Below, in pieces: positions 1-64,000 of a DNA stretch of 64,000 nt; within the stretch, counting starts at the first letter, position 1, and the number at the start of each line of letters is the position of its first letter. The position numbers and the translations under genes were made by a program. The notes under the pieces are model-generated. The model searched no databases. It worked only from the letters and a program-made list of their open reading frames with translations, and was not told where the DNA came from. Source of the stretch: Candidatus Gastranaerophilales bacterium (GTDB taxonomy: Bacteria; Cyanobacteriota; Vampirovibrionia; Gastranaerophilales; Gastranaerophilaceae); the NCBI GenBank assembly GCA_905234865.1, contig CAJOJE010000005.1, forward strand, positions 1-64,000, in the 5' to 3' direction.

Positions 1-1
1 G

Positions 2-715
2 TCAAGCGATAATATTGCTTTTATGACGGTTGACGGCACAAGATTTCTTGTTTCATACAATAAAAAATGTCAATACGTTACCCCCGGAGTTTATGAAGGG
101 GGCGTATCCAAAGGGTGTGTTTCGGGGTTAGTCGATATAGACGGAGATAAAAAACCGAATACAATAGGAAAAGACGCTTATTTATTCGGCTCTGCCAAAG
201 GCATAGGTAATGCATGCGGGTTTGGAGGTTCTTTAGGGCTTTGTTATTCGGCGGTTGTTTCCATTCAAGACAGCACTACTTCGGTAAACGAAGAAGATTG
301 TATTGCTAATGCCGACAAATGGGGTGTTGATGCTTCGAAATGTTCAAGCTTCACATACAGAAATGATATAGGCTACTTAATAGATGCTTGTGGCAGTATA
401 GATAAAGTTATGAGCTATGAAGATGCAATTAAGGTTGCAAAATATATTCTCGGAACAGACCCCGAAACTACAAGATATGACGGTTTCGCATATACTTCGG
501 ATATGACTTCAAGAGCGGCAGGACTTGGAATAACGGGTGTTGATGGCTCTAACTACATTGGGCTCTTAACAAATAAAACTGTGCCCGGAGGTCTTACAGG
601 TTGGTATCAAATTGCAACCGTAAGATTAAGCGGACGTCCGTCGGGTGCAAATGTAACTTTTGTTGTTGATAGTGGTGTAAACAGAATGATAGATGTGGCA
701 TATTGCAAATTATAA
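2..715 (+). CDS. Prepilin-like (type II secretion/type IV pilin-like) protein, C-terminal part
   Basis: The reading frame is open to the window edge, so the 5' end is missing; the first ATG inside, at 23, is unlikely to be the true start. The visible part is a soluble Cys-containing domain with the stretch DIDGDKKPNTIGKD. An Asp-x-Asn/Asp-Gly...Pro-Asn...Gly-x-Asp pattern of this kind is common in the C-terminal domains of prepilin-type proteins, especially in gut Melainabacteria (from memory of the family). The N-terminal GFTLxE prepilin motif would lie upstream and cannot be checked. A terminator follows 17 bases after the stop, so this is the last gene of its unit. Surface or periplasmic location is inferred. 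Confidence 0.6.
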   Translation, partial: SSDNIAFMTVDGTRFLVSYNKKCQYVTPGVYEGGVSKGCVSGLVDIDGDKKPNTIGKDAYLFGSAKGIGNACGFGGSLGLCYSAVVSIQDSTTSVNEEDCIANADKWGVDASKCSSFTYRNDIGYLIDACGSIDKVMSYEDAIKVAKYILGTDPETTRYDGFAYTSDMTSRAAGLGITGVDGSNYIGLLTNKTVPGGLTGWYQIATVRLSGRPSGANVTFVVDSGVNRMIDVAYCKL

Positions 716-731
716 TTTAAAACCATGATTA

Positions 732-766
732 AAATGAGGCTGTCTTTTAGATAGCCTCATTTATAT
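732..766 (+). terminator. Rho-independent terminator
   Basis: A 10-bp stem AAATGAGGCT / AGCCTCATTT (732-741 with 753-762), extended by three inner pairs, is followed by a T-rich tract. It closes the pilin-like gene. Confidence 0.8.
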
Positions 767-831
767 ATTTATATCTTTTCTTTCGTTTAATGAGATGATA
801 TAATATATCTTGGATTATGGAGGAAAAGTTT

Positions 832-1578
832 ATGTCAAATCCTGTTTTAGAAGAAAAATATATTGAAAAATTTCAAAATTACGACAATGGATTGGAAGTT
901 GTTTCAACATCGGGCGTTGCGCTAAAGGTTATGTTTTTATTTGCAATAATGCTTGTAACGTCGTATTTGTCGTTTAAACTTGCAATAATAGGCTCTGATA
1001 GGGCAAGCATACTATCAATGGCGGGAATTATTATCGGGGGAATTTTTGCTTTTGCGACAATTTTTATAAGAAATTTTAAGCTCCTTGCACCATTGAGCAT
1101 GGGCTATGCTCTTTTTGAGGGGCTTGCAATCGGTGCAATTTCAGGCTGGTTTACTACGGCATACGGTAGCGGCATAGTTTTGAATGCTGTTCTTGCAAGT
1201 TTTGCAACTTTATTTGCCGTAATGTTTTTATATTCAACAAAAATAATCAGATGTACGGAAAAATTCAAAAGTGTTATATTTGCAAGCACTTTAGCAATAG
1301 CAATAGTATATTTTATAACTATTATAATGAGTTTTATTAATCCCGAATCAACTTCCGTTTTAATGGGGAACGGGCTTATGGGTATAGGCTTTAGCGTAGT
1401 TGTTTGTATTGTTGCTGCGCTTAATTTCGTCATTGATTTTGATATAATAGACAGAGCAAAAGAAGCGGGACTTACAAAAGATTTTGAATGGTACGGAGCT
1501 TTTTCAATTCTTGTTACTTTAATATGGCTTTATATTGAAATTTTAAAATTGCTGGCTAAATTAAATAAAAGACAATAA
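832..1578 (+). CDS. Bax inhibitor-1 / YccA family membrane protein
   Basis: About 248 residues that are almost entirely hydrophobic, with roughly seven transmembrane segments after a polar N-terminus of about 30 residues, as in the bacterial Bax-inhibitor-1/YccA family. The tail shows the family's late pattern of a charged loop (FDIIDRAKEAGLTKDFEWY) followed by a last membrane helix. Members are inner-membrane proteins, some acting as pH-sensitive calcium leak channels or binding FtsH; no specific role can be read here. I chose ATG 832 rather than ATG 817 because GGAGG at 819-823 sits 8 bases ahead of 832 and would lie inside the longer frame. It is a single-gene unit between two terminators. 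Confidence 0.85.
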   Translation: MSNPVLEEKYIEKFQNYDNGLEVVSTSGVALKVMFLFAIMLVTSYLSFKLAIIGSDRASILSMAGIIIGGIFAFATIFIRNFKLLAPLSMGYALFEGLAIGAISGWFTTAYGSGIVLNAVLASFATLFAVMFLYSTKIIRCTEKFKSVIFASTLAIAIVYFITIIMSFINPESTSVLMGNGLMGIGFSVVVCIVAALNFVIDFDIIDRAKEAGLTKDFEWYGAFSILVTLIWLYIEILKLLAKLNKRQ

Positions 1579-1593
1579 AAAATTTATACCAAA

Positions 1594-1624
1594 AAAAGAC
1601 GGGCTAAACGACCCGTCTTTTTAT
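1594..1624. terminator. Bidirectional terminator
   Basis: A 9-bp stem AAAGACGGG / CCCGTCTTT (1595-1603 with 1612-1620) has A-runs before and T-runs after it. It can serve the plus-strand gene ending at 1578 and the minus-strand small gene ending at 1621. Confidence 0.85.
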
Positions 1625-1767
1625 TTTATGGGATTGGTTAAAATCGGTAATTGCAGCGAAGAATTTAAAAATGAATCGAATTTTAACATATAGTAAAAAG
1701 ACGAACAAATAATTATAATGCAGCAAATTACAATTGCAAAAAATAAAAATCCTTTATTATCATCCAT
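1621..1767 (-). CDS. Small single-span membrane protein (48 aa), unknown
   Basis: Translation gives 48 residues starting MDDNKGFLFFAIVICCIIII, one strongly hydrophobic helix (about residues 7-25), then a short polar tail. The start is supported by AAGGA eight bases upstream of the ATG. The frame ends exactly at the shared terminator stem, and it lies 65 bases downstream of the U32 gene in the same direction, so it may be co-transcribed with it. No family is recognised; a small inner-membrane protein is the only thing the sequence supports. Confidence 0.55.
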   Translation of the reverse strand: MDDNKGFLFFAIVICCIIIICSSFYYMLKFDSFLNSSLQLPILTNPIK

Positions 1768-1832
1768 TTTAAAATCCTTATAAACTTATATTTTAAATAT
1801 AAATCCCATTCAAAATAAAATCAACTTTAAAA

Positions 1833-3605
1833 CTAATTTTTCAAAATTACCATTTCACAATTTTTACAATCAAATATTAAAGGAAAAATCTCTCCTTTTT
1901 CATCCTTTAAAAATAAGGGAGTAGGGTTTGCGCCTTCTTTAAGACATTTGTTGATTTCATATCTTATACAGTATTTTGTTCTCATAAGTTCTTTATTTTT
2001 GAAATTTCTAGTTTTTTCGGGCGAATACTCGACTTTTTCAATGCCGCATTTTTTATAAAATTCTTCTGCCTTATTATTATGAATATTCAGCCTGTAATCT
2101 TTAATATTTTCTTTGTATTGAACCGGGGTAATTTTATTTCCTTTATTTCTTTTATAATTTTTAAGTCTTATTCTTTCTAAAGTGCTAAACAAAATCCGTC
2201 TTAATTCGTTTAATTTTGAAATCGGAAGATAGGAAATGTTTTCCGTTTTAAAATTAATATTTTTTACTTTAAAAATTCCCTCTCCCGTTTTAGAGAATGC
2301 TCTTATAAAACTTTCCTTCGCTTTTTTAATATCGTTTGCAATTTCGCCTTCAAAATCAATTTCTGTTTTGTATTTTTCATCTTCAAAAACGATTTTATTT
2401 TCCAAAACGGTAATATCGGCGTCTATTAACCTTTTTGTTTTTGAATTTTGAATTATGTTTTCAAATTGAGTATCTTTGTTTCTGAATATTTTATCTCCGA
2501 TTGAAATTTGAACTTTTTTATTCGGATAAATTTTATTATTTTCGATTTTATTTACGATAAAACCGCTTAATTCTCCGTTTTGCAAATAACAAAGACCGTC
2601 TTGGGGGTTAATTTTTTTATCGGTGTCGATTTTTAAAATATTGTTTTTAAATTCAATAACATTTCCTAAAAGCTCCCCCGTTGATTTTGGGGTATCAAAA
2701 TTTGCAATTTTTTTTCTTTTGCCCGATAAAAAGTATGTTGTATATCCCCTGTTAAATGTTTTTTCAATATTAGGTTCGAAATCCGAATAAATTTTACCGT
2801 CTGAAATCGTTTTGTATTTTTCAAGCATTTTTGCATAATATAAAACTACATTTTTAACATAATTTTCATCTTTTAATCTTCCCTCGATTTTAAAAGATTT
2901 TACGCCGATTGATACGAGCTTGTCCAAATAATCTTTTGCGCAAAAATCTTTCAAGGATAAAAGATGTTTATTATTTTGTATAATTTTATTGTTTTGAATT
3001 AAGGAATATTTTTTTCTGCATGCCTGGGCGCAATCCCCTCTGTTTGCAGACCTTTCACCGATTGAAGCACTCATGTAGCATTGTCCCGAATACGATGTGC
3101 AAAGCGCCCCATGGATAAAAACTTCAAGGTCAATATTTGTGTTTTCTTTTATCTCTTTGATTTTATCGAAAGAAAGCTCTCTTGCAAGAATTGCCCTTGA
3201 AAAGCCTAAATTTTCAATGAATTTAACTTTTTCCAAAGTTCTTATGTTGCATTGGGTGCTGGCATGGAGTTCCACATCGGGCAAATCAAGTTCAAGAAGC
3301 CCCATATCCTGAATTATAAAGGCGTCTGCGCCTGCGTTATATAAATCAAAAGCCAGTTTTTGCGCTTTTTTAAGTTCAAAATCGTCTAAAATCGTATTTA
3401 GCGCTATATAAACTTTTGCATTATATTTATGAGCGTGGTTTATTAATTTTTCAATATCAAAAATGGAATTTCCCGCATTTTTTCTTGCGCCAAATGATGA
3501 TGCACCTATGTATACGGCGTCTGCGCCATAATTTACGGCTGATATTCCGGTTTGTAAATTTTGCGCAGGAGCAAGAAGCTCGATTGTTTTTTGGGGATTA
3601 ACCAT
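1833..3605 (-). CDS. U32 family peptidase-like protein (RlhA/YdcP type)
   Basis: 590 residues. The N-terminal TIM-barrel-like part carries the U32 signature around residues 160-180 (EVFIHGALC...SGQCYMS) followed by a Cys cluster (GDCAQAC). The C-terminal part ends in the Cys pair region FDCKNCEM typical of the longer, DUF3656-containing members. E. coli RlhA, a longer member (about 650 residues), is needed for hydroxylation of 23S rRNA C2501; other U32 proteins act in ubiquinone synthesis or tRNA modification. True peptidase activity is unproven for most. The clustered cysteines suggest an Fe-S centre. The start ATG at 3605 has GAAAGG upstream. An rRNA/tRNA modification role is inferred from the family. 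Confidence 0.85.
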   Translation of the reverse strand: MVNPQKTIELLAPAQNLQTGISAVNYGADAVYIGASSFGARKNAGNSIFDIEKLINHAHKYNAKVYIALNTILDDFELKKAQKLAFDLYNAGADAFIIQDMGLLELDLPDVELHASTQCNIRTLEKVKFIENLGFSRAILARELSFDKIKEIKENTNIDLEVFIHGALCTSYSGQCYMSASIGERSANRGDCAQACRKKYSLIQNNKIIQNNKHLLSLKDFCAKDYLDKLVSIGVKSFKIEGRLKDENYVKNVVLYYAKMLEKYKTISDGKIYSDFEPNIEKTFNRGYTTYFLSGKRKKIANFDTPKSTGELLGNVIEFKNNILKIDTDKKINPQDGLCYLQNGELSGFIVNKIENNKIYPNKKVQISIGDKIFRNKDTQFENIIQNSKTKRLIDADITVLENKIVFEDEKYKTEIDFEGEIANDIKKAKESFIRAFSKTGEGIFKVKNINFKTENISYLPISKLNELRRILFSTLERIRLKNYKRNKGNKITPVQYKENIKDYRLNIHNNKAEEFYKKCGIEKVEYSPEKTRNFKNKELMRTKYCIRYEINKCLKEGANPTPLFLKDEKGEIFPLIFDCKNCEMVILKN

Positions 3606-3695
3606 TTTTTTTGCCTTTCTTCATTTATTATATAATAAAAGCGCTTTTGGTTGAATAATGGTGAAATAAATAACAATATGATTTATAATAATAAT

Positions 3696-4115
3696 ATGAA
3701 AAAAATATTTTTGTTCGGGTTAAGTTTTATCATATTTATATCCCCTGTATTTGCTCTTAATACAAACCTTAAAACAATTAACACAGGGGCACACATGACG
3801 CAACCCGGCGCTTCGATTAATTCTTCAAAAGGCTCTATAAATTCCGTTTCAGGGGCAATTAATTCTTCTTACGGTTCAATTAATACATCAAACGGCGGCT
3901 CGATAAATTCGACTTACGCTTCAAAAAGTTATTCGATTGATACCAAGACGGGACGATTTACAAATACAACATCGACAAAACAAACCGAAAATTCTAAACC
4001 TTCTTCAAATTCAAACCGTAACGGAAGAAGAAGACATCATCCAAGACATGAATTGTATGAAACATGCTATTCATATCCTGACGGAACTTCTTATTGTTAT
4101 CAGGGAAACAGATAA
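3696..4115 (+). CDS. Secreted low-complexity repeat protein, unknown
   Basis: 139 residues: signal peptide (MKKIFLFGLSFIIFISPVFA, residues 1-20), a central Gly-x-Ile-Asn-Ser repeat (about residues 38-75), a Ser/Thr/Asn-rich stretch, a basic Arg/His patch (NGRRRHHPRH) and a tail with two Cys (ETCYSYPDGTSYCYQ) that could form a disulfide. No strong Shine-Dalgarno was found, so the start could also be ATG 3678 or 3651; 3696 gives a standard signal peptide. A TATAAT hexamer at 3631-3636 is a possible -10. The next gene overlaps by one base (TAATG), so the two are translationally linked. Function unknown; export is well supported by the signal peptide. Confidence 0.7.
   Translation: MKKIFLFGLSFIIFISPVFALNTNLKTINTGAHMTQPGASINSSKGSINSVSGAINSSYGSINTSNGGSINSTYASKSYSIDTKTGRFTNTTSTKQTENSKPSSNSNRNGRRRHHPRHELYETCYSYPDGTSYCYQGNR
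3807..3920 (+). repeat. Five 21-bp coding repeats (G-x-I-N-S heptads)
   Basis: Five imperfect units of about 21 bases encode GASINSSK, GSINSVS, GAINSSY, GSINTSNG and GSINSTY. Gly, Ile and Asn are kept while the DNA varies at third positions, so the selection is on protein rather than recent DNA duplication. Confidence 0.75.
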
Positions 4116-4399
4116 TGAAAAGAAAAATAATTTTATCCATGGTATTCTTTATTTTCTTTTTGGTACCCGTTTTTGCTTCGACATATCAAAGACAAACCCC
4201 GCTTTCTCTTGAGAGAGCAAAACTAAAAAGAAAATATATAAAAATTATTTCAAATCATACCTTATCCCATGCTCAAAAATGTTCCCTTTTAACCGATGAA
4301 TTTTGGGATGAGGGGAATGATGAACTTGAGAGAAAAATAAATTATGTTCTTCAAATGAATTGTACAAAAGAAGAAATTTATTCAAAAAGGGCTCGTTGA
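4115..4399 (+). CDS. Small secreted protein, unknown (94 aa)
   Basis: MKRKIILSMVFFIFFLVPVFAS is a clear signal peptide (residues 1-21), followed by about 70 charged residues predicted as helical, with two Cys (QKCSLL and MNCTKEE) that could form a disulfide. The ATG overlaps the stop of the preceding secreted repeat protein in TAATG, so the pair is coupled and probably acts together outside the cytoplasm. No family recognised. Confidence 0.65.
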   Translation: MKRKIILSMVFFIFFLVPVFASTYQRQTPLSLERAKLKRKYIKIISNHTLSHAQKCSLLTDEFWDEGNDELERKINYVLQMNCTKEEIYSKRAR

Positions 4400-4462
4400 T
4401 ATCTTGATAAAAAGAAATTTTTCAGGTAAACTCATTGTAAAATACACACAAAAGAGATGATT

Positions 4463-5044
4463 ATGGAAAAAGTATTGTTTGATCCCGGGTATTCATCTTG
4501 TTTATACGGAATATCCGACAGCATAGAATTTGTTTACAGCGCATTTCATGATTCTACACTCCCTTTAAAGCAAAAGAAGTTTCAATTTTCTTTGCTTCTC
4601 CCGAAACTTAAGATTATGCTGCGCAAGAATACCGCATTTTATTTAGGGTGTTTATTGTGGGCATGTTATATATCAAATGTTAAAAATGCGGAAATTGAAG
4701 ATAATCCCTGTTTGGACGAAGAATATAACGAAGAAGAATCAATCAGAGAGCCTTTGTATATGATTGATTTTTTAAAGGAAAAATTAAACAAAGAAACTAA
4801 ATTCTATTTGGGCAAAACCTACGTTGCACCTTTAGAGTATGTTAAAATATTGGAAACATACATTGATTTTATAAAGTTAAATCGTGGATTTGCAAATACC
4901 AAAAATACGGATGAAATTATTCTTCCGAAAAACATCAAAACTCAAAGCGCAAAAACATTAACCGAAATTAAAACTCAAATAGATAAAGCGCTTGAAGCAA
5001 AAGATTTATTGAAGCTTTTTAACGTGTACAGTTTGATATTATGA
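4463..5044 (+). CDS. Unknown protein (193 aa), cytoplasmic
   Basis: No signal peptide; mixed charged and aromatic sequence with a probable helical C-terminal half. ATG 4457 is an alternative start two codons upstream; AAAGAGA at 4451-4457 suits 4463 better. It ends in an ATGA overlap with the next small gene, so the two form a coupled pair. A TAAAAT at about 4438 may be the -10 of its promoter. No family recognised. Confidence 0.55.
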   Translation: MEKVLFDPGYSSCLYGISDSIEFVYSAFHDSTLPLKQKKFQFSLLLPKLKIMLRKNTAFYLGCLLWACYISNVKNAEIEDNPCLDEEYNEEESIREPLYMIDFLKEKLNKETKFYLGKTYVAPLEYVKILETYIDFIKLNRGFANTKNTDEIILPKNIKTQSAKTLTEIKTQIDKALEAKDLLKLFNVYSLIL

Positions 5045-5190
5045 AAAAAAAGAAAAAATTCGTTCTTGATATAAAAAATATGGGTGTAAATATTGATAAA
5101 AACGAATACAGAGAAATTGTTCTCTCTAATTCTAACCGCCCCGAGTATATAAGCGTTAAAAAAGAATATATAAAGAAAAAAGAATTGTAA
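5041..5190 (+). CDS. Very small basic protein (49 aa), unknown
   Basis: The frame starts MKKKKKFVLDIKNMG and ends with a Lys-rich tail (KKEYIKKKEL). It begins inside the stop of the preceding gene (ATGA), a layout typical of translational coupling, which is the main evidence that it is real. No family recognised. The 156 bases after it, up to the convergent gene at 5347, hold no clear terminator. Confidence 0.5.
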   Translation: MKKKKKFVLDIKNMGVNIDKNEYREIVLSNSNRPEYISVKKEYIKKKEL

Positions 5191-5346
5191 AAAACTTTTT
5201 CGTGATTTTATAAATGTTTATTGATATACTTCTTCTTCTTTACCGATAAAAAGAGGAAAGAAAGAAGCATATTAAAAAAAATAAAGATATTTGTACGGTG
5301 AAAATTTTTGTTTTATTTCTTTTCAAATCTGAACGGAGTTTATTAT

Positions 5347-5889
5347 TTATGCCAGATTATATCCAAATTCAAAAGAACTTAAATTGACTTTTAAAAATTC
5401 CGGTTTTTTAATGGAAGAAACTTTTTCAAGCGCTTTTATGACGTTTTCTTTTTGTAAAATACCGGTTTTTTTGATTAAAGCGCCGAGAGCAACAATATTT
5501 AAAAGAAATTTTTCTTTTTCTTTCGATAATATATCGTTCAGGGGTTTAAAAACATAAGTTATGTCTTTTCTTGATTTAACTTCTCCCGTCATGGAAGAAT
5601 TTGCAAGAACAAAGCCGTTTTTTTCGATTGAATTTTCAAATTTTATTATAGCCTGTTTTGACAAAAATATTCCGATATCCGCAAAATCAAAAACGGGCGA
5701 TGCAATTTCTTTATCCGATACTATTACATAACAATTTGCGCTTCCGCCCCTCATTTCCGCTCCGTAGCTCGGTATCCACGTTGTATTTTTATTCTCAAAA
5801 ATAGCGGCTTCCGATATTACCGTTCCGAGAAACAAAACTCCCTGTCCTCCAAAACCCGAAACTATTATATTGTATTGAGATTTTTTCAT
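5347..5889 (-). CDS. 2-oxoacid:ferredoxin oxidoreductase, gamma subunit
   Basis: 180 residues with the pyruvate/ketoisovalerate oxidoreductase gamma fold: an N-terminal glycine-rich start (IIVSGFGGQGVLFLGTVI) and the RGGSANCYVIVSD stretch. It completes the alpha/beta/gamma/delta set encoded upstream on the same strand and overlaps the beta gene by 4 bases. The complex oxidises a 2-oxoacid with CoA to acyl-CoA, passing electrons to ferredoxin in the cytoplasm. It is the last gene of the operon. Confidence 0.88.
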   Translation of the reverse strand: MKKSQYNIIVSGFGGQGVLFLGTVISEAAIFENKNTTWIPSYGAEMRGGSANCYVIVSDKEIASPVFDFADIGIFLSKQAIIKFENSIEKNGFVLANSSMTGEVKSRKDITYVFKPLNDILSKEKEKFLLNIVALGALIKKTGILQKENVIKALEKVSSIKKPEFLKVNLSSFEFGYNLA

Positions 5890-6644
5890 TTTGTTATATC
5901 CTTAAATACCCCTAATTTATGGGTTTTGATTAGTTCTTCCTCTATGTATTTCAACGCTTGAACGGGAGTTTTTTTCCAACCCGTAGGGCAGGCGCTTACA
6001 ACTTCAACAAAGCTGTACCCTAAACCTTTAATTTGATTTTCAAAAGCATGCTTAATTGCTCTTTTTGTTTGAATTATGCTTTTCGGGTTATATATTGCGC
6101 ATCTTTCAACGTAAACCGCACCGTCACACTGTGCTACCATTTCCGCTATTTTAACCGGATATCCGAACATTTTTGAATCTCTGCCTAAAGGCGTTGTAGT
6201 TGTTTTTTGTCCCAATACGCTTGTAGCGCTTGCTTGACCGCCTGTCATACCAAAATTTGTATTATTAATACAAATGACGGTAATATTTTCTCCTCGAAGG
6301 GCAGTGTGAATTGTTTCATTCATACCTATCGTTGCGGCATCTCCGTCCCCTTGGTACGTAAAAACGATTTTATTCGGTCTTGCTCTTTTTACTCCCGTTG
6401 CAACGCAAGGTGCTCTGCCATGTGAAGACCCTACAACGTCAAGGTCAAAGTATTTTTCCAGACAAATTGAACATCCGACGGAAGCTACCGCAATTGTATC
6501 CCCCTGAACATCAAATTCATCCAGACATTCCGCTATCAATCTTAATACGATTCCATGCCCGCACCCGGGGCAAAAAGTATATTCGTAATCTTCTTTTATT
6601 GTTTTTGGTCTTTGAAAAACCGTTTTTTCCATTAATTCAGACAT
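5886..6644 (-). CDS. 2-oxoacid:ferredoxin oxidoreductase, TPP-binding beta subunit
   Basis: 252 residues. The N-terminus has FCPGCGHG, and the thiamine-diphosphate motif GDGDA...NNTNFGMTGGQ lies at about residues 95-140. The beta subunit carries TPP and, with the delta subunit clusters, performs decarboxylation and electron transfer. Cys residues in FCPGCGHG and VGCSICLE fit a cluster or active-site region. It overlaps its neighbours by 4 bases downstream and 1 base upstream, so the operon is tightly coupled. Confidence 0.9.
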   Translation of the reverse strand: MSELMEKTVFQRPKTIKEDYEYTFCPGCGHGIVLRLIAECLDEFDVQGDTIAVASVGCSICLEKYFDLDVVGSSHGRAPCVATGVKRARPNKIVFTYQGDGDAATIGMNETIHTALRGENITVICINNTNFGMTGGQASATSVLGQKTTTTPLGRDSKMFGYPVKIAEMVAQCDGAVYVERCAIYNPKSIIQTKRAIKHAFENQIKGLGYSFVEVVSACPTGWKKTPVQALKYIEEELIKTHKLGVFKDITK

Positions 6645-7702
6645 TATATTATTTCCATGACTTTATTTACGATATCGCCCGTTTTGACAAATTCTCCGCC
6701 CAATTTCGATAAAATTTCAAATTTAACGGGAGTATCAATTGCGGCTTTTACGTCCAGAGCCATCTGCCCTTCGTTCATCTCTACGTCAAGTATTGTTTTT
6801 ACTTGTTTAGAATACTTGTTAATAATTTTATCGGGAAAAGGCCACAAAGTAATCGGACGAACAAGCCCTGCCTTTATTCCCTTTTCTCGAAGTTCAAGAA
6901 TAGCGCTTTTTGCTATTCTTGCAACGGTTCCGAATGCCGTTATCATTATTTCGGCTTCATCCATCATAAATTCTTCGCACAAAGTTTCGTTATCTTGAAT
7001 TTCTTTGTATTTGTTTTGAAGCTTCCCGTTTAAAACAATAAGGTCATCTCCGCCCATATGTAATGAAACAAGCTTTCTTGGCGGTCTTTTGGCATCACCC
7101 TTGCCTACACCCGTCAATTCCCAATCGGCGGAGGATGTTTTTTCAAATTCATAATGTTTAAATTCGACAGGCTCCATCATTTGCCCTAAAATGCCGTCTG
7201 CTAAAAGCATTGCGGGGTTTTTATATTTCCATGCAAGATGAAAAACTTTATGGGTGTATTGAACCGCTTCTTCAATCGTTGACGGTGCAAGAACTATTGT
7301 ATGATAATCGCCGTTGCCGCCGCCTTTTGTTGCTTGAAAATAATCGCCCTGCGAGGGTGTAATATTTCCTAAGCCCGGACCCGAGCGCATAACCGAAATT
7401 ATTACCCCCGGTATTTCGGCCGTCGCCATGGCGGAAATTGCTTCCTGCATAAGCGCAATGGCACATGAGGATGAACTTGTCATGGCTTTTATTCCCGCAG
7501 CACATGCGCCTATTACCATATTAATCGCTGCGAGTTCCGATTCTGCGTTAATATAAGTTTTATTTAAACGGGGCATTTCTCCGCTCATAAACTCCCCGAT
7601 TTCATTTTGCGGAGTAATGGGGTATGCAAAATAGCACTGAAGCCCTGCATCAATTGCGGCTTTTGCTATTGCAAGATTACCTTTTATGAGTGTTTTTGTC
7701 AT
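6644..7702 (-). CDS. vorB: 2-oxoacid:ferredoxin oxidoreductase, alpha subunit (VorB-like)
   Basis: 352 residues resembling 3-methyl-2-oxobutanoate dehydrogenase subunit VorB: FAYPITPQNEIGEFMS near the N-terminus, TSSSSCAIALMQEAISAMATAEIP, then RSGPGLGNITPSQGDYFQATKGGGNGDYH. These blocks match the branched-chain 2-oxoacid type more closely than the 2-oxoglutarate type, but the substrate cannot be fixed from sequence alone. In gut anaerobes such complexes either ferment branched-chain amino acids or run reductively to make them. Its position between the ferredoxin-like and TPP subunits supports the assignment. Confidence 0.85.
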   Translation of the reverse strand: MTKTLIKGNLAIAKAAIDAGLQCYFAYPITPQNEIGEFMSGEMPRLNKTYINAESELAAINMVIGACAAGIKAMTSSSSCAIALMQEAISAMATAEIPGVIISVMRSGPGLGNITPSQGDYFQATKGGGNGDYHTIVLAPSTIEEAVQYTHKVFHLAWKYKNPAMLLADGILGQMMEPVEFKHYEFEKTSSADWELTGVGKGDAKRPPRKLVSLHMGGDDLIVLNGKLQNKYKEIQDNETLCEEFMMDEAEIMITAFGTVARIAKSAILELREKGIKAGLVRPITLWPFPDKIINKYSKQVKTILDVEMNEGQMALDVKAAIDTPVKFEILSKLGGEFVKTGDIVNKVMEII

Positions 7703-7908
7703 TATCTTCTAACCTCTTTTATCGCAATTTCGGGGCATGATATGGCGCACATCGTACATCCCGTACATTTATCCGAGTTTGTAAACTCTGCGGTTAATAC
7801 CCCGAATTTATTCGTGGTCGTCGAAGATTTAATTAACCCGTTAGGGCAAACCTCCATGCAAATTCCGCAATTTTTGCATTTATCTTTGTCAATTACTATC
7901 TTTCCCAT
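7702..7908 (-). CDS. 2-oxoacid:ferredoxin oxidoreductase, 4Fe-4S delta subunit
   Basis: 68 residues with two ferredoxin motifs, CKNCGICMEVCP and CTGCTMCAISCP, each fit to bind one [4Fe-4S] cluster. I start at the ATG giving MGKIVIDKDKCKNCG; the longer frame to 7974 adds 22 residues that look like intergenic sequence. No Shine-Dalgarno precedes the ATG, but a TACAAT box lies 6 bases upstream, so the transcript may be leaderless. It is the first gene of the operon and overlaps the alpha subunit by one base. Confidence 0.88.
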   Translation of the reverse strand: MGKIVIDKDKCKNCGICMEVCPNGLIKSSTTTNKFGVLTAEFTNSDKCTGCTMCAISCPEIAIKEVRR

Positions 7909-7914
7909 AATTTG

Positions 7915-7943
7915 ATTGTAACACTTAATAAAAAAAGAACCTA
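7915..7943 (-). promoter_or_regulatory. Possible promoter of the oxidoreductase operon
   Basis: Read on the minus strand, TACAAT (7915-7920) is a good -10 box. A weak -35 TAGGTT lies 17 bases upstream (7938-7943). The -10 ends 6 bases before the ATG, which would put the transcript start at or within a base of the start codon. Confidence 0.45.
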
Positions 7944-8169
7944 ATTGATACGAAAAATTTACAACATCTTTCAAGGCCCTCCGATAACGCCCAAATCTTG
8001 CTTTTTTGCGGCTGAACTTTAAGATATGTTTGGTTTTTAAACTAAAAATGCTATGGCAGAATTTTAATGTAAAAAATGTAACAAATAATAAAAACCTTGC
8101 AGCGTGCGATTATCTCACATTTTTTCCAAAAAAAACATCGGTTAAACATATTATTTATTAAAACTTTAA

Positions 8170-8199
8170 TTGACATGACAATTTAATTAATAGTACAAT
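8170..8199 (+). promoter_or_regulatory. Sigma-70-type promoter for the nrdDG operon
   Basis: TTGACA (8170-8175) and TACAAT (8194-8199) are separated by 18 bases, close to consensus. The next gene on this strand is nrdD at 8432. Upstream, 7944-8169 shows no gene or clear element. Confidence 0.75.
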
Positions 8200-8206
8200 A
8201 AATTAA

Positions 8207-8431
8207 CAATCAAAAAGCGCTAAGAGATAAGATATAATTGAATTAGCGCCCTAAAACCCAAAACATCACCCATGCCGAAAAATTAAATTAAAAGTGAGTG
8301 AATTATAGAGTAATGATAAAGTGTTCGGATTGGTTCCCGTAATGTGAATGCGACACAGGTTTTATGCGTACTTAAAAGGGCTTTTTGAATTGACGGATAA
8401 TTAAAATTAACTGAAGGAGTTACTGAAAACT
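8207..8431 (+). promoter_or_regulatory. Long (about 225 nt) untranslated leader before nrdD
   Basis: The predicted transcript start lies near 8206, so about 225 bases precede nrdD with no convincing frame. It contains an early hairpin, GCGCTAA / TTAGCGC (8217-8223 with 8243-8249), and a weaker GTGT...ACAC pairing around 8320-8356. AAGGAG at 8414-8419 is 12 bases from the ATG, a long spacing. I see no B12 box or other riboswitch core I know, and no clear NrdR box pair. A structured regulatory leader is inferred. Confidence 0.4.
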
Positions 8432-10579
8432 ATGCAACAGATAGTAAAAAGGGACGGAAAAATTGTAGATTTTAACAGCGAAAAGATTACCAACGCAATA
8501 CAAAAAGCTGCTGAAACCACGAACGAATTCAATGTTCAAACGGCAAGACAATTAACAAGACAAGTAATTGACATAGCACGCAAAATGGTAGAGAAAAAGC
8601 AAGGGAATTTCAGAGCTCCTTCCATTGAAGAAATTCAAGATATCGTGGAATATGTGCTTATGTCCTCGGATTACAAAAAAACTGCAAAAAACTACGTTTT
8701 ATACAGGGATCAGCATTCCAAAATAAGAGAATTTATCGAATCGGCTAACGTTGATATGGTTGATGAATATGTTCAAAAACTTGATTGGCAGGTTAACGAA
8801 AATTCAAACATGAGTTACTCAATTCAAGGTTTAAACAATTATCTTGCTTCAAATATCTCAAAAAGCTACTGGTTGAATAAAATTTATTCAAGCGAAGTTA
8901 AAACGGCGCATCAAAACGGCGATATTCATATTCATGATTTGAATATTGTCGCAAGCTACTGTGTGGGTTGGGATTTAAAAGATTTGCTCTTGCAGGGGTT
9001 TACGGGCGTAAGAGGAAAAGTCCAGTCAAAGCCCGCAAAACATTTTAGAACGGCTTTAGGGCAAATCGTTAATTTTATGTATACGATGCAAGGTGAAGCT
9101 GCGGGCGCACAAGCCTTTTCAAACTTTGATACTCTTCTTGCGCCGTTTGTAAGATACGACGGCTTGACTTATGAACAGGTAAAACAAGCTATGCAGGAAT
9201 TTGTATTCAATTTGAATGTTCCGACTCGTGTCGGCTTCCAAACGCCTTTTACGAATATTACAATGGATTTAACCGTTCCTTCATATTATAAAGACCAATG
9301 CGTAATTGTCGGCGGCGATATCATGGATGAAACTTACGGTGAATTCCAAAATGAAATGAACATGATAAATAAAGCTTTCTTTGAAGTTATGATGGAAGGC
9401 GATGCTCAAGGTCAGGTTTTAACGTTCCCGATTCCTACATATAACATCACAAAAGATTTTGATTGGGATAATAAAGAGCTTGACGGACTTTGGGAAATGA
9501 CCGCAAAATACGGTATCCCGAATTTCTCGAACTTTGTAAATTCAGACCTTAACCCTGAAGATGCAAGGAGTATGTGCTGTCGTTTAAGAATTGACAATAG
9601 AGAACTTGCTTATCGTGGCGGCGGCTTATTCGGTTCAAACCCTCTAACCGGTTCAATCGGAGTTGTTACGGTTAATCTTCCGAAAATCGGCTTTATCGCA
9701 AATAATGAAGAACAATTCTTTGAAATTTTAAAACAAAGAATGGATATTGCAAAAACTTCTCTCGAAGAAAAAAGAAAAGTTGTTGAACAATTGACGGATA
9801 ATAACTTGTATCCTTATACAAAATATTATCTGAGAGATATTAAAGCAAGATTTGGAGTATATTGGAAAAACCATTTCTCCACAATCGGACTTGTCGGCAT
9901 GAATGAAGCATGTTTAAACCTTTTGGGCGTCGGAATTGCCGATAAAAAAGGAAAAGAATTTGCCCTCAAAGTTATGGACTTTATGAGAGCAACAATCAGA
10001 AAATATCAGGAAGAAACGGGAAATAACTATAACTTGGAAGCAACTCCCGCTGAAGGAACAAGTTACAGATTGGCTAAAATGGATAAGAAAAATCTTATTT
10101 CGATTAAAGTTGCAAACGATAAAGAATATTATGAAAAAGGTGCTAAACCCTTCTATACGAATTCAACTCAATTGCCCGTAAATTATTCCGACGATATTTT
10201 TGAAGTTTTGGATCATCAAGACGAGCTTCAGACAAAATATACAGGCGGTACTACCGTACATATTTTTGCGGGTGAAAGAATTCATGATATCGAAACGATG
10301 AAAAATTTAGTCAGAAAAATTTGCAACAACTATAAACTTCCTTACTTTACGTTCTCTCCGACATTCTCTACCTGCAAAAACCATGGTTATATTGCGGGTG
10401 AACATTTCAAATGCCCTAAATGCGGTGAAGAATGCGAAGTTTATTCCAGAGTCGTAGGGTATATCCGCCCCGTTAAACAATGGAACGAGGGAAAAAGAAC
10501 CGAATTTGAAATGAGAAAGACTTTTAAATTCGATGAGGCAAAATTAAAATCCGACTCGGAAAATTGCGTTACATGCTAA
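8432..10579 (+). CDS. nrdD: Anaerobic (class III) ribonucleoside-triphosphate reductase
   Basis: 715 residues. An N-terminal ATP-cone (about 3-95, starting QQIVKRDGKIVDF) senses ATP/dATP. The central ten-stranded barrel holds the MCCRLRID block with candidate active-site Cys. The C-terminus has four zinc-site Cys (C648, C661, C664, C668) and the glycyl-radical loop RVVGYIRP, putting the radical at about Gly676. It reduces NTPs to dNTPs with formate as electron donor and works only without oxygen, so DNA synthesis here can be anaerobic. It is first in a long operon and overlaps nrdG. Confidence 0.96.
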   Translation: MQQIVKRDGKIVDFNSEKITNAIQKAAETTNEFNVQTARQLTRQVIDIARKMVEKKQGNFRAPSIEEIQDIVEYVLMSSDYKKTAKNYVLYRDQHSKIREFIESANVDMVDEYVQKLDWQVNENSNMSYSIQGLNNYLASNISKSYWLNKIYSSEVKTAHQNGDIHIHDLNIVASYCVGWDLKDLLLQGFTGVRGKVQSKPAKHFRTALGQIVNFMYTMQGEAAGAQAFSNFDTLLAPFVRYDGLTYEQVKQAMQEFVFNLNVPTRVGFQTPFTNITMDLTVPSYYKDQCVIVGGDIMDETYGEFQNEMNMINKAFFEVMMEGDAQGQVLTFPIPTYNITKDFDWDNKELDGLWEMTAKYGIPNFSNFVNSDLNPEDARSMCCRLRIDNRELAYRGGGLFGSNPLTGSIGVVTVNLPKIGFIANNEEQFFEILKQRMDIAKTSLEEKRKVVEQLTDNNLYPYTKYYLRDIKARFGVYWKNHFSTIGLVGMNEACLNLLGVGIADKKGKEFALKVMDFMRATIRKYQEETGNNYNLEATPAEGTSYRLAKMDKKNLISIKVANDKEYYEKGAKPFYTNSTQLPVNYSDDIFEVLDHQDELQTKYTGGTTVHIFAGERIHDIETMKNLVRKICNNYKLPYFTFSPTFSTCKNHGYIAGEHFKCPKCGEECEVYSRVVGYIRPVKQWNEGKRTEFEMRKTFKFDEAKLKSDSENCVTC

Positions 10580-11268
10580 TAGGCGGATTTCAAAAATCTT
10601 CATTAATTGACTATAAAGGAAGAATTGCAGCCGTTGTATTTTTACAAGGCTGCAATTTCTTGTGTCCGTATTGTCATAATCCGGAGCTTGTTTTTCCTAA
10701 AGTATTCGGTCTTTTTAGAGAAGATGAGATTATATCTTTTTTAAAAACAAGAATAAATAAACTTGACGGCGTTGTTATATCGGGCGGAGAACCTACATTG
10801 CATAAGAAATTGCCTGAATTTATAGAGAAAATAAAAGAGCTTGATTTTGAAATTAAACTCGATACAAACGGAACAAATCCCGATATGATTGAGCAATTGG
10901 TGCATGAAAATTTAATTGATTATATCGCAATGGATATAAAAACATCTTTTGATGATTATGAAAAAGTCGTAAAAAAAGAAGTCGACATCAATAAAATAAA
11001 AAAAAGTTTTGATTTTATAATTAATTCAAATGTGGATTATGAATTCAGAACAACGATAACAAGCGGTTTAATTGCGTATGATAACTTTGTTAAAATAAAT
11101 GACGAATTTAAAAAATACGGAAAAATTAAAAGATATTATCTGCAAAAATTCCAACCGTCAAAACATGTTGACCCTTCTTTTTCGGACAAAAAAACTTTCG
11201 ACGATACGGAATTTGACAAATTAAAAGAATTATTTAAAGATAGTGTTGAATTTATAGAGGTAAGATAA
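10573..11268 (+). CDS. nrdG: Anaerobic ribonucleotide reductase activating protein (radical SAM)
   Basis: 231 residues from ATG 10573; a TTG at 10564 is the alternative. The radical-SAM motif CNFLCPYC gives Cys27, 31 and 34 for a [4Fe-4S] cluster, and SGGEPTL is the usual SAM-contacting block. It abstracts a hydrogen from the NrdD glycine using S-adenosylmethionine and reduced ferredoxin or flavodoxin. The start MLIGGFQKSSLIDYKG matches the family's usual N-terminus, which decides the start codon. It overlaps the nrdD stop by 7 bases, so the pair is coupled. Confidence 0.93.
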   Translation: MLIGGFQKSSLIDYKGRIAAVVFLQGCNFLCPYCHNPELVFPKVFGLFREDEIISFLKTRINKLDGVVISGGEPTLHKKLPEFIEKIKELDFEIKLDTNGTNPDMIEQLVHENLIDYIAMDIKTSFDDYEKVVKKEVDINKIKKSFDFIINSNVDYEFRTTITSGLIAYDNFVKINDEFKKYGKIKRYYLQKFQPSKHVDPSFSDKKTFDDTEFDKLKELFKDSVEFIEVR

Positions 11269-11969
11269 TGAATGACATAAGACCGATAATTTTAGTTCCG
11301 ACGTATAATGAAGCATTAAATATAAAAACTTTTTTACATGAAGTTTTTAAATTTGTTCCCGATATAAACGTTTTGTTAATTGATGATAATTCCCCCGACG
11401 GCACCGCAGATATTGTTCATAATATGTGTGATAAGAGAATTTATATTCTAAAAAGAACAAAAAAAAGCGGTCTTGCCTCAGCCTATATTGACGGCTTTAA
11501 ATATGCCAAAAATTTAGGCTTTAATCAATTTGTAGAAATGGATGCGGATTTTTCTCATAAGCCCGAGTATTTACCCGTTATGCTTGAAAATTTAAAAAAA
11601 TACGATTTCGTAATAGGTTCAAGAAACATAAAAGGCGGCGGAGTTTCCGACTGGTCTTTTATAAGAAATATGATTTCAAAATTAGGCTCGTTATATTCAA
11701 ATATTATTCTTTTTTGCCCGATAAGAGATTTAACGGGCGGGTTTAACGGGTGGAATTTAAAAGTTTTGGACGAAATCGGCTTAGATAATATAATTTCCAA
11801 AGGATATTCTTTCCAAATCGAGTTAAAATACAGAGCTTATAAAAAGAAATTCAAATATATTGAATTTCCGATAATTTTCCCCGATAGAAAACTCGGAGAA
11901 TCTAAAATGAGCGGAGATATATTTTTGGAGGCAATGAAAAATGTCGTTAAAATTAAGATGTCTGTATAG
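11268..11969 (+). CDS. GT2 glycosyltransferase, polyprenyl-phosphate mannose synthase-like (DPM1)
   Basis: 233 residues with the Dpm1 pattern: VPTYNEALNI at the N-terminus, LLIDDNSPDGT (nucleotide-sugar site), MDADFSHKPEYLP (metal-binding DxD), VIGSRNIKGGG and a C-terminal GESKMSG. It has no membrane anchor, as in the soluble Dpm1 class. The expected reaction is transfer of a hexose, usually mannose, from GDP or UDP to polyprenyl phosphate on the cytoplasmic face. The two GT39-like proteins encoded directly downstream would be natural users of that donor. It begins in a TAATG overlap with nrdG. Confidence 0.85.
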   Translation: MNDIRPIILVPTYNEALNIKTFLHEVFKFVPDINVLLIDDNSPDGTADIVHNMCDKRIYILKRTKKSGLASAYIDGFKYAKNLGFNQFVEMDADFSHKPEYLPVMLENLKKYDFVIGSRNIKGGGVSDWSFIRNMISKLGSLYSNIILFCPIRDLTGGFNGWNLKVLDEIGLDNIISKGYSFQIELKYRAYKKKFKYIEFPIIFPDRKLGESKMSGDIFLEAMKNVVKIKMSV

Positions 11970-13737
11970 CTTTTTTCTTTTATCATTTGTTCTTTTTTAT
12001 TTATTTTTTATTGGAAATTATGTAAAAATCCCTCTTTTGGGCGGGATACATTCTGATATGAGAGTAAATACAGACGGATTGGGAGTGGTTATTGCGGATA
12101 ATGTCGAACTTAGCCCGTCATCAAATTTTGAAAACGGGTATAATGTCTATATAACGGAAAACTACCCTATAAAAAGTCTTTACATAAAAGGAAAAGACGT
12201 TTTTGTTTCATTATCCGATAAACTTTTTTATCTTGGCGATTATGACGGGTATTTTTCAAAAAAATATAACGATTTTTCAAATAACATAACAGGAAAAGGT
12301 TTTTTTAAATTTTTCCAGATTAAATTTTTATCAATTTTTTATAATTCAATGATTTTTCTTTTTATATTTTTTGTCCTCTTTTGGCTTACCTTTTTAAAAA
12401 GTCCGCCAAAATTCGGGATTTTATTTATTTTAATTCTCTCTTTAATTTTAAGGTTGCCGGATTTATCGGTTTCTCTTTGGACGGATGAAACGTATTCTCT
12501 TTATATGGCAGGAAATTCAAAGTTACCTTTTTTAAGCGTTTTTATGGATAGCGGAAACCCGCCTTTATTTTTTATTTTGGTGAGATTTTTAGAAATTTTT
12601 TTCGGAAAATCGCCGGAAATTTTAAGATTTTTTTATCTTTTTACATCCGTTTTTTCAAATTATCTTATATATCTTATTTTAAAAAATGAAACGGGAAAAA
12701 AAGAAGCATTATTTTCTTCATTTCTTTTTTCCGTCAATATTTATTCAATCGTATCTTCAATAGAGCTTAGAGCTTATTCACTTTTAATATTTTTATCTTT
12801 ATCTTTGTTTTATTACCTTTTAAAATTACAAAAAACCCCAACGACTAAAAACTTTGTAATTTATGGAATTTTGGGCGCATTAATATTAAATACTCATTAT
12901 TTTGGCGCAATTATTTTATTTTTTAATTTTTTGTACGGACTTTTTGTTATTTCAAAAAAAACATCTTTTATTTATGCAAATTTAATTTCATTTTTATTTT
13001 TCCTCCCTTATCTTTTATATAACGGCTTAAACGGGCTTATTGATTCAGGGTTTAATAAATTCCCCGCACCTCATTTTAAATTTTATTTTGATTGTTTTAT
13101 AAAGTATTCGGGCGGTTTTATAAGCGCTTTTATTCTTTTTGTTTTTTCTATTTTTGCCCTTCAAAAAAGGGATAAAATTTATTTATATTCTTCATTATTG
13201 ATTTTTGGAACTTTTTTATTCTCTTATTTATTTTCTTTAATAAAACCCATTTGTCAGGAATATTATTTTATTTTGCTTTTGCCCTTTTTTATTATTCTTA
13301 TGTCTTATGTTTTTTCTTTTAAAAATTTATATTTAAAAATATTTATCTCAATTTTGCTTCTTGCTTCTTATTTTTCCTTTAATCCTTACATACCAAGAGA
13401 TAGGCACAATTTTTTAAACTTTGACAATATAGTTTCATTTTATATGAATAAAACAAACGGGATAAACTCCGCCTTAATCGTTCCACATTCAAAAGATATG
13501 GTAAAAATTGCGTATAATCTCCCAAACGATATTGAAATAATCCAGCTTAATTCTTTTTATAGTGCGGATAATCTTATAGATGCAATAAATGAAACAAAGT
13601 CAAAAGAGGTTTATTTTAAATTGGAATATAAATTTGCAAAAGAATTTCTTTTTAAAACTTCAAAAATGTTTAAGACATCTTTCATCAGGGTTGATAATGA
13701 TGTTATTATTGCAAAAGTTACAAAGGAGAGAAAATGA
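11941..13737 (+). CDS. GT39/ArnT-like integral membrane glycosyltransferase (copy 1)
   Basis: 598 residues with about ten or more transmembrane segments. The first periplasmic loop carries the family's acidic motif (SLWTDETYSLYMAGN), followed by SGNPPLFFILVR. Members use polyprenyl-phosphate sugars to glycosylate proteins or lipids on the outer face of the inner membrane. An N-terminal region of about 120 residues with one helix precedes the core. GGAGG at 11928-11932 places the start at 11941, inside the preceding gene. It is a paralogue of the next gene, with shared architecture and motifs but divergent sequence. Acceptor unknown. Confidence 0.8.
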   Translation: MSLKLRCLYSFFLLSFVLFYLFFIGNYVKIPLLGGIHSDMRVNTDGLGVVIADNVELSPSSNFENGYNVYITENYPIKSLYIKGKDVFVSLSDKLFYLGDYDGYFSKKYNDFSNNITGKGFFKFFQIKFLSIFYNSMIFLFIFFVLFWLTFLKSPPKFGILFILILSLILRLPDLSVSLWTDETYSLYMAGNSKLPFLSVFMDSGNPPLFFILVRFLEIFFGKSPEILRFFYLFTSVFSNYLIYLILKNETGKKEALFSSFLFSVNIYSIVSSIELRAYSLLIFLSLSLFYYLLKLQKTPTTKNFVIYGILGALILNTHYFGAIILFFNFLYGLFVISKKTSFIYANLISFLFFLPYLLYNGLNGLIDSGFNKFPAPHFKFYFDCFIKYSGGFISAFILFVFSIFALQKRDKIYLYSSLLIFGTFLFSYLFSLIKPICQEYYFILLLPFFIILMSYVFSFKNLYLKIFISILLLASYFSFNPYIPRDRHNFLNFDNIVSFYMNKTNGINSALIVPHSKDMVKIAYNLPNDIEIIQLNSFYSADNLIDAINETKSKEVYFKLEYKFAKEFLFKTSKMFKTSFIRVDNDVIIAKVTKERK

Positions 13738-15746
13738 ACATTTTAGAAAATAAAAAATTTATAAATTTTTTATTTGCAGTATCCGTTTTCTTTTTTATAA
13801 TTTCTCTTCTGTGGTCGTTTTTATCGCATATAAACGATGTAGAAATTCCGATTTTAGGGCATATAAATGCCGATATAAGAATAAACATAGAAGCCGATAA
13901 AAATTTAAGAAATAATCTTCATGTTTTTGCGGATAATGAAGAATTGAACCCCGAAATTTTAAATTTTGCGGATACTTATGCAACTTATGCGGTTGATAAA
14001 CTCCCTGTTCATAATTTTGTAATCAAAGTTGATAATAATAAAGATGTTTCAAAAGTTATTAACAATATGATTGTTTTTACCGCCCATAAAATGAACTATT
14101 TTAGCGGTAAAGACATATCGGAATTTAAAAATCGGAATAACGAATTTTATCTTATTCCGTTTGATAAAATAAAATATTTTGAAAACTCAAAATATGTAAA
14201 CGATAAGGGCGTGTTGAAAAAAACGGCATTTTTCTTTATGTCTTTATTTTATAATCCGAATTTTTACGTTATTCCTTATTGTTGGTTTTTAGCTTCGGTT
14301 TTAATTTATCTTAAAAATAAAGACAAAATCAATTTGCGATTTACGTTAGTAAAAACAAATGCAATTTGGATAATTTTGTTATCGGCTTTGATTTTCAGAT
14401 TGCAGGATTCAGGCTTTCCTTTTTGGTCGGATGAACTTTATACGTCAACCGTAGCGGGTAATCCGAACTTGCCTTTAAGCGCAATTTTTCTTGACCCCGA
14501 TAATCCGCCTTTGTTTTTTCTTTTTGCAAGGATTCAACAAATTATATTTGGCCGGAATGAAGCAGTTTTAAGGCTTTTGCCATGCATATTTTCGATACTT
14601 TCGATTATCCTCCTTTATTTTGTGCTGAAAAAGTTTGCGGATAAAAAATGTGCGCTTGTTTCATCTTTTTTATTTGCTTTAAATATTTATGCAATTCATT
14701 CGGGGCGTGAATTCAGGGTTTATTCTTTGTGCATTTTGCTTTCGATATTATCTTTTTATTTTTTGTTTGAAATAATCCGAAAAAGGAAAAACAGGGATTT
14801 TGCAATATATGGTTTTATTGCCGTTTTAATGGCAAATTCGCACTATTTTCAAATTCTTGTTCTTATTTCAAACTTTATTTTCGGCATGTTTTTTCTTGAT
14901 AATAAATCTCGTTTGAAATTTTTTATTGCAAATATCATAGGTGCCGTTTCATTTTTACCCTATTTTCTTGTTACATGTTTGCAAAAAGCACTTTTGGACA
15001 CATCTTTTAATAAATTACACGTCCCTTTAATAAAAGATATGTTTGAATATTATAATGATTTTTGGATGGGCGGTTTTATAAGCGGCAGCGTTATTTTAAC
15101 TGCTTTAATTTTGATTATTCCGAAATTGAAAAATTTGGTTTTTGACTTCACGAAAAATGATAAAAGACCGATTCTGTTTTTATATTTTTTGTATTCCGTT
15201 TTATTTATTTTTGTTTCTTCTTATTTAATTTCTCAAATCCGCCCCATTATAAGACCTTGGTATTTTATCAACGCTCTGGGGTTTGTAATTGCTTCGATTG
15301 CTCTTATAATCTCTTTTCCGTATAAAAATAAAATCTTCGGACGAATTTTTATAATCTGTATTCTTTTTGTTTATTTTTGTTTTGGAAATTATGTTAATAA
15401 GGACAAAACCATTCTTGTTACTTTCCAAAATCTTATTGAATTTTCTTATTATGATTCTCCCCGCTATTTCGGAAAACAAATAGGGCTTGCATTGCACGAT
15501 ACCCCCGATTATACGCTTTTTTACAAAGATAAAACAAGAGATTATATATCAATTGTGATGTATATGTTTGCTTGTAGCGAGGATGATTTTATTGATATTA
15601 TCGAAAAAGCTAAACAAGATGTTATATACACCCGTCTTGAATACAGGTCTTTTATGTATGTTATAGATAAATTATCGAAAAATTATAAAGTTTCAATAAT
15701 CAGAGGCGATAAAGACGTTATTTATGCAAGGATTGAAAAAAAATGA
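13734..15746 (+). CDS. GT39/ArnT-like integral membrane glycosyltransferase (copy 2)
   Basis: 670 residues, same layout as the upstream copy: N-terminal helix, an extracytoplasmic region of about 150 residues, then a multi-span core starting ALIFRLQDSGFPFWSDELYTSTVAGNP, with DPDNPPLFFLFAR matching SGNPPLFFILVR of copy 1. The WSDE acidic pair is the expected catalytic and metal site. The longer extracytoplasmic part before the core may set acceptor choice. It overlaps copy 1 by 4 bases and the DNA glycosylase gene by 4 bases, so all are co-transcribed. An ancient tandem duplication is inferred. Confidence 0.8.
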   Translation: MNILENKKFINFLFAVSVFFFIISLLWSFLSHINDVEIPILGHINADIRINIEADKNLRNNLHVFADNEELNPEILNFADTYATYAVDKLPVHNFVIKVDNNKDVSKVINNMIVFTAHKMNYFSGKDISEFKNRNNEFYLIPFDKIKYFENSKYVNDKGVLKKTAFFFMSLFYNPNFYVIPYCWFLASVLIYLKNKDKINLRFTLVKTNAIWIILLSALIFRLQDSGFPFWSDELYTSTVAGNPNLPLSAIFLDPDNPPLFFLFARIQQIIFGRNEAVLRLLPCIFSILSIILLYFVLKKFADKKCALVSSFLFALNIYAIHSGREFRVYSLCILLSILSFYFLFEIIRKRKNRDFAIYGFIAVLMANSHYFQILVLISNFIFGMFFLDNKSRLKFFIANIIGAVSFLPYFLVTCLQKALLDTSFNKLHVPLIKDMFEYYNDFWMGGFISGSVILTALILIIPKLKNLVFDFTKNDKRPILFLYFLYSVLFIFVSSYLISQIRPIIRPWYFINALGFVIASIALIISFPYKNKIFGRIFIICILFVYFCFGNYVNKDKTILVTFQNLIEFSYYDSPRYFGKQIGLALHDTPDYTLFYKDKTRDYISIVMYMFACSEDDFIDIIEKAKQDVIYTRLEYRSFMYVIDKLSKNYKVSIIRGDKDVIYARIEKK

Positions 15747-16330
15747 GCTTAGAAGAAGAATTAAGGCTTGTGAAAGAAAAATGTCTGTTGTGCGAAAAAT
15801 GCCCTTTATCAAAAACAAGAACAAACGTTGTTTTTGATGACGGCATACCAAACGGAAATCTTATGCTTATAGGCGAAGCGCCGGGGTTTTATGAAGACAA
15901 GGAAGGAAAACCTTTTGTCGGAAAGGCGGGGCAATTGCTCGATAAAATTTTCAATTCCGTCGGTTTATCAAGACAAAAAGATGTTTATATTGCAAATACG
16001 ATAAAATGTCGTCCTCCGAATAATCGTGATCCTTTGGATACCGAAAAAGTCTCTTGTAGAGAGTATCTGGATAGACAGGTTGAAATTTTAAAACCTAAAA
16101 TAATATTGCTTTGCGGAAATGTTTCGCTAAAGAGTTTTTTAAATTTGCCGTATGGTATAACAAAGGCAAGAGGAAATTGGTTCGAAGGACCTTTTCAATC
16201 AAAAATGATGCCGATATATCACCCCTCTTACCTTTTAAGAAACGATTCAAGAGAAAAGGGTTCTCCAAAATGGCAGATGTGGCAAGATATTCAAGAAATT
16301 AAACGTATGTATGAAAGGCTTAAAAGTTGA
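15743..16330 (+). CDS. Family 4 uracil-DNA glycosylase (Fe-S)
   Basis: 195 residues. Cys17 and Cys20 in CEKC, Cys89 in IKCRPPNNRDP and Cys105 in VSCREYL are the four ligands expected for the [4Fe-4S] cluster. GEAPGFYEDKEGKPFVGKAGQLLD is the catalytic and uracil-binding motif, and MPIYHPSYLLRN is the DNA-intercalating motif. It removes uracil from DNA, starting base-excision repair. Length matches the family. Its presence in the nrd operon puts dNTP supply and uracil repair together, though linkage may be incidental. ATGA overlap with the preceding gene. Confidence 0.92.
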   Translation: MSLEEELRLVKEKCLLCEKCPLSKTRTNVVFDDGIPNGNLMLIGEAPGFYEDKEGKPFVGKAGQLLDKIFNSVGLSRQKDVYIANTIKCRPPNNRDPLDTEKVSCREYLDRQVEILKPKIILLCGNVSLKSFLNLPYGITKARGNWFEGPFQSKMMPIYHPSYLLRNDSREKGSPKWQMWQDIQEIKRMYERLKS

Positions 16331-17007
16331 AAAAGATTATATTATTCTCGATTCTTTTTACGGTAAATCCTGTTTTTGCTCATGTGAGCGAAGTTTTTCA
16401 AGGGCAGGATATTAATATGGTAAAAGCGGGAATTTCAAAATACATTCTCCAAAAAGGCGGAGCAATTGACCATGGCGGTTCTTACGAATCAAATTCGATA
16501 AGAGCAATGGAAAAAGTAAGAGAAAAATACGGAACGTATTCTTATATTTATTCTTTCAACATTACTCCTTTGGAAAACGGAGTAAAAGTTGATTTAAGCG
16601 GCGTAAAAAAGCTGTCGGGAGGCGAAGCGCAGCCGCTCGGCGAAGAAATTGAAAGAATTGTCATGAATAATATTCTTAATTCTTCAAAAGGACGCTTTTT
16701 ATACGGCTTAGGATTTGATTTTGATTACTATAATACTCAAACAGGTAGTATTAAAGCTCCAAAAGGCAAAGAAACAGGTATAAAAATTACTAACGTAAAA
16801 TACGATGCCCAAAAACAAGGGCTTCAGGCAGGGGATGTCATTGTTAAAATTAACGGGAGATATCTTAAAGATATCCCGATTGATGAATATGCCGCAATAC
16901 TCCATGCGAAAAGTTTAACCGATACCGTCGAGTTGACTTATATAAGGAACGGCATTGAAAAAACGGTCATTCTTTCGCCTCGTTTAAGCAACCCAAAAGT
17001 CTTTTAA
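16327..17007 (+). CDS. Exported PDZ-domain protein, unknown
   Basis: 226 residues with a TTG start overlapping the preceding stop (TTGA). MKKIILFSILFTVNPVFA is a signal peptide. The middle is unassigned; a PDZ-like domain occupies about residues 150-215 (GIKITNVKYDAQKQGLQAGDVIVKINGRYL). No protease domain is attached, so a periplasmic binding or adaptor role is inferred. It is the last gene before the SLH gene's own promoter. No terminator is visible in the short gap. Confidence 0.75.
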   Translation: MKKIILFSILFTVNPVFAHVSEVFQGQDINMVKAGISKYILQKGGAIDHGGSYESNSIRAMEKVREKYGTYSYIYSFNITPLENGVKVDLSGVKKLSGGEAQPLGEEIERIVMNNILNSSKGRFLYGLGFDFDYYNTQTGSIKAPKGKETGIKITNVKYDAQKQGLQAGDVIVKINGRYLKDIPIDEYAAILHAKSLTDTVELTYIRNGIEKTVILSPRLSNPKVF

Positions 17008-17011
17008 CTTA

Positions 17012-17040
17012 TTGACATTTTGAGGGTTTTTTAATATAAA
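17012..17040 (+). promoter_or_regulatory. Strong promoter of the SLH protein gene
   Basis: TTGACA (17012-17017) and TATAAA (17035-17040) have a 17-base spacer. A second TATAAT at 17041-17046 overlaps the start region. The predicted leader is about 40 bases. Confidence 0.75.
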
Positions 17041-17086
17041 TATAATATCATTACAACTATGTTGGAAACAAATAGGATAGGAGAAA

Positions 17087-18544
17087 ATGAAAGTTATGAA
17101 AAAACTTTTCGCAACAACATTGGCTATGTGTGCGCTTTCTTCGGTAGTTTTCGCAGCTGATTGCGATAACAAATTGGTGAAAAAACAAGCGTATGCGCAC
17201 CCTACATTATTCAAAACACAATCACAAGTTCTTACTGATGGTTATGCAAAATCTTCCTATGTTACGGGCGGCAAGATTTTGAAAGCTGATAAAAAAAGTA
17301 GAGCTGTTGCCAATAAAGATAACGTTTACGTTAAATCTTGGGCAAAAGAACAAACAAACTTAATGCGTGATTTACAAATTAAAGCAGGATATACAAACGA
17401 TTTCAATCCTAATGCACCTACATTAAGATCTGAAGTTGCATTCCTTTTTGCGCATGGTTTAAATCTTAAAACTCCCGCAACATACAAAGCATACTCCGAT
17501 ATCTCAAATTCATACTGGGATAAAGATGAAATTTATGCTGCTTTAGAACATGGTGTTATGATTGGTTATCCTTCAGGCGTATTCAAACCCGATCAACCGA
17601 TTACAAAAGCCGAAGTATTTGCCGTAATTGCTCAATTAATCAAAGTAAACCACTCGGCAAGCGCAACTCCTCAATACAAAAATCAAGCTGTTCAATATAT
17701 CCCTAAATGGGCTTACAGCGCTACAAATGAAGTAATCGCTTCAAACCTTTTGGATTATGTTCCTAACTCAAAAGAAGTTATTGAAAACGAATACTTATCA
17801 AAAGAACAGGTTACATACCTTGTCGGCGCTCTCAGAGATAATTGGGATTCGTTAAAAGACGGTTCAGCTATTAAAAATACTTCGGTCGGTACGGAATCAT
17901 GCTGCATTACTACTGTAAAAGCTAAACTTTTAGACAGACTTTCCGCTAAACATTCAAACATTGGCGACTGGTTTACCGCTAAAACAACCGAATCGGTTGT
18001 TGTTGACGGTGTAACATTCCCCGAAGGTTCGATTGTAAGAGGCGAGGTTATCGCTGTTCAAAGACCCGGAGTTAAAGAACCTGGATTTATTAAAGTTGAA
18101 TTCAAATATATCAAAAACGGCGATGTTAAAAAAGATATTCCTAACAAAATCGCTTCGGCTAAAGTTGAGGACCTCAAAAATCCTAACATCTTAGCAAGAC
18201 TTTTAGGCGCTCCTCTTTCTGCATCAGGACGTGTAGTCGGTGTTGTAGGCAGATCGGGTGCTGAAATTGCTAATATCACAGGTAACGGACTTGAAAAAGT
18301 CGGTGACGAATTGTCAAATACATTGGTTGAAACTTTCACTCTCCACCCCGGTCGTGGTATGGCAAGTTTCGGTCAATCGGTTGCTACCGTATTCAAAGGT
18401 ACGTTTGATATCGTTAAAACTTGTGTATCAGGTACATTCGGTATCATCTACGAAGTCGGTGACGAACTCGTTTATGTATTCGTTCCGAGCCTTTCAAATT
18501 CTTCAAGTTTGAATCCTAACGAAGAAATTACAATTATTTTCTAA
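17087..18544 (+). CDS. S-layer homology (SLH) domain surface protein
   Basis: 485 residues. A signal peptide (MKKLFATTLAMCALSSVVFA) is followed by an SLH-type region at about residues 100-195 with the hallmark spacing FxDI...WDKDEIYAALEHGVMIGYPSGVFKPDQPITKAEVFAVIAQ. The last 200 residues, from about CCITTVKAK, form a separate domain with PEGSIVRGEVIAV and several Gly-rich segments, perhaps membrane-associated; I do not recognise it. SLH domains bind cell-wall polymers and tether the outer membrane in cyanobacterial relatives. The start is ATG 17087 or 17096; AGGAG at 17080 favours either weakly. C-ending codons (TTC, AAC, TAC) are more frequent than in neighbours, pointing to high expression. 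Confidence 0.82.
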   Translation: MKVMKKLFATTLAMCALSSVVFAADCDNKLVKKQAYAHPTLFKTQSQVLTDGYAKSSYVTGGKILKADKKSRAVANKDNVYVKSWAKEQTNLMRDLQIKAGYTNDFNPNAPTLRSEVAFLFAHGLNLKTPATYKAYSDISNSYWDKDEIYAALEHGVMIGYPSGVFKPDQPITKAEVFAVIAQLIKVNHSASATPQYKNQAVQYIPKWAYSATNEVIASNLLDYVPNSKEVIENEYLSKEQVTYLVGALRDNWDSLKDGSAIKNTSVGTESCCITTVKAKLLDRLSAKHSNIGDWFTAKTTESVVVDGVTFPEGSIVRGEVIAVQRPGVKEPGFIKVEFKYIKNGDVKKDIPNKIASAKVEDLKNPNILARLLGAPLSASGRVVGVVGRSGAEIANITGNGLEKVGDELSNTLVETFTLHPGRGMASFGQSVATVFKGTFDIVKTCVSGTFGIIYEVGDELVYVFVPSLSNSSSLNPNEEITIIF

Positions 18545-18560
18545 TTTAGAAATAATAAGT

Positions 18561-18592
18561 AAAAAGCGTCCTTTCGGGGGCGCTTTTTTTAT
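18561..18592 (+). terminator. Rho-independent terminator of the SLH gene
   Basis: Stem AAAAGCGTCC / GGGGCGCTTTT, with one wobble pair and a TTTC-type loop, followed by a T-run. Confidence 0.85.
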
Positions 18593-18709
18593 TGTTTTCT
18601 TGCATGTATTTAAGTTTTTTTGAAAAAAATACAAAAAGAGAAATATTCACCATATAATTTGGTATTGCCGAACTTAAAAATACATGATAAACTTGAAATG
18701 TACTAAAAT

Positions 18710-18725
18710 AAGGAGAAATACAATA
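18710..18725 (+). promoter_or_regulatory. Ribosome binding site and ATA start of infC
   Basis: AAGGAG (18710-18715) lies 7 bases before the codon ATA at 18723. No ATG, GTG or TTG lies in frame at a suitable distance; the nearest in-frame ATG (18684) has no Shine-Dalgarno, and the AAGGAG would then be inside the gene. Confidence 0.7.
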
Positions 18726-19256
18726 GTTAAAGAAGATTCCAAAACCAGAGAGCTTGTAAATGAAGGCATAGGAGCTCGTGAAGTCAGGTTAATTGATGAT
18801 GAAGGGAAAAACCATGGTGTTGTTCCGACAAATAAGGCCTTAGAATTAGCAAAAGAAAAAGATTTGGATTTAGTTGTTGTATCTCCTAATCAAGCCCCTC
18901 CGGTAGCTAAAATTATAGATTGGGGCAAGTATAAATACGAAACAGAGAAACGTGCCAAAGAGGCAAGAAAAAAACAGCACGTTGTTGAAGTTAAAGAAGT
19001 CAAAATGCGCTATAAAATAGATACGCATGATTATGATGTTAGAATGAAAGCTGCAAGAAAGTTTTTGGCTCAGCAAAATAAGGTAAAACTTGTCGTAATG
19101 TTGAGAGGCAGGGAAATTCAACATAATAAACTTGCTTTTGACCTTGCAAATAAATTTTTGGAAGATATTCAAGATATAGCGCCCGTCGTTGAAAGGCGCC
19201 CAATGCTTGAAGGCAAGAATGTTGTTGCTATTTTGGCTCCCGGGCAGGCAAAGTAA
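18723..19256 (+). CDS. infC: Translation initiation factor IF-3
   Basis: About 177 residues from the ATA start. The N-domain begins TRELVNEGIGAREVRLIDDEGKNHGVVPTNKALELA, followed by DLVVVSPNQAPPVAKIIDWGKYKYE, a Lys-rich linker and the C-domain (KEVKMRYKIDTHDYDVRMKAARKFL...VVMLRGREI). IF-3 binds the 30S subunit, checks start codons and prevents early 50S joining. Many infC genes use rare starts (ATT, ATA, ATC) so that IF-3 represses its own translation; the same logic is inferred here. The usual partners rpmI and rplT do not follow. Confidence 0.93.
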   Translation: MVKEDSKTRELVNEGIGAREVRLIDDEGKNHGVVPTNKALELAKEKDLDLVVVSPNQAPPVAKIIDWGKYKYETEKRAKEARKKQHVVEVKEVKMRYKIDTHDYDVRMKAARKFLAQQNKVKLVVMLRGREIQHNKLAFDLANKFLEDIQDIAPVVERRPMLEGKNVVAILAPGQAK

Positions 19257-19293
19257 AATTATTTTTAATTAAATCAGTTTAAAATACAGTTAT

Positions 19294-19355
19294 AATGCCA
19301 TTTTGGACTTGTTTCAAGTAAAATTTTAATAAGTCGTAAGGTGGCATTTTGTTTA
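19294..19355 (+). terminator. Long imperfect hairpin after infC, probable terminator
   Basis: AATGCCATTTTGGACTT (19294-19310) pairs with AAGTCGTAAGGTGGCATT (19331-19348) over about 17 bp with wobble pairs and one bulge, followed by TTTTGTTT. It starts 38 bases after the infC stop. The loop (20 bases) contains a further short CTTG/CAAG pairing. The rest of the gap to 19527 shows nothing I can name. Confidence 0.5.
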
Positions 19356-19527
19356 TTGAAAACATGCATTTATTTTTGTAACTATATGCTGCGGTAAAAA
19401 TGACTAAAGTTGCCATGTTAAAAAGTTTTGGTATCTTAAAACGTTTTATAAGCTAAAATAAAATGTATGCTGCATTGAATTTATTTTTTTTATTTATTGT
19501 TTGTGTAATGATTGAATTTAAAATACT

Positions 19528-19560
19528 AATAAGCCCGTCTTTATGACGGGCTTATTTTTA
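19528..19560. terminator. Bidirectional terminator
   Basis: A 12-bp perfect stem AATAAGCCCGTC / GACGGGCTTATT (19528-19539 with 19545-19556), flanked by T-runs. It closes the minus-strand gene at 19558 and any read-through from infC. Confidence 0.85.
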
Positions 19561-19971
19561 TTGATTATTGTTTACTGATTTTTTTAAATTGGTAAAATCT
19601 TCGGCAACGTTTTTCTTTACCATTTCCGTTGTTTCTAAAGGTAAATCTTGAAGCCTTACGACAGTTTCTCTTGATGTATTTATTCTGTTTTGAATTTCTG
19701 TTTTCTTAGCTTCATTTGCTTGTTGCATTTGTTTTGTTTTTCTGGCTTGTTCTTCTTGCTGCTGCTGATATTCAGCTTGAGTTGCGTTGATTTTATTTTT
19801 GATTTCTGATTTTTTTGTTTCAATAGCTTCTTTACCTGCCTTTACCTGAACTTCTTCCGAATTTTGAAGCATTTGTGTAAAAGGCACAAGCTGTCTTGTT
19901 GTTGTGGTTGTTTCTGCCGTAGCCGGAGCTGCAACCATTGTAATTGCTAATAGCACTAAGAGCTTTTTCAT
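19558..19971 (-). CDS. Periplasmic coiled-coil protein, unknown
   Basis: 137 residues. MKKLLVLLAITMVAAPATA is a signal peptide. The rest is Gln/Glu/Lys-rich and helical, with two related segments (KKSEIKNKINATQ and KKTEIQNRINTSR) 40-odd residues apart, suggesting an internal repeat and a coiled coil. No Cys. GGAGG lies just upstream of the ATG. No known family; a periplasmic structural role is possible. It is a single-gene unit. Confidence 0.75.
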   Translation of the reverse strand: MKKLLVLLAITMVAAPATAETTTTTRQLVPFTQMLQNSEEVQVKAGKEAIETKKSEIKNKINATQAEYQQQQEEQARKTKQMQQANEAKKTEIQNRINTSRETVVRLQDLPLETTEMVKKNVAEDFTNLKKSVNNNQ

Positions 19972-20062
19972 ATTGCCTCCAATTTGTTTTGTAGAATAAT
20001 TTAAAATTTCCTGAAAAGATTTAAAATGTTTAATTTTTCACTTGTTTTTGTTACCGTATTAT

Positions 20063-20426
20063 TTACGTTTCACAAAAGATTTTTTACGTTTTCTGCACCC
20101 ATGGAAGTAAGTTTCGGGCTGCACCCTCAACAACTTCCAATGTGGACTGAACCCGATTATAATGCTTTGCATTATGTGGCTTCTCGTCCGTTTATCGATT
20201 GTATCAAGTTTCAAATCCGGGCTTGGTGGGCAGACACTTAAAATCTATTTGTTCAACTTACGTTTCACAAAAGATTTTTTACGTTTTCTGCACCCATGGA
20301 AGTAGGTTTCGGATTTCATCCTCAACAACTTCCAATGTGGACTGAACCCGATTATAATGCTTCGCATTATGTGGCTTCTCGTCCGTTTGCCGATTGTATC
20401 AAGTTTCAAAAACTGGGCTTGGTGGG
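20063..20426. repeat. Direct repeat (period 195 bp) containing the 3' end of tRNA-Lys
   Basis: Copy 1 (20063-20230) and copy 2 (20258-20426) are about 168 bp each and differ at roughly ten positions. Both carry the small hairpin ATAATGC-TTY-GCATTAT, and both end in GGGCTTGGTGGG, which in copy 2 is the 3' end (minus strand) of the intact tRNA-Lys. In copy 1 only these 12 bases of tRNA remain; 27 unrelated bases (20231-20257) replace the rest. Confidence 0.85.
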
Positions 20427-20486
20427 ACTCGAACCCACGACCAAAAGATTAAGAGTCTCCTGCGCTACCAACTGCGCCACAAGCCC
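20415..20486 (-). tRNA. tRNA-Lys (anticodon CTT)
   Basis: 72 bases fold as a full cloverleaf: acceptor GGGCTTG/CAAGCCC, D stem GCGC/GCGC, anticodon loop CTCTTAA (anticodon CTT, reads AAG), T stem GTGGG/CCCAC with loop TTCGAGT. CCA is not encoded. The anticodon stem has two G-T pairs at its base. Confidence 0.93.
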
Positions 20487-20499
20487 TTATGATATTTTT

Positions 20500-20527
20500 A
20501 TTATACTCCAAACAAAATCACTTGCAA
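20500..20527 (-). promoter_or_regulatory. Promoter of tRNA-Lys(CTT)
   Basis: On the minus strand TTGCAA (20522-20527) and TATAAT (20500-20505) are 16 bases apart, 13 bases ahead of the tRNA. Confidence 0.65.
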
Positions 20528-20538
20528 TTTTTATTTTC

Positions 20539-20567
20539 TTGCATTGCTTAAAATTTTATTGTAAACT
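20539..20567 (+). promoter_or_regulatory. Promoter of tRNA-Gln
   Basis: TTGCAT (20539-20544) and TAAACT (20562-20567) with a 17-base spacer, 11 bases before the tRNA. It is divergent from and adjacent to the tRNA-Lys promoter. Confidence 0.6.
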
Positions 20568-20578
20568 TTTTTTGTCGT

Positions 20579-20649
20579 TCCGGGATCGTCTAGCGGCAGG
20601 ACGGCAGACTCTGGATCTGCCTACGGTGGTTCGAATCCATCTCCCGGAG
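20579..20649 (+). tRNA. tRNA-Gln (anticodon CTG)
   Basis: 71 bases: acceptor TCCGGGA/TCCCGGA with discriminator G, D stem GTCT/GGAC, anticodon stem GCAGA/TCTGC with loop CTCTGGA (anticodon CTG, reads CAG), T stem GGTGG/CCATC with loop TTCGAAT. CCA is not encoded. The 34 bases after it hold only a T-rich stretch. Confidence 0.92.
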
Positions 20650-20683
20650 CTTTTTATTTTAAAAATAGATTTTTATTAATTAT

Positions 20684-21153
20684 CTATTCCGCATAGCAAA
20701 ATACGTAAGAATGAGTATCAACTTCCCCGTTTTCCGAGAAAAACGGAGTGAATTCGCTTCCGTTCTTTTGTCTTCCTATTAACGTTGCCGTATATTGTCC
20801 GTTGCAACAAAAGCTTGAAGAATTAACAGCAAGTTTTATCCATGTTTTGTAATCTTCCGCTTTCATGCCAAGTTTTTCTACTCTTTCGTGTCTTACCTCA
20901 CGAGTTGTAGATTTTCCCGTATCTTGATTTTTTAAAATCCACGAATATAACTTACCGGCATCAGTCATGGATATAATATTATCCATAGAACCGCAATATT
21001 CAACTACTCTAAAATTGAATTAAAGCAGACATTGAAGGCATCATAATTGCAGCAACAATACCTGTTACAATAAGTGCAATTAATGTTTCTGCAAGCGTAA
21101 AACCTTTATTCCCCCCCCTGCATGAGTGAGGTTATAAAATCTTTCTTTTTCAT
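20684..21153 (-). pseudogene. Frameshifted prepilin-like gene
   Basis: Three pieces in different frames make one prepilin. ATG 21153 gives MKKKDFITSLMQGG, then a G8 tract shifts the frame to a stop. In the next frame comes the textbook prepilin start NKGFTLAETLIALIVTGIVA (cleavage after Gly, Glu at +5), which stops after ALIQF. In a third frame a soluble domain of about 110 residues follows (from FRVVEYCGS) with two adjacent Cys in SFCCNGQY, ending at 20684. Removing one G from the tract and one base near 21013 would restore a protein of about 155 residues. AAGGG lies upstream of the ATG. A product from 20986 alone would lack the pilin helix. Confidence 0.7.
21111..21118 (-). repeat. G8 homopolymer in the prepilin coding start
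   Basis: Eight consecutive C on the plus strand (G on the coding strand) at codons 12-14 of the prepilin frame. Seven G would keep the reading frame into the GFTLAE segment; eight do not. In this AT-rich DNA such a G run is exceptional. Confidence 0.8.
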
Positions 21154-21550
21154 AAAAAAAGTACCCTTACAATTTCTGACCAACAAACCCGCCGCATACT
21201 TTTTAGTATACATTTCATATTGCAACAAATCTTACAATCGGGAGCAATACATAAAAATTAAAGCCGTTATTCTCTTAACGGCTTTTATAAGGTGTTGATT
21301 AGGTAAAAGTTGGTATTTATAAAATTTTTTTAAGGTGCCAAATAAAATTAAGCGGTTAACAAAGAGGTCATCATCAAAATTTATTAATACATTACACCTT
21401 GTGTTTTAAATCTTTCTCTAACAAAATTATTTATCACCGGACCAACCGTTTCATTCTCACTATTCTTATAAACCTGCTCAAATAAAAATTTGCCGTTAAA
21501 TTTTGTAAATTTTATTTTTCTGTTACAATAATTTTGAGAGAGGTCTTAAA
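21154..21550. other. Gene-free stretch with a minus-strand open frame remnant
   Basis: No complete gene. On the minus strand, 21547 to 21384 is open for 54 codons, ending in a protein-like sequence (FNGKFLFEQVYKNSENETVG... to RERFKTQGVMY) but with no start codon or ribosome site. It may be a gene fragment. The plus strand carries the terminator-like hairpin at 21260-21285 and, at its end, a TTACAAT box and GAGAGAGG ribosome site for the peroxiredoxin gene. Confidence 0.35.
21260..21287. terminator. Terminator-like hairpin
   Basis: A 10-bp stem AAAGCCGTTA / TAACGGCTTT (21260-21269 with 21276-21285), T-rich on both sides when read from either strand. No complete gene ends here now. Confidence 0.55.
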
Positions 21551-21994
21551 ATGCTCAATATTAAATTAAATTCACTTACAATTGAAGGCGAAGAAAAAGA
21601 AATTTCACTATCCGATTTTTTAGGTAAAAAAATAATTTTATATTTTTACCCTAAAGATAATACAAAAGGCTGCACCGATGAGGCATGCGATTTTAGAGAT
21701 AATTTAAACCGACTCTCGAAATTCGGGGTTTTAATCGGTGTTAGCCCCGATACGATTAAAAGCCACAAAAATTTTAAAGAAAAACAAAACCTTAATTTTA
21801 TTTTAATGTCAGATACCGAACACAAACTTTCGCAAGAATTTAATACTTGGGTTGAAAAATCAATGTATGGCAGAAAATATATGGGGATTGAACGTTCAAC
21901 CTTTATTATTAACGAAAAAGGCGAAATTGAGAAAGAATGGAGGAAGGTTAAAGTAAAAGGACATGTTGATGAAGTTATAAAATATTTTTCTTAA
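21551..21994 (+). CDS. bcp: Peroxiredoxin, Bcp/PrxQ type
   Basis: 147 residues. YPKDNTKGCTDEACDFRD places the peroxidatic Cys at 41 and the resolving Cys at 46, the atypical two-Cys arrangement of Bcp/PrxQ. The usual PGCT is KGCT here. GIERSTFIINEKGEI near the C-terminus is the family's conserved Arg block. It reduces H2O2 and organic peroxides using thioredoxin, in the cytoplasm, and fits an anaerobe's need to remove peroxide. It stands alone, with GAGAGAGG ahead of the ATG. Confidence 0.92.
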   Translation: MLNIKLNSLTIEGEEKEISLSDFLGKKIILYFYPKDNTKGCTDEACDFRDNLNRLSKFGVLIGVSPDTIKSHKNFKEKQNLNFILMSDTEHKLSQEFNTWVEKSMYGRKYMGIERSTFIINEKGEIEKEWRKVKVKGHVDEVIKYFS

Positions 21995-22123
21995 AATAGA
22001 ATTATTAAGACATGTAACGCAATGTACGATTTTTATTTAACTTTTTAAAAAGCTGTGCCGAAATCAATTACATAACACCGAAGAACAACCAAACAACACA
22101 TAAAAGAAGGGGATTTTTAAACC

Positions 22124-22363
22124 ATGACCAAAAAAGATAGTGGCAACACTATATTAAAACTTGCCGCAATAGTTAATTATTTTAATAAATTTTCGGTAGA
22201 TGACCTGAAAGAAGCTCTTAACAACTCTGATGCGACTAATCTTGAAATTTCGGATACGTCAAATCCGGATGATGTCATATCGGCAATTTATTCGGATATT
22301 ACAAAGACGGGATATTCGCCTGCGAGTGATTGGAATTTAAAATATAACGCAGCGAACAATTAA
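22124..22363 (+). CDS. Small acidic protein (79 aa), unknown
   Basis: Acidic and helical with no signal peptide or Cys. GAAGGGG lies upstream at a slightly long distance, and a strong terminator follows 31 bases after the stop, which together argue that it is a real gene. A perfect 14-base palindrome TTCGTTTAAACGAA (22378-22391) sits between stop and terminator. No family recognised. Confidence 0.6.
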   Translation: MTKKDSGNTILKLAAIVNYFNKFSVDDLKEALNNSDATNLEISDTSNPDDVISAIYSDITKTGYSPASDWNLKYNAANN

Positions 22364-22394
22364 ATTTTTTAACCTCGTTCGTTTAAACGAAAAG

Positions 22395-22428
22395 AAAGGC
22401 TCTTTTTTGTATAAAAAAGGGTCTTTTA
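22395..22428 (+). terminator. Rho-independent terminator
   Basis: A 14-bp stem (22395-22408 with 22413-22426, loop GTAT), including two G-T pairs, ends in a T-run. It separates the small gene from the LPS operon. Confidence 0.75.
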
Positions 22429-22464
22429 ATTTTAAAATATTTTATCTTAATAATCCCTTTATTT

Positions 22465-22494
22465 TTGTTTTAAAAAAAACTTTTGTGGTAAAAT
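22465..22494 (+). promoter_or_regulatory. Possible promoter of the LPS operon (leaderless start)
   Basis: TTGTTT (22465-22470) and TAAAAT (22489-22494), 18-base spacer. The -10 ends 7 bases before the lptC ATG and no Shine-Dalgarno is visible, so the transcript may start at the ATG. Confidence 0.45.
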
Positions 22495-22501
22495 TTAGGC
22501 T

Positions 22502-23107
22502 ATGTTAAGTAAGAAGAAGATTTATACAATTCTTTTTTCCCTGACGGTTTTCATCTGTCTGTTCGGCTTTATTTGGTCTTACGTCGTAACAAGCGATATA
22601 AGAAAAAGCCAAAAAGCGGGAGCGGTCGATGCGGATATAAAAAGACAGGTTATTTCGGTAAAAAATCTTGTTTTAACCGAAACCAAGGATGAACGTATTT
22701 ATTGGGAGTTGTATGCCAAAAAAGGAAATTATGATTCCAAAACGGGCGATGTTGTTTTAGAGCAGGCTACGGGAAATTTTTATAATTCCGACAATGAAGT
22801 CGTTTTAAGTTATGAGTCGGATTTAGGGACGTATTCCGAAAAAACCAAAAAGATTGTCCTTGAGGGAAATGTTTTGGTTGTTGCAAAAGACACATCTTCA
22901 ATAAAAGCCGATACAATTTCCTTTACGGGAAAAGAAGATGATATAATTGCAAAAGGGAACGTTTTTGTAAAAAGGGGTAAAGATTTTACGGCAACGTCAG
23001 AAAGTGCAAGATTTAACAGCGACTTAACTTTTTTTGAAATATCGGGTAATACCGTAACTAAGGTTTATTCCGATGATGAATCGTTTGAAACAGGACTTAT
23101 GAAGTAG
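22502..23107 (+). CDS. lptC: LPS export system periplasmic protein LptC-like
   Basis: 201 residues. One N-terminal membrane helix (about 7-29) is followed by a beta-jellyroll-type region rich in short strands (KNLVLTETKDERIYWELYAKKGNYD...ALG-type repeats ending SARFNSDLTFFEISGNTVTKVY). LptC is the bitopic inner-membrane protein that receives LPS from LptBFG and passes it to LptA. The family is poorly conserved, so the call rests on topology, length and the OstA-like gene directly downstream (7 bases away). Confidence 0.75.
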   Translation: MLSKKKIYTILFSLTVFICLFGFIWSYVVTSDIRKSQKAGAVDADIKRQVISVKNLVLTETKDERIYWELYAKKGNYDSKTGDVVLEQATGNFYNSDNEVVLSYESDLGTYSEKTKKIVLEGNVLVVAKDTSSIKADTISFTGKEDDIIAKGNVFVKRGKDFTATSESARFNSDLTFFEISGNTVTKVYSDDESFETGLMK

Positions 23108-23114
23108 GGTTGAA

Positions 23115-24080
23115 ATGAAAAAAATATTAATATTATCAATTTTAATTTTGTCGGCTTTTCCCTTAATTGCTTTTGCGGGGAATAACGTAGTTATTGAAGC
23201 AAAAAAACAAGATATGAAAATTGACCAAAATAAGGGATATTTTGACGGGGATGTTAAAGTAACCGTCGGGGATATAACGGTACAAAGCCCAAGAGCCGAG
23301 CTTGACCTTGACCCGAAAACAAAAAAGCCCTCTTTAGCGGTATTTTATGATAATCCTTATGCTTTTCAAAACAAAGACAACAAAAAGCATGAAATTAAAT
23401 CAAGAATAATGAAAGTTTCCTTAATTAAAAAAACGGTTTTAGCCGAAGGAGATACTCAATCCATTATCCTTCAAAACAGACAACCGATTGTAACAATAAC
23501 GGCTGACACGCAGCAATATGATACAAATACAAAACTTATGAAAGCAAAAGGAAACGTTATCGTTAATTATAAAGAAGTTGAAACGCTTTCAGGGTATGCG
23601 CAGGCATATTTGGATAAAGACGGCGGAGTAAGAGATTTAAAATTGGAAGAAAATGTCGTCATTAAAGAAAAACAAAATATTTTAAAAGGTAAAAAATTTG
23701 AGTACCTTTCCGCAAAAGACGAATATTATTTATCGGGAAATACATCCTCCGACCTTACTTTTGAGGACGGTTCAAAATTGTTTCTCGTTTCCGATTATCA
23801 ACAATATAACAGAGCTACAAACAATGTAATTGCGGGCGGAAACGTAAACGTTAAATATAAAGATTACGTTGCTCAAGGTCCAAAAGCCCAATTATTTGTT
23901 GATACAAAAACTCAAAAGCCGAAAGAAGTCGTATTTACGGGTCGTTCAAAAATTACCCAAAACGGAAATACGGTAGAAGCGGATAGGATAAGAATGACAA
24001 TGGAGCCAAAAGAATTTTATGCGGACGGCAACGTTAAAACAACGATTTCAGGAAACGACAGTATGGAGATAATGCCTTAA
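23115..24080 (+). CDS. lptA: LPS transport protein LptA-like (OstA domain)
   Basis: 321 residues, longer than E. coli LptA (185). Signal peptide residues 1-21 (ending IAFA), then repeated OstA-type units with the form KGNVIVNYKEVETLSGYAQAYLDKDG...DLKLEENVVIKEKQNILKGKKFEYLSAKDEYYLSGN. At least four such units suggest two stacked jellyroll domains, a longer periplasmic bridge for LPS. It follows lptC and precedes lpxI, consistent with lipid A assembly and export. Confidence 0.8.
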   Translation: MKKILILSILILSAFPLIAFAGNNVVIEAKKQDMKIDQNKGYFDGDVKVTVGDITVQSPRAELDLDPKTKKPSLAVFYDNPYAFQNKDNKKHEIKSRIMKVSLIKKTVLAEGDTQSIILQNRQPIVTITADTQQYDTNTKLMKAKGNVIVNYKEVETLSGYAQAYLDKDGGVRDLKLEENVVIKEKQNILKGKKFEYLSAKDEYYLSGNTSSDLTFEDGSKLFLVSDYQQYNRATNNVIAGGNVNVKYKDYVAQGPKAQLFVDTKTQKPKEVVFTGRSKITQNGNTVEADRIRMTMEPKEFYADGNVKTTISGNDSMEIMP

Positions 24081-24082
24081 TT

Positions 24083-24901
24083 ATGGATATTACATTAGAA
24101 CATAAACAGTGCTTGATAGCGGGAAACGGAATTTTACCCGTAGAAATGGCAAAAAATGCTAAGAAAAACGGGTTTGAGGTTGTTGCAATTTCATTATCAT
24201 CCGATAACCACAAAGAACTTGCAAAATATTGTTCAAAAGTTTACTCTTTTGCTCCGGGGCAGGTTGATTCAATTGAAAAAACGTTGGTTGACGAAGGCAT
24301 TAAGCAACTTACGTTTTTAGGTAAAGTTTCAAAAACCATGCTTTTAAAGAGGCTTAAACTCGAACCGAAAGCCATTCAACTTTTAAAAGAAATGAAAAAA
24401 TTAAACGACGATGCTATTATGCTTAAAATTGTCGAAGAAATGGAAAAAATCGGGATAACGATTTTGGAACAGACAATTTTTATAAAAAGTTTAATGGTTC
24501 AAAAAGGTAATTTGACAAAACTTACCCCTGATGAAAAGCAGCTTGCCGATATAGAATACGGCTATAAAACCGCAAAACAAATGGGACAATTGGATATCGG
24601 ACAATCCGTCGTTATGAAAGACAGGATGATTTTAGCGGTTGAAGCAATTGAGGGTACCGATAAGTGCATTAAAAGGGGCGGAAAACTTGCAAGAAAAAAA
24701 GGCTGTGTTGTGGTAAAAGTTGCAAAACCCAATCAGGATAAAAGGTTTGATATTCCTGCCGTCGGTATAACAACTTTAAAAACAATGAAAAAATACGGCG
24801 CAAATGTCCTTGCTCTTGAATCGGGCGAAACAATTACCGTTGAACAATCAAAAATGATTGAATACGCAAATGCGCACAATATTATAATAATGGCATTTTA
24901 A
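24083..24901 (+). CDS. lpxI: UDP-2,3-diacylglucosamine pyrophosphatase LpxI
   Basis: 272 residues. The N-domain has AGNGILPVEMAKNAKKNG, and the C-domain contains MVQKGNLTKLTPDEKQLADIEYG, DIGQSVVMKDRMILAVEAIEGTDKCI and VVVKVAKPNQDKRFDIPAVGITTL, the hallmark LpxI (DUF1009) blocks. It cleaves UDP-2,3-diacylglucosamine to lipid X and UMP in lipid A synthesis. LpxI replaces LpxH in alphaproteobacteria and several other lineages. Its pairing with lpxB directly downstream is a frequent arrangement. Confidence 0.93.
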   Translation: MDITLEHKQCLIAGNGILPVEMAKNAKKNGFEVVAISLSSDNHKELAKYCSKVYSFAPGQVDSIEKTLVDEGIKQLTFLGKVSKTMLLKRLKLEPKAIQLLKEMKKLNDDAIMLKIVEEMEKIGITILEQTIFIKSLMVQKGNLTKLTPDEKQLADIEYGYKTAKQMGQLDIGQSVVMKDRMILAVEAIEGTDKCIKRGGKLARKKGCVVVKVAKPNQDKRFDIPAVGITTLKTMKKYGANVLALESGETITVEQSKMIEYANAHNIIIMAF

Positions 24902-24910
24902 GGGGTTTAA

Positions 24911-26023
24911 ATGTCAAAACTTTTCATTGTAACGGGAGATTACTCCGGAGATAAACATGCGGCAGCTCTTGTAAAAGCATTGTTTGAACAATCAAAAGAC
25001 ATTACGATTGAGGGTGTCGGGGGAGTTAATCTTGAAAATGAGGGCGTAAAGCTCCTTTTTAATCAAGATAAAATGAATTCCATGGGAATGACCCCGAAGG
25101 TTATTTTTGACCATATTTTAATGGGCAAAAGAATAGTCGATTATCTTAAAATTTTCAAGCCCGATATTGTTCTTTTGATAGATTACGGAGCGTTTAATCT
25201 TCAGCTTGCAAAAGCGCTTAAAAAAGAGGGCTTAAAGGTATTTTATTTTATTCCTCCTCAAGTTTGGGCTTCAAGAAAATGGCGTTTAAAAACAATTCAA
25301 AAGTATGTAGATAAAGTTTTTACGATATTTCCTTTTGAAAAAGAATTTTATGAAAAGGAAGGAGTAAAATCAATTTATGTCGGACACCCCCTTTTAAACG
25401 AGCTTAAACCGAAAGCGGACAGGGAAGAGTTTTTCAATCGTCATAATTTGGACAAAAACAAAAAGTTAATCGGTGTTTTTCCGGGATCGAGAAAATTTGA
25501 AATTAAATTTTTGTTTAAAATTTTTGAAAATGCGGTAAAATTAATTGAAAAAAAACTTGATAACGTTCAATTTGTTTTTTCCAAGTCAATAAATTTACCC
25601 GATGATATTTACAATACGAAATATCAAGTTATAAAAGGCGAAAATCAAGAGCTTTTATCGTGTTCGGATGTTTTAATTTTGGCATCGGGAACGGTTGCTC
25701 TTGAGGCTTGTTTATACGAAACGCCGATGATAATAGCATATAGGGGACCTTTTTTATTTTATTTAATTTATTTATTGGTAAGAACAATTAATAAGGCATG
25801 TTTAGTAAATATAATTACAAATAAAGATATCGTGCCCGAATTTTTAATGTATAATGCGGATGAGAAGAAAATATCCGATGAAATAATATCTTTGCTTTCC
25901 GATAATAAAAAATATGAAGCTCAAAAAGAAGGATTAAGGGAAGCCAAGGCACTTTTAGGCAATTCGGATTGCATAAACAGGGTATGTTTTGAAATTATTG
26001 AGGAGTTAGAAAAAAATGGCTAA
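24911..26023 (+). CDS. lpxB: Lipid-A-disaccharide synthase
   Basis: 370 residues. It starts LFIVTGDYSGDKHAAALVKAL with EGVGGVNLENEGVKLLF. The GT-B fold motifs PPQVWASRKWRLKTIQKYVDKVFTIFPFEKEFYEKEGV, YVGHPLLNEL, GVFPGSRKFEIK and ASGTVALEACLYETPMIIAYR are all LpxB signatures. It joins UDP-2,3-diacylglucosamine and lipid X to the disaccharide at the inner-membrane face. The short hydrophobic insert near 280 (FLFYLIYLLVRTI) is the usual membrane contact. It overlaps the next gene by 8 bases. Confidence 0.95.
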   Translation: MSKLFIVTGDYSGDKHAAALVKALFEQSKDITIEGVGGVNLENEGVKLLFNQDKMNSMGMTPKVIFDHILMGKRIVDYLKIFKPDIVLLIDYGAFNLQLAKALKKEGLKVFYFIPPQVWASRKWRLKTIQKYVDKVFTIFPFEKEFYEKEGVKSIYVGHPLLNELKPKADREEFFNRHNLDKNKKLIGVFPGSRKFEIKFLFKIFENAVKLIEKKLDNVQFVFSKSINLPDDIYNTKYQVIKGENQELLSCSDVLILASGTVALEACLYETPMIIAYRGPFLFYLIYLLVRTINKACLVNIITNKDIVPEFLMYNADEKKISDEIISLLSDNKKYEAQKEGLREAKALLGNSDCINRVCFEIIEELEKNG

Positions 26024-26612
26024 TACAATTACGATTTTAAGAATTTTGCTTGCTTTTATTGCGCTCGGTATTTTATTTATAGGAGAACCCTCTCATCCAA
26101 AGTATGCTCATATATCTTTTATTTTAACGATTTTTGTTATGTGGTTTGACGGGCTTGACGGTTTTATTGCAAGAAAATTTAACGAAGTTTCTAAACTCGG
26201 CGCAGTTTTGGATATTATGGGCGATAGAATCGTTGAAAATTTGTTTTGGGTAATTTTTGCATCTTTGGGGTGGATTACTCCTTTTATTCCCGTTGTTGTT
26301 TTAACAAGAGGTATTGTAACGGATTCTATAAGAAGCCTTGCCCTTGCTCAAGGCTATACCGCATTCGGAGATAAAACCATGCAGCAGGGAAAAATTGAAA
26401 AATTCATAGTGGCGTCCAACTTTTCAAGATTTACATACGCCGTTTGTAAGGCGACCGCATTTTTATTTATGCTTTTAGGACACAGCGAACTTGATTTTCA
26501 AGGAAAAGAAATTATTCTTCAAATCGGGGTTATTTGTACGATAATTTCCGTTATATTCTGTGTTTTAAGAGGGCTTCCCGTTGTATTTGAAAGTAAAAGA
26601 TTTTTAAAATAA
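26016..26612 (+). CDS. CDP-alcohol phosphatidyltransferase family protein
   Basis: 198 residues, about five or six transmembrane helices. The motif DGLDGFIARKFNEVSKLGAVLDIMGD fits the family pattern D-x2-D-G-x2-A-R-x8-G-x3-D-x3-D, which binds the metal and CDP-lipid. Such enzymes condense a CDP-lipid with a polyol, for example glycerol 3-phosphate or inositol; a PgsA-like role is possible, but substrate-defining residues cannot be judged here. It lies within the LPS operon, overlapping lpxB and, by one base, trmL. Confidence 0.85.
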   Translation: MANTITILRILLAFIALGILFIGEPSHPKYAHISFILTIFVMWFDGLDGFIARKFNEVSKLGAVLDIMGDRIVENLFWVIFASLGWITPFIPVVVLTRGIVTDSIRSLALAQGYTAFGDKTMQQGKIEKFIVASNFSRFTYAVCKATAFLFMLLGHSELDFQGKEIILQIGVICTIISVIFCVLRGLPVVFESKRFLK

Positions 26613-27088
26613 TGGATAAAAAATATATTAATATCGTTTTATATGAACCTGAAATTCCCCAAAATACGGGGAATATAGCAAGACTTTGCGCTTGTATCGG
26701 AGCAAAATTATTTTTAATCGGAAGATTGGGATTTAATATAACAGACAGGCACCTGAAACGCTCCGGTCTTGATTATTGGGATAAAGTCGAAATTGAAAAA
26801 ATATCTTCTTTTGAAGAATTTTTGAAAATGTTTCCTATGGAAGAAAACCCGATTTATTTTTTCACGACTAAAACCAATAAAAAATATACAGACATAAAAT
26901 TTGCAAAAGGCTCGTTTTTAATGTTCGGGCCCGAAACAAGAGGAATACCCGAGGATATTTTAAATAAATATAAAGAAAATTGTGCAACAATACCCATGCG
27001 AGAAGAAACAAGGAGTTTGAACCTGTCAAACAGCGTTGCAATCGGAGCTTATGAAGCAATAAGGCAATTTGGAGGAATTTATGAGTAA
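26612..27088 (+). CDS. trmL: tRNA (cytidine/uridine-34-2'-O)-methyltransferase
   Basis: 158 residues, a minimal SPOUT methyltransferase as usual for TrmL. IVLYEPEIPQNTGNIARLC is the N-terminal motif, MFGPETRGIP the central SAM-binding block and IPMREETRSLNLSNSVAI the knotted C-terminal motif. It methylates the wobble ribose of tRNA-Leu isoacceptors. It has no obvious link to LPS; it appears simply to ride in the operon. Confidence 0.93.
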   Translation: MDKKYINIVLYEPEIPQNTGNIARLCACIGAKLFLIGRLGFNITDRHLKRSGLDYWDKVEIEKISSFEEFLKMFPMEENPIYFFTTKTNKKYTDIKFAKGSFLMFGPETRGIPEDILNKYKENCATIPMREETRSLNLSNSVAIGAYEAIRQFGGIYE

Positions 27089-27959
27089 TTGTATTGAACT
27101 TGACAGAAATTATATATCTAAATTTATTCCAAAAAGAGAGGAAAACTCTAACAAAGGTACATTTGGCACCGTTTTAAACATAGCGGGCTCTATTTATTAT
27201 CCGGGTGCTGCATATTTAAGTTCGATTGCAGCTCTAAAATCGGGTGCAGGGCTTGTAAGGCTTGCAAGCGAAACAAACGTTATACTTCAAACTTCAAACA
27301 AAACTCCCGATGTCACATTTATTGATATGGGGCAGACTGATGAGGGAACCGTTCCGAAAAACGGGCTTAAATATATAAAAGATGTTCAACATATAAATGC
27401 AATTTCAATAGGTTCGGGCTTAACAACGCTTCGTTCGGTTAAAGAATTTTTGGATAAATTTTTAAAATTTTATTTTAAATCTTCAATTCCGATTGTAATT
27501 GATGCCGATGCAATTAATCTTATTTCTCAAATGTCAAAACCGTTTATTCCCTTAAATTCGGTCATTACTCCTCATCCTATGGAACTATCAAGGCTTTTAA
27601 AAATCGGAGTATCGGAAATTCAATCCGATAGAATAAAATATTGTAAACAAGCAAGTATGCAGTTTGATTGCATTGTTGTTTTAAAAGGCAAAAATACTGT
27701 AATATCAATACCTAACGGATTAACTTTCGTAAATACGACGGGTAATTCGGCTCTTTCGCATGCAGGAACGGGGGATGTTTTAACAGGCATGATAGCAGGG
27801 CTTGCGGCACAGGGAATGAGGCTTGAAGATGCTTGTGTTACGGGTGTGTACCTTCATGGGCTTGCGGGAGAATTTGCTTCCTTGGAATTAAGTGAGTTTT
27901 CAACTCTTGCAAGTGATGTTTTAAACTATATTCCAAAAGCATTTAAGGCGGTTATTTAA
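27081..27959 (+). CDS. nnrD: ADP-dependent NAD(P)H-hydrate dehydratase
   Basis: 292 residues from ATG 27081, chosen because GGAGG (27071-27075) lies 5 bases upstream; a TTG at 27069 would lie before it. Kinase-like fold with GTFGTVLNIAGSIYYPGAAYLSSIAALKSGAGLVRLA, a DADAINL block, TPHPMELSRLL and NTTGNSALSHAGTGDVLTGMIAGLAAQG (catalytic Asp in AGTGD). It repairs hydrated NADH and NADPH. The N-terminal epimerase domain often fused in bacteria is absent, so an epimerase must be encoded elsewhere or be missing. Confidence 0.92.
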   Translation: MSNCIELDRNYISKFIPKREENSNKGTFGTVLNIAGSIYYPGAAYLSSIAALKSGAGLVRLASETNVILQTSNKTPDVTFIDMGQTDEGTVPKNGLKYIKDVQHINAISIGSGLTTLRSVKEFLDKFLKFYFKSSIPIVIDADAINLISQMSKPFIPLNSVITPHPMELSRLLKIGVSEIQSDRIKYCKQASMQFDCIVVLKGKNTVISIPNGLTFVNTTGNSALSHAGTGDVLTGMIAGLAAQGMRLEDACVTGVYLHGLAGEFASLELSEFSTLASDVLNYIPKAFKAVI

Positions 27960-27973
27960 AAGGGCTTTACAAG

Positions 27974-28762
27974 ATGAAAAAAATTGCGATAATTACTCTG
28001 ACTTATAACAAATTAGAAGAAGCGACAAAGCCTTTTTTGGAGTCGTTATATAAATTTACGGATGAAGAAAATTTTGATTTAATTCTTGTTGAAAACGGGT
28101 CAAAAGACGGCACAAGAGAATATTTGGAAGAATTTAAAAATACAAAATCAAACGTTACTCTTATTGTAAACGATGAAAATTTAGGGTATTCAAAGGGAAA
28201 TAATCAGGGTTTAAGAGAGGTCTTAAATAAAGATTATGATTATATCGGATTATTAAATAACGATATTCTTTTTACTCCGAATTGGCTTTTCGATACGTTA
28301 AAAATTTTCGATTTAAACCCTGAAATCGGAATGATATCTCCGAGAATTCAAAAAAAATGCAATTTTAATTCAAAAAATTATCTTGAACATTATAAAAAAT
28401 ATTTATCAAAATTTAAAGGTGATTATAAACAGGTTTTAGAACCTCTATTTTGTTGCGTTTTAATTAAAAAAGAAGTATTTGATAAAATCGGGCTTTTTGA
28501 TGAAAATTTCACTCCCGCTTTTTTTGAAGATAATGACTTATCTTTTAGGGCGATGTATCAAGGGTATTTGCTTGTTTATTCAAACAGTACTTTTGTATTC
28601 CATAACCATTCGACAACTTCAGGCTCGCTTCCTTCCCAAATTTTTGAAAAAAACAAAGATTATTTTTTCAAAAAACATCCTCTTGCAAGGTGGTGTTTTA
28701 ATCATAGAAGAACAAACCTTATAAAAGACATTAAACGCTATATAAGGGAGAGCTTTGAATGA
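27974..28762 (+). CDS. GT2 family glycosyltransferase (rhamnosyltransferase-like)
   Basis: 262 residues, GT-A fold. IITLTYNKLEEATKPFLESLYKF at the start, ENGSKDGTREYL, GYSKGNNQGLRE (nucleotide-sugar region), LLNNDILFTPNWL (metal-binding DxD equivalent), and FDENFTPAFFEDNDLSFRAMYQGY with the candidate catalytic ED. It is the first gene of the surface-polysaccharide block, only 14 bases after nnrD, so polysaccharide genes are read from the lipid A operon. Sugar and linkage unknown. Confidence 0.88.
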   Translation: MKKIAIITLTYNKLEEATKPFLESLYKFTDEENFDLILVENGSKDGTREYLEEFKNTKSNVTLIVNDENLGYSKGNNQGLREVLNKDYDYIGLLNNDILFTPNWLFDTLKIFDLNPEIGMISPRIQKKCNFNSKNYLEHYKKYLSKFKGDYKQVLEPLFCCVLIKKEVFDKIGLFDENFTPAFFEDNDLSFRAMYQGYLLVYSNSTFVFHNHSTTSGSLPSQIFEKNKDYFFKKHPLARWCFNHRRTNLIKDIKRYIRESFE

Positions 28763-29757
28763 AACTTTTTGAAAAAGTTTGTGTTGATGAAAAAACAAGG
28801 ATAATCAGAGTTTTTAATCTTCCTTTTGAGTATAAAAAAAGCGTTGATGAAAAAAATAATATTTTATACGATGTAAAAGTATTAAATTTCAAATTTTCAA
28901 TAACAAAAAAAAGAAAGAAAAAAAATAAAAAATTTGTGCAAAATACTTGTTCTGATAAAATCATTAAAACCGACTCTTTAATTTATGCAAGATGTATAAG
29001 AAATCTCTTTGAAAAAGTCGACAACATAGAAACGATGTGTATAGGTTCTTCAACCGCAAGGTGTGGTTTTATTGAAGATGAAATAAGCGTGAATATGGGA
29101 ATTGACGCACAGGATTTATATTATTCTTATCAAATTTTAAAAAAATATATAACGGTTATTCCGAATTTAAAAAATATTGTCTTGTATTGGGATGTTTTTT
29201 CTTCGGGCAACGATTTGGACAGACACCCTGAAAAACACAGAAGGGCTTTTTATAAAGTATTTTATGATATTCCGTACAGAAATTCTCTTTGTGCTTATAA
29301 AGATAATTCCGTTGCTTTAGAAAAAAAGATACGATATTTTATGAAACATACCCTAAAAGCGCTTAAAGATGTTCCGAAAGACTATTCACCCCCTTTAAGC
29401 GGAGGGCTTTATACAAAAGAAGAAATGGTTCTTTGGGCGGAAAACGAACTCAAACTTTATAAAAGAAATCAGTTTTTGCATTATTTGAAATTTATAATTA
29501 AAGAGTGCAAAAATTCAAACTTAAATTTATTTATCGTAACTATGCCAAGAAACCCTGTCGTAAAACAATGTTACCCAAACTCAAGCGAATTATTTTCAAG
29601 TTTATACGATATAATAAAAATAAATCCCGAAGTTAAAATAATAAATGCGTTTGATGAAATTGAATTTAAAGAAACCGATTTTGCCGATTTATTACATTTA
29701 AAATATTCGGGCGCAAAACTTTTAACCGATTATGTTAAATCTTTTTATACAAAATAA
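28759..29757 (+). CDS. SGNH/GDSL-like protein of polysaccharide locus, putative
   Basis: 332 residues. After an N-terminal tag with the basic-hydrophobic repeats RIIRVFNLPFEYKK and KVLNFKFSITKKRKKK comes a domain with CIGSSTARCGF, a possible block I Ser, and near the C-terminus DFADLLHLKYSGAKLLTDYV, where the D-x2-H pair resembles block V of SGNH hydrolases as in DltD/AlgX-like enzymes. If so, it may add or remove acyl groups on the polysaccharide. Homology is not certain. It overlaps the preceding gene by 4 bases. Confidence 0.5.
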   Translation: MKLFEKVCVDEKTRIIRVFNLPFEYKKSVDEKNNILYDVKVLNFKFSITKKRKKKNKKFVQNTCSDKIIKTDSLIYARCIRNLFEKVDNIETMCIGSSTARCGFIEDEISVNMGIDAQDLYYSYQILKKYITVIPNLKNIVLYWDVFSSGNDLDRHPEKHRRAFYKVFYDIPYRNSLCAYKDNSVALEKKIRYFMKHTLKALKDVPKDYSPPLSGGLYTKEEMVLWAENELKLYKRNQFLHYLKFIIKECKNSNLNLFIVTMPRNPVVKQCYPNSSELFSSLYDIIKINPEVKIINAFDEIEFKETDFADLLHLKYSGAKLLTDYVKSFYTK

Positions 29758-29778
29758 CCGAAAGAGAGCATGCGAAAA

Positions 29779-30732
29779 ATGATTTATGATTGCATAACTT
29801 TTTTTAACGAACTTGAAATTCTTGAACTGAGATTGAATATTTTAGCCGATTATGTCGACAAATTCGTTATAGTTGAAGCAAATAAAACCCATACGGGGGG
29901 GGATAAAGAATTTATTTTAGAAAAAAACTTTGAAAGATTTGAAAAATTCAAAGATAAAATAACTTACATAAAAATTGAAGAATTTCCCCCCTTAAAAAAA
30001 GATGATGAAGATTCTTTCGGAAATAACTGGCTGTATGAAAACTTTCAGCGTGATGAAATTATGAAAGGGCTTAAAGATTGCAAAAATGACGACATTATTT
30101 TTGTGTCCGATTGCGATGAAATTTGGAATCCCGATGTTTTAAAAGAATATAAAGAGGGAATTTGTTCTCTAAAACTTTATAACTGCTATTATAACTATAA
30201 TACGGTTGATTTATATTCGTTTTATACAAAAAAAGTCAAAGTTTGCAGATACAAAGACTTAATTGACCCAAAACAAGACTTAAAAGGAATAGAATATTGT
30301 GCGCATTCAAAATACGGGCTTCCTACATATTTAAGATTTTGTAAAGGAAAAAACATATACAACGGCGGTTGGCATTTTTCTTACATAAACGATATTAAAA
30401 ATATTATTTTAAAAAGAAAATCAATCGTAGAACAGCAATATAATACTCTTGAAAATATGGACGAAGAAAAAATAAGAGAAAATATTGAAAAAGGACGGGA
30501 TATTTTAGACCATGGCGGAAAATACATAAATATTTCGCCGAAAGGCTTTTTGCCAAAATACATGATTGATAATATCGAAAAATATGAAAAATTCATAAAT
30601 AAAAAAAATAATATCCCAAAATCTCTTGTTTTCATTCCTCTTTTTTGGTCAAAACTATATTCGGACAGAATCTATGATACGGAAAGAGTAATTAAAATTT
30701 TTGGAATAAAATTTAAAATGAGGGTAAAATGA
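29779..30732 (+). CDS. GT17-like glycosyltransferase
   Basis: About 317 residues (ATG 29770 is the alternative start; AAAGAGAG is better spaced for 29779). IYDCITFFNELEILELRLNILADYVDKFVIVEANKTHTG, IFVSDCDEIWNPDVL (metal-binding DxD) and the late block GGWHFSYI are hallmarks of family GT17, whose animal member is MGAT3. Bacterial members sit in LPS and capsule loci. The last residues, RVIKIFGIKFKMRVK, form a short basic-hydrophobic tag seen on other proteins here. Confidence 0.85.
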   Translation: MIYDCITFFNELEILELRLNILADYVDKFVIVEANKTHTGGDKEFILEKNFERFEKFKDKITYIKIEEFPPLKKDDEDSFGNNWLYENFQRDEIMKGLKDCKNDDIIFVSDCDEIWNPDVLKEYKEGICSLKLYNCYYNYNTVDLYSFYTKKVKVCRYKDLIDPKQDLKGIEYCAHSKYGLPTYLRFCKGKNIYNGGWHFSYINDIKNIILKRKSIVEQQYNTLENMDEEKIRENIEKGRDILDHGGKYINISPKGFLPKYMIDNIEKYEKFINKKNNIPKSLVFIPLFWSKLYSDRIYDTERVIKIFGIKFKMRVK

Positions 30733-31526
30733 TTTCAATTATTATTCCGACTTTATTGCAAACGGAAGATATTTTAAAAAAACTTATTTTTGAACTTGTA
30801 AATAATAAACTTGTCGGCGAAGTTATCGTAATTGATAATTCGACAAAAGGTTTCTCGTACAAAAACGAAAAAGTAAGGGTTATAAATTTGGATGAAAATA
30901 TTTTTGTAAACCCTGCTTGGAATTTGGGAGTGAAAGAAGCAAAATTTGATTTTTTGGGAATATTAAATGATGACCTTTTATTGCCTTTAAATTATATTGA
31001 ACAGGTTTATGAATTTATGAAAGATAAAAGGGGGATAGCAGGCTTAGGCGAAGCTAAAATCGTCGATAAAGAAAAAATAAAAAATTACCCTAAAAATTCA
31101 AAATTAAAATTTAAAGAAATAAAAAATTTGGCAAAAGATATTGTTTTAGGGTTTGGAAGCGCCTATTTTTTAAAGAAAGAAGATTATTACTTTATCCCTG
31201 AAGAATTAAAAATTTATTGCGGTGATAATTTTTTAACGGATAAAACTTTAGAAAATAATAAAAAACTTTATTTAATTAAAGGCGCAACGGTTTATCATTG
31301 TCATAGAGCAACAAGCGGAAAAAAAGAATTTAACGAACTATTGTATAAAGACCAAAAAAAATACGAAGAAATTAACCCGAAATATATAGAATTTTGTAAA
31401 GAAAGAAGTAAACCAAATTTTATACAAAATATTTTTTCAATAAAAAATGAAGGTGAATACAAAATTTTAAGAATTTTTTATGTTAAAATAAAATTTAAAA
31501 GAAAGCAAAATAAGAGCAGAGTTTAA
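30729..31526 (+). CDS. GT2-like glycosyltransferase
   Basis: 265 residues; a short GT-A fold with SIIIPTLLQTEDI, VIDNSTKGFSY, VNPAWNLGVKEAK and LGILNDDLLLPLNY (DD metal site). The candidate His-rich acceptor region is KGATVYHCHRATSGKKEF. The C-terminus ends with a tag (YKILRIFYVKIKFKRKQ) like that of the gene before. Overlaps the preceding gene by 4 bases. Confidence 0.8.
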   Translation: MISIIIPTLLQTEDILKKLIFELVNNKLVGEVIVIDNSTKGFSYKNEKVRVINLDENIFVNPAWNLGVKEAKFDFLGILNDDLLLPLNYIEQVYEFMKDKRGIAGLGEAKIVDKEKIKNYPKNSKLKFKEIKNLAKDIVLGFGSAYFLKKEDYYFIPEELKIYCGDNFLTDKTLENNKKLYLIKGATVYHCHRATSGKKEFNELLYKDQKKYEEINPKYIEFCKERSKPNFIQNIFSIKNEGEYKILRIFYVKIKFKRKQNKSRV

Positions 31527-31530
31527 CCTT

Positions 31531-31932
31531 ATGAATTATAAACTTATTAATATGAAAGTGTTCGGAGATGAAAGAGGGAGATTAATTTCACTTGAGGGCG
31601 GAAGAAATTGTCCTTTTGAGATAAAAAGAGTTTATTGGATTTTTGATACCGTACCGAATATGGACAGAGGAATGCATGCGCATAAAAACATGGAACAGAT
31701 TATTGTTGCAATGGACGGGGCATGTCAATTTATATTGGATGACGGCAAAAAAAGGGAAAGCCTTTGGCTAAATCGCCCCGACATCGGACTTTATATCGGA
31801 AAAAACATGTGGAGAGAAATGAAAAATTTTTCATACGGGTGTAAATTAATGGTTTTAGCTTCCGATTATTATGATGAAAGAGAATATATAAGGGATTATA
31901 ACAGGTTTTTGAAAGAAGTAAATAATGACTAA
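31531..31932 (+). CDS. Sugar 3,4-ketoisomerase, FdtA/QdtA (WxcM C-terminal) cupin
   Basis: 133 residues, a single cupin. MKVFGDERGRLISLEGG, IKRVYWIFDTVPNMDRGMHAHKNMEQIIVAMDG and WREMKNFSYGCKLMVLASDYYDEREYIRDY match the FdtA/QdtA/WxcM pattern; the His pair in GMHAHK is the catalytic site. Such enzymes convert dTDP-4-keto-6-deoxyglucose to the 3-keto sugar, the step before amination to Fuc3N or Qui3N. The likely partner aminotransferase is encoded at 44649-45737, 13 kb downstream. RmlA/RmlB, which supply the substrate, are not in the window. Confidence 0.9.
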   Translation: MNYKLINMKVFGDERGRLISLEGGRNCPFEIKRVYWIFDTVPNMDRGMHAHKNMEQIIVAMDGACQFILDDGKKRESLWLNRPDIGLYIGKNMWREMKNFSYGCKLMVLASDYYDEREYIRDYNRFLKEVNND

Positions 31933-32992
31933 AATTTTAATTACGGGTGCAGGCGGTGCGCCGTCTGAAGGGGTTATTAACTCTCTTTTAAAAAGTAAAA
32001 AAGCTGAAGAAATAATCGGAATGGGGTCTGAACCTACCGATTTGGTTTTATCTTGCGCAAAAAGAAAATACCTTGTCCCTTATGCAAATACCAAAGGATA
32101 TAAAAATGCACTCATTTCCGTTTTAAATAAAGAAAAACCCGATTTAATCCATTTTCAAAACGATTTAGAAGTATACCATGCTTCTTTACTGAGGGATGAA
32201 ATCCATAAAACGGGTTGCAAAACATTTATGAGCGAGCATAGCGTAATTGACACCTGTGTTAATAAATGGAAATCATACCTTGCTTTTAAACAGGCGGGCT
32301 TAAAAGTTCCTTTGAATATGCTTTTAAATGATGAAGAAGATTTAAAAGAAGCGTTTAAGAAATTAGCGGACGAAAAGGGTAACGTTTGGTTTAGAGCTTC
32401 ATCCATCGGAGGCGGCGGCAAGGGCTCAATTCCGACTAATGATTATAACCTCGCAAAAAGCTGGATAAATAGAGCAAACGGCTGGGGTGATTTTATTGCG
32501 GCGCAAATGCTTACTCCAAATACAATAACTTGGCTTTCAATTTGGTATGAAGGTGAACTTGTCGTGGCGCAAACAAGAAAAAGAACAGGCTGGGTTCATG
32601 GCAACAGAAGCGCTTCCGGAGTAACCGGAGTTACAAAAGTGGGTGAAACCTGTTCGATAAAAGAGGTTGACGAGATAGCAATTAATACGATTAAAGCCGT
32701 TTCAAACAAACCCCATGGTATCTTTGGCGTTGATATGGCGTATGATAAAAACGGCATTCCAAATCCTACGGAAATAAATATTTCGAGGTTTTTTACAACG
32801 GTTTTATTTTTTACGGAAGCCGGTTTAAATATGCCTGAAATATTTAAAGATATAGCATTATACAATGAATTTCCGAAACTCGATAAAAAAATAAATCCTC
32901 TTCCAAACGGACTTTTGTGGCTTAGGGGAATGGATACAAAGCCAAGGCTTATGAGCGCAGAACAAATGGAAAATGAGGTTATAACCTTGTGA
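31925..32992 (+). CDS. ATP-grasp ligase of polysaccharide locus (copy 1)
   Basis: 355 residues. N-terminal Rossmann-like pre-grasp domain (KILITGAGGAPSEGVINSLL), then an ATP-grasp core with WFRASSIGGGGKGS as the phosphate-binding glycine loop and GVDMAYDKNGIPNPTEIN as the metal-binding strand (Asp, Glu, Asn). It resembles the carbamoyl-phosphate-synthase/PylC-type carboxylate-amine ligases, so it may activate a carboxylate with ATP and attach it to an amine, perhaps of an amino sugar. It is a close paralogue of the protein at 37178-38248. Substrates unknown. Confidence 0.8.
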   Translation: MTKILITGAGGAPSEGVINSLLKSKKAEEIIGMGSEPTDLVLSCAKRKYLVPYANTKGYKNALISVLNKEKPDLIHFQNDLEVYHASLLRDEIHKTGCKTFMSEHSVIDTCVNKWKSYLAFKQAGLKVPLNMLLNDEEDLKEAFKKLADEKGNVWFRASSIGGGGKGSIPTNDYNLAKSWINRANGWGDFIAAQMLTPNTITWLSIWYEGELVVAQTRKRTGWVHGNRSASGVTGVTKVGETCSIKEVDEIAINTIKAVSNKPHGIFGVDMAYDKNGIPNPTEINISRFFTTVLFFTEAGLNMPEIFKDIALYNEFPKLDKKINPLPNGLLWLRGMDTKPRLMSAEQMENEVITL

Positions 32993-33888
32993 ATATCTTA
33001 ATAACAGGTGCCACAGGTTTTATCGGTTGTTCATTTTTAAAATATATAAAAGATAACAGACTTTTTAAAAATGATAAAATAATTCTTCTTACCTCTAAAA
33101 AACTTGAAGAGTACGAGTGTGTTTTGCATAAAAATTACACTTTTGCCAAAAGTGATTTCAAAGACGTTACAATTGATGTAATTTTACATCTGGGCGGTTT
33201 TTCTCCCCATGATAATGAGGCTCAAAATGATGTATTGAAAAATTTATCAAGCATCGTTAATACAAAATATTTATTGGATAATTTGCCGAATATTCCAAAG
33301 AAAATCATATTCTCTTCATCAATTGCCGTATACGACTTTTTGAAAATTAATGAGCCGATAACGGAATTAACTCCTGCATGCGGTATGTCTATGTACGGTT
33401 TATCAAAATTAATGCAGGAAAAAATATTGGAAAGATATTCGACAGAAAATTCGATATCAAGTTCGATTTTAAGATTGGGTGTAATATATGGCGGAAACGT
33501 AGAATATTCTCAACTAATTCCGGTTTTTGCAAAAAACATAATTGATAATAAATCCCTAAAGCTCTTTAACGGAGGGGATAATTTAAAAAACTTCATTTAT
33601 ATTGATGATATTAACAGAATACTTTATAAATGTATTTCTTCTTTTGAAAGCGAAGGCATTGTAAACATTGTGGGAGAAGAAAATGTTGCAATAAAAGATG
33701 TTGCCTCCATGCTCTATAAAATTGCACAAAAAACTCCCGATTTTCAATTTGTAAATTCTGTAATAGGAAAATTTGATTGCGTTTTTGATAATTCAAAAAT
33801 GGTAAAATTGTTTGGAAACAATAAAATAAATTTAGAACAAGGACTGAAACTTGCATATAACACCATTTATAATAAGGAGCAAAAGTAA
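32989..33888 (+). CDS. NAD-dependent sugar epimerase/dehydratase (extended SDR)
   Basis: 299 residues with a GTG start overlapping the previous stop (GTGA). NILITGATGFIGCSFLKYI is the NAD-binding Gly motif, FSSSIAVYDF carries the catalytic Ser, and MYGLSKLMQEKIL holds the YxxxK pair. An epimerase, dehydratase or reductase acting on a nucleotide sugar is expected. It lies between ATP-grasp copy 1 and the acyltransferase, in the module that makes the unusual residue. Confidence 0.87.
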   Translation: MNILITGATGFIGCSFLKYIKDNRLFKNDKIILLTSKKLEEYECVLHKNYTFAKSDFKDVTIDVILHLGGFSPHDNEAQNDVLKNLSSIVNTKYLLDNLPNIPKKIIFSSSIAVYDFLKINEPITELTPACGMSMYGLSKLMQEKILERYSTENSISSSILRLGVIYGGNVEYSQLIPVFAKNIIDNKSLKLFNGGDNLKNFIYIDDINRILYKCISSFESEGIVNIVGEENVAIKDVASMLYKIAQKTPDFQFVNSVIGKFDCVFDNSKMVKLFGNNKINLEQGLKLAYNTIYNKEQK

Positions 33889-34569
33889 ATGGGTATTTTT
33901 AAAAAAATTTTTAAGAAAAAGAAGAAACCCGTATATTCTATTAAAGGGCAAAACAATAAAATTTTCATAATTGAAAACGGAGAAAAAATAGAACTCGAGA
34001 ATGACGTAATTTCGGGGTTGAATATTGAAATTGAAGGTAATAACAATGTTATTACTCTTGAAAAGCCTTTTCGATTTATTGATTCAAGAATTTTAATCTT
34101 GAAAAACGACACTGTTATAAATATCAAAAAAACAAAATATTCAATAGTTAATACATACATTGAATGCATACAGCCAACCGGCGTTCAGATTTTAAATATA
34201 GGCGAAAACGTTTCAATAGGAGGAAGTAAAATCTATATATACGGCAACGGCGCAAAATGCAATATAGGTGTAGATTGTCAATTTTCTGACGGTGTTATTA
34301 TTATGACGGGTGACGGTCATAAAATTACGGATAATATTACGAGCAAAATAATAAATTCGGGAAAAAATACCGTTGAAATAGGTAACCATGTTTGGCTTTC
34401 AAGAAATGTTACGGTTTTAAAAAACGTGGTTATTCCGAACAATTGCGTAATCGGTACGGGAAGTATCGTAACGAAAAGTCCCGAACAAAAAGAAAATTGT
34501 ATTTTGGCAGGAACTCCCGCAAAAATTATAAAAGAAAATATTACTTGGGATAGGGAAGAAAATTTTTAA
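33889..34569 (+). CDS. Hexapeptide-repeat acyltransferase
   Basis: 226 residues. A Lys-rich N-terminus is followed by a left-handed beta-helix with hexapeptide turns (VSIGGSKIYIYGNGAKCNIGVDCQF, VEIGNHVWLSRNVTVLKNVVIPNNCVIGTGSIVTK) and the closing block ILAGTPAKIIKENITW. His in GDGHKIT and GNHVW is the usual catalytic region. Transfer of an acetyl group to a sugar hydroxyl or amine is expected; acetylation of a 3-amino sugar would complete a Fuc3NAc or Qui3NAc pathway (inference). Confidence 0.85.
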   Translation: MGIFKKIFKKKKKPVYSIKGQNNKIFIIENGEKIELENDVISGLNIEIEGNNNVITLEKPFRFIDSRILILKNDTVINIKKTKYSIVNTYIECIQPTGVQILNIGENVSIGGSKIYIYGNGAKCNIGVDCQFSDGVIIMTGDGHKITDNITSKIINSGKNTVEIGNHVWLSRNVTVLKNVVIPNNCVIGTGSIVTKSPEQKENCILAGTPAKIIKENITWDREENF

Positions 34570-34578
34570 GGCAAATGA

Positions 34579-36216
34579 ATGAGAGTCTGTGATTATATTG
34601 CAAAATATTTTAAAAAAATAAACATAGATAAAGTTTTTGGATTTCAAGGAGGCGCAATTACTCCTTTAATTGATTCTATCGCACTTGAAGGAATAAAATA
34701 TTATCAGGCTTGTCATGAGCAGGCGGCGGGGTTTATGGCGGATTCGGTTTCAAGAATAGAAGGCAGGCTGTCTGTCGCTATGGCGACAAATGGTCCCGGA
34801 GTCACAAATTTAATTACATCAATTGCAAATGCTTATCTTGATAATGCACCTGTTTTATTTATAACGGGACAAGTAGCAACTGCCGATATCAAAACCGATA
34901 ATATTCGCCAAAACGGTTTTCAGGAGGTTGATACCGTAAAAATAGCACAGTCTGTTACAAAATACGCAGCTTTAGTAAAAAACACGAATGATGTTTTGTA
35001 CGAGCTTCAAAAAGCGGTATATATCACAAAAGAAGGAAGATGCGGTGCGGTTTTATTGGATTTTCCGCTTGATATTTTAATGAGCGAAATTGATATTGAA
35101 AAACAAAGGGAATTTATACCCGATATAAAAATAAAAAATGATTTCAAAATTGATGAAACACTTGAACTTTTAAAAAAATCAAAGCGCCCCGTTGCACTGA
35201 TTGGAGGCGGAGTAAGACAAGCAGGCGCAATTAAAGAAGTAAATGAATTTATTTCAAAAACCTCAATTCCGACGGTTTCAACTCTTATGGGAAAAGATAC
35301 GGTGTTTGGAAATTCTGCGGGTTTTTCAGGGTTATACGGCTTAACGGGCGCTAATTTAGCAATTTATAATTCTGATTTATTGATTGTGTTCGGTTCAAGA
35401 TTATCAAAAAGGCAATTTGGAAAAAATATTGAAAATTATGCTCCAAGTGCCAAAATAATTCAGATTGATACAGATAAAAGCGAATGTAATCATGTTGTAA
35501 AATCTGACATTTTTATTAATTGTGATATAAAAGAATTTCTATCAAACTTAAATAAAAATAATCTTCCCGTATGCCCGACGGAATGGATAGAAAAAATTAA
35601 AGAATATAAAGAAAAATACAAAAACGATATTTATGTAAATCATGATAACGATCCGATTAAAATAATCGAAAAAATAAGTTCAATTGCCCTAAATAACGCA
35701 ATTATAACGACCGATGTCGGACAAAATCAAATGTGGTGCGCCCAAGGCTGGAAAATTAAAAAGGGACAAAGATTTTTAACTTCAGGCGGTTTAGGCTGCA
35801 TGGGATTTTCGCTTCCTGCGGCAATCGGGGCTTCAATAGTATCAAATGCTCAAATTATTGCATTTACGGGTGACGGCGGATTTCAGATGAATTTGCAGGA
35901 ATTGCAGACTATTAAAACCTATGATTTAAATGTAAAAATCGTAATTTTTAACAATAATTCTTTGGGAATGATACAAGAAAACCAGTATAAATACCTAAAT
36001 TCCCGCTACATCGGAACAAAAGAAGGATATTATTGCCCGGATATTAAAAAAATAGCATTTGCTTATGATATCAATTATTATAATGAAAATAAAATTACGG
36101 ATTTTTTAGCCGACAATGAGGCTTCTATACTTGAAATAAAATTAAAACAAGAACCGACAAGGCTTCTTATTAAATATGATAAAAAAAATGTGTATGATGA
36201 AGAAAAAATATTTTAA
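34579..36216 (+). CDS. Acetolactate-synthase-like TPP enzyme (copy 1)
   Basis: 545 residues with three domains of the ALS/pyruvate-oxidase family. The N-domain has the TPP-activating Glu47 in ACHEQAAGFMADS and ATNGPGVTNLITSIANAYLDNAPVLFITGQ. The middle domain resembles the family's FAD or nucleotide-binding domain (LIVFGSRLSKRQFG). The C-domain holds TGDGGFQMNLQELQTIK...IFNNNS, the TPP/Mg motif. True ALS is unlikely because two copies lie within a polysaccharide locus. Known relatives in such loci include YerE, which adds a two-carbon unit from pyruvate to a keto-sugar; that is the best model, not proof. Confidence 0.82.
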   Translation: MRVCDYIAKYFKKINIDKVFGFQGGAITPLIDSIALEGIKYYQACHEQAAGFMADSVSRIEGRLSVAMATNGPGVTNLITSIANAYLDNAPVLFITGQVATADIKTDNIRQNGFQEVDTVKIAQSVTKYAALVKNTNDVLYELQKAVYITKEGRCGAVLLDFPLDILMSEIDIEKQREFIPDIKIKNDFKIDETLELLKKSKRPVALIGGGVRQAGAIKEVNEFISKTSIPTVSTLMGKDTVFGNSAGFSGLYGLTGANLAIYNSDLLIVFGSRLSKRQFGKNIENYAPSAKIIQIDTDKSECNHVVKSDIFINCDIKEFLSNLNKNNLPVCPTEWIEKIKEYKEKYKNDIYVNHDNDPIKIIEKISSIALNNAIITTDVGQNQMWCAQGWKIKKGQRFLTSGGLGCMGFSLPAAIGASIVSNAQIIAFTGDGGFQMNLQELQTIKTYDLNVKIVIFNNNSLGMIQENQYKYLNSRYIGTKEGYYCPDIKKIAFAYDINYYNENKITDFLADNEASILEIKLKQEPTRLLIKYDKKNVYDEEKIF

Positions 36217-36261
36217 TTATTTTATGTTAGAATTAACTAAAGCAATTTGAGGAATTTACGG

Positions 36262-37185
36262 ATGAAATGGATTAAAAAAGGTTTTCTTTGTGATTGTAAT
36301 ACTTTTGACCTTGATTGGTACAAAAAAAATACAATGACGCCCCTGCCTTATTTAAAAGGAGATGTTTTAAGAATTTACCTTACGATGTGTGATAGTGAAA
36401 ATCAAGGAAGAGTGGGTTACATAGATTTAAACCCGAATAATCCTTCCGAGATTTTGGGTTTTTCCGATACTCCCGCACTGGATTTAGGGGAGGTTGGGAC
36501 TTTTGATGAAAACGGGGTTTTGCCGACATCATTATTAGAAGAAAACGGAAAATTATACCTTTATTATTCAGCTTATCAAAAGCAGGTTTCAATTCCTTAT
36601 ACGATTTATTCCGGGTTAGCTGTGAGTGAAGATTATGGTGATAGCTTTAAAAGAGTTTCAAATGCGCCTATATTGGATAGAATTAATAACGAACTTCATC
36701 AGCGCTCCGCTATTGAAGTTATGAAAAAAGACGGGCATTATAAAATGTGGTATACGGCAAACGTCGGCTGGATTGATAACGGAATTCATCTTGCGCCAAA
36801 GTATGACATAAAATATTTAGAATCAAATTCAATCGATAAATGGTATGATATTCCAAAACCCTCTTTAGAATTAAAAGGGGATGAATACGGGCTTACAATG
36901 CCTCAAGTTTTCTTTGAAGACGATAAATATAAAATGATTTATTCGATAAGAAGCATTTCAAAAGGATACCGCTTGGGGTATGCCGAATCAATTGACGGCA
37001 TAAAATTTATCCGCATGGATGAAAAAATGGAAATTGACGTATCAAAAGAGGGGTTTGACTCTGAAATGATATGCTTTGGAAAAACTTTTAAATATAAAAA
37101 TAAAATTTACTTATTCTATTGCGGAAATCATTACGGCATAGGCGGTTTGGGGTATGCTGAATTAGAAGGAGAAAAAATTGGCTAA
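36262..37185 (+). CDS. Five-bladed beta-propeller (GH43/GH32-like) protein
   Basis: 307 residues from ATG 36262, with GAGG nine bases upstream; a TTG at 36247 is less likely. Repeated propeller-blade patterns: KLYLYYSAYQ, SGLAVSEDYGDSFKRVSNAPIL, HYKMWYTANVGW, KYKMIYSIRSISKGYRLGYAESIDGI, KIYLFYCGNHYGIGGLGYAE. There is no signal peptide, so it acts in the cytoplasm, which makes a catabolic glycosidase unlikely. Similar proteins appear in O-antigen and capsule loci with unknown roles. It sits directly ahead of the second ATP-grasp/TPP pair and overlaps it by 8 bases. Confidence 0.7.
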   Translation: MKWIKKGFLCDCNTFDLDWYKKNTMTPLPYLKGDVLRIYLTMCDSENQGRVGYIDLNPNNPSEILGFSDTPALDLGEVGTFDENGVLPTSLLEENGKLYLYYSAYQKQVSIPYTIYSGLAVSEDYGDSFKRVSNAPILDRINNELHQRSAIEVMKKDGHYKMWYTANVGWIDNGIHLAPKYDIKYLESNSIDKWYDIPKPSLELKGDEYGLTMPQVFFEDDKYKMIYSIRSISKGYRLGYAESIDGIKFIRMDEKMEIDVSKEGFDSEMICFGKTFKYKNKIYLFYCGNHYGIGGLGYAELEGEKIG

Positions 37186-38248
37186 AATTTTATTAACGGG
37201 GGCAGGAAGCGCACAGGCAACGGGAGTTGCAAATTGCTTATCAATGGATAAAAGCGAAAAAAACGAAATAATAGGAGCAAGCTGTGATAAGTATGATTTA
37301 ATGCTCTCTCGTTTTGACAGAAAATATCTCCTCCCTCATTCAACATCAAAAGAGTATGAAGAAAAATTGTTAAATTGCTTGAAAATCGAAAAGCCCGATA
37401 TGATTCATTTTCAACATGACAGAGAACTATATTCCGCAAGTAGATTCAGAGAAAAAATCGAAAATTTGGGAGTAAAAATGCTTATTCCCGATAACGAAAC
37501 AATTGATACCTGCGTTCATAAATATAAATCGTGGAAAAAATTTAAAGCGTACGGAATTAAAGTGCCCGAAAATATTATTATAAATGATGAAACCGATTTA
37601 AAAAGAGCTTTTGAAGAATTGGGCGGCAAAAAAGGTACGATTTGGCTTCGTGCAATGTCAATCGGAGGCGGAGGAAAGGGCTCATTACCCGTTAGTGATT
37701 ATGAAACGGCTTACGATTGGATAAATAATGCAAACGGCTGGTGCGATTTTGTGGCGGCCGAATTATTGACCAAAGAAACAGTAACTTGGCTGTCTTTATG
37801 GTATAAAGGCGAACTTATCGCAGCGCAAGGGAGAAAAAGAGCGGGCTGGGCACATAGTGCTTTAGCTCCGTCAGGAGTAACGGGAGTTACGAGAATAGGC
37901 ATTACATATTCAAACCCCCTTGTTGATGAAATCGGGAAAAAAGCATGCCTTGCCGTAAGCGAATGCCCAAACGGGGTGTATGGCGTAGATATGACTTATG
38001 ATGATAACGGAATACCAAACCCGACCGAAATTAATATCGGAAGATTTTTTACGACGGTTGAATTTTTTGCTCAAGGAGGGCTTAATTTACCCGTTATTTT
38101 AAAAGATTTATGTTTATATGATAAAAAACCGGACGGTGCACCCTTTATTAACCCTTTGCAAGACGGGTTATTATGGATTAGGGGAATGGACACTAAACCC
38201 TTGCTTACGACGGAAGAAAATATTAATTCGGAGATAAAAGAAATATGA
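37178..38248 (+). CDS. ATP-grasp ligase of polysaccharide locus (copy 2)
   Basis: 356 residues, TTG start (LAKILLTGAGSAQATGV). It aligns along its whole length with the copy at 31925-32992: CVHKYKSWKKFKAYGIKVPENI, WLRAMSIGGGGKGSLP, NGWCDFVAAELLT, SGVTGVTRIG, YGVDMTYDDNGIPNPTEINIGRFFTTVEFF, GLLWIRGMDTKP. All ATP-grasp motifs are kept, so both copies look active. Divergence between copies is mostly in the substrate-facing N-terminal third. Overlaps the TPP gene by 4 bases. Confidence 0.8.
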   Translation: MAKILLTGAGSAQATGVANCLSMDKSEKNEIIGASCDKYDLMLSRFDRKYLLPHSTSKEYEEKLLNCLKIEKPDMIHFQHDRELYSASRFREKIENLGVKMLIPDNETIDTCVHKYKSWKKFKAYGIKVPENIIINDETDLKRAFEELGGKKGTIWLRAMSIGGGGKGSLPVSDYETAYDWINNANGWCDFVAAELLTKETVTWLSLWYKGELIAAQGRKRAGWAHSALAPSGVTGVTRIGITYSNPLVDEIGKKACLAVSECPNGVYGVDMTYDDNGIPNPTEINIGRFFTTVEFFAQGGLNLPVILKDLCLYDKKPDGAPFINPLQDGLLWIRGMDTKPLLTTEENINSEIKEI

Positions 38249-39891
38249 TAACCGTTGCAAAATACATTGCAAAATTTCTTATATCAAAAGATGTAAAGCA
38301 TATATTCGGTTTTCAGGGTTCTGCCATGTTGAAAATTTTGGATGAAGCGGCAAGTCTTGGTATTAACTATATCCAAAATTTTAATGAGCAGGCTTCGGGC
38401 TTTGCGGCAGACGCTTATGCAAGAGTAAATAAAAAATTGGGCGTTGCAATTGCAACTTCAGGCCCCGGTGCCGTTAATTTAATCGGCGGAATTGCAAATG
38501 CTTATCAAGATTCAATACCCGTTTTATTTATAACGGGTCAAGACTATTTAACCTCTCTTAAAAATGATAACGGCGCAAGACAAAACGGTTTTCAGGATTT
38601 AGACATTGTAAGTGCGGTTAAAAATTTAACAAAATATGCGGTTTTATTGGATGACCCGAATAATGTAAAGTATGAACTTGAAAAAGCATATTATCTTGCA
38701 ACAAACGGAAGATGCGGTTCCGTTTTAATTGATGTTCCGATTGATGTTCAATTTATGGAGGTGGATGAAAACAATTTAAAAGGGTTTGAAATTCCAAAAA
38801 AAGAAGAATTTGACTATAAAATAAATGATGTTATTAAACTTTTAAAAAATTCTAAACGTCCCGTCATTTTAGCAGGAGGCGGAATACAGACTTCATGTGC
38901 TAAAGAAGAATTAAAAGAACTTAACCTAAAAACAAAAATCCCCGTTGTTACAACTCTTATGGGGGGTGATTGTTTTGAAGATAAATTGGGCTTTTCGGGG
39001 TTACACGGAAACAGTGTTTCAAACCTTGCAATTTTAAAAGCGGATTTAATTTTAGCGCTCGGCACAAGATTATCCATAAAACAAACGGGAAAAATTAAAG
39101 AAAATTATACAAATGCAAATATTGTTCACGTTGATATCGATAAAACGGAATTAAAAAGAACTTTTTTAAATGAAACTTTATCGATTAAAGGAGATGTTAA
39201 GGAATTTTTAAATAAAATAAATAAGGAAAATTTCTCGATTAATATTGAAAATTGGCTTAGTTTAATTGAAGAATGGAAAAATAAATTTGAAGATACGATT
39301 TGTGATAAAAATTCAAAGTTAGACCCCGTTATTTTTTTAAGAGAAATAACAAAATATATTAAAGATGATACGGTAATAACAACCGATGTCGGCGCAAATC
39401 AAATGTGGACAAATCAGGCGCTAAGATTAAAAAATAATCAAAGACTTTTAAATTCAGGCGGTTTTGGCGCTATGGGATATTCTTTACCTGCCGCAATAGG
39501 AGCGTCATACGTTGCACCACTTTGCGTTTCAATAACGGGTGATGGCGGATTGCAGATGAATTTGCAGGAATTAAATACTTTATCTTTAAGAAGAAATAAC
39601 GTAAAATGTTTTGTTTTTAACAATAACAATTTAGCGCTTATGAGGGATTGTCAAAAAAGATATTACAATTCTCATTTTTGGGGAAATAACGAAAAAGAAT
39701 TTACATGTCCCGATATTAAAAAATTAGCGGATACCTTTAATTTAAAATATGAAAAAATTGAAGATAAAGACGATTTTTCAAAATTAAAAGATATTTTTTC
39801 AAATAACGAACCATATTTAATTGATGTTATTTTAGATAAAGATACAAAACTTTTAAACAGATATGATGATAAGGCGCTAAAAAATGAGTAA
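38245..39891 (+). CDS. Acetolactate-synthase-like TPP enzyme (copy 2)
   Basis: 548 residues, paralogue of 34579-36216. The activating Glu48 sits in FNEQASGFAADAYAR (Asn-Glu here, against His-Glu in copy 1), followed by ATSGPGAVNLIGGIANAYQDSIPVLFITGQ. The C-domain has TGDGGLQMNLQELNTLSL...FNNNN. It shares LLDDPNNVKYELEKAYYLATNGRCGSVLIDVPIDVQ with the same region of copy 1. The change next to the catalytic Glu suggests a different acceptor. It overlaps the ATP-grasp gene upstream and the HAD gene downstream (8 bases). Confidence 0.82.
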   Translation: MITVAKYIAKFLISKDVKHIFGFQGSAMLKILDEAASLGINYIQNFNEQASGFAADAYARVNKKLGVAIATSGPGAVNLIGGIANAYQDSIPVLFITGQDYLTSLKNDNGARQNGFQDLDIVSAVKNLTKYAVLLDDPNNVKYELEKAYYLATNGRCGSVLIDVPIDVQFMEVDENNLKGFEIPKKEEFDYKINDVIKLLKNSKRPVILAGGGIQTSCAKEELKELNLKTKIPVVTTLMGGDCFEDKLGFSGLHGNSVSNLAILKADLILALGTRLSIKQTGKIKENYTNANIVHVDIDKTELKRTFLNETLSIKGDVKEFLNKINKENFSINIENWLSLIEEWKNKFEDTICDKNSKLDPVIFLREITKYIKDDTVITTDVGANQMWTNQALRLKNNQRLLNSGGFGAMGYSLPAAIGASYVAPLCVSITGDGGLQMNLQELNTLSLRRNNVKCFVFNNNNLALMRDCQKRYYNSHFWGNNEKEFTCPDIKKLADTFNLKYEKIEDKDDFSKLKDIFSNNEPYLIDVILDKDTKLLNRYDDKALKNE

Positions 39892-40504
39892 CATATTCTT
39901 TGATTTGGACGGAACCCTGATTAATTCGGAACACAGGCTGTATAACCTTTTTGTTGAACTGTGTCCGAACTGTAATATGACTTATGAAGAATATTGGAAA
40001 ATAAAAAGACAAAGATATACACAAAAGAATTTTTTGAAAAAATATTTTAATTTTACCGATATTGAATGTGAAAATTTTCACAAAACCTACCTTTTAAAAG
40101 TGGAAGAGGAAAAAAGACTTGAAGAGGACTTTTTAAAAGAAGGAGTTATTGAGGTTCTTCAAAAGCTTTATAAAAAGTATGATTTATACGTTGTTACAAA
40201 TCGCCAATCAAAAGAATTAACCCTGAAAGAATTAGAAAAATTCAATATTAAACAATATTTTAAAGATATTTTAGTGACCGAACAAAAAATAACAAAAGTT
40301 GATTTAATTAAAAAAAATGTTCAAATTTCTCATATTGATGTTATGATTGGTGATACGGGCGAAGATATCAAATGCGCTAAAGCACTTGGTATTAAATCAA
40401 TAGCAATAAGCTGGGGCGTTTTAAATAAAGAAATTTTAAAAGAATACTCCCCAAACGGTATTATAGATGAGGTTATGGAACTTGAAAACCATATTATACA
40501 ATAG
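39884..40504 (+). CDS. HAD-superfamily phosphatase
   Basis: 206 residues. FFDLDGTLINSEHRL is motif I with the nucleophile Asp; VVTNRQSKELT is motif II; a Lys in KVDLIKKN is motif III; MIGDTGEDIKCAKALGIKSIAISWG is motif IV. Phosphoglycolate-phosphatase-like, with a helical cap after motif I. In this operon it probably dephosphorylates a small intermediate, perhaps the acid used by the ATP-grasp enzyme, which is inference from order only. The next gene begins inside its 3' end. Confidence 0.87.
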   Translation: MSNIFFDLDGTLINSEHRLYNLFVELCPNCNMTYEEYWKIKRQRYTQKNFLKKYFNFTDIECENFHKTYLLKVEEEKRLEEDFLKEGVIEVLQKLYKKYDLYVVTNRQSKELTLKELEKFNIKQYFKDILVTEQKITKVDLIKKNVQISHIDVMIGDTGEDIKCAKALGIKSIAISWGVLNKEILKEYSPNGIIDEVMELENHIIQ

Positions 40505-41417
40505 CGAATTTAAAAATATTTGGGATGAATTTGTTGATAATTCCAAAAACGGAACGTTTATGTTGAAACGTGATTATATGGATTATCATTCAGACAGGTT
40601 TAAAGATTTTTCTTTAATGTTTTATGAAGATGAAAAATTAATTGCAATTATGCCAAATTCAATTCATAACGATGAAATTCGCTCCCATGGCGGTTTAACA
40701 TACGGCGGAATCGTCACAAACAGAAAAATGACCGCCCGGAAAATGCTTGATTTATTTTCTTCGATGAAAGAATTTTTAAAAGAAAACGGAATTAAAAAAG
40801 TTATTTACAAAGCAATTCCCTCTTTTTATCATCTTTATCCGTCCGATGAAGATATGTATGCTTTATTTAGAAATAATGCAAAATTAATAAGACGTGATAT
40901 TTCAACCACAATTTTAATGGAAGATAAAATTAAATTTTCCGATTTAAGAAGAAGAGGAGCGAAAAAAGCCTTAAAAAACGGTTTAGAAGTTAAAACAAGC
41001 GAAGATTGGGAAGAATATATCAATCTGTTGGCAAAAGTTCTTGAAGAACACCATGGTACAAAGCCCGTCCATAGCGCAGATGAAATTAAAAAACTGGCAG
41101 ATAATTTCCCGAATAATATTAAACTTTATTGCGCTTATGATAAAGAAAACAAAATGTATGCGGGCGTCGTAATTTTTGATACAAAACAAACGGCGCATGC
41201 TCAATATATTGCAAACTCTAACGAAGGCAGGGAAATCGGCGCACTTGATTTAGTTTTTGATTATTTAATTAATCAAGAATATAAAGATAAAAAGTTTTTT
41301 GATTTCGGTATTTCAAATGAACATGGCGGTTTAATCTTAAATAACGGACTTATAAGCCAAAAAGAAGGTTTTGGCGGTAGGGGCGTAGTTTATGATTTTT
41401 ATGAAATGGAGATTTAA
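40482..41417 (+). CDS. FemAB/GNAT-like acyl or aminoacyl transferase
   Basis: About 311 residues from a TTG at 40482 preceded by GAGG (40469-40472, nine bases); an ATG at 40467 gives a 316-residue form. KNIWDEFVDNSKNGTFMLKRDYMDYHSDRF at the start, SHGGLTYGGIV in the middle, a second acyltransferase half (KLYCAYDKENKMYAGVVIFDTKQTAHAQYIANSNEGREIGALDLVFDYLI) and FFDFGISNEHGG at the end. This double-GNAT layout is that of FemAB-like proteins found in polysaccharide loci. It probably adds an acyl or aminoacyl group to a sugar. It overlaps the HAD gene by 23 bases. Confidence 0.75.
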   Translation: MKTILYNSEFKNIWDEFVDNSKNGTFMLKRDYMDYHSDRFKDFSLMFYEDEKLIAIMPNSIHNDEIRSHGGLTYGGIVTNRKMTARKMLDLFSSMKEFLKENGIKKVIYKAIPSFYHLYPSDEDMYALFRNNAKLIRRDISTTILMEDKIKFSDLRRRGAKKALKNGLEVKTSEDWEEYINLLAKVLEEHHGTKPVHSADEIKKLADNFPNNIKLYCAYDKENKMYAGVVIFDTKQTAHAQYIANSNEGREIGALDLVFDYLINQEYKDKKFFDFGISNEHGGLILNNGLISQKEGFGGRGVVYDFYEMEI

Positions 41418-41419
41418 AA

Positions 41420-42685
41420 ATGGCAAAAGTTTTGGTTATGGCATACGGGAATTTTCGTTATTTTTCCCCCGTTTCGCTTGAACCTTATATTCAAATGTTC
41501 ATTAATTCTTTGGTTAGAAACGGTAATACCGTTATGCCTTATATTGAAAAAGACATTCAATCGGATAAAAAATTCAAAAACTATAAAAATCATTACATAG
41601 CATACCGTAACGTTAAAGATTTTAACCCCGATATTGTTTTTACATTTAACAACCTTATGGATGAGAGGCTTTTAAAAAAACTCGATGTTCCCTTTTATGT
41701 AATGGACGCCGATACTCCTCTTTATTGGATGAATAAAGAATTAATCAAAAAATACAATGAAAAATATTTTGCTCTCATTTTGAATACGGAAATTTCCGAT
41801 TTATTGAAAAAAGATTTCAATTTGAATGAAGAAAAACAAATTTTTATTCCCTATACAACTGATATCAGAGCAAAAAACATCGACCAAAATAAAGACATAA
41901 CTTTTATAGGTAATTTTATTCAATCACAATGGGATTCTATTAGTTGTAGTATTTTTAATTCAAAAACAAATATGTTGGAAAAAGAAAATATAATGAGAAA
42001 AGTTGTTTTTGAAATCAAAGATAATTTCAAATTAACAAATGAAACTTACGAAGAATATAAGAAGGCTTTTCAAAACCATGCCATGAGTAAAAATTCCCTT
42101 GAAGCGACAATTGGCATGGTACATACAAATTATATAAGAAATTCTCTTTTAAATAGTTTGGTTGATTTAGACTTAAATATTTATTCAACTTCATACAGTT
42201 TAAGCTGTATTGATTATAACTATAAACTTTATTCAAAATGCCACTATAATACGGTAAGTACGGTTGAAGAAAACGAAAAAGTTTATAACGAATCAAAAAT
42301 TTCTCTTTCCTTTCCTCATCACCAAACAAAAACGGGCTTTTCATGGAGAGTATGCGACATTTTGGCGACAAATTCCATGCTCATTTCAAATAAAACCGAA
42401 AAATTAACTCAATTTTTCGGCGATAATGTCGTAACTTTTAAAGATGAAAAAGATTTAAAAGATAAATGTCTTTATTATTTAAACCATGAGGACGAAAGAA
42501 AAGACATAGTTCAAAAATGCCAAGAGATAATTAATAAAAATCACAGATTTGAAAATTTATTTAAAGTTTTTGAGGAAAAAACGGGTTATTCTCTTATAAA
42601 TAGTGATATTAAAGGACAAATCATAAATACGACAAGAACTCAAAAAATTTTGGATAAATATAACCGAAAAAATAAGCCCGTCTGA
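41420..42685 (+). CDS. CgeB-like glycosyltransferase (copy 1)
   Basis: 421 residues, GT-B fold. The N-domain has VLVMAYGNFRYFSPV and FTFNNLMDERLLKKLDVPFYVMDADTPLYW. The C-terminal donor domain has VYNESKISLSFPHHQTKTGFSWRVCDILATNSMLISNKTEKL and the closing YYLNHEDERKDIVQKCQEIINKNHRFENLF, as in the CgeB/DUF3880 group. Sugar unknown. It is a paralogue of the gene at 43178. The N-terminal half may also hold a second, unassigned segment (about residues 190-270). Confidence 0.8.
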   Translation: MAKVLVMAYGNFRYFSPVSLEPYIQMFINSLVRNGNTVMPYIEKDIQSDKKFKNYKNHYIAYRNVKDFNPDIVFTFNNLMDERLLKKLDVPFYVMDADTPLYWMNKELIKKYNEKYFALILNTEISDLLKKDFNLNEEKQIFIPYTTDIRAKNIDQNKDITFIGNFIQSQWDSISCSIFNSKTNMLEKENIMRKVVFEIKDNFKLTNETYEEYKKAFQNHAMSKNSLEATIGMVHTNYIRNSLLNSLVDLDLNIYSTSYSLSCIDYNYKLYSKCHYNTVSTVEENEKVYNESKISLSFPHHQTKTGFSWRVCDILATNSMLISNKTEKLTQFFGDNVVTFKDEKDLKDKCLYYLNHEDERKDIVQKCQEIINKNHRFENLFKVFEEKTGYSLINSDIKGQIINTTRTQKILDKYNRKNKPV

Positions 42686-43177
42686 TTTCTTGCATAATTT
42701 AAGTCCTCCTTTCAATCGGACTATCAACCAAGGTCGAAGTATTTTGTCGTCGTAGCCCTTAAAAAGTTTCTCGAGGTATGTCTGTTTATATTTAGTTTTT
42801 AAAGCTTTCTGTTTTACCATGCCTATTTTTTAAACTTTTTGTCCATGGCGTCATAAAAAATCTATTTATAGCAATATAGAATTTTTTTAAATTTGAAAAC
42901 GTAAATGCTTATGATGTTTGTATAATTACTATCATTAAAAAATTTAAAGCTTGCAAATTTATTCGGAACAACCCCCGAATTTTGGATGAATGCTCAAAGC
43001 GCTTATTATTTATATGTTGCATACGAAAAAGAAAAATAAAATATTGATAAAATAAAAAAATTGCATAAATTCTAAACACCCTTATTTTTTAAGGGGTCTT
43101 TAATATAAAAAGAGCTAAACCAAGCCCTTTTTTTTAAAATGAGGTCTTGCATTTTTTTTTTTTGATATTTTGGGTTT
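42686..43177. other. Degenerate intergenic stretch between CgeB paralogues
   Basis: About 490 bases without a complete gene. It holds a HigA-type antitoxin remnant (42932-43039), a minus-strand frame (from ATG 42820) whose first 39 residues end in RPWLIVRLKGG, reminiscent of a GT11 start, and two hairpins: ACCCTT / AAGGGGT (43078-43096) and a near-perfect AAAAGAGCT / AGCCCTTTT followed by a T-run (about 43109-43135), both terminator-like on the plus strand. A T12 run (43152-43163) lies just before the next gene. Confidence 0.55.
42932..43039 (+). pseudogene. HigA-family antitoxin, C-terminal remnant
   Basis: Thirty-five codons read LKLANLFGTTPEFWMNAQSA...YVAYEKEK and stop. Leu-Ala-x-Leu-Phe-Gly-Thr-Thr/Ser-Pro-Glu-Phe-Trp-x-Asn-x-Gln is the hallmark end of HigA/VapI-type Xre antitoxins. 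The DNA-binding helix-turn-helix that should precede it is gone: an in-frame stop lies 6 bases before the fragment. No toxin gene is nearby. It is therefore a dead fragment, a trace of an inserted toxin-antitoxin pair. Confidence 0.75.
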
Positions 43178-44536
43178 GTGTCAAAAGTAGTTTTTGTTTC
43201 ATACTCTAATGTAAGTTTTTTAAAAACTCTAAGCCAAGACGGGTTTATAGACGGTTTTGCAAATGCCTTGGCAAGATTAGGCAATGAAGTTTGCTGCTTT
43301 TTAACAAACAGGGTTTTTATAAAGGAAATTGAATCAAACATAATAAATGCAAAGCCTGATGTCATAATTGCTTTCAATAACTCGGGAATTACGGAAAACG
43401 TAATAAAAAATACAAATTGCCCGATATTGTGCTTCGGGTCGGATTCCGTTTCTTTTTGGGCAAAAAGCGATTTAATCGAAAAATATTTTTCAAGATATTA
43501 TTTTTTGCACCATTCGACTGATACATATAGTCAGGCAAAAGAAATATTTAAAAATTTTCCCGAAGATAAAAATTTTATGTTCTCCCATGCGACAGACCTT
43601 AGAAAAATTGATATCGAACAGGATATCCCAATTTCTTTTGTAGGGTCTATCGGTAACTGGGATAAATCGGGCGTTGAATATTTTAAAAGAATGAGCAAGG
43701 CCGTTGAATTTTTGCCTGAAAAATATCCTTATAATATGAATGAAATTAAGGCAAAATATATAAGCCATATAAATGATATATTAAATAACCCTTTAACGGT
43801 TATAAAGGAAGAACTTCCCTTATGGAGAAAATTTGCTTCCGTTCCGTATAAACAAAGCCTGATTACAAATGTTATATGTTTAAAAAGATTTTCCGTTTTA
43901 AGGGAATTGGAAGATTTAAGCATTAAAATTTTTTCATACCCTGAAGCAATGGTTGATGTCTTAACTTATGATATTAATTTGTTTAATTCCTTTGATTTTA
44001 CCACCTCAACCACATTAGAAGATAATACCATAACCTATAACCGTTCAAAAATCTCTTTGAATTTACCCCATGCCCATGCGCAAAACGGTTTTTCTTGGAG
44101 AGTGTGCGAAGTTATGGCATCAAATGCTTTTTTATTGTCTGATTACAGACCCGATTTAGATAGGCTTATGAAACCTTATTTTAAAGATTTTCCGATGTAT
44201 CACAATTCAAAAGAAGCGTATGAACTTGCAAAAAAAATCCTGAAAGACGATAAATACAGGCTCGATTTGGTGGAAGCCTCAAATAAAGCGATAGAAGAAA
44301 ATTGTCGCTTTGAACCGAGAATTAAACAAATCGAAGAATTGATAAAAGTAAAACTTGTTTATGATGATAAAAAACAAGGGTCGGTCGATAGGAACTCTTA
44401 TCTTTCTTTAAAATTGTCGGATAGAGAATATCAAAACATACAAAAATCTTCTAAAAAGATTTCTTTTGTAAATAAGATAAGATATCAAATATGGTGTAAA
44501 CTGACAGAAAAACTTACGAAAAAGAAAATAATATAA
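43178..44536 (+). CDS. CgeB-like glycosyltransferase (copy 2)
   Basis: 452 residues with a GTG start and no good Shine-Dalgarno. Same fold as the gene at 41420: VVFVSYSNVSFLKTLSQDGFIDGFANALARLG, IIAFNNSGITENVIKNTNCPILCFGSDSVSFW, ITYNRSKISLNLPHAHAQNGFSWRVCEVMASNAFLLSDYRPDL. The FSWRVC block is shared with copy 1. It is separated from copy 1 by the degenerate stretch and probably has its own transcript. The C-terminal 60 residues are Lys-rich. Confidence 0.8.
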   Translation: MSKVVFVSYSNVSFLKTLSQDGFIDGFANALARLGNEVCCFLTNRVFIKEIESNIINAKPDVIIAFNNSGITENVIKNTNCPILCFGSDSVSFWAKSDLIEKYFSRYYFLHHSTDTYSQAKEIFKNFPEDKNFMFSHATDLRKIDIEQDIPISFVGSIGNWDKSGVEYFKRMSKAVEFLPEKYPYNMNEIKAKYISHINDILNNPLTVIKEELPLWRKFASVPYKQSLITNVICLKRFSVLRELEDLSIKIFSYPEAMVDVLTYDINLFNSFDFTTSTTLEDNTITYNRSKISLNLPHAHAQNGFSWRVCEVMASNAFLLSDYRPDLDRLMKPYFKDFPMYHNSKEAYELAKKILKDDKYRLDLVEASNKAIEENCRFEPRIKQIEELIKVKLVYDDKKQGSVDRNSYLSLKLSDREYQNIQKSSKKISFVNKIRYQIWCKLTEKLTKKKII

Positions 44537-44648
44537 AATAACTACTTTAAAAATCAATGTAAAAGTTTATAAAAAAGTTTTTTTGGTGGTAAAATAAGGT
44601 ATTATTTGTAATGTAGACCTATTTAAAGATATAAAAGAGAGATAAAGA

Positions 44649-45737
44649 ATGATTAAATTTTTGGACCTTTATAAAATTAACGAGAGATTTAGAAAAGAAA
44701 TTGATTTAAGAATTAAAAATATTTTAGATAAAGGTTGGTATTTATTAGGGGACGAAGATAAAAAATTTGAAGAAAATTTTGCAAAATATATAGGTGCAAA
44801 ACATTGTATAGGCTGCGCTAACGGGCTTGATGCCTTAAATTTAATAATAAGAGGATACGGGTTTAGAACGGGAGATGAAATTATTGTTCCCGCAAATACT
44901 TATATTGCTTCAATTTTAGCCATTTCAGAAAACGGCTGCACGCCCGTTTTGGTTGAACCCGATATTAATACGTATAATATTAACCCTGATTTAATCGAAG
45001 AAAAAATAACGGAAAAAACAAAAGCAATCATGGTTGTTCATCTTTACGGGCAAGCCGTTCAAATGAATAAAATTTTAGAAATTGCAAAAAAATATGATTT
45101 AAAAGTGATAGAAGATTCCGCTCAAGCGCATGGCGCTTATTATAACGGTAAACGTACGGGAAATTTGGGCAACGCTTCGGGGTTTTCCTTTTACCCCGGA
45201 AAAAACTTAGGCTGCATGGGCGATGGCGGCTGTGTTACGACAAATGACGACGAGCTTGCCGCAAAAATAAGAGCAATTGCAAACTACGGCTCAGACAGGA
45301 AATATCACCACATTTATAAAGGGGTTAATTCAAGGCTTGATGAAATTCAAGCGGCAATTTTGGATGTTAAATTACCATACCTTGATAAAGATAACCTCCG
45401 CCGCAGAGAAATTTCAAAATATTACAGGGAAAATATTAAAAACGATAAAATAATTCTCCCGAAAACATACGATGAAAATGCGCATGTCTGGCATGTTTTT
45501 GTCGTAAGAACGGAAAATAGGGACGAATTACAAAAATATTTAGAAAATAACGGCGTTCAAACAAATATTCACTACCCTACCCCTCCTCATAAACAAGGCG
45601 CATATAAAGAGTTAGAAAAATTAAATCTGCCCGTTAGTGAAGAACTGCATAAAACGGTTATTTCACTTCCGATTTCGCCCGTTATGGAGGATAATGAAGT
45701 GAAAAAAGTTGTTAATCTTTTAAACGATTGGAAATAA
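44649..45737 (+). CDS. DegT/DnrJ/EryC1 sugar aminotransferase (FdtB/QdtB-like)
   Basis: 362 residues. [16 protein letters not shown] at the start, [73 protein letters not shown] with the PLP Lys in PGKNLG, and [12 protein letters not shown]. It puts an amino group on a keto-sugar nucleotide using PLP and glutamate. Overall pattern suits the FdtB/QdtB group (3-amination), pairing with the ketoisomerase at 31531. GAGAGATAAAGA precedes the ATG; a GGTAAAAT box at 44588-44595 may be its -10. Confidence 0.92.
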
Positions 45738-45853
45738 AGCCGTAAATTTAAAGTAGTCATATTTTTCAATACGGATTGCCGAATTTTTATGCTAATACCA
45801 AATTTTTTAAAAAGAGGTTTACTCTGAACTTTTAATGGGATAAAATATGAAGA

Positions 45854-46567
45854 ATGCGGAAGATAAAACGTATATTTGTCGATTTATTCAGAAAAAAAGA
45901 AAATAAGTTTGACCATATTATGTCCTTAGGATACAACTGCGAACCGATGTTTCGGTTTGTGAGGTATTTTGGTTTTGAAGAATCGAGCATTTTTAATTGG
46001 GTCGGAATTTTAAATGCCAAACATTTAATCTTTGCGATAAATAATTTTGATAATATAGGCGAAAACGGCTTTTTAGACCCAACGCCTTTATATGAGTGCA
46101 AAAATTCCCATGTAAGATTTCATGGCAATATTTTTAACGTGGAAGAAAATTCTTCAAGAGAAGTTATTGAAGAAGATAAAAAGAGCTTATATGAAAAATT
46201 AAAATATTTAAAAGAAAAGTTTAAAAATATTGCTTTTGATAATTCAAAAAAACTATACATGATGAAACTAAAAAGTGAAGATGTCAGTTTTGAAGTTATG
46301 GATGAAGTTCAAAAAGCATTTGAAATTTTTGGGGCAAAAAATTTTAAAATTCTTTTTATAATTGAAAAGAAAGACGAAATAAAAACAAATAAAAAACTTC
46401 CTTACATAATCAGAACGGTAAAATATTTTGCGGATGATAACGAAGTTGTGAGCAAAAAATATCTAAAAAACGGATTTGATAAAATTTTTGACGAATTTTG
46501 GATGCCAAATATTAAGAAAAAAAATAAAGTATACAAATTTGATAAAAAGGTAAAGAAAAATGGGTAA
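45854..46567 (+). CDS. DUF1796-like putative cysteine peptidase (copy 1)
   Basis: 237 residues with a basic N-terminal tag (RKIKRIFVDLFRKKENK), then DHIMSLGYNCEPMFRFVRYFGFEESSIFNWVGI. The Ser-Leu-Gly-x-Asn-Cys start and the following Phe-Asn/Asp-Trp block match the DUF1796 family, which is described as a putative papain-like group. The likely catalytic Cys is in GYNCEP. Its substrate and even its activity are unknown. Members recur in polysaccharide loci. It overlaps the second copy by 8 bases. Confidence 0.7.
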   Translation: MRKIKRIFVDLFRKKENKFDHIMSLGYNCEPMFRFVRYFGFEESSIFNWVGILNAKHLIFAINNFDNIGENGFLDPTPLYECKNSHVRFHGNIFNVEENSSREVIEEDKKSLYEKLKYLKEKFKNIAFDNSKKLYMMKLKSEDVSFEVMDEVQKAFEIFGAKNFKILFIIEKKDEIKTNKKLPYIIRTVKYFADDNEVVSKKYLKNGFDKIFDEFWMPNIKKKNKVYKFDKKVKKNG

Positions 46568-47342
46568 GAAAAAATATGATTTAATTTGTTCATTGGGCGG
46601 AAACTGTTCTGCCGCAAATAATTTAAAATTTCGCAAATTAAGAACGTTTTCTCTCCCCTTCGATTGGACGTATATTCTAAACGACAAGCCCATATATAAA
46701 CTTGTTGAGGGGCTTAAAGATAATTTTGAAAATTTTTTCAAAAAGGAAAATTTGGAAGAATTAAAAGGAGAAGAATATAACCCGAATCATAGAGAACATC
46801 TTCAATATAAAGATAATTTTACGGGATATTATTATGTTAATCATTTTTTAAAAGATTTTGAAAAAGAATACGATATCGTTTATAAAACACAAAAGAAAAG
46901 GTTTGCCAGGTTTATTCAAGCGATTGAAAAAAGCAAAAAATGTCTTTTTATTTTATCTACCTCTTTTTATATTAAAGAAGATTCTCTTTTGGAATTATTG
47001 AATTATTTAAAAGAAGCTTACCCGAAAAAAGAATTTAACATTGTTTTAATCAGCTTTAACTGCGAAAAAGACGAAAACATTAAAACGGATAATCTTGAAA
47101 TAAGAAGATACAGAAGAAATTGGAACTTGTATGATTTCAACAAGACCAATTTTGAGTGGAATTTTTTGGATGATGTTAAAATAAACAGAAACTTTATGTT
47201 AAACCCGATTTTCCGTTTTCTTAAAATTAAAAAAGGGTGTAAAGTTGAAATTTTACCCGTTTTGCCGTCTATTTTCGGAATAAATTTATATTTTTTGGGA
47301 CTAAAACTTAATTTTTCTTTAGGTAAAATCAGAGAGGAATAA
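46560..47342 (+). CDS. DUF1796-like putative cysteine peptidase (copy 2)
   Basis: 260 residues. YDLICSLGGNCSAANNLKFRKLRTFSLPFDWTYI is the clearest form of the family motif (SLGxNCxxAxxL...LRxxSxPFDW), with the candidate catalytic Cys in GGNCSA and His in HREHL or NHFL. The C-terminus has a basic-hydrophobic tail (NLYFLGLKLNFSLGKIR). The tandem pair may act on, or retain, a carrier protein or glycan of the locus; this is inference. Confidence 0.78.
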   Translation: MGKKKYDLICSLGGNCSAANNLKFRKLRTFSLPFDWTYILNDKPIYKLVEGLKDNFENFFKKENLEELKGEEYNPNHREHLQYKDNFTGYYYVNHFLKDFEKEYDIVYKTQKKRFARFIQAIEKSKKCLFILSTSFYIKEDSLLELLNYLKEAYPKKEFNIVLISFNCEKDENIKTDNLEIRRYRRNWNLYDFNKTNFEWNFLDDVKINRNFMLNPIFRFLKIKKGCKVEILPVLPSIFGINLYFLGLKLNFSLGKIREE

Positions 47343-47349
47343 TTTTATT

Positions 47350-48330
47350 ATGACAAATCAACCCTTAGTTTCCGTTTTAATACCTTCTTATAATCATGAA
47401 AAATTTATTCAAAAGGCAATAAAATCGGTAATTAATCAGACTTATGAAAATCTTGAATTAATTATCGTAGATGACGGTTCGTCCGATTTAACTTTTCAAA
47501 AAATGAATGAAATGAAAGAAGAGTGCGAAAGAAGATTTAAAAGGGTTCATTTTGAAACAAAGGAAAACGAGGGAGTTTGCGCTACCGTAAACAGGTTAAT
47601 TGAACTTGCAAAAGGTGAATATTTTTATGAAATGGCCTCCGATGATTTAGCGAAAGAAAATATTGTAGAAAAAGAGGTTAATTTTTTAATTAATAATCCA
47701 AAATACGCAGTTGCCGTCGGTAACAGCGAATTTATCAATATGGAAGATAAAATTGCGTATTGGGATGAAAATAAAAACCTTGTTTATGATAAAAATAAGG
47801 CAAAATACCTTACTTTTGTCGATTTTTTAAAAACTCAAAGACCGTATATTGATTTTAATTCGGAAGAATTCGGAACTTATTCGAGTTTTACGTTCGGAAA
47901 TTATATCCCGAACGGATTTACCGTCAGAAAAGAAGTTTTTGAAAAAATAGGTAAATACACAAAAGAAGCACCTTTAGAAGATTTATGGTTTATGCTTCAA
48001 GTTTCAAAATATTATAAAATAAAATATTTGGATGAAATTCTTTTTCAATACAGATGCCATGAAACAAATAATATTTCAAATACCGAAAAAATGTATACAA
48101 TGTTTAAAAAAGTTGTCGAATATGAAAAAAATGTGTTGAAAAATATCAATCCGAATGAAGTTTTGCCTTCCGTCAAAGAATTTTTAAAGGATGGATATTG
48201 CAATAAAATTAAGGGCAAAAAGGGTATATTTGAAATTATGACTTATAAAAATTATGAGTATAAGTTCAAGGTTTTAAAAATTTTCAATGTAAAAGTTTTG
48301 AAATTAAAAACAAAATTGATAAAATTTTAA
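47350..48330 (+). CDS. GT2 family glycosyltransferase
   Basis: 326 residues. SVLIPSYNHEKFIQKAIKSVINQTYENLELIIVDDGSSD is a textbook GT2 start; EYFYEMASDDLAKENIVEKEVNFL carries the metal-site acidic pair; PLEDLWFMLQVSKYYKIKYLDEILFQYRCHETNNIS has the catalytic ED and acceptor block. The C-terminus has a tag (YKFKVLKIFNVKVLKLKTK) similar to those at 30732 and 31526. It is the last plus-strand gene of the locus. Sugar unknown. Confidence 0.9.
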   Translation: MTNQPLVSVLIPSYNHEKFIQKAIKSVINQTYENLELIIVDDGSSDLTFQKMNEMKEECERRFKRVHFETKENEGVCATVNRLIELAKGEYFYEMASDDLAKENIVEKEVNFLINNPKYAVAVGNSEFINMEDKIAYWDENKNLVYDKNKAKYLTFVDFLKTQRPYIDFNSEEFGTYSSFTFGNYIPNGFTVRKEVFEKIGKYTKEAPLEDLWFMLQVSKYYKIKYLDEILFQYRCHETNNISNTEKMYTMFKKVVEYEKNVLKNINPNEVLPSVKEFLKDGYCNKIKGKKGIFEIMTYKNYEYKFKVLKIFNVKVLKLKTKLIKF

Positions 48331-48339
48331 AGATTTACA

Positions 48340-48813
48340 TTAAATTGAATTTAACTCCAAAATAATTGAGTGTATTTTTTCAAGTTCTTCCAAAGAAAGT
48401 CCTTCTTTACAATATATTGAATAATTAGCGTTATTTAATTCAAAATTTGCGACAAAAATTTTAGAGTTATCCCCTCTTGTTTTAATTTTATAAGTATTGT
48501 CTAACGTAACGCTGCCGTTCATTGAAAAATAAGTGTAAACCCCGCTTATATCTTTTGCGCCGTCATCTTTAAAGTTACTTTTTCTGATAGTAACCATTCT
48601 GTTATTTGAAATCGGGTAGTTAATTTCAAATAAATTATCCATAGCTTGTATATTAAACCCCGAATTTAAAAAATTTACTCCGGATTGTTCAATGGCGCAA
48701 TTAAAATCTTTTTTGCAATTTGTCCAAGGGTTTATCATGCCGACCGGTTTTTCTTCGGCATGTATGGATTGAAACGATATAATTAAACAAATAAAAATAA
48801 ATAATTTTTTCAT
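48340..48813 (-). CDS. Secreted protein, unknown (157 aa)
   Basis: MKKLFIFICLIISFQSIHA is a signal peptide (residues 1-19). The mature part has Cys in NCKKDFNCAIEQSG and a single later Cys in YSIYCKEG, plus beta-rich segments (VTLDNTYKIKTRGDNSKIFVANFELNNANY). ATG 48813 is taken rather than GTG 48819 because AGGTG lies just upstream. Convergent with the GT2 gene, with 9 bases between stops and no terminator. No family recognised. Confidence 0.65.
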   Translation of the reverse strand: MKKLFIFICLIISFQSIHAEEKPVGMINPWTNCKKDFNCAIEQSGVNFLNSGFNIQAMDNLFEINYPISNNRMVTIRKSNFKDDGAKDISGVYTYFSMNGSVTLDNTYKIKTRGDNSKIFVANFELNNANYSIYCKEGLSLEELEKIHSIILELNSI

Positions 48814-48856
48814 ATACACCTTTTTTAAAAATAATTTATTTTATTTTATCATAAAA

Positions 48857-49915
48857 CTAATTTCTGTATCCTATTCCCGCTCTATACCCCGATACCGAGT
48901 ATAAAAGAGGGAGTGCAGGTTCAATCCATTTTAACCCTGATAATAAAGAAACCGTTGCGATATCGTCTGTGTGAAGTCCGATATCAATCAATTCGGGCGT
49001 TCTTTCTTTCTCTTTTTGTTTTTTGATTTCTTTCTTATATTCTTTTTTATTTTTAGCCGATTGAACGTAATCTTTTATGTCGTAGTTTGGTTTTTCCTTC
49101 TCTTTTTTGTCAAAAATCGGGTCTATAATATGTTTTCCGATGAAATTTGCGATTTTGCTTCCGCCTATGACACCCGTTAAAACAATTCCCGCAATCATGC
49201 CCAAAGCTCTCGTTGTTTTTGAAGTTACGCCTTTTTTCTCCATTAAATGAAGTGCGGCGCCTGCTCCTATATTGCACATAAAAATATTTGCAAGATATTG
49301 ATATGACCCTTCTTTAATTTTATTCGGGAATTTTTCCTTCCAGTGTTTTTTATCGGTTGCAACATCTGCCGCAACTCCGCCTGCAATTCCTCCCGCAACG
49401 GGGACTGCGCCATAAATGGAAAGATATTTTATATCGTCAAAAATATCTTCTGCGGTTGTATTTTTAGGTGAAGGGATAAATTCTTCCAAAAAATTCTTCC
49501 CTTTTTCCTCTTTACCTAATTTTTCGAAAATATCTTTTATTTCGCCAATATTTAAAATTTTATTTTTCCCTTTTTCTAAAATTTTTTGAACAGGTTCAAT
49601 CGGGTTATTTGTTTTAATGAATTCGTCTATTAATCCGGTATTTTTTTCTATGATTTCGCTTGATTTAGGGGGAGGGTCCTTTTTCGCAAATGCAGAAGCA
49701 ATTTTTGGGGCATATACGGCAGAAACTACCGTTGCACCCATTGTCAATCCTGTTTTTATAAATGTATCCTTCTTTTTATCGTCGGGAGCGTTATAAACTT
49801 CTTTTGCCGTATATAACGTGCCCAATGTTCCCAAAATTAACGGAACGTTTTCTTGAAATTTTGAAACTAATAACGGCTGGTCTAAAAATTTACCTACTGC
49901 TTGAAAATTATTCAT
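48857..49915 (-). CDS. Membrane-associated protein with Gly/Ala-rich helices, unknown
   Basis: About 352 residues (ATG 49915; a GTG at 49924 is possible). Several Gly/Ala-rich hydrophobic segments (LILGTLGTLYTA, GLTMGATVVSAVYA, YGAVPVAGGIAGGVAADVA, ALGMIAGIVLTGVIGGSKIA) alternate with Lys-rich linkers, and a charged region (KKEYKKEIKKQKEKERTPEL) precedes the last helices. No signal peptide. The pattern recalls proteins that associate with or insert into membranes late, but I do not recognise the family. It has its own near-consensus promoter. Confidence 0.65.
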   Translation of the reverse strand: MNNFQAVGKFLDQPLLVSKFQENVPLILGTLGTLYTAKEVYNAPDDKKKDTFIKTGLTMGATVVSAVYAPKIASAFAKKDPPPKSSEIIEKNTGLIDEFIKTNNPIEPVQKILEKGKNKILNIGEIKDIFEKLGKEEKGKNFLEEFIPSPKNTTAEDIFDDIKYLSIYGAVPVAGGIAGGVAADVATDKKHWKEKFPNKIKEGSYQYLANIFMCNIGAGAALHLMEKKGVTSKTTRALGMIAGIVLTGVIGGSKIANFIGKHIIDPIFDKKEKEKPNYDIKDYVQSAKNKKEYKKEIKKQKEKERTPELIDIGLHTDDIATVSLLSGLKWIEPALPLLYSVSGYRAGIGYRN

Positions 49916-49953
49916 CTTTCCCACTTTTTTAAGATAATATGCTTTACTTTTTA

Positions 49954-49982
49954 ATTGTAAGACAGGACTAACAAAATGTCAA
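49954..49982 (-). promoter_or_regulatory. Near-consensus promoter
   Basis: On the minus strand TTGACA (49977-49982) and TACAAT (49954-49959), 17-base spacer, about 40 bases ahead of the gene ending at 48857. Confidence 0.75.
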
Positions 49983-50091
49983 GCTAAACTAACATTTAAT
50001 ATGTTAATAATTGTTAAAAAATTACTTCCATGGCGTAAATTTATTTAAAAAAATGACGAAGTAATAATCAGATAGGAAGTGAGTATTTATT

Positions 50092-51036
50092 ATGACTGAT
50101 TTTACAAGTTCAATCAAAAGCATTATTTTGCAAACTTTACACAGCATTAAAAAAACGGACAAAGCTGACCAAAATTCAAAAACAAAAACATCTCAATTAT
50201 CAAGCAATCTCAAAAGCAGCCCTCTTATGAAGTCTGACGAGAATGAGCTTGTGGAATTTGACGAAACTCCCGCTTATGCAAGTTCTTCCGATACCAAAAA
50301 AACGGGCGGAGGCTCAAAAGACGGCGAAATAAACGATACAAAGCAGGGTTCGACCGGCGATTGCTGGCTTATGTCCGGAATAAATGCTCTTTCTTACACC
50401 GATGAAGGAAAAAAAGTAATTAAAGATGCAATCGACTACAATAACGACGGCTCTACAACAGTTCATCTTAAAGGGTTTGGCGACGTACAAATTACAAGCG
50501 CAGAGCTTCAGGAAGCAAAAAACTCGGACAAATTTTCAAAAGGCGATGATGATATGCTTATTCTTGAACTTGCAATAAGAAAAGTTCTTGACCAATTGAA
50601 AGCAAACGGCTCAAAACTCGATAATGCGCCTCCCGAGGTTCAAAAAGCCCTTCAGGCAACAATTAATGCCGATAGCGAAGAAACAATAACGGGCGGTTTT
50701 CCGATTGTTGCAATGTATCTTTTAACGGGCGAATATGCTCAATCGGAAACAGTGTCCGATGCGGGTTCTAAAGCCGATGTCGATACGATTTTAAAAGAAT
50801 TTGAAAACAACAATAATAAGGATATGGCACTGACTGCTTGTTTTGATTCGGATATGTCAATAAATGACGTTTCGGGCATTGCGGTTGATATTGTAGGAAA
50901 CCATGCTTATGCCGTTAAAGAGGTTAAAAGCGGTGTTGTTACTCTTACAAACCCTTGGGATTCGAGCAAGGAAATCAATGTTTCCGCAGATACTCTAAAA
51001 GCCTCGGGCTGCAGGGTTGATTACGTTAAAGTTTAA
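50092..51036 (+). CDS. Calpain-like (peptidase C2 family) cysteine protease
   Basis: 314 residues. A disordered Ser/Lys-rich N-terminus of about 80 residues leads to KQGSTGDCWLMSGINAL with Gln85 (oxyanion) and Cys91, GNHAYAV with His271 and LTNPWDS with Asn287: the complete calpain triad. There is no signal peptide or calcium-binding EF-hand, so it is probably cytoplasmic or secreted by a non-Sec route. Bacterial calpain-like proteins are uncommon and few are studied. GATAGGAAGTGAG precedes the ATG, and a terminator follows the stop. Confidence 0.85.
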   Translation: MTDFTSSIKSIILQTLHSIKKTDKADQNSKTKTSQLSSNLKSSPLMKSDENELVEFDETPAYASSSDTKKTGGGSKDGEINDTKQGSTGDCWLMSGINALSYTDEGKKVIKDAIDYNNDGSTTVHLKGFGDVQITSAELQEAKNSDKFSKGDDDMLILELAIRKVLDQLKANGSKLDNAPPEVQKALQATINADSEETITGGFPIVAMYLLTGEYAQSETVSDAGSKADVDTILKEFENNNNKDMALTACFDSDMSINDVSGIAVDIVGNHAYAVKEVKSGVVTLTNPWDSSKEINVSADTLKASGCRVDYVKV

Positions 51037-51037
51037 T

Positions 51038-51066
51038 AAAAAGGCGGTTTAATTACCGCCTTTTTT
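51038..51066. terminator. Bidirectional terminator
   Basis: Stem AAAGGCGGT / ACCGCCTTT (51040-51048 with 51055-51063), A-run before and T-run after. Serves the calpain-like gene and the convergent gene ending at 51065. Confidence 0.85.
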
Positions 51067-52099
51067 AGTTTTCGTAAAGTCTTTTAGCTTCTTGCGTTTG
51101 TTCTTTTATATTGTAGTTGCTTGAATTATTTAAACCGTTTTTATATGCCTTATAAGCATAGTATTTTGCACTTGTATTTTGGTCGTTTTTACAAATTCCC
51201 GCAACGCTGAAAAACGGTTCAAAACGTCTTATGTCTAAATCGTTCGGGTAAAGATAATAAGTTACGTTGTATGATTTTTTGGCATATTGGCATGATTCAA
51301 TCGTATTTCCTTGTAAAAGATAAGTTTCAGCCAGCATGTCATATATATTTTTAAGTTTTTTACTTTGTTTAATTACATCAATATTGTAATTTGCCAAAAT
51401 AACTTCTGCTTGCTTATATTCTTGTGCGGCAATTATTGCATTATTGTAGTCTTTAATATTTAAACAAGTTTTATATGTATTCTCAAAAAAATCTTCAACG
51501 GCAATTTTTAAATTATTGTTCATGGAAGGAGTAACCATATTTTTAACGGCATTAATAACGGGAGGAATTTTTTGATAATTGCCTTCCATAATATATGTTG
51601 AAATCAAAGCGGAAGCAAGTTTCACCATAACGGGAGTGCTGTTTAAATTTTGTGCCTGCATTTGATTTACGATATTTTCAATCGTTCCTGATGTAATATA
51701 GCGGTTAAAATCTTTATTTTTGCCGTTATTAAAAATTTCCGCTTCGACCTTATTTGCTTCGATTGCGCAATTAGCTGCCAAAAGAGTATTTTCTTTTGAG
51801 GGCTTTTTAGAAAGCTCGTTTTTTGCGCCCGTCATTGCAACAAAATAATACCAGTACGCTTTTTCCAAATTGCCGTATTCTTGATTTTTTAAGCCGTAAT
51901 ACATATCGGCAGTCTTCTTGCTTGCTTTTATCAAATCCAAGCCGTAATATCCGCCGTTTTTGTCATAAAGGCTTTCTGTGTAGTCAACCTGAGCTTTAAG
52001 GGTATTTTTGTCCGTATTTGATTTTACGGCACCTTCGCTTGCTAAATTTAAAAAACAACACGTCAGAATAAAAAATGATATAAATAACCGCTTTTTCAT
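51065..52099 (-). CDS. Secreted TPR-like helical protein, unknown
   Basis: 344 residues. MKKRLFISFFILTCCFLNLASEG is a signal peptide; the Cys pair TCC followed by FLNLAS could be a lipobox-like end but is not canonical. The rest is helical with repeated 30-40-residue segments (DYNNAIIAAQEYKQAEVILANY, TYLLQGNTIESCQYAKKSYNVTYYLYP, KYYAYKAYKNGLNN), in the manner of tetratricopeptide repeats. GAGG lies 8 bases before the ATG. Probably a periplasmic protein-interaction scaffold. Confidence 0.65.
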   Translation of the reverse strand: MKKRLFISFFILTCCFLNLASEGAVKSNTDKNTLKAQVDYTESLYDKNGGYYGLDLIKASKKTADMYYGLKNQEYGNLEKAYWYYFVAMTGAKNELSKKPSKENTLLAANCAIEANKVEAEIFNNGKNKDFNRYITSGTIENIVNQMQAQNLNSTPVMVKLASALISTYIMEGNYQKIPPVINAVKNMVTPSMNNNLKIAVEDFFENTYKTCLNIKDYNNAIIAAQEYKQAEVILANYNIDVIKQSKKLKNIYDMLAETYLLQGNTIESCQYAKKSYNVTYYLYPNDLDIRRFEPFFSVAGICKNDQNTSAKYYAYKAYKNGLNNSSNYNIKEQTQEAKRLYEN

Positions 52100-52265
52100 A
52101 TAAAAATCCTCATTTTAAGCAATACAACAATACTTACACGATTTTTAAAATTTTTTAAAATAAAATATCTTAAAAATCAAAAATCTTAATATTTTTTACA
52201 TTATCTCAAGAGTTTTATTCTTTGTAAATACTTTGTTAAATACGGGTTTACAATTTTAAAAATCA

Positions 52266-52292
52266 AAGGGCGGTTATTTAACCGCCCGGGAC
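52266..52292 (-). terminator. Terminator of the DUF378 gene
   Basis: A perfect 9-bp stem GGGCGGTTA / TAACCGCCC (52268-52276 with 52279-52287) with a T-rich tract on the minus-strand 3' side. The remaining gap 52100-52260 is very AT-rich and shows no gene. Confidence 0.8.
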
Positions 52293-52301
52293 ACAAATGC
52301 G

Positions 52302-52511
52302 CTACATTTCTTCTCTTTTAAGGACATCGGTATTCGCACTTACAAGCATGATAAGAGCGCTTATTCCGACCAAAGAATAAATAATTCTGCTCCAAATGCT
52401 CATATCTCCGAAAATCGCACTAATTAAGTCGAATCCGAAAAATCCGATTAGCCCCCAGTTAATTGCGCCTGTGATAACTAAAACAAATGCGATAACTTTT
52501 GTTAAATACAT
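52302..52511 (-). CDS. DUF378 family small membrane protein
   Basis: 69 residues with two transmembrane helices. LVITGAINWGLIGFFGFDLISAIFG is the family's distinctive G-A-I-N-W-G-L-x-G block, and SRIIYSLVGISALIML forms the second helix. AAAGGAG sits upstream of the ATG. Function unknown in the whole family; it is an inner-membrane protein. Single-gene unit with its own terminator. Confidence 0.88.
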   Translation of the reverse strand: MYLTKVIAFVLVITGAINWGLIGFFGFDLISAIFGDMSIWSRIIYSLVGISALIMLVSANTDVLKREEM

Positions 52512-52635
52512 AGTACTCCTTTCTTTCCTTTTTATTTTAACTTTATATATGCGAAAAATTATTCTCTTAAAAGATAACTAATTATTATCCCATACGGTAA
52601 AATTTTACAAACTAAACGATATATCTAATTTGTGC

Positions 52636-52641
52636 TAATAT
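52636..52641 (+). promoter_or_regulatory. Possible extended -10 box (leaderless start)
   Basis: TGC followed by TAATAT (52636-52641) is an extended -10. It ends 6 bases before the ATG at 52648, and no Shine-Dalgarno is present. No good -35 is visible. Confidence 0.35.
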
Positions 52642-52647
52642 TGTTTT

Positions 52648-54207
52648 ATGAAAAGAGCTGCAATTTATGTTTATTATGACAAAAACGGGTTAATAGCCGA
52701 CTATGCGCTTTTTTTTATAAAATCCCTGCTTGAAGTTTGTTCAAAAGTTCAGGTTGTAATTAACGGCAAAATCATTCCTAAAGAATTAGAAAAATTAAAA
52801 ATTGACGGAGTTGACGTTGTTCAAAGAAAAAATATCGGGTATGATTTTTGGGCTTATCGAGAAGGGGTTTTGCAATTTAAAGACTGTTTTTATGATATTG
52901 ACGAATTAATATTGTGTAATTCTTCCGTATATGGTCCTTTTTATCCTTTTTTTGACATGTTTGATAAAATGGAAAAAAGCGAGGCTGATTTTTGGGGAAT
53001 AACTCTGCACCCTGCTTCTGATTATAAAATTATCAAGAATAATAAAAATACGCAAATTAAAGAACACATTCAGTCGTATTTTCTTGTATTTAAAAAGAAA
53101 ATGCTTCAAGACAACAGATTTCTTGATTACTTTTTAAATATGAAAAAAATTAACGGTAGAAAAGAAGCGATAGGATATCTTGAAATTCAATTAACGGAGT
53201 ATTTTAAAAATTTAGGTTTTAAGTATGATACATATATAAAAAGAAACAATGAACCCCACGATAACGTTGCACAATATATGAGCGATTATCTCATTGCAAA
53301 AAAATGCCCCGTTATAAAAAAGACCTGTTTTTTTCACAGGTATGACCTGTTTCAAAAAAAATGCGCGGAAACTTCGACAAAAAGAGCGTATGAACTTATT
53401 AAAAAAACCGGTTATGATACAAAATTAATAATAAAAGACGTTTTAAGAAACCGTAAAACAGGCGATATTAAAAAATTTCTTCACTTGAATTTTGTAATTG
53501 AGGGAAAAAAAGACATTATTTTGCATGATAAAATAGCGCTTTGTGTTGAAAATGATTGCTTTTTGCCTGTGGCGGACAAATTTTCAAATATTTTTGACAT
53601 TTTCCATATCGAAAATTCTTCCGACAAAAATTATTTTGACAAAATAAAAGAAATATCAAAAAAATACGATTATATTCTTTACCTGTCGGATAATACCGCC
53701 TTTTTACCCCCTGATATAAAAAGCGGGTACATTGAGCATATTATAAATTGTTTAATGAAGGATGAAAATTATATAAAAGGGATTGTTTCTTTATTTGAAA
53801 AAGACGATAATATTGGGGTTTTAACTCCTATTCCTTTTTTATTTCCCGATTTTGAATTTTATTTTAACTTTGTTAAAAAGGAAGAATTTTTAGAATTTAA
53901 AAATGAAAATAATATGAATTTTATCCCCGATGAAAAAGATTTGAACTTATGTTCGGGCTCTTTTTGGGTAAAGAGTGAAGTTTTATTTAATGTAGATAAT
54001 ATTAATCTTAATGAAAAATTGAATAAAGGGATGATTTATTCCATGCTTGCTCAAAATTCAGGCTTTTTAACGGGTTCTGTCGCACCTTCTTTTAAAATGG
54101 CGGAATATGCCGATAATCTTCAATATAAAGCGCAAAAAATTCCCCAGTTTCTTTTTCGATTGATTGAAAAAATTGAGAGAAAACTACATAAAATAGTTTT
54201 AAAATAA
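52648..54207 (+). CDS. RgpF-like (rhamnan synthesis F family) glycosyltransferase
   Basis: 519 residues. RAAIYVYYDKNGLIADYALFFIKSLLEVC, VQRKNIGYDFWAYREGVLQF and ELILCNSSVYGPFYPFFDMFDKMEKSEADFWGIT, with HIQSYFLVFKKKML, are the RgpF family blocks. Members extend or modify rhamnose-containing polysaccharides. The C-terminal 200 residues form a second, less clear domain with acidic pairs that may be a GT2-like remnant. It lies 4 kb past the main locus as a lone gene, closed by a terminator. Confidence 0.85.
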   Translation: MKRAAIYVYYDKNGLIADYALFFIKSLLEVCSKVQVVINGKIIPKELEKLKIDGVDVVQRKNIGYDFWAYREGVLQFKDCFYDIDELILCNSSVYGPFYPFFDMFDKMEKSEADFWGITLHPASDYKIIKNNKNTQIKEHIQSYFLVFKKKMLQDNRFLDYFLNMKKINGRKEAIGYLEIQLTEYFKNLGFKYDTYIKRNNEPHDNVAQYMSDYLIAKKCPVIKKTCFFHRYDLFQKKCAETSTKRAYELIKKTGYDTKLIIKDVLRNRKTGDIKKFLHLNFVIEGKKDIILHDKIALCVENDCFLPVADKFSNIFDIFHIENSSDKNYFDKIKEISKKYDYILYLSDNTAFLPPDIKSGYIEHIINCLMKDENYIKGIVSLFEKDDNIGVLTPIPFLFPDFEFYFNFVKKEEFLEFKNENNMNFIPDEKDLNLCSGSFWVKSEVLFNVDNINLNEKLNKGMIYSMLAQNSGFLTGSVAPSFKMAEYADNLQYKAQKIPQFLFRLIEKIERKLHKIVLK

Positions 54208-54230
54208 AAGCCCGAATTACGGGCTTTTTA
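54206..54230. terminator. Bidirectional terminator
   Basis: Stem AAAAGCCCG / CGGGCTTTT (54206-54214 with 54220-54228), overlapping the stop codon of the RgpF-like gene; also faces the minus-strand gene at 54253. Confidence 0.8.
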
Positions 54231-54252
54231 AATTTTAATACAGCTGAACTTA

Positions 54253-55911
54253 TTATCTGAATATGTCCTCATACATTGACGATAATGCAATGACAAGCAT
54301 AACCGGCACCAATATTGCCGTTACGGCTATTGTCGTAATTGCTGCATCTTTAACCTTAAAGGGAAATTCTAAAGTTTTTCCTATAAATATTCCCGTATTT
54401 TTTGTCATTTCTGCTCTTTTTTCTTTTTTTCTTTGAGTTTTATATATTTGATTTACAATATCTTGATTTTCGGCGGAAAGCCCGGATTTTATTTTTTCTA
54501 TATCGAATCTTGGCTGCATGGGAACTTTGACCTTTCCGTTTTTATCTATTATTTCCGTATTTTCTCCGTTACTTACAAAAAGTATATTACTGTTTGAAAA
54601 ATCAATCCCTTTATAAGTAACCGTATATTTTTTCTCCTTTTCATCGTATGTGATTTCGTTTTTATCTATGGCGGGCAGAGAAAACATATCATCATATTGA
54701 AAATCAACTATAATAGTGTTATCTGAATTGATTATGCCCCATTTACCGTCTTTTTTGGCGCAAATTCTATTCGGGTTTGAGAGTGACTGTTGTTTTCTTT
54801 TGTATAATATATAATTTTTGTCGGGGAAATAAAAATCATCATACATATTTGGAATTATTTTTACTTTGTTATCTGTTTTAATGTTTAATCCGTATTTTGT
54901 TTGCCCGTTCCAATAACCGTTTGTGAGAAATATGCCTGTTGTCGGGAAATTTTTAAATTGTGTTAGGATACTGTTGCTGCGTATATATTCTGCCTTATTT
55001 TTATCATACAAATAGAAATTATCATCTTTTTTGTCGGGGTAATAAATAAATTCGCCTGCGTCAGTGTTTGCAAACTGTTTGAAAGTTGATTGAATTTCAT
55101 TGTTTGTCGTGTTTATTTGTTCAATCATGCGGCTTGGTTCTTGAGTTATGTTATGGCTTTTTGAAATTTTATACCATATATTCGATTTTATGCCGCCAAA
55201 CTCCTCTTTTGTTTTTTTACTTTTAAGAGAAATTGTATCTGTGGGTGCAAAAGAAATATTAAGATGTTTAAAAATTAATGTATCCTCATCAGGTACTGCA
55301 TATTCGATAAATTGCGGTGTCGTAAATTTATAATATTCATCTTCGGGAACAATATACCCCCATTTGCCGTCTTTTTGGTATAAAATGACTCCGTTTTCGG
55401 GGTAGTTATAAAATTTTATGTTTGAAATTTTATTATTTTGTTCAATCATATCTTTAATCATGTGTTTTGAACTTTTTGAGGGGATTGCCGCAATATATTC
55501 AAATTCCGATGTTTTTCCGATAAAAATGGAGTTGTCTATTGTTTTTTGTTTGTCTTTATCGATTTTATACAACTTTATATTTTTAATTTCTCTGTCAATA
55601 ACGGGCTTATTGTCATTTGTATAAACTTTGTAGCCGTCGCTTTTATCCTGCTTTACAAGTACGGTGTCATCGCCTAATTTTTTAATTTTTTTGTAGTTAA
55701 AAGGAATAACGGTTTCGTTTGTATCTTTGCTGATAACTCCGTATTTTTTGTTGTTACCTTTTTTAATTTGAACGTTTCTTGGAATATTATCTTTATTTTT
55801 TATAAAAGTATCATAATCAACATTGTTATTTGCGCAGGCAAATAAATTGTTTGAAAGTAAAAATGATAATAATAGAGCTGATGATACAAATTTTTTCATT
55901 GAGATTAACAT
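54253..55911 (-). CDS. Secreted WG-repeat protein
   Basis: About 552 residues (ATG 55911; 55899 and a TTG at 55920 are alternatives). Signal peptide ending LFACA, then WG-type repeats: KKYGVISKDTNETVIPFNYKKI, DGKWGYIVPEDEYYKFTTPQFIEY, TKYGLNIKTDNKVKIIPNMYDDF, DGKWGIINSDNTIIVDFQYDDM. A hydrophobic helix lies near the C-terminus (AITTIAVTAILVPVMLVIAL). Repeats of this type form propeller-like binding folds of unknown ligand. It probably is an envelope protein anchored by its tail. Confidence 0.8.
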   Translation of the reverse strand: MLISMKKFVSSALLLSFLLSNNLFACANNNVDYDTFIKNKDNIPRNVQIKKGNNKKYGVISKDTNETVIPFNYKKIKKLGDDTVLVKQDKSDGYKVYTNDNKPVIDREIKNIKLYKIDKDKQKTIDNSIFIGKTSEFEYIAAIPSKSSKHMIKDMIEQNNKISNIKFYNYPENGVILYQKDGKWGYIVPEDEYYKFTTPQFIEYAVPDEDTLIFKHLNISFAPTDTISLKSKKTKEEFGGIKSNIWYKISKSHNITQEPSRMIEQINTTNNEIQSTFKQFANTDAGEFIYYPDKKDDNFYLYDKNKAEYIRSNSILTQFKNFPTTGIFLTNGYWNGQTKYGLNIKTDNKVKIIPNMYDDFYFPDKNYILYKRKQQSLSNPNRICAKKDGKWGIINSDNTIIVDFQYDDMFSLPAIDKNEITYDEKEKKYTVTYKGIDFSNSNILFVSNGENTEIIDKNGKVKVPMQPRFDIEKIKSGLSAENQDIVNQIYKTQRKKEKRAEMTKNTGIFIGKTLEFPFKVKDAAITTIAVTAILVPVMLVIALSSMYEDIFR

Positions 55912-55944
55912 ACTTACCAACTTTCTTTAAATATACAAGAAATT

Positions 55945-56017
55945 TGCGCCTGGCGCGATTCGAACGCGCGACCTCTCCCTTAAAAGGGGATTGCTCTACC
56001 GACTGAGCTACAGGCGC
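55945..56017 (-). tRNA. tRNA-Lys (anticodon TTT)
   Basis: 73 bases: acceptor GCGCCTG/CAGGCGC with discriminator A, D stem GCTC/GAGC, anticodon loop CTTTTAA (anticodon TTT), T stem GCGCG/CGCGC with loop TTCGAAT. CCA is not encoded. The base pair 27-43 in the anticodon stem is an A-G mismatch. A TTGACG and TAAAAT pair upstream (56051-56056, 56030-56035 on the minus strand, 15-base spacer) may be its promoter. Confidence 0.94.
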
Positions 56018-56131
56018 AAATAATATTTAATTTTAAATTGTTTATCAAATCGTCAAACCAAACAGCTGACCTAATCAGAATACCAAGAACAAAATTTTCA
56101 GTCAATAGTTTTTTATAATTTTTTTTCAAAA

Positions 56132-56166
56132 AAATAAGCCTCTTTGTGATAAAAAGAGGCTTATTT
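56132..56166 (-). terminator. Terminator of valS
   Basis: A 14-bp perfect stem AAATAAGCCTCTTT / AAAGAGGCTTATTT (56132-56145 with 56153-56166) with a T-run on the minus-strand side. Confidence 0.88.
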
Positions 56167-56182
56167 TTAATTATTTGTTTTT

Positions 56183-58789
56183 TTAAGATAAATTGGAAAT
56201 CAAATCTTCAATTTTTGAAATTTCGATATCAATTTCTTCAATTCTTTCTTTTGTTTTATTAACAACTTCAACGGGAGCGCTTTCAACAAATTTTTTATTG
56301 TTCATTCTTCCCGATAATGAAGCCTTTTCGCTTGATAATTTCTGAAGTTTTTTATTTTGTCTTTGAATTTCTTGTTCAATGTCAATTAATCCTTTAAGAG
56401 GAATGATAATTTTTGAATTTCCGACAATTGCGCTTGCCGATTGTTTATCTTCGTTTATGTCTTTGTCGATAAATTCAATGTTTTCCACTCTGCCCAAACG
56501 TTTTAAATATCCTTGAACCATAGTGTAGAGCGCTTTTTCTCCTTGAATTTTAATGTCAAATTTGACGGAAGGAGAAATGTTGAAGCTTGACCTTATGTTT
56601 CTTATGCTTCTTATTGCTTCAAAAACGGTTTCCATAGCGTTTGCTTCCGCTTCAAAGTTAAATTCTTCTCGGTATTTCGGATAATCAGAGAGCATAATTG
56701 CCTGTTTTTCTTTATTTATGGGCATTAATTGCCAAATTTTTTCCGTCAAATGAGGCATAACGGGATGTATCAGCCTCAAGAACATATCGAGTACATAAGT
56801 TAATATCGCCTCGTTTTTCTCGATTTTTGACAATTCAACATACCAATCGCAATAGCTGTTCCAGAAAAAGTCATACAAAACGGTTGTCATTTCGCCTATT
56901 CTGTATGAATCAAGATTTTCGACAACTTCTTTTATCGTTTTATTTAACTTGTTTAAAATCCATTTATCGGCAATTGACAATTCTTTTAAGTCGAGTTCTT
57001 TTTTCGGGTTTTCAAGATTCATTAAAACAAACCTTGAAGCGTTCCAGATTTTGTTTGCAAAATTTCTTCCAAACTCAAATTTTTCATCACTCAGTTTAAT
57101 GTCTTGTCCGCCGTATGTACACATATTTGCCAGCGTAAATCTTACGGCGTCGCACCCGTATTTTTCTATTGATAAAACGGGGTCAATCGTATTTCCTTTG
57201 GACTTAGACATTTTTTGACCATGTTCGTCTCTTATGAGTCCATGGATATAAACCGTTGAAAACGGCGGAACTTTTGTAAATTCTAAGCCCATGGTAATCA
57301 TTCTTGCAACCCAGAAGAAAATTATGTCAAAGCCTGTGACTAAAGTTGTTGTCGGATAGAATTTTTTAAAGTCATCAGAATTAACATCGGGCCACCCCAT
57401 AGTTTCAAAAGGCCACAAGCCCGAAGAAAACCAAGTATCAAGAACATCCGTTTCCTGAACGAATTTTTCGGGGTCGGGATTTTCAAGAGCTACTACCATT
57501 TCACCCGTTTCTTTGTTGTGATAGGCGGGAATTTGATGTCCCCACCAGAGTTGCCTTGAAATGCACCAGTCACGAATGTTTTCCATCCACATCAGGTAAT
57601 TCTTTTCCCAGCGTTTCGGAATAAATTGAATTGAGCCGTCTTTAACTTTTTCAATAGCGGCTTTTGCAAGAGGTTCCATTTTTACAAACCATTGCTCCGA
57701 TAATAAAGGTTCAATCGTTGTGTTGCATCTTTGGCATTTTCCGACATTATGCTCATGGTCAGAGATTTTTACAAGAACTTCGTGCGCTTTCAACATTCTT
57801 ATCGTACGTTCTCTTGCATCATATCTGTCACGTCCATGGAGTTCGGGGTGTACTTCGCTTCTTGCAATCATTTTTCCCTGTTCGTCAATAACTTTGATGA
57901 AAGGAAGATTGTGGCGTCTGCCTACTTCAAAGTCGTTCGGGTCATGTGCCGGAGTAATTTTCAAAGCGCCCGTACCGAATGATTTATCAACGTATTCATC
58001 CGCAATAATCGGAATTTCTCTGCCCGTCAAAGGAATAACGCAGGTTTTTCCGATTAAGTCTTTGTATTTGTAATCGTTCGGATTAACCGCAACCGCAACA
58101 TCTCCGAACATTGTTTCGGGACGTGTCGTAGCAATTACGATAGCGCCCGTTTCATCTTTAAGAGGGTAAGAAATTTCCCAAAGATGTCCTTGTTCTGTTT
58201 CATATTCCGTTTCAATATCGGAAATTGCCGATTGACACCTCGGGCACCAATTTACAATGTATGAGCCTTTATAGATAAGTCCTTTATTGTAAAGGTCGAC
58301 AAAAACTTTTTTTACCGCCTTTGAACACCCTTCATCAAGGGTAAATCTTGCTCTTGATAAATCAAAAGAAGCACCCAAGGTTTTAAATTGCCCCAAAATT
58401 CTTGATTTATGAGAATTTGCCCAATCCCAAGTGATTTTAAGAAATTCCTCCCTGCCTATATCGTGGCGGGTTTTCCCTTCTTTTGCAAGTTCTTTTTCGA
58501 CGACGTTTTGCGTTGCAATTCCCGCATGGTCACATCCCGGGAGCCAAAGAGCTTCGTAACCCGTCATTCTTTTGTATCGGGTTAAAATATCCTGCAAAGT
58601 CCCGTCAAGTGCATGACCCATGTGCAAAATGCCCGTAACGTTTGGCGGAGGGATAACTATTGAATACGGAGGTTTTTTGCTTTTATTGTCCGCTTTAAAA
58701 AATTCGTTATTTTCCCAATATTCATAAATTTCTTTTTCAACTTCTCTTGCATTGTATGTTGTTGAAAGATTATCAATAGTTTCAGTCAT
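56183..58789 (-). CDS. valS: Valyl-tRNA synthetase
   Basis: 868 residues. The class I HIGH region is PPPNVTGILHMGHAL and the KMSKS region GQKMSKSKGN; the editing domain (CP1) spans about 190-340 with TTRPETMFGDVAVAVNP; zinc-type Cys pairs appear at WCPRCQSA and KCQRCNTT. The C-terminal coiled coil (QRQNKKLQKLSSEKASLSGRMNNKKFVESAP) is the standard ValS tail. I take ATG 58789 because AGAGGG lies 5 bases upstream; ATG 58813 is eight codons earlier. It charges tRNA-Val and edits threonine. Confidence 0.97.
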   Translation of the reverse strand: MTETIDNLSTTYNAREVEKEIYEYWENNEFFKADNKSKKPPYSIVIPPPNVTGILHMGHALDGTLQDILTRYKRMTGYEALWLPGCDHAGIATQNVVEKELAKEGKTRHDIGREEFLKITWDWANSHKSRILGQFKTLGASFDLSRARFTLDEGCSKAVKKVFVDLYNKGLIYKGSYIVNWCPRCQSAISDIETEYETEQGHLWEISYPLKDETGAIVIATTRPETMFGDVAVAVNPNDYKYKDLIGKTCVIPLTGREIPIIADEYVDKSFGTGALKITPAHDPNDFEVGRRHNLPFIKVIDEQGKMIARSEVHPELHGRDRYDARERTIRMLKAHEVLVKISDHEHNVGKCQRCNTTIEPLLSEQWFVKMEPLAKAAIEKVKDGSIQFIPKRWEKNYLMWMENIRDWCISRQLWWGHQIPAYHNKETGEMVVALENPDPEKFVQETDVLDTWFSSGLWPFETMGWPDVNSDDFKKFYPTTTLVTGFDIIFFWVARMITMGLEFTKVPPFSTVYIHGLIRDEHGQKMSKSKGNTIDPVLSIEKYGCDAVRFTLANMCTYGGQDIKLSDEKFEFGRNFANKIWNASRFVLMNLENPKKELDLKELSIADKWILNKLNKTIKEVVENLDSYRIGEMTTVLYDFFWNSYCDWYVELSKIEKNEAILTYVLDMFLRLIHPVMPHLTEKIWQLMPINKEKQAIMLSDYPKYREEFNFEAEANAMETVFEAIRSIRNIRSSFNISPSVKFDIKIQGEKALYTMVQGYLKRLGRVENIEFIDKDINEDKQSASAIVGNSKIIIPLKGLIDIEQEIQRQNKKLQKLSSEKASLSGRMNNKKFVESAPVEVVNKTKERIEEIDIEISKIEDLISNLS

Positions 58790-58918
58790 ATTTCCCTCTT
58801 TATCGTTTGTCACCTAAATATTAACACAAAAAAATTAATATTAAAACTTGAAAGCCAAAAGACTTAGCCCGATTTTGGTATTATATTCCGTTTTAAATTT
58901 GAGTATTTTTTATTAGTT

Positions 58919-60355
58919 ATGAAGTTTAAAATATTTTTAACCTTTATTTTTCTCTTTTTAATTCAACCCCCCTCTTATTCAAAGCTCTATGAATTTTCAG
59001 ACTTAGGGTTTGAAAATTCTTTTAATGATTTTTTAAAAAATAAAGACAGGGAAATTCAACTCGAAAAAGAAATAACGGATTTTTTGGATGAAGAACAAAT
59101 TCCCGTTAGTCTTGACGAGTGCTTAGACGTTGCCTTGCAAAACAATTTTAATATTAAAGCAAAGTTTGAAACATATAAAAGTTATGATTATATGTACAAA
59201 AATTCCCTTACAAAATTTTTACCGAATTTTCTATACAGTTTTTATTCAATTTACTATGGCGGACAGGTTCTTGTAGGAACGGCTTTAGTCGATAATTTTA
59301 ACGAACTTGCCTTATCTTCCATGATAAGTATTGAACATAATCTTACAAACGGCGGAAAAGATATATTTAATGCAAAAGTAAAGCGGTTTGAAAAAATGCA
59401 GAGCAGGGAAAATTTGGGCTTTCAACAGGATGAAGTAATTATGAATACTTCAATTTATTATTATCAATTACTTGAATCAAAAATTAACATAGAAATTCAT
59501 ATAAAAAATCTTTATGAAAGGATTATTCAGTTAAAATTAACGGAGAACCTTGAAAATACCGGCATGGGTACAAAGTTTGACGTAATAAGGCAAAAAAGCG
59601 AAGTTGCAAATGCAAAAAGAAACCTCGTCGAGGCGGTAAACGAATTCAGGTTAAGGCAGGCAAAACTTTCAAACATTATGGGAATTGAAATTACGACAAG
59701 TCTTTATCCGATTGAAAAAGAAGCAAATATATATAATCTCGTCGATGATGATATTAATATGAATATCCTCTATGAAACGGCGCTTAAAAACAGAAAAGAT
59801 ATAAAGGCTATGGAAGATAAAATTCAAGCATTAATAAACGAACGAAGGGAAATTTATACGTCTTTTATTCCCTCAGCAAAATTTGTATACAGGCACCAAA
59901 ATCAGGGAACTTCAAAAGAGGGCATGGAAAATGCAAACGTGGTCGGGCTTTATGTTAATTTCGAGCTTGGAGAAAATTTAATTTTAGGTACAACAACAAA
60001 AGCCAAAGCAAAAACATGTGAGATTAATTCTTATAAAACCGATTTAGAAATTAAAAAAAGAGAAATTAAAGAAAAGCTTCTTGATTCATATTATAATTCA
60101 AGACTTTTATTAAAAAGAACGGAAATTACGAAAGAAAGAGTAAATTATGCGACAGAATCCGTAAAACTGGCTGAAATGAGACTGGATTCCGGTATTGGGA
60201 TTTTGGTTGACGTTATTCAGGCGCAGGGAGAAAAAACCGATGCAAAAATTGAATACCTTCAAGCCGTTATTGAATATAACATTAATCAAATAGAGCTTCT
60301 TTTTGATGAGGGAATAATTTCAATTGATAGTGTGATAAAAAATTATAATCCGTAG
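58919..60355 (+). CDS. TolC-family outer-membrane efflux protein
   Basis: 478 residues. Signal peptide residues 1-21, then an extended N-terminal region of about 45 residues. The two OEP repeats follow: VSLDECLDVALQNNFNIKAKFETYKSYDY opens the first; the second opens near ALKNRKDIKAMEDKIQALINERREIYTSFIPSAKFVYRH. Late helix: AEMRLDSGIGILVDVIQAQGEKTDAKIEYLQAVIEYNINQIELL. It would form a trimeric outer-membrane/periplasm channel for type I secretion or efflux. No inner-membrane partner lies next to it. No Shine-Dalgarno before the ATG. Confidence 0.87.
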   Translation: MKFKIFLTFIFLFLIQPPSYSKLYEFSDLGFENSFNDFLKNKDREIQLEKEITDFLDEEQIPVSLDECLDVALQNNFNIKAKFETYKSYDYMYKNSLTKFLPNFLYSFYSIYYGGQVLVGTALVDNFNELALSSMISIEHNLTNGGKDIFNAKVKRFEKMQSRENLGFQQDEVIMNTSIYYYQLLESKINIEIHIKNLYERIIQLKLTENLENTGMGTKFDVIRQKSEVANAKRNLVEAVNEFRLRQAKLSNIMGIEITTSLYPIEKEANIYNLVDDDINMNILYETALKNRKDIKAMEDKIQALINERREIYTSFIPSAKFVYRHQNQGTSKEGMENANVVGLYVNFELGENLILGTTTKAKAKTCEINSYKTDLEIKKREIKEKLLDSYYNSRLLLKRTEITKERVNYATESVKLAEMRLDSGIGILVDVIQAQGEKTDAKIEYLQAVIEYNINQIELLFDEGIISIDSVIKNYNP

Positions 60356-60389
60356 TGTAAAATGTTTGTTTAGCTAAGGAGTATAAGAA

Positions 60390-61448
60390 ATGAAAAAGTT
60401 TTTGATAACGTTGCTGCTGCTTATGATATCCCCCGTTTATGCGGCAGATATTCAAGAAATGGCAGGACAACTGATTATGGTGGGGTTTGTCGGAAATAAA
60501 GTTAAATCAAAAGGTTTTAAAACCGTTTTAAGACAGCTTGATAATAACCAAATAACGGGAGTTATATTTTTTGAAGATAATATAAAAAATAAAGACGAAT
60601 TTAAAAAAATGACAAATGCCGTTAAAAACTCGAAAGCAAAGCACAAACCCCTTATTGCAATTGATATGGAAGGCGGAATTATTCAAAGAATGAATTCTAA
60701 AAACGGGTTTGAAGATTTCAAAACCGCAAAAGAAGTTTCAAAATTAACGGAAAATGAAGCGTATATCGAATATGACAAACTTGCAAAAATGTTAAAAGAA
60801 GCGGGAATAAATTATAATCTTGCGCCTTGCGTGGATTTATCCGTTAATCAAAATTCAATTATAGAAAAGAAAGAAAGAAGCTATTCTTCTAACCCTAAAA
60901 CCGTTGTCAAATATGCAAAACAATTTATAAAAGCACACCATGACAATAATATTCTGACCTCTATTAAACATTTTCCGGGACATGGAAGCTCTGAAGGCGA
61001 TACGCACTTGGGGTTTGTCGATGCAACGGGAGTGTATAAAGATGAAGAAATATACCCTTACTTGGAACTTGCAAATATTGATTCAAAACAAACCGTTATG
61101 ATTTCTCATATTTTTAACAGAAATATTGATTATGAATATCCCGCAAGTCTTTCGTTTAATACAATTCAAAAATATCTAAGGTTGCAAACCGATTTTAAAG
61201 GCGTTACGATAACGGATGATCTTAATATGGGTGCGATTGAAAAAAATTATTCTTTGAATGAAACCGTTGTTCTTGCAATAAATGCGGGCGAGAATATTCT
61301 TTTATGGTCTAACAGGAAACCTTCCGATTTGAGCTTGCCGGAGAAAATAAATTATATTATTCAAGCCGAGGTAATTGACGGAAACATTTCAATAGAAACT
61401 TTAGAAGAGTCCTATAATAAGGTATTAAAGTTGAAAGAAAATTTGTAA
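60390..61448 (+). CDS. Secreted glycoside hydrolase family 3 (NagZ-like)
   Basis: 352 residues. MKKFLITLLLLMISPVYA is a signal peptide. The GH3 barrel has IAIDMEGGIIQRM, SIKHFPGHGSSEGDTHLGF (the NagZ-type His/Asp loop that carries the acid/base) and GVTITDDLNMGAI with the nucleophile Asp. It should release beta-linked N-acetylglucosamine, as in peptidoglycan turnover. Typical NagZ is cytoplasmic in E. coli; the signal peptide puts this one in the periplasm or outside. AAGGAG precedes the ATG and a terminator follows. Confidence 0.9.
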   Translation: MKKFLITLLLLMISPVYAADIQEMAGQLIMVGFVGNKVKSKGFKTVLRQLDNNQITGVIFFEDNIKNKDEFKKMTNAVKNSKAKHKPLIAIDMEGGIIQRMNSKNGFEDFKTAKEVSKLTENEAYIEYDKLAKMLKEAGINYNLAPCVDLSVNQNSIIEKKERSYSSNPKTVVKYAKQFIKAHHDNNILTSIKHFPGHGSSEGDTHLGFVDATGVYKDEEIYPYLELANIDSKQTVMISHIFNRNIDYEYPASLSFNTIQKYLRLQTDFKGVTITDDLNMGAIEKNYSLNETVVLAINAGENILLWSNRKPSDLSLPEKINYIIQAEVIDGNISIETLEESYNKVLKLKENL

Positions 61449-61469
61449 TGTTTAAATAAAATTTTAACG

Positions 61470-61507
61470 GTCAAAGGCGAATTTAATTTTTCCTTTGACT
61501 TTTTTAT
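61470..61507 (+). terminator. Terminator of the NagZ-like gene
   Basis: Stem GTCAAAGG / CCTTTGAC (61470-61477 with 61492-61499) followed by a T-run. Confidence 0.75.
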
Positions 61508-61528
61508 TTTTAAAATTAAAAAAGAAAT

Positions 61529-61933
61529 ATGATTTTTCGTGTGTTAAGTAAATTTTTTAAATGTTCCCACAAAAATGCAATACCGAATTCAAATGAAGGA
61601 TATTGCCCCGATTGCGGAGAATATGTAAGAAAAACTTATTATTTGGTAAGGTGCTCAAATTGCGGAATAAAAAGAATAGCAAAGAAAACGTTTGATGAAA
61701 TTGTTCCTGTCGGGAAATATTGCCAAAACTGCGGCGAATTTGAATATGTTGTCGAAAAACATGAAAAATTAAATATTGTCGATGTTAATTATGCAATTGA
61801 AGTAAAAGAAACTCAAAAAGAATTTGGCGAAAGCGAAAAAATAGAAATTTGGATAGAAGAACCCATGGGTCAAAACGATTACAAAAAAGACGATACTCTG
61901 AAAATACCGGAAGTTAAATATATAACGGGATAA
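61529..61933 (+). CDS. Zinc-ribbon protein, unknown (134 aa)
   Basis: The first 75 residues carry Cys pairs: KCSHKN, GYCPDCGE, VRCSNCGI and KYCQNCGE, enough for two zinc ribbons. The second half is acidic (GESEKIEIWIEEPMG). No signal peptide. No strong Shine-Dalgarno. A near-consensus promoter just past its 3' end points into it from the opposite strand. Its function is unknown; a nucleic-acid or protein-binding role would be usual for such ribbons. Confidence 0.6.
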   Translation: MIFRVLSKFFKCSHKNAIPNSNEGYCPDCGEYVRKTYYLVRCSNCGIKRIAKKTFDEIVPVGKYCQNCGEFEYVVEKHEKLNIVDVNYAIEVKETQKEFGESEKIEIWIEEPMGQNDYKKDDTLKIPEVKYITG

Positions 61934-61969
61934 TTCGTGCGGTTTGTTTTGTGCTGTTAAATACCTTTC

Positions 61970-61998
61970 TTTATAAGGACCCAAAGGGAGAATGTCAA
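61970..61998 (-). promoter_or_regulatory. Near-consensus promoter antisense to the zinc-ribbon gene
   Basis: On the minus strand TTGACA (61993-61998) and TATAAA (61970-61975), exactly 17 bases apart. No minus-strand gene starts downstream of it, so transcription would run antisense through the gene ending at 61933. Confidence 0.5.
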
Positions 61999-62006
61999 CC
62001 GCAATT

Positions 62007-62043
62007 AAAAAGCCCTTGAGTGTTTCTCAAAGGGCTTTTTAAA
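62007..62043 (-). terminator. Terminator of rplI
   Basis: Stem AAAAAGCCC-TTGAG / CTCAA-A-GGGCTTTTT with one bulged base, loop TGTTT, T-rich on the minus-strand side. Confidence 0.8.
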
Positions 62044-62062
62044 TTTTATTTATATTTTTTAT

Positions 62063-62554
62063 TTATGCGTTTTCCGTTTCTTCAACGATTGCTTCTTTAA
62101 TTGTTTCCGAAGCAGAAACGAGAACTTTGATTTGAGCTTTAACTTTTGAAGAAAGTTTAACCGTCATTAAAAATTCGCCGACCTTGTTAATCGGGTTATC
62201 CAAAATAATGGTTTTCTTATCAACTTCAATTCCCGTCTTGTTGAGAAGTTCTTCGGCAAGTCTTTTTGTTGTGATTGTACCGAATAATTTGCCTGATTCT
62301 CCTGCTTTTGCGGATAATTCGATTTTTTCCGCCGCTTCGATTTTTTCGGCTTTTTCAAGAGCTTCTTTATGAAGTTTTTCTGATTTTGCTTTAATTCTTT
62401 GAATATTTCTTTCTCTTGCATCCATTGCGCCTTGTGTTGCAACTTCGGCTAAGTTGTTAGGGATAAGATAATTTCTTGCGAAACCGTCTTTAACAGTGAT
62501 TAAATCGCCTGCTTCACCAACGTTTTGAACGTCTTTTTTTAATATAAGCTGCAT
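62063..62554 (-). CDS. rplI: 50S ribosomal protein L9
   Basis: 163 residues. MQLILKKDVQNVGEAGDLITVKDGFARNYLIPNNLAEVAT is the N-domain that binds 23S rRNA; the connecting helix follows and the C-domain starts near LSAKAGESGKLFGTITTKRLAEEL. About 15 residues longer than the typical 148, with an acidic tail. AAGGAG lies ahead of the ATG. rpsF and rpsR, often nearby, are not seen. Confidence 0.96.
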   Translation of the reverse strand: MQLILKKDVQNVGEAGDLITVKDGFARNYLIPNNLAEVATQGAMDARERNIQRIKAKSEKLHKEALEKAEKIEAAEKIELSAKAGESGKLFGTITTKRLAEELLNKTGIEVDKKTIILDNPINKVGEFLMTVKLSSKVKAQIKVLVSASETIKEAIVEETENA

Positions 62555-62650
62555 TATTATTCTCCTTTTTTCATTTCTTTAACATTATGTTAAATAAAAC
62601 AAGGGTAAATTTCAAGGCTTTAGTTGATTTATTGTTACGTTATACAAGGC

Positions 62651-63205
62651 TTACGCTTCGATATTTTCCTTTAAATCGTCCTTTTTATCTTCTTTTTCCT
62701 TGTTTTTGGGTTCGTTTTCCGCATTTTCGTTATCGTCTTTAACATCAAGAGAAACTTTTTTTGCGGCTTCCTCAATTAAAGCAGGGTCAATTTCCCCTTC
62801 GGTCATAGCTTGTGCTCTTTCTTTAATTAAACTTTCAAGCTCTCTTACGATTTCTCTTGCTTTCTTTTGAATAACGATTTCCTGCTCTCTTATCGTTGCG
62901 TCAATTTCTTCATCCGTTTTCGGACGAATGACGGGAATTGATAAATTTAATACGGTGCTTCCGTTGTCTTTTGCGTTAATTTCTAAGCCAAAGCCCTCTG
63001 TTTCAATGTCCATATATTTTGAAACAAGTACAACCAATTCTTCTTTAAGGGCTTGAATTGCACGTTCCGAAAAACCTGCTCTGTCTTGCATTAATACGGC
63101 TTTTAGCCTGTTAAGCGCAACTTTTTTTGCAGGGTCAATCTCATCTTTTGTGCTTGTAAAAAGGCTTAAAACCTTATTATACAGTTCTTGAAATAAATCT
63201 CTCAT
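62651..63205 (-). CDS. minE: Cell division topological specificity factor MinE, C-terminally extended
   Basis: 184 residues against about 90 in E. coli. Residues 1-100 look like MinE: membrane/MinD contact region KVALNRLKAVLMQDRAGFSERAIQALKEELVVLVSKYMDIE, then the dimerisation part GFGLEINAKDNGSTVLNLSIPVIRP. After that come a long helix (EEIDATIREQEIVIQKKAREIVRELESLIKERAQ) and an acidic Lys/Glu/Asp-rich tail. It moves MinD on and off the membrane to place the division site. It overlaps minD by 4 bases. Confidence 0.9.
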   Translation of the reverse strand: MRDLFQELYNKVLSLFTSTKDEIDPAKKVALNRLKAVLMQDRAGFSERAIQALKEELVVLVSKYMDIETEGFGLEINAKDNGSTVLNLSIPVIRPKTDEEIDATIREQEIVIQKKAREIVRELESLIKERAQAMTEGEIDPALIEEAAKKVSLDVKDDNENAENEPKNKEKEDKKDDLKENIEA

Positions 63206-64000
63206 TGTTGTACCTTCGCTTTCTTAGACAAAAGTTTTTTAATTTTACCAAGAAACGTGGTGGGTTGGTCAATATCAAGAAGCGGAACTTCTTCTCCTTT
63301 AATTCTTCTTGCAACGTTTAAGTATGCTTGCCCTGCAAGAGATTTTTCATCGTTTACGATAGGCTCGCCCCTGTTTGTAGAGGTGATTATGCCCATATCT
63401 TCGGGGATAACGCCGATGAGGTCTGCCGATAAAATTTCAACAACATCGTCGACACTCATCATATCATTGGTTTTAACTAAATTCGGGCGGACACGATTAA
63501 CAAGAAGTCTGTATTTTTCAACTCCTTCTTTTGCTTCTAAAAGCCCTATTATTCTATCGGCATCACGAACGGCGGACATTTCGGGCGTTGTTACGACAAT
63601 TGCTTCGTTTGCGCCTGCAACTGCGTTTTGGAAGCCCTGTTCTATGCCTGCCGGACAATCAACAATAATATAATCGTATTCTTCTTTTAGTTGTTCGCAA
63701 ATTGATTTCAATTGTTCTTCCGTTACTGCGGATTTATCCCTTGTTTGCGCCGCTGCGAGCAGACACAAATTAGGATTTTTCTTATCTTTGACAAGAGCTT
63801 GTTTTAATTTACATCTTTCTTCAACAACGTCAACAATAGTGTACACGATGCGATTTTCAAGCCCTAACAATAAATCAAGGTTTCTAAGTCCGATATCGGT
63901 ATCGATTAAAACAACTTTAGAACCGCCTTTTGCAAGTGCGGTTCCTATATTGGCGGAAGTGGTTGTTTTTCCTACTCCGCCTTTACCTGAGGTTATGACT
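63202..64000 (-). CDS. minD: Septum site-determining ATPase MinD (5' end beyond the window)
   Basis: About 266 codons are visible and the frame is open at the window edge. The deviant Walker A GKGGVGKTT lies within the first dozen visible residues, DTDIGLRNLDLLLGLENRIVY follows, then VDCPAGIEQGF and TTPEMSAVRDADRIIGLL. The C-terminal amphipathic membrane anchor (LGKIKKLLSKKAKVQQ) is present. Only a few N-terminal residues are missing. The ATPase binds the membrane with ATP and is cleared by MinE, encoded directly downstream. Confidence 0.95.
   Translation of the reverse strand, partial: VITSGKGGVGKTTTSANIGTALAKGGSKVVLIDTDIGLRNLDLLLGLENRIVYTIVDVVEERCKLKQALVKDKKNPNLCLLAAAQTRDKSAVTEEQLKSICEQLKEEYDYIIVDCPAGIEQGFQNAVAGANEAIVVTTPEMSAVRDADRIIGLLEAKEGVEKYRLLVNRVRPNLVKTNDMMSVDDVVEILSADLIGVIPEDMGIITSTNRGEPIVNDEKSLAGQAYLNVARRIKGEEVPLLDIDQPTTFLGKIKKLLSKKAKVQQ

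Follow-up and report, generated by a model that had tools for sequence, protein, structure and literature searches.

A glycan locus of a Gastranaerophilales bacterium combines two ATP-grasp/ThDP enzyme cassettes, probably for the N-acylation of amino sugars

The window, that is, the whole stretch of 64,000 nt from this gut bacterium that we analysed, contains a glycan locus with all the genes described here on the + strand. Its upstream part comprises a GT2 gene (27974-28762), a gene for a protein without a Pfam match (28759-29757), a GT17 gene (29770-30732) and a second GT2 gene (30729-31526), followed by an FdtA-type dTDP-4-keto-6-deoxyhexose 3,4-ketoisomerase gene (31531-31932; Pfam FdtA, 177 bits). 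FdtA lies immediately upstream of, and overlaps by 8 nt, the gene for ATPg1, an ATP-grasp ligase of 355 aa (31925-32992) recognised by a PRK12767-type ATP-grasp match and by its place in the tree. Next come an extended SDR of the epimerase/reductase family (32989-33888; Pfam Epimerase, 88.8 bits), a hexapeptide acyltransferase-like protein (33889-34569; Pfam Hexapep barely over the cut-off, best NCBIfam match WbbJ) and the ThDP enzyme TPP1 (34579-36216; 545 aa). They are followed by PROP (36247-37185), a five-bladed propeller protein with a GH43/GH32/GH130-like fold, for which the ATG at 36262, where its family match begins, is the likelier start; a second ATP-grasp ligase, ATPg2 (37178-38248; 356 aa), assigned by tree and structure model; a second ThDP enzyme, TPP2 (38245-39891; 548 aa); a HAD phosphatase (39884-40504; Pfam HAD_2, 77 bits); and a FemAB/GNAT-like transferase (40467-41417; Pfam Acetyltransf_6, weak NCBIfam match to FemAB-XrtA). 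Further downstream are two Glyco_trans_1_2 glycosyltransferases (41420-42685 and 43178-44536; Pfam), the second with a homologue adjoining PROP in the gene map of locus L033, and a DegT/FdtB-like sugar 3-aminotransferase (44649-45737; Pfam DegT, 390 bits). Every gene from FdtA to the first of these glycosyltransferases overlaps its neighbour or is spaced by ≤30 nt, forming a tight operon, and glycosyltransferases recognised with Pfam flank the cassette region on both sides.

A preliminary description of this DNA had reported two full-length pairs of an ATP-grasp and an acetolactate synthase (ALS)-like gene in one locus, and we found every open reading frame that it named, including the SDR, hexapeptide, propeller, HAD and FemAB-like neighbours, where it had placed them. 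It had also called the motifs intact, and both TPP enzymes indeed retain the catalytic Glu and a GDG...NN cofactor motif. It made no mention of the upstream FdtA, the downstream DegT or the flanking glycosyltransferases. Elsewhere in the window, a candidate ochre-suppressor tRNA at 55944 was discarded as an ARAGORN register error, the Rfam alignment giving the anticodon UUU (Lys).

ATPg1 and ATPg2 share 54% identity over 353 aa, and TPP1 and TPP2 44% over 551 columns. These two loci are the only ATP-grasp matches in the genome at E≤0.001, indicating that the doubling is not a chance similarity. The members of the pairs are indeed full-length homologues, as had been proposed; they did not, however, arise by doubling in place, but belong to separately travelling cassettes, A and B, that have been joined. 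TPP1 groups with type-A loci L010, L011 and L014, and ATPg1, 81-85% identical to its counterparts in L009-L011, likewise groups with type-A loci; FdtA groups with type-A loci L009-L011 and L014, and DegT with L009-L011. Conversely, TPP2 groups with L057, L033, L020, L021 and L023 (support 100/99), ATPg2 with type-B loci, among them L057 (SH-aLRT 100; 75% identity to L057), and the HAD with type-B HADs (64% identity to L057). Tandem duplication of a single module was rejected, since the trees oppose it and sisterhood of TPP1 and TPP2 has a p-AU of 7e-6 (AU test). The type-A cassette includes FdtA, ATPg1, TPP1 and DegT, and the type-B cassette ATPg2, TPP2, PROP, HAD and the FemAB-like gene, with B inserted at the site where A keeps its HAD. 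The joined cassettes have a single HAD, a single FdtA and a single DegT between them. Of 15 type-A loci, 13 have the SDR adjacent to ATPg1 or separated from it by a single gene, and no type-B locus has it next to the ATP-grasp gene; the FemAB-like gene occurs in five of seven type-B loci and in no type-A locus; and the hexapeptide gene, an extra in the present cassette A, shows no conservation among type-A loci. Five full type-B loci, in which PROP is 49-70% identical, have the order PROP-ATPg-TPP-HAD-FEMAB, with FdtA. In related genomes, the B type is found pure in L057 and the A type in L009-L011. Each cassette occurs alone in distant bacteria, cultivable carriers of one cassette being Pelosinus fermentans JBW45 (type A, lacking TPP) and Zwartia vadi IMCC34845 (type B), and the two are found together only here, every other genome with matches having one copy. 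The ATP-grasp gene had no match when sought on plasmids and phages. PROP was also considered as a TPP-specific partner and rejected: of 335 genomes of the class, 25 contain its family, in most cases accompanied by an aminotransferase plus WbqC or FemAB but by no TPP enzyme.

The best solved matches of FdtA are 5tpu, 7n67 and FdtA 2pa7, and those of DegT are 7n63, WlaRG 5u1z and QdtB 3frk. An RmlB gene elsewhere in the genome scores 495 bits, over the cut-off, and adjoins an RmlA-like open reading frame, so that the gene set predicted to give dTDP-3-amino-3,6-dideoxyhexose (Fuc3N or Qui3N) is present. We found no FdtA or DegT homologue in the available DNA of L012 and L022, which lie near contig ends, or in that of L015 and L032, and this counts against the main reading given below. 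In sister locus L116 the order is FdtA-KAS3-PglDhex-PROP-FEMAB-DegT, and L112 has the same set. A PglD-type hexapeptide gene and an ATP-grasp gene occur together in none of the 26 PROP loci (Fisher p=0.01, in a test that ignores relatedness and includes some loci found via one of the tested genes). These comparisons show by computation that a KAS III/hexapeptide N-acylation set and the ATP-grasp/TPP/HAD set exchange within one FdtA/DegT/PROP/FemAB frame.

In Pseudomonas syringae, a KAS III and a hexapeptide acyltransferase beside an aminotransferase form a genetically supported N-acylation set for viosamine (PMC3927599). That island (VioA, the KAS III VioS, VioB, VioR and an ACP) resembles the present locus in combining an aminotransferase with acyl-making and acyl-attaching enzymes, and sister loci L112, L116 and L124 have a set of its type in this slot. 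It differs in building the acyl group on ACP and using a hexapeptide transferase for its attachment; in the present locus, the ThDP enzyme and the ATP-grasp ligase occupy these positions. The FdtA/FdtB/FdtC and QdtA/B/C pathways to dTDP-Fuc3NAc and dTDP-Qui3NAc share with the locus the FdtA ketoisomerase and a QdtB/WlaRG-like 3-aminotransferase; in contrast to them, the cassettes appear to lack a conserved FdtC/QdtC-type N-acetyltransferase and have the ATP-grasp gene in its place.

TPP1 and TPP2 each contain three TPP domains, well over the Pfam cut-offs, and the best solved match for both is PDB 5ahk (324 bits for TPP1). We tentatively take 5ahk, whose PDB label reads 'acetolactate synthase II', to be the ketone-accepting PpYerE of Pseudomonas protegens. 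The numbering supports this, V479 of PMC12247030 falling at residue 499 of a chain whose match begins at 21. Both enzymes share with it a six-residue insert and RQxGFQ, DVGxNQMW and GDGG motifs that are absent from AHAS, and the three fall in a group of 17 tree rows (support 92/94). Like 5ahk, to which they are 33-38% identical, TPP1 and TPP2 have a polysaccharide-locus setting; whereas YerE is linked to the CDP-3,6-dideoxyhexose pathway, they go with an ATP-grasp ligase and a 3-amino-sugar pathway. The TPP slot also varies, with a split transketolase in its place in L009 and DRE-TIM/HMGL-like proteins alongside TPP in L024 and L061, a variation that would suit a slot producing diverse carbon skeletons.

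ATPg1 and ATPg2 belong to the ATP-grasp superfamily by fold matches, modelled on ATPg2, and by a conserved GGGGKGS-type loop and NPTEIN-R motif. Their best family and nearest solved fold (2pn1) is the PRK12767 'carbamoyl phosphate synthase-like' group; they form a distinct, well-conserved subfamily that scores far under the curated cut-off of that group (83.6 and 71.2 bits, respectively, against 218). In a structure model of ATPg2 (pLDDT 87.5), L-amino-acid ligases and PylC are among the nearest relatives; the carboxylating enzymes PurK and biotin carboxylase are equally near, which counts against an amide ligase. The preliminary description had named co-occurrence of the ATP-grasp and TPP genes in other genomes as a check, and they do co-occur in 11 of 22 loci; the obligate partner of ATP-grasp is instead the HAD, present in all 22, from Bacillota, Bacteroidota, Pseudomonadota, Myxococcota and Gastranaerophilales. 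About ten loci have ATP-grasp and HAD without any TPP enzyme, and the TPP product therefore cannot be the sole substrate of this pair.

Based on the computed gene identities, the two lineages, the YerE-like motifs, the 3-amino-sugar genes and the slot exchange, we consider it moderately probable that the locus is a hybrid operon of two amino-sugar N-acylation cassettes, each making a branched acid that is amide-linked to an amino sugar via ATP-grasp. In the route that we infer, including its reactions and enzyme activities, their order, the identity of the acids and the sharing of the HAD, RmlA/RmlB, FdtA and DegT would make dTDP-3-amino-3,6-dideoxyhexose. The YerE-like enzyme of each cassette would decarboxylate pyruvate or another 2-oxo acid and form a C-C bond between the acyl anion and an acceptor carbonyl, yielding a branched hydroxy(-keto) acid. 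With ATP, the ATP-grasp enzyme would activate a carboxylate and join it to the amine of the sugar in amide linkage, and the HAD would take phosphate off an intermediate or the coupled product. The type-A SDR may act in reduction or epimerisation, and PROP and the FemAB-like transferase of type B may finish or transfer the acyl sugar. As cassette B would have come in where A kept its HAD, one HAD, the type-B copy, probably serves both, and the glycan could carry two differently acylated residues, which fits the earlier suggestion of two modules for two related residues. A 3-amino-3,6-dideoxyhexose bearing a methyl-branched tertiary-alcohol acid as an amide is known, its link to the locus being one of chemical plausibility only. 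More tentatively, and somewhat short of an even chance, the route may be thioester-free, a ThDP carboligase building the acid and ATP-grasp coupling it to dTDP-3-amino-3,6-dideoxyhexose in place of the KAS III/hexapeptide route within one shared gene frame, with two cassettes in one locus for two acyl sugars in one glycan. Our main reading is weakened by the possibility that the hexapeptide protein at 33889 is itself the acyltransferase for one residue.

The main rival, which we judge unlikely, is that TPP1 and TPP2, like YerE, add an acetyl or longer branch to the ketone of a dTDP-4-keto- or dTDP-3-keto-6-deoxyhexose, the SDR reducing the branch and ATP-grasp and HAD serving another residue. 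The shared insert and motifs and the match of both enzymes to 5ahk agree with it, as do the production of a 3-keto sugar by FdtA, the SDR adjoining TPP in type A and the replacement of TPP in L009, given the proposal that split transketolases branch keto sugars (PMC12247030). However, DegT, present in most loci, consumes the keto group that FdtA produces; the aminotransferase of a third cassette (L065) is a DesI-like 4-aminotransferase that would use up the 4-ketone; the locus showed no 3-dehydrase gene of the DdhC type; and the invariant ATP-grasp/HAD pair and the KAS III/hexapeptide swap are left unexplained. The preliminary description had offered a carbon-branched or an acyl-amide sugar: the acyl-amide is the best reading, and the YerE-type branched sugar is less favoured because the KAS III/hexapeptide N-acylation set occupies the same slot in sister loci.

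Alternatively, the substrates of ATP-grasp could be a uronic acid and a phosphorylated amino alcohol, with HAD removing the phosphate once the two are joined, as in the Campylobacter jejuni HS:2 capsule, and the constancy of the ATP-grasp/HAD pair favours such a uronamide. In the HS:2 pathway a HAD phosphatase reportedly acts alongside the amidoligase, so that an amide-forming ATP-grasp enzyme and a HAD are likewise combined in one capsule pathway. The HS:2 locus encodes this ATP-grasp amidoligase domain as Cj1438C (PMC11800379). However, Cj1438C is described as TupA-like, by name another ATP-grasp group, and acts on a uronic acid with no ThDP enzyme, unlike the present locus. We recognised no gene for uronate formation in the cassettes, the overlap of FdtA with ATPg1 points elsewhere and TPP and SDR are left unexplained, making this reading quite improbable.

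We consider it very improbable that TPP1 and TPP2 are ordinary acetolactate synthases retained in the locus for metabolic reasons. Their top NCBIfam match is indeed the acetolactate synthase large subunit (TIGR00118), but at 448 and 437 bits both are below the cut-off of 538, and a tree forcing them with AHAS apart from 5ahk was rejected (p=0.007). They lack the AHAS pattern, no regulatory small subunit was found within the locus, and they are not the housekeeping enzyme because the genome has a separate IlvB-IlvN pair, in which IlvN adjoins IlvB. The earlier assignment to a YerE-like polysaccharide group is thus upheld. An assembly artefact fusing the loci of two strains is equally remote: the draft genome has 22 contigs and 1.73% contamination, but the region lies inside one 103.7-kb contig, with even G+C (0.28-0.36) and the tight gene spacing described above.

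Our searches of the open-access literature for O-antigen, capsule or flagellin loci that pair ALS with ATP-grasp yielded no described system. Bacterial surface glycans contain many amino sugars with odd N-acyl groups of obscure origin, such as dimethyl-hydroxy-oxoproline on Qui3N, as borne by a Plesiomonas strain, for which the locus offers candidate enzymes: a YerE-like ThDP enzyme, an ATP-grasp ligase and a HAD. These form a portable set across phyla, in the slot of a known acyl-ACP route. If our reading is true, glycan biosynthesis would gain an ATP-dependent amide ligase and new ThDP carboligases.

Both ATP-grasp/TPP pairs, ATPg1 (31925-32992) with TPP1 (34579-36216) and ATPg2 (37178-38248) with TPP2 (38245-39891), are full length and intact, as judged from window ORFs, family profiles, pairwise alignment and motifs, bearing out the preliminary description of two modules within one polysaccharide locus. 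The genes from FdtA (starting at 31531) to the first glycosyltransferase (41420) overlap or are separated by at most 30 nt, and the glycan locus begins right behind lptC-lptA-lpxI-lpxB and three further housekeeping genes, in a 1.87-Mb draft genome of 22 contigs. Beyond the 3' end of DegT (44649-45737) lie two neighbouring ORFs (45854-47342), the first without any family match and the second matching DUF1796 (putative papain-like). On the minus strand at 55944-56018, ARAGORN predicted a tRNA whose anticodon (tta) would read a stop codon; a suppressor tRNA was ruled out, the Rfam alignment giving anticodon UUU (Lys).

The ATP-grasp subfamily is rare among sampled genomes: 4/382 in the window's class, 1/321 sampled from the class of a Legionella carrier, 2/345 in that of a Bacteroidia carrier, and 4/397 in one family with a Lachnospiraceae carrier. 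The 22 loci that we gene-mapped, among the matches listed and from partial genome sampling, sort into type A (15 loci; FdtA-ATPg-SDR-(TPP)-HAD-DegT, with variations) and type B (7 loci; PROP-ATPg-TPP-HAD-FEMAB, with FdtA and DegT close by), two of the latter carrying just ATPg and HAD. Within these loci, the propeller gene PROP and FEMAB are confined to type B. In trees, the type-A group includes ATPg1, TPP1, FdtA and DegT of the window, and the type-B group its ATPg2, TPP2 and HAD (39884-40504); moreover, a TPP1+TPP2 sisterhood constraint was rejected (p-AU 7e-6). The paralogous pairs are thus not a duplication of one module but belong to separate lineages. Related genomes hold pure type-B (L057, in genome G364) and pure type-A loci (L009-L011), every other carrier genome searched has a single ATP-grasp copy among the matches listed, and, within the same scope, A and B occur together only in the window genome. 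From these observations and the trees, cassette B seems to have entered cassette A at the site of A's own HAD, which would leave the window a single copy each of HAD, FdtA and DegT.

Elsewhere in the window genome, a normal IlvB precedes an IlvN-type small subunit, and TPP1 and TPP2 score under the acetolactate synthase cut-off. Their top solved match (324 and 279 bits, respectively) is 5ahk, labelled 'acetolactate synthase II' in the PDB, which we take to be PpYerE of Pseudomonas protegens. The numbering supports this assignment, since V479, a PpYerE variant site (PMC12247030), maps to residue 499 of the 5ahk chain, whose match begins at residue 21. A six-residue insert beside a motif that is usually RQxGFQ is common to TPP1, TPP2, other locus TPPs and 5ahk, and in the alignment AHAS, Gcl and PoxB lack it. 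Nearly all locus TPPs, and 5ahk, have DVGxNQMW, where AHAS has H at that N, and GDGG, where AHAS has GDGS. Locus TPPs and 5ahk form a joint group (support 92/94), and a tree placing locus TPPs beside AHAS, with 5ahk apart, was rejected (p=0.007). Together, these results indicate that the TPP enzymes are not ordinary acetolactate synthases.

A propeller-only query, using neither ATP-grasp nor TPP, found PROP (36247-37185 in the window) in 25 of 335 genomes of the class, and we mapped 20 loci from it. PROP accompanies a sugar aminotransferase plus WbqC or FEMAB, with a DegT homologue in 15 of 21 PROP loci, counting a third cassette of the window genome. Loci L112 and L116 keep the FdtA/DegT/PROP/FEMAB frame of type B, with KAS III and a PglD-like hexapeptide acyltransferase replacing ATPg-TPP-HAD. 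Among 26 PROP loci, 11 have a hexapeptide gene, seven an ATP-grasp gene and none both (Fisher p=0.01, kinship ignored). For viosamine in P. syringae, genetic evidence supports KAS III, a hexapeptide acyltransferase and an aminotransferase making and attaching a hydroxybutyryl group (PMC3927599). Because that set fills the same slot, the simplest reading is that ATPg-TPP-HAD would do the same N-acylation job by different chemistry. Unlike the viosamine set, the window cassettes use TPP and ATPg, so that ThDP carboligation would replace Claisen condensation in making the acid, and ATP-driven amide formation would replace acyl transfer in attaching it. A recurrent protein of ~250-275 aa, without Pfam match, adjoins the propeller (L112:10820, L113:7214, and just 5' of PROP in L020/L021) in loci of the KAS III/hexapeptide type as well as of the ATP-grasp type. 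Tandem propeller gene pairs adjoin WbqC in several genomes of the same family (L126, L127, L128).

FdtA matches characterised 3,4-ketoisomerases of solved structure, DegT matches the solved 7n63, WlaRG and QdtB, and RmlA and RmlB adjoin each other on a different contig; therefore, by gene content, the window genome can make a dTDP-3-amino-3,6-dideoxyhexose (Fuc3N or Qui3N). The ATP-grasp fold model is nearest 2pn1 and L-amino-acid ligases, and also PurK and biotin carboxylase, so the modelled fold alone does not decide the reaction. By analogy with a Plesiomonas O-polysaccharide, which has a methyl-branched tertiary-alcohol acid on Qui3N (PMC3210612), an acid of this type is an attractive candidate for the window cassettes. 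Any substrate named for the HAD, or role for PROP or FEMAB (40467-41417), is a guess.

ATP-grasp and HAD are constant, and what fills the acid-making slot differs between loci, being an ALS-like TPP, a split transketolase, a DRE-TIM protein plus TPP, or nothing. In L009 (11974-13724), the two parts of a split transketolase, an N-terminal and a pyrimidine/C-terminal subunit, lie between SDR and HAD, the position of the YerE-like TPP in other type-A loci; in L024 and L061, an HMGL/DRE-TIM protein and TPP pair adjoins ATP-grasp. The third cassette of the window genome (L065, G000:C1:10001-30000; ~7743-14297, minus strand) comprises a DesI-like aminotransferase, GT2, WbqC, PROP, TPP and a divergent PRK12767-type ATP-grasp, and repeats the theme, its sugar probably being a 4-amino sugar. 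A further TPP of this genome (L066, G000:C1:244001-264000; 6875-12219) is broken into two ORFs, probably by a frameshift, near two cytidylyltransferase-like genes, a 539-aa HMGL/DRE-TIM protein and a HAD; its HMGL and TPP pairing resembles that of L024 and L061. Two 174-kb Campylobacter phage records, MG065691 (88771-90405) and MG065686, contain an ALS-like ORF with 31% identity to TPP2, which could be phage-borne or host contamination.

The initial interpretation, of two modules for two related residues, was partly right: it set the TPPs apart from ordinary ALS, but the trees make the pairs two separate cassettes joined. The window locus varies a known kind, amino-sugar N-acylation loci; relative to the open-access literature, it is new in its cassette logic, with a predicted ThDP acid maker and ATP-grasp coupler taking the N-acylation slot, and in joining two cassettes of this sort in one locus. 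The locus thus supplies testable enzyme candidates for an open chemical question, that of amino-sugar acylation.
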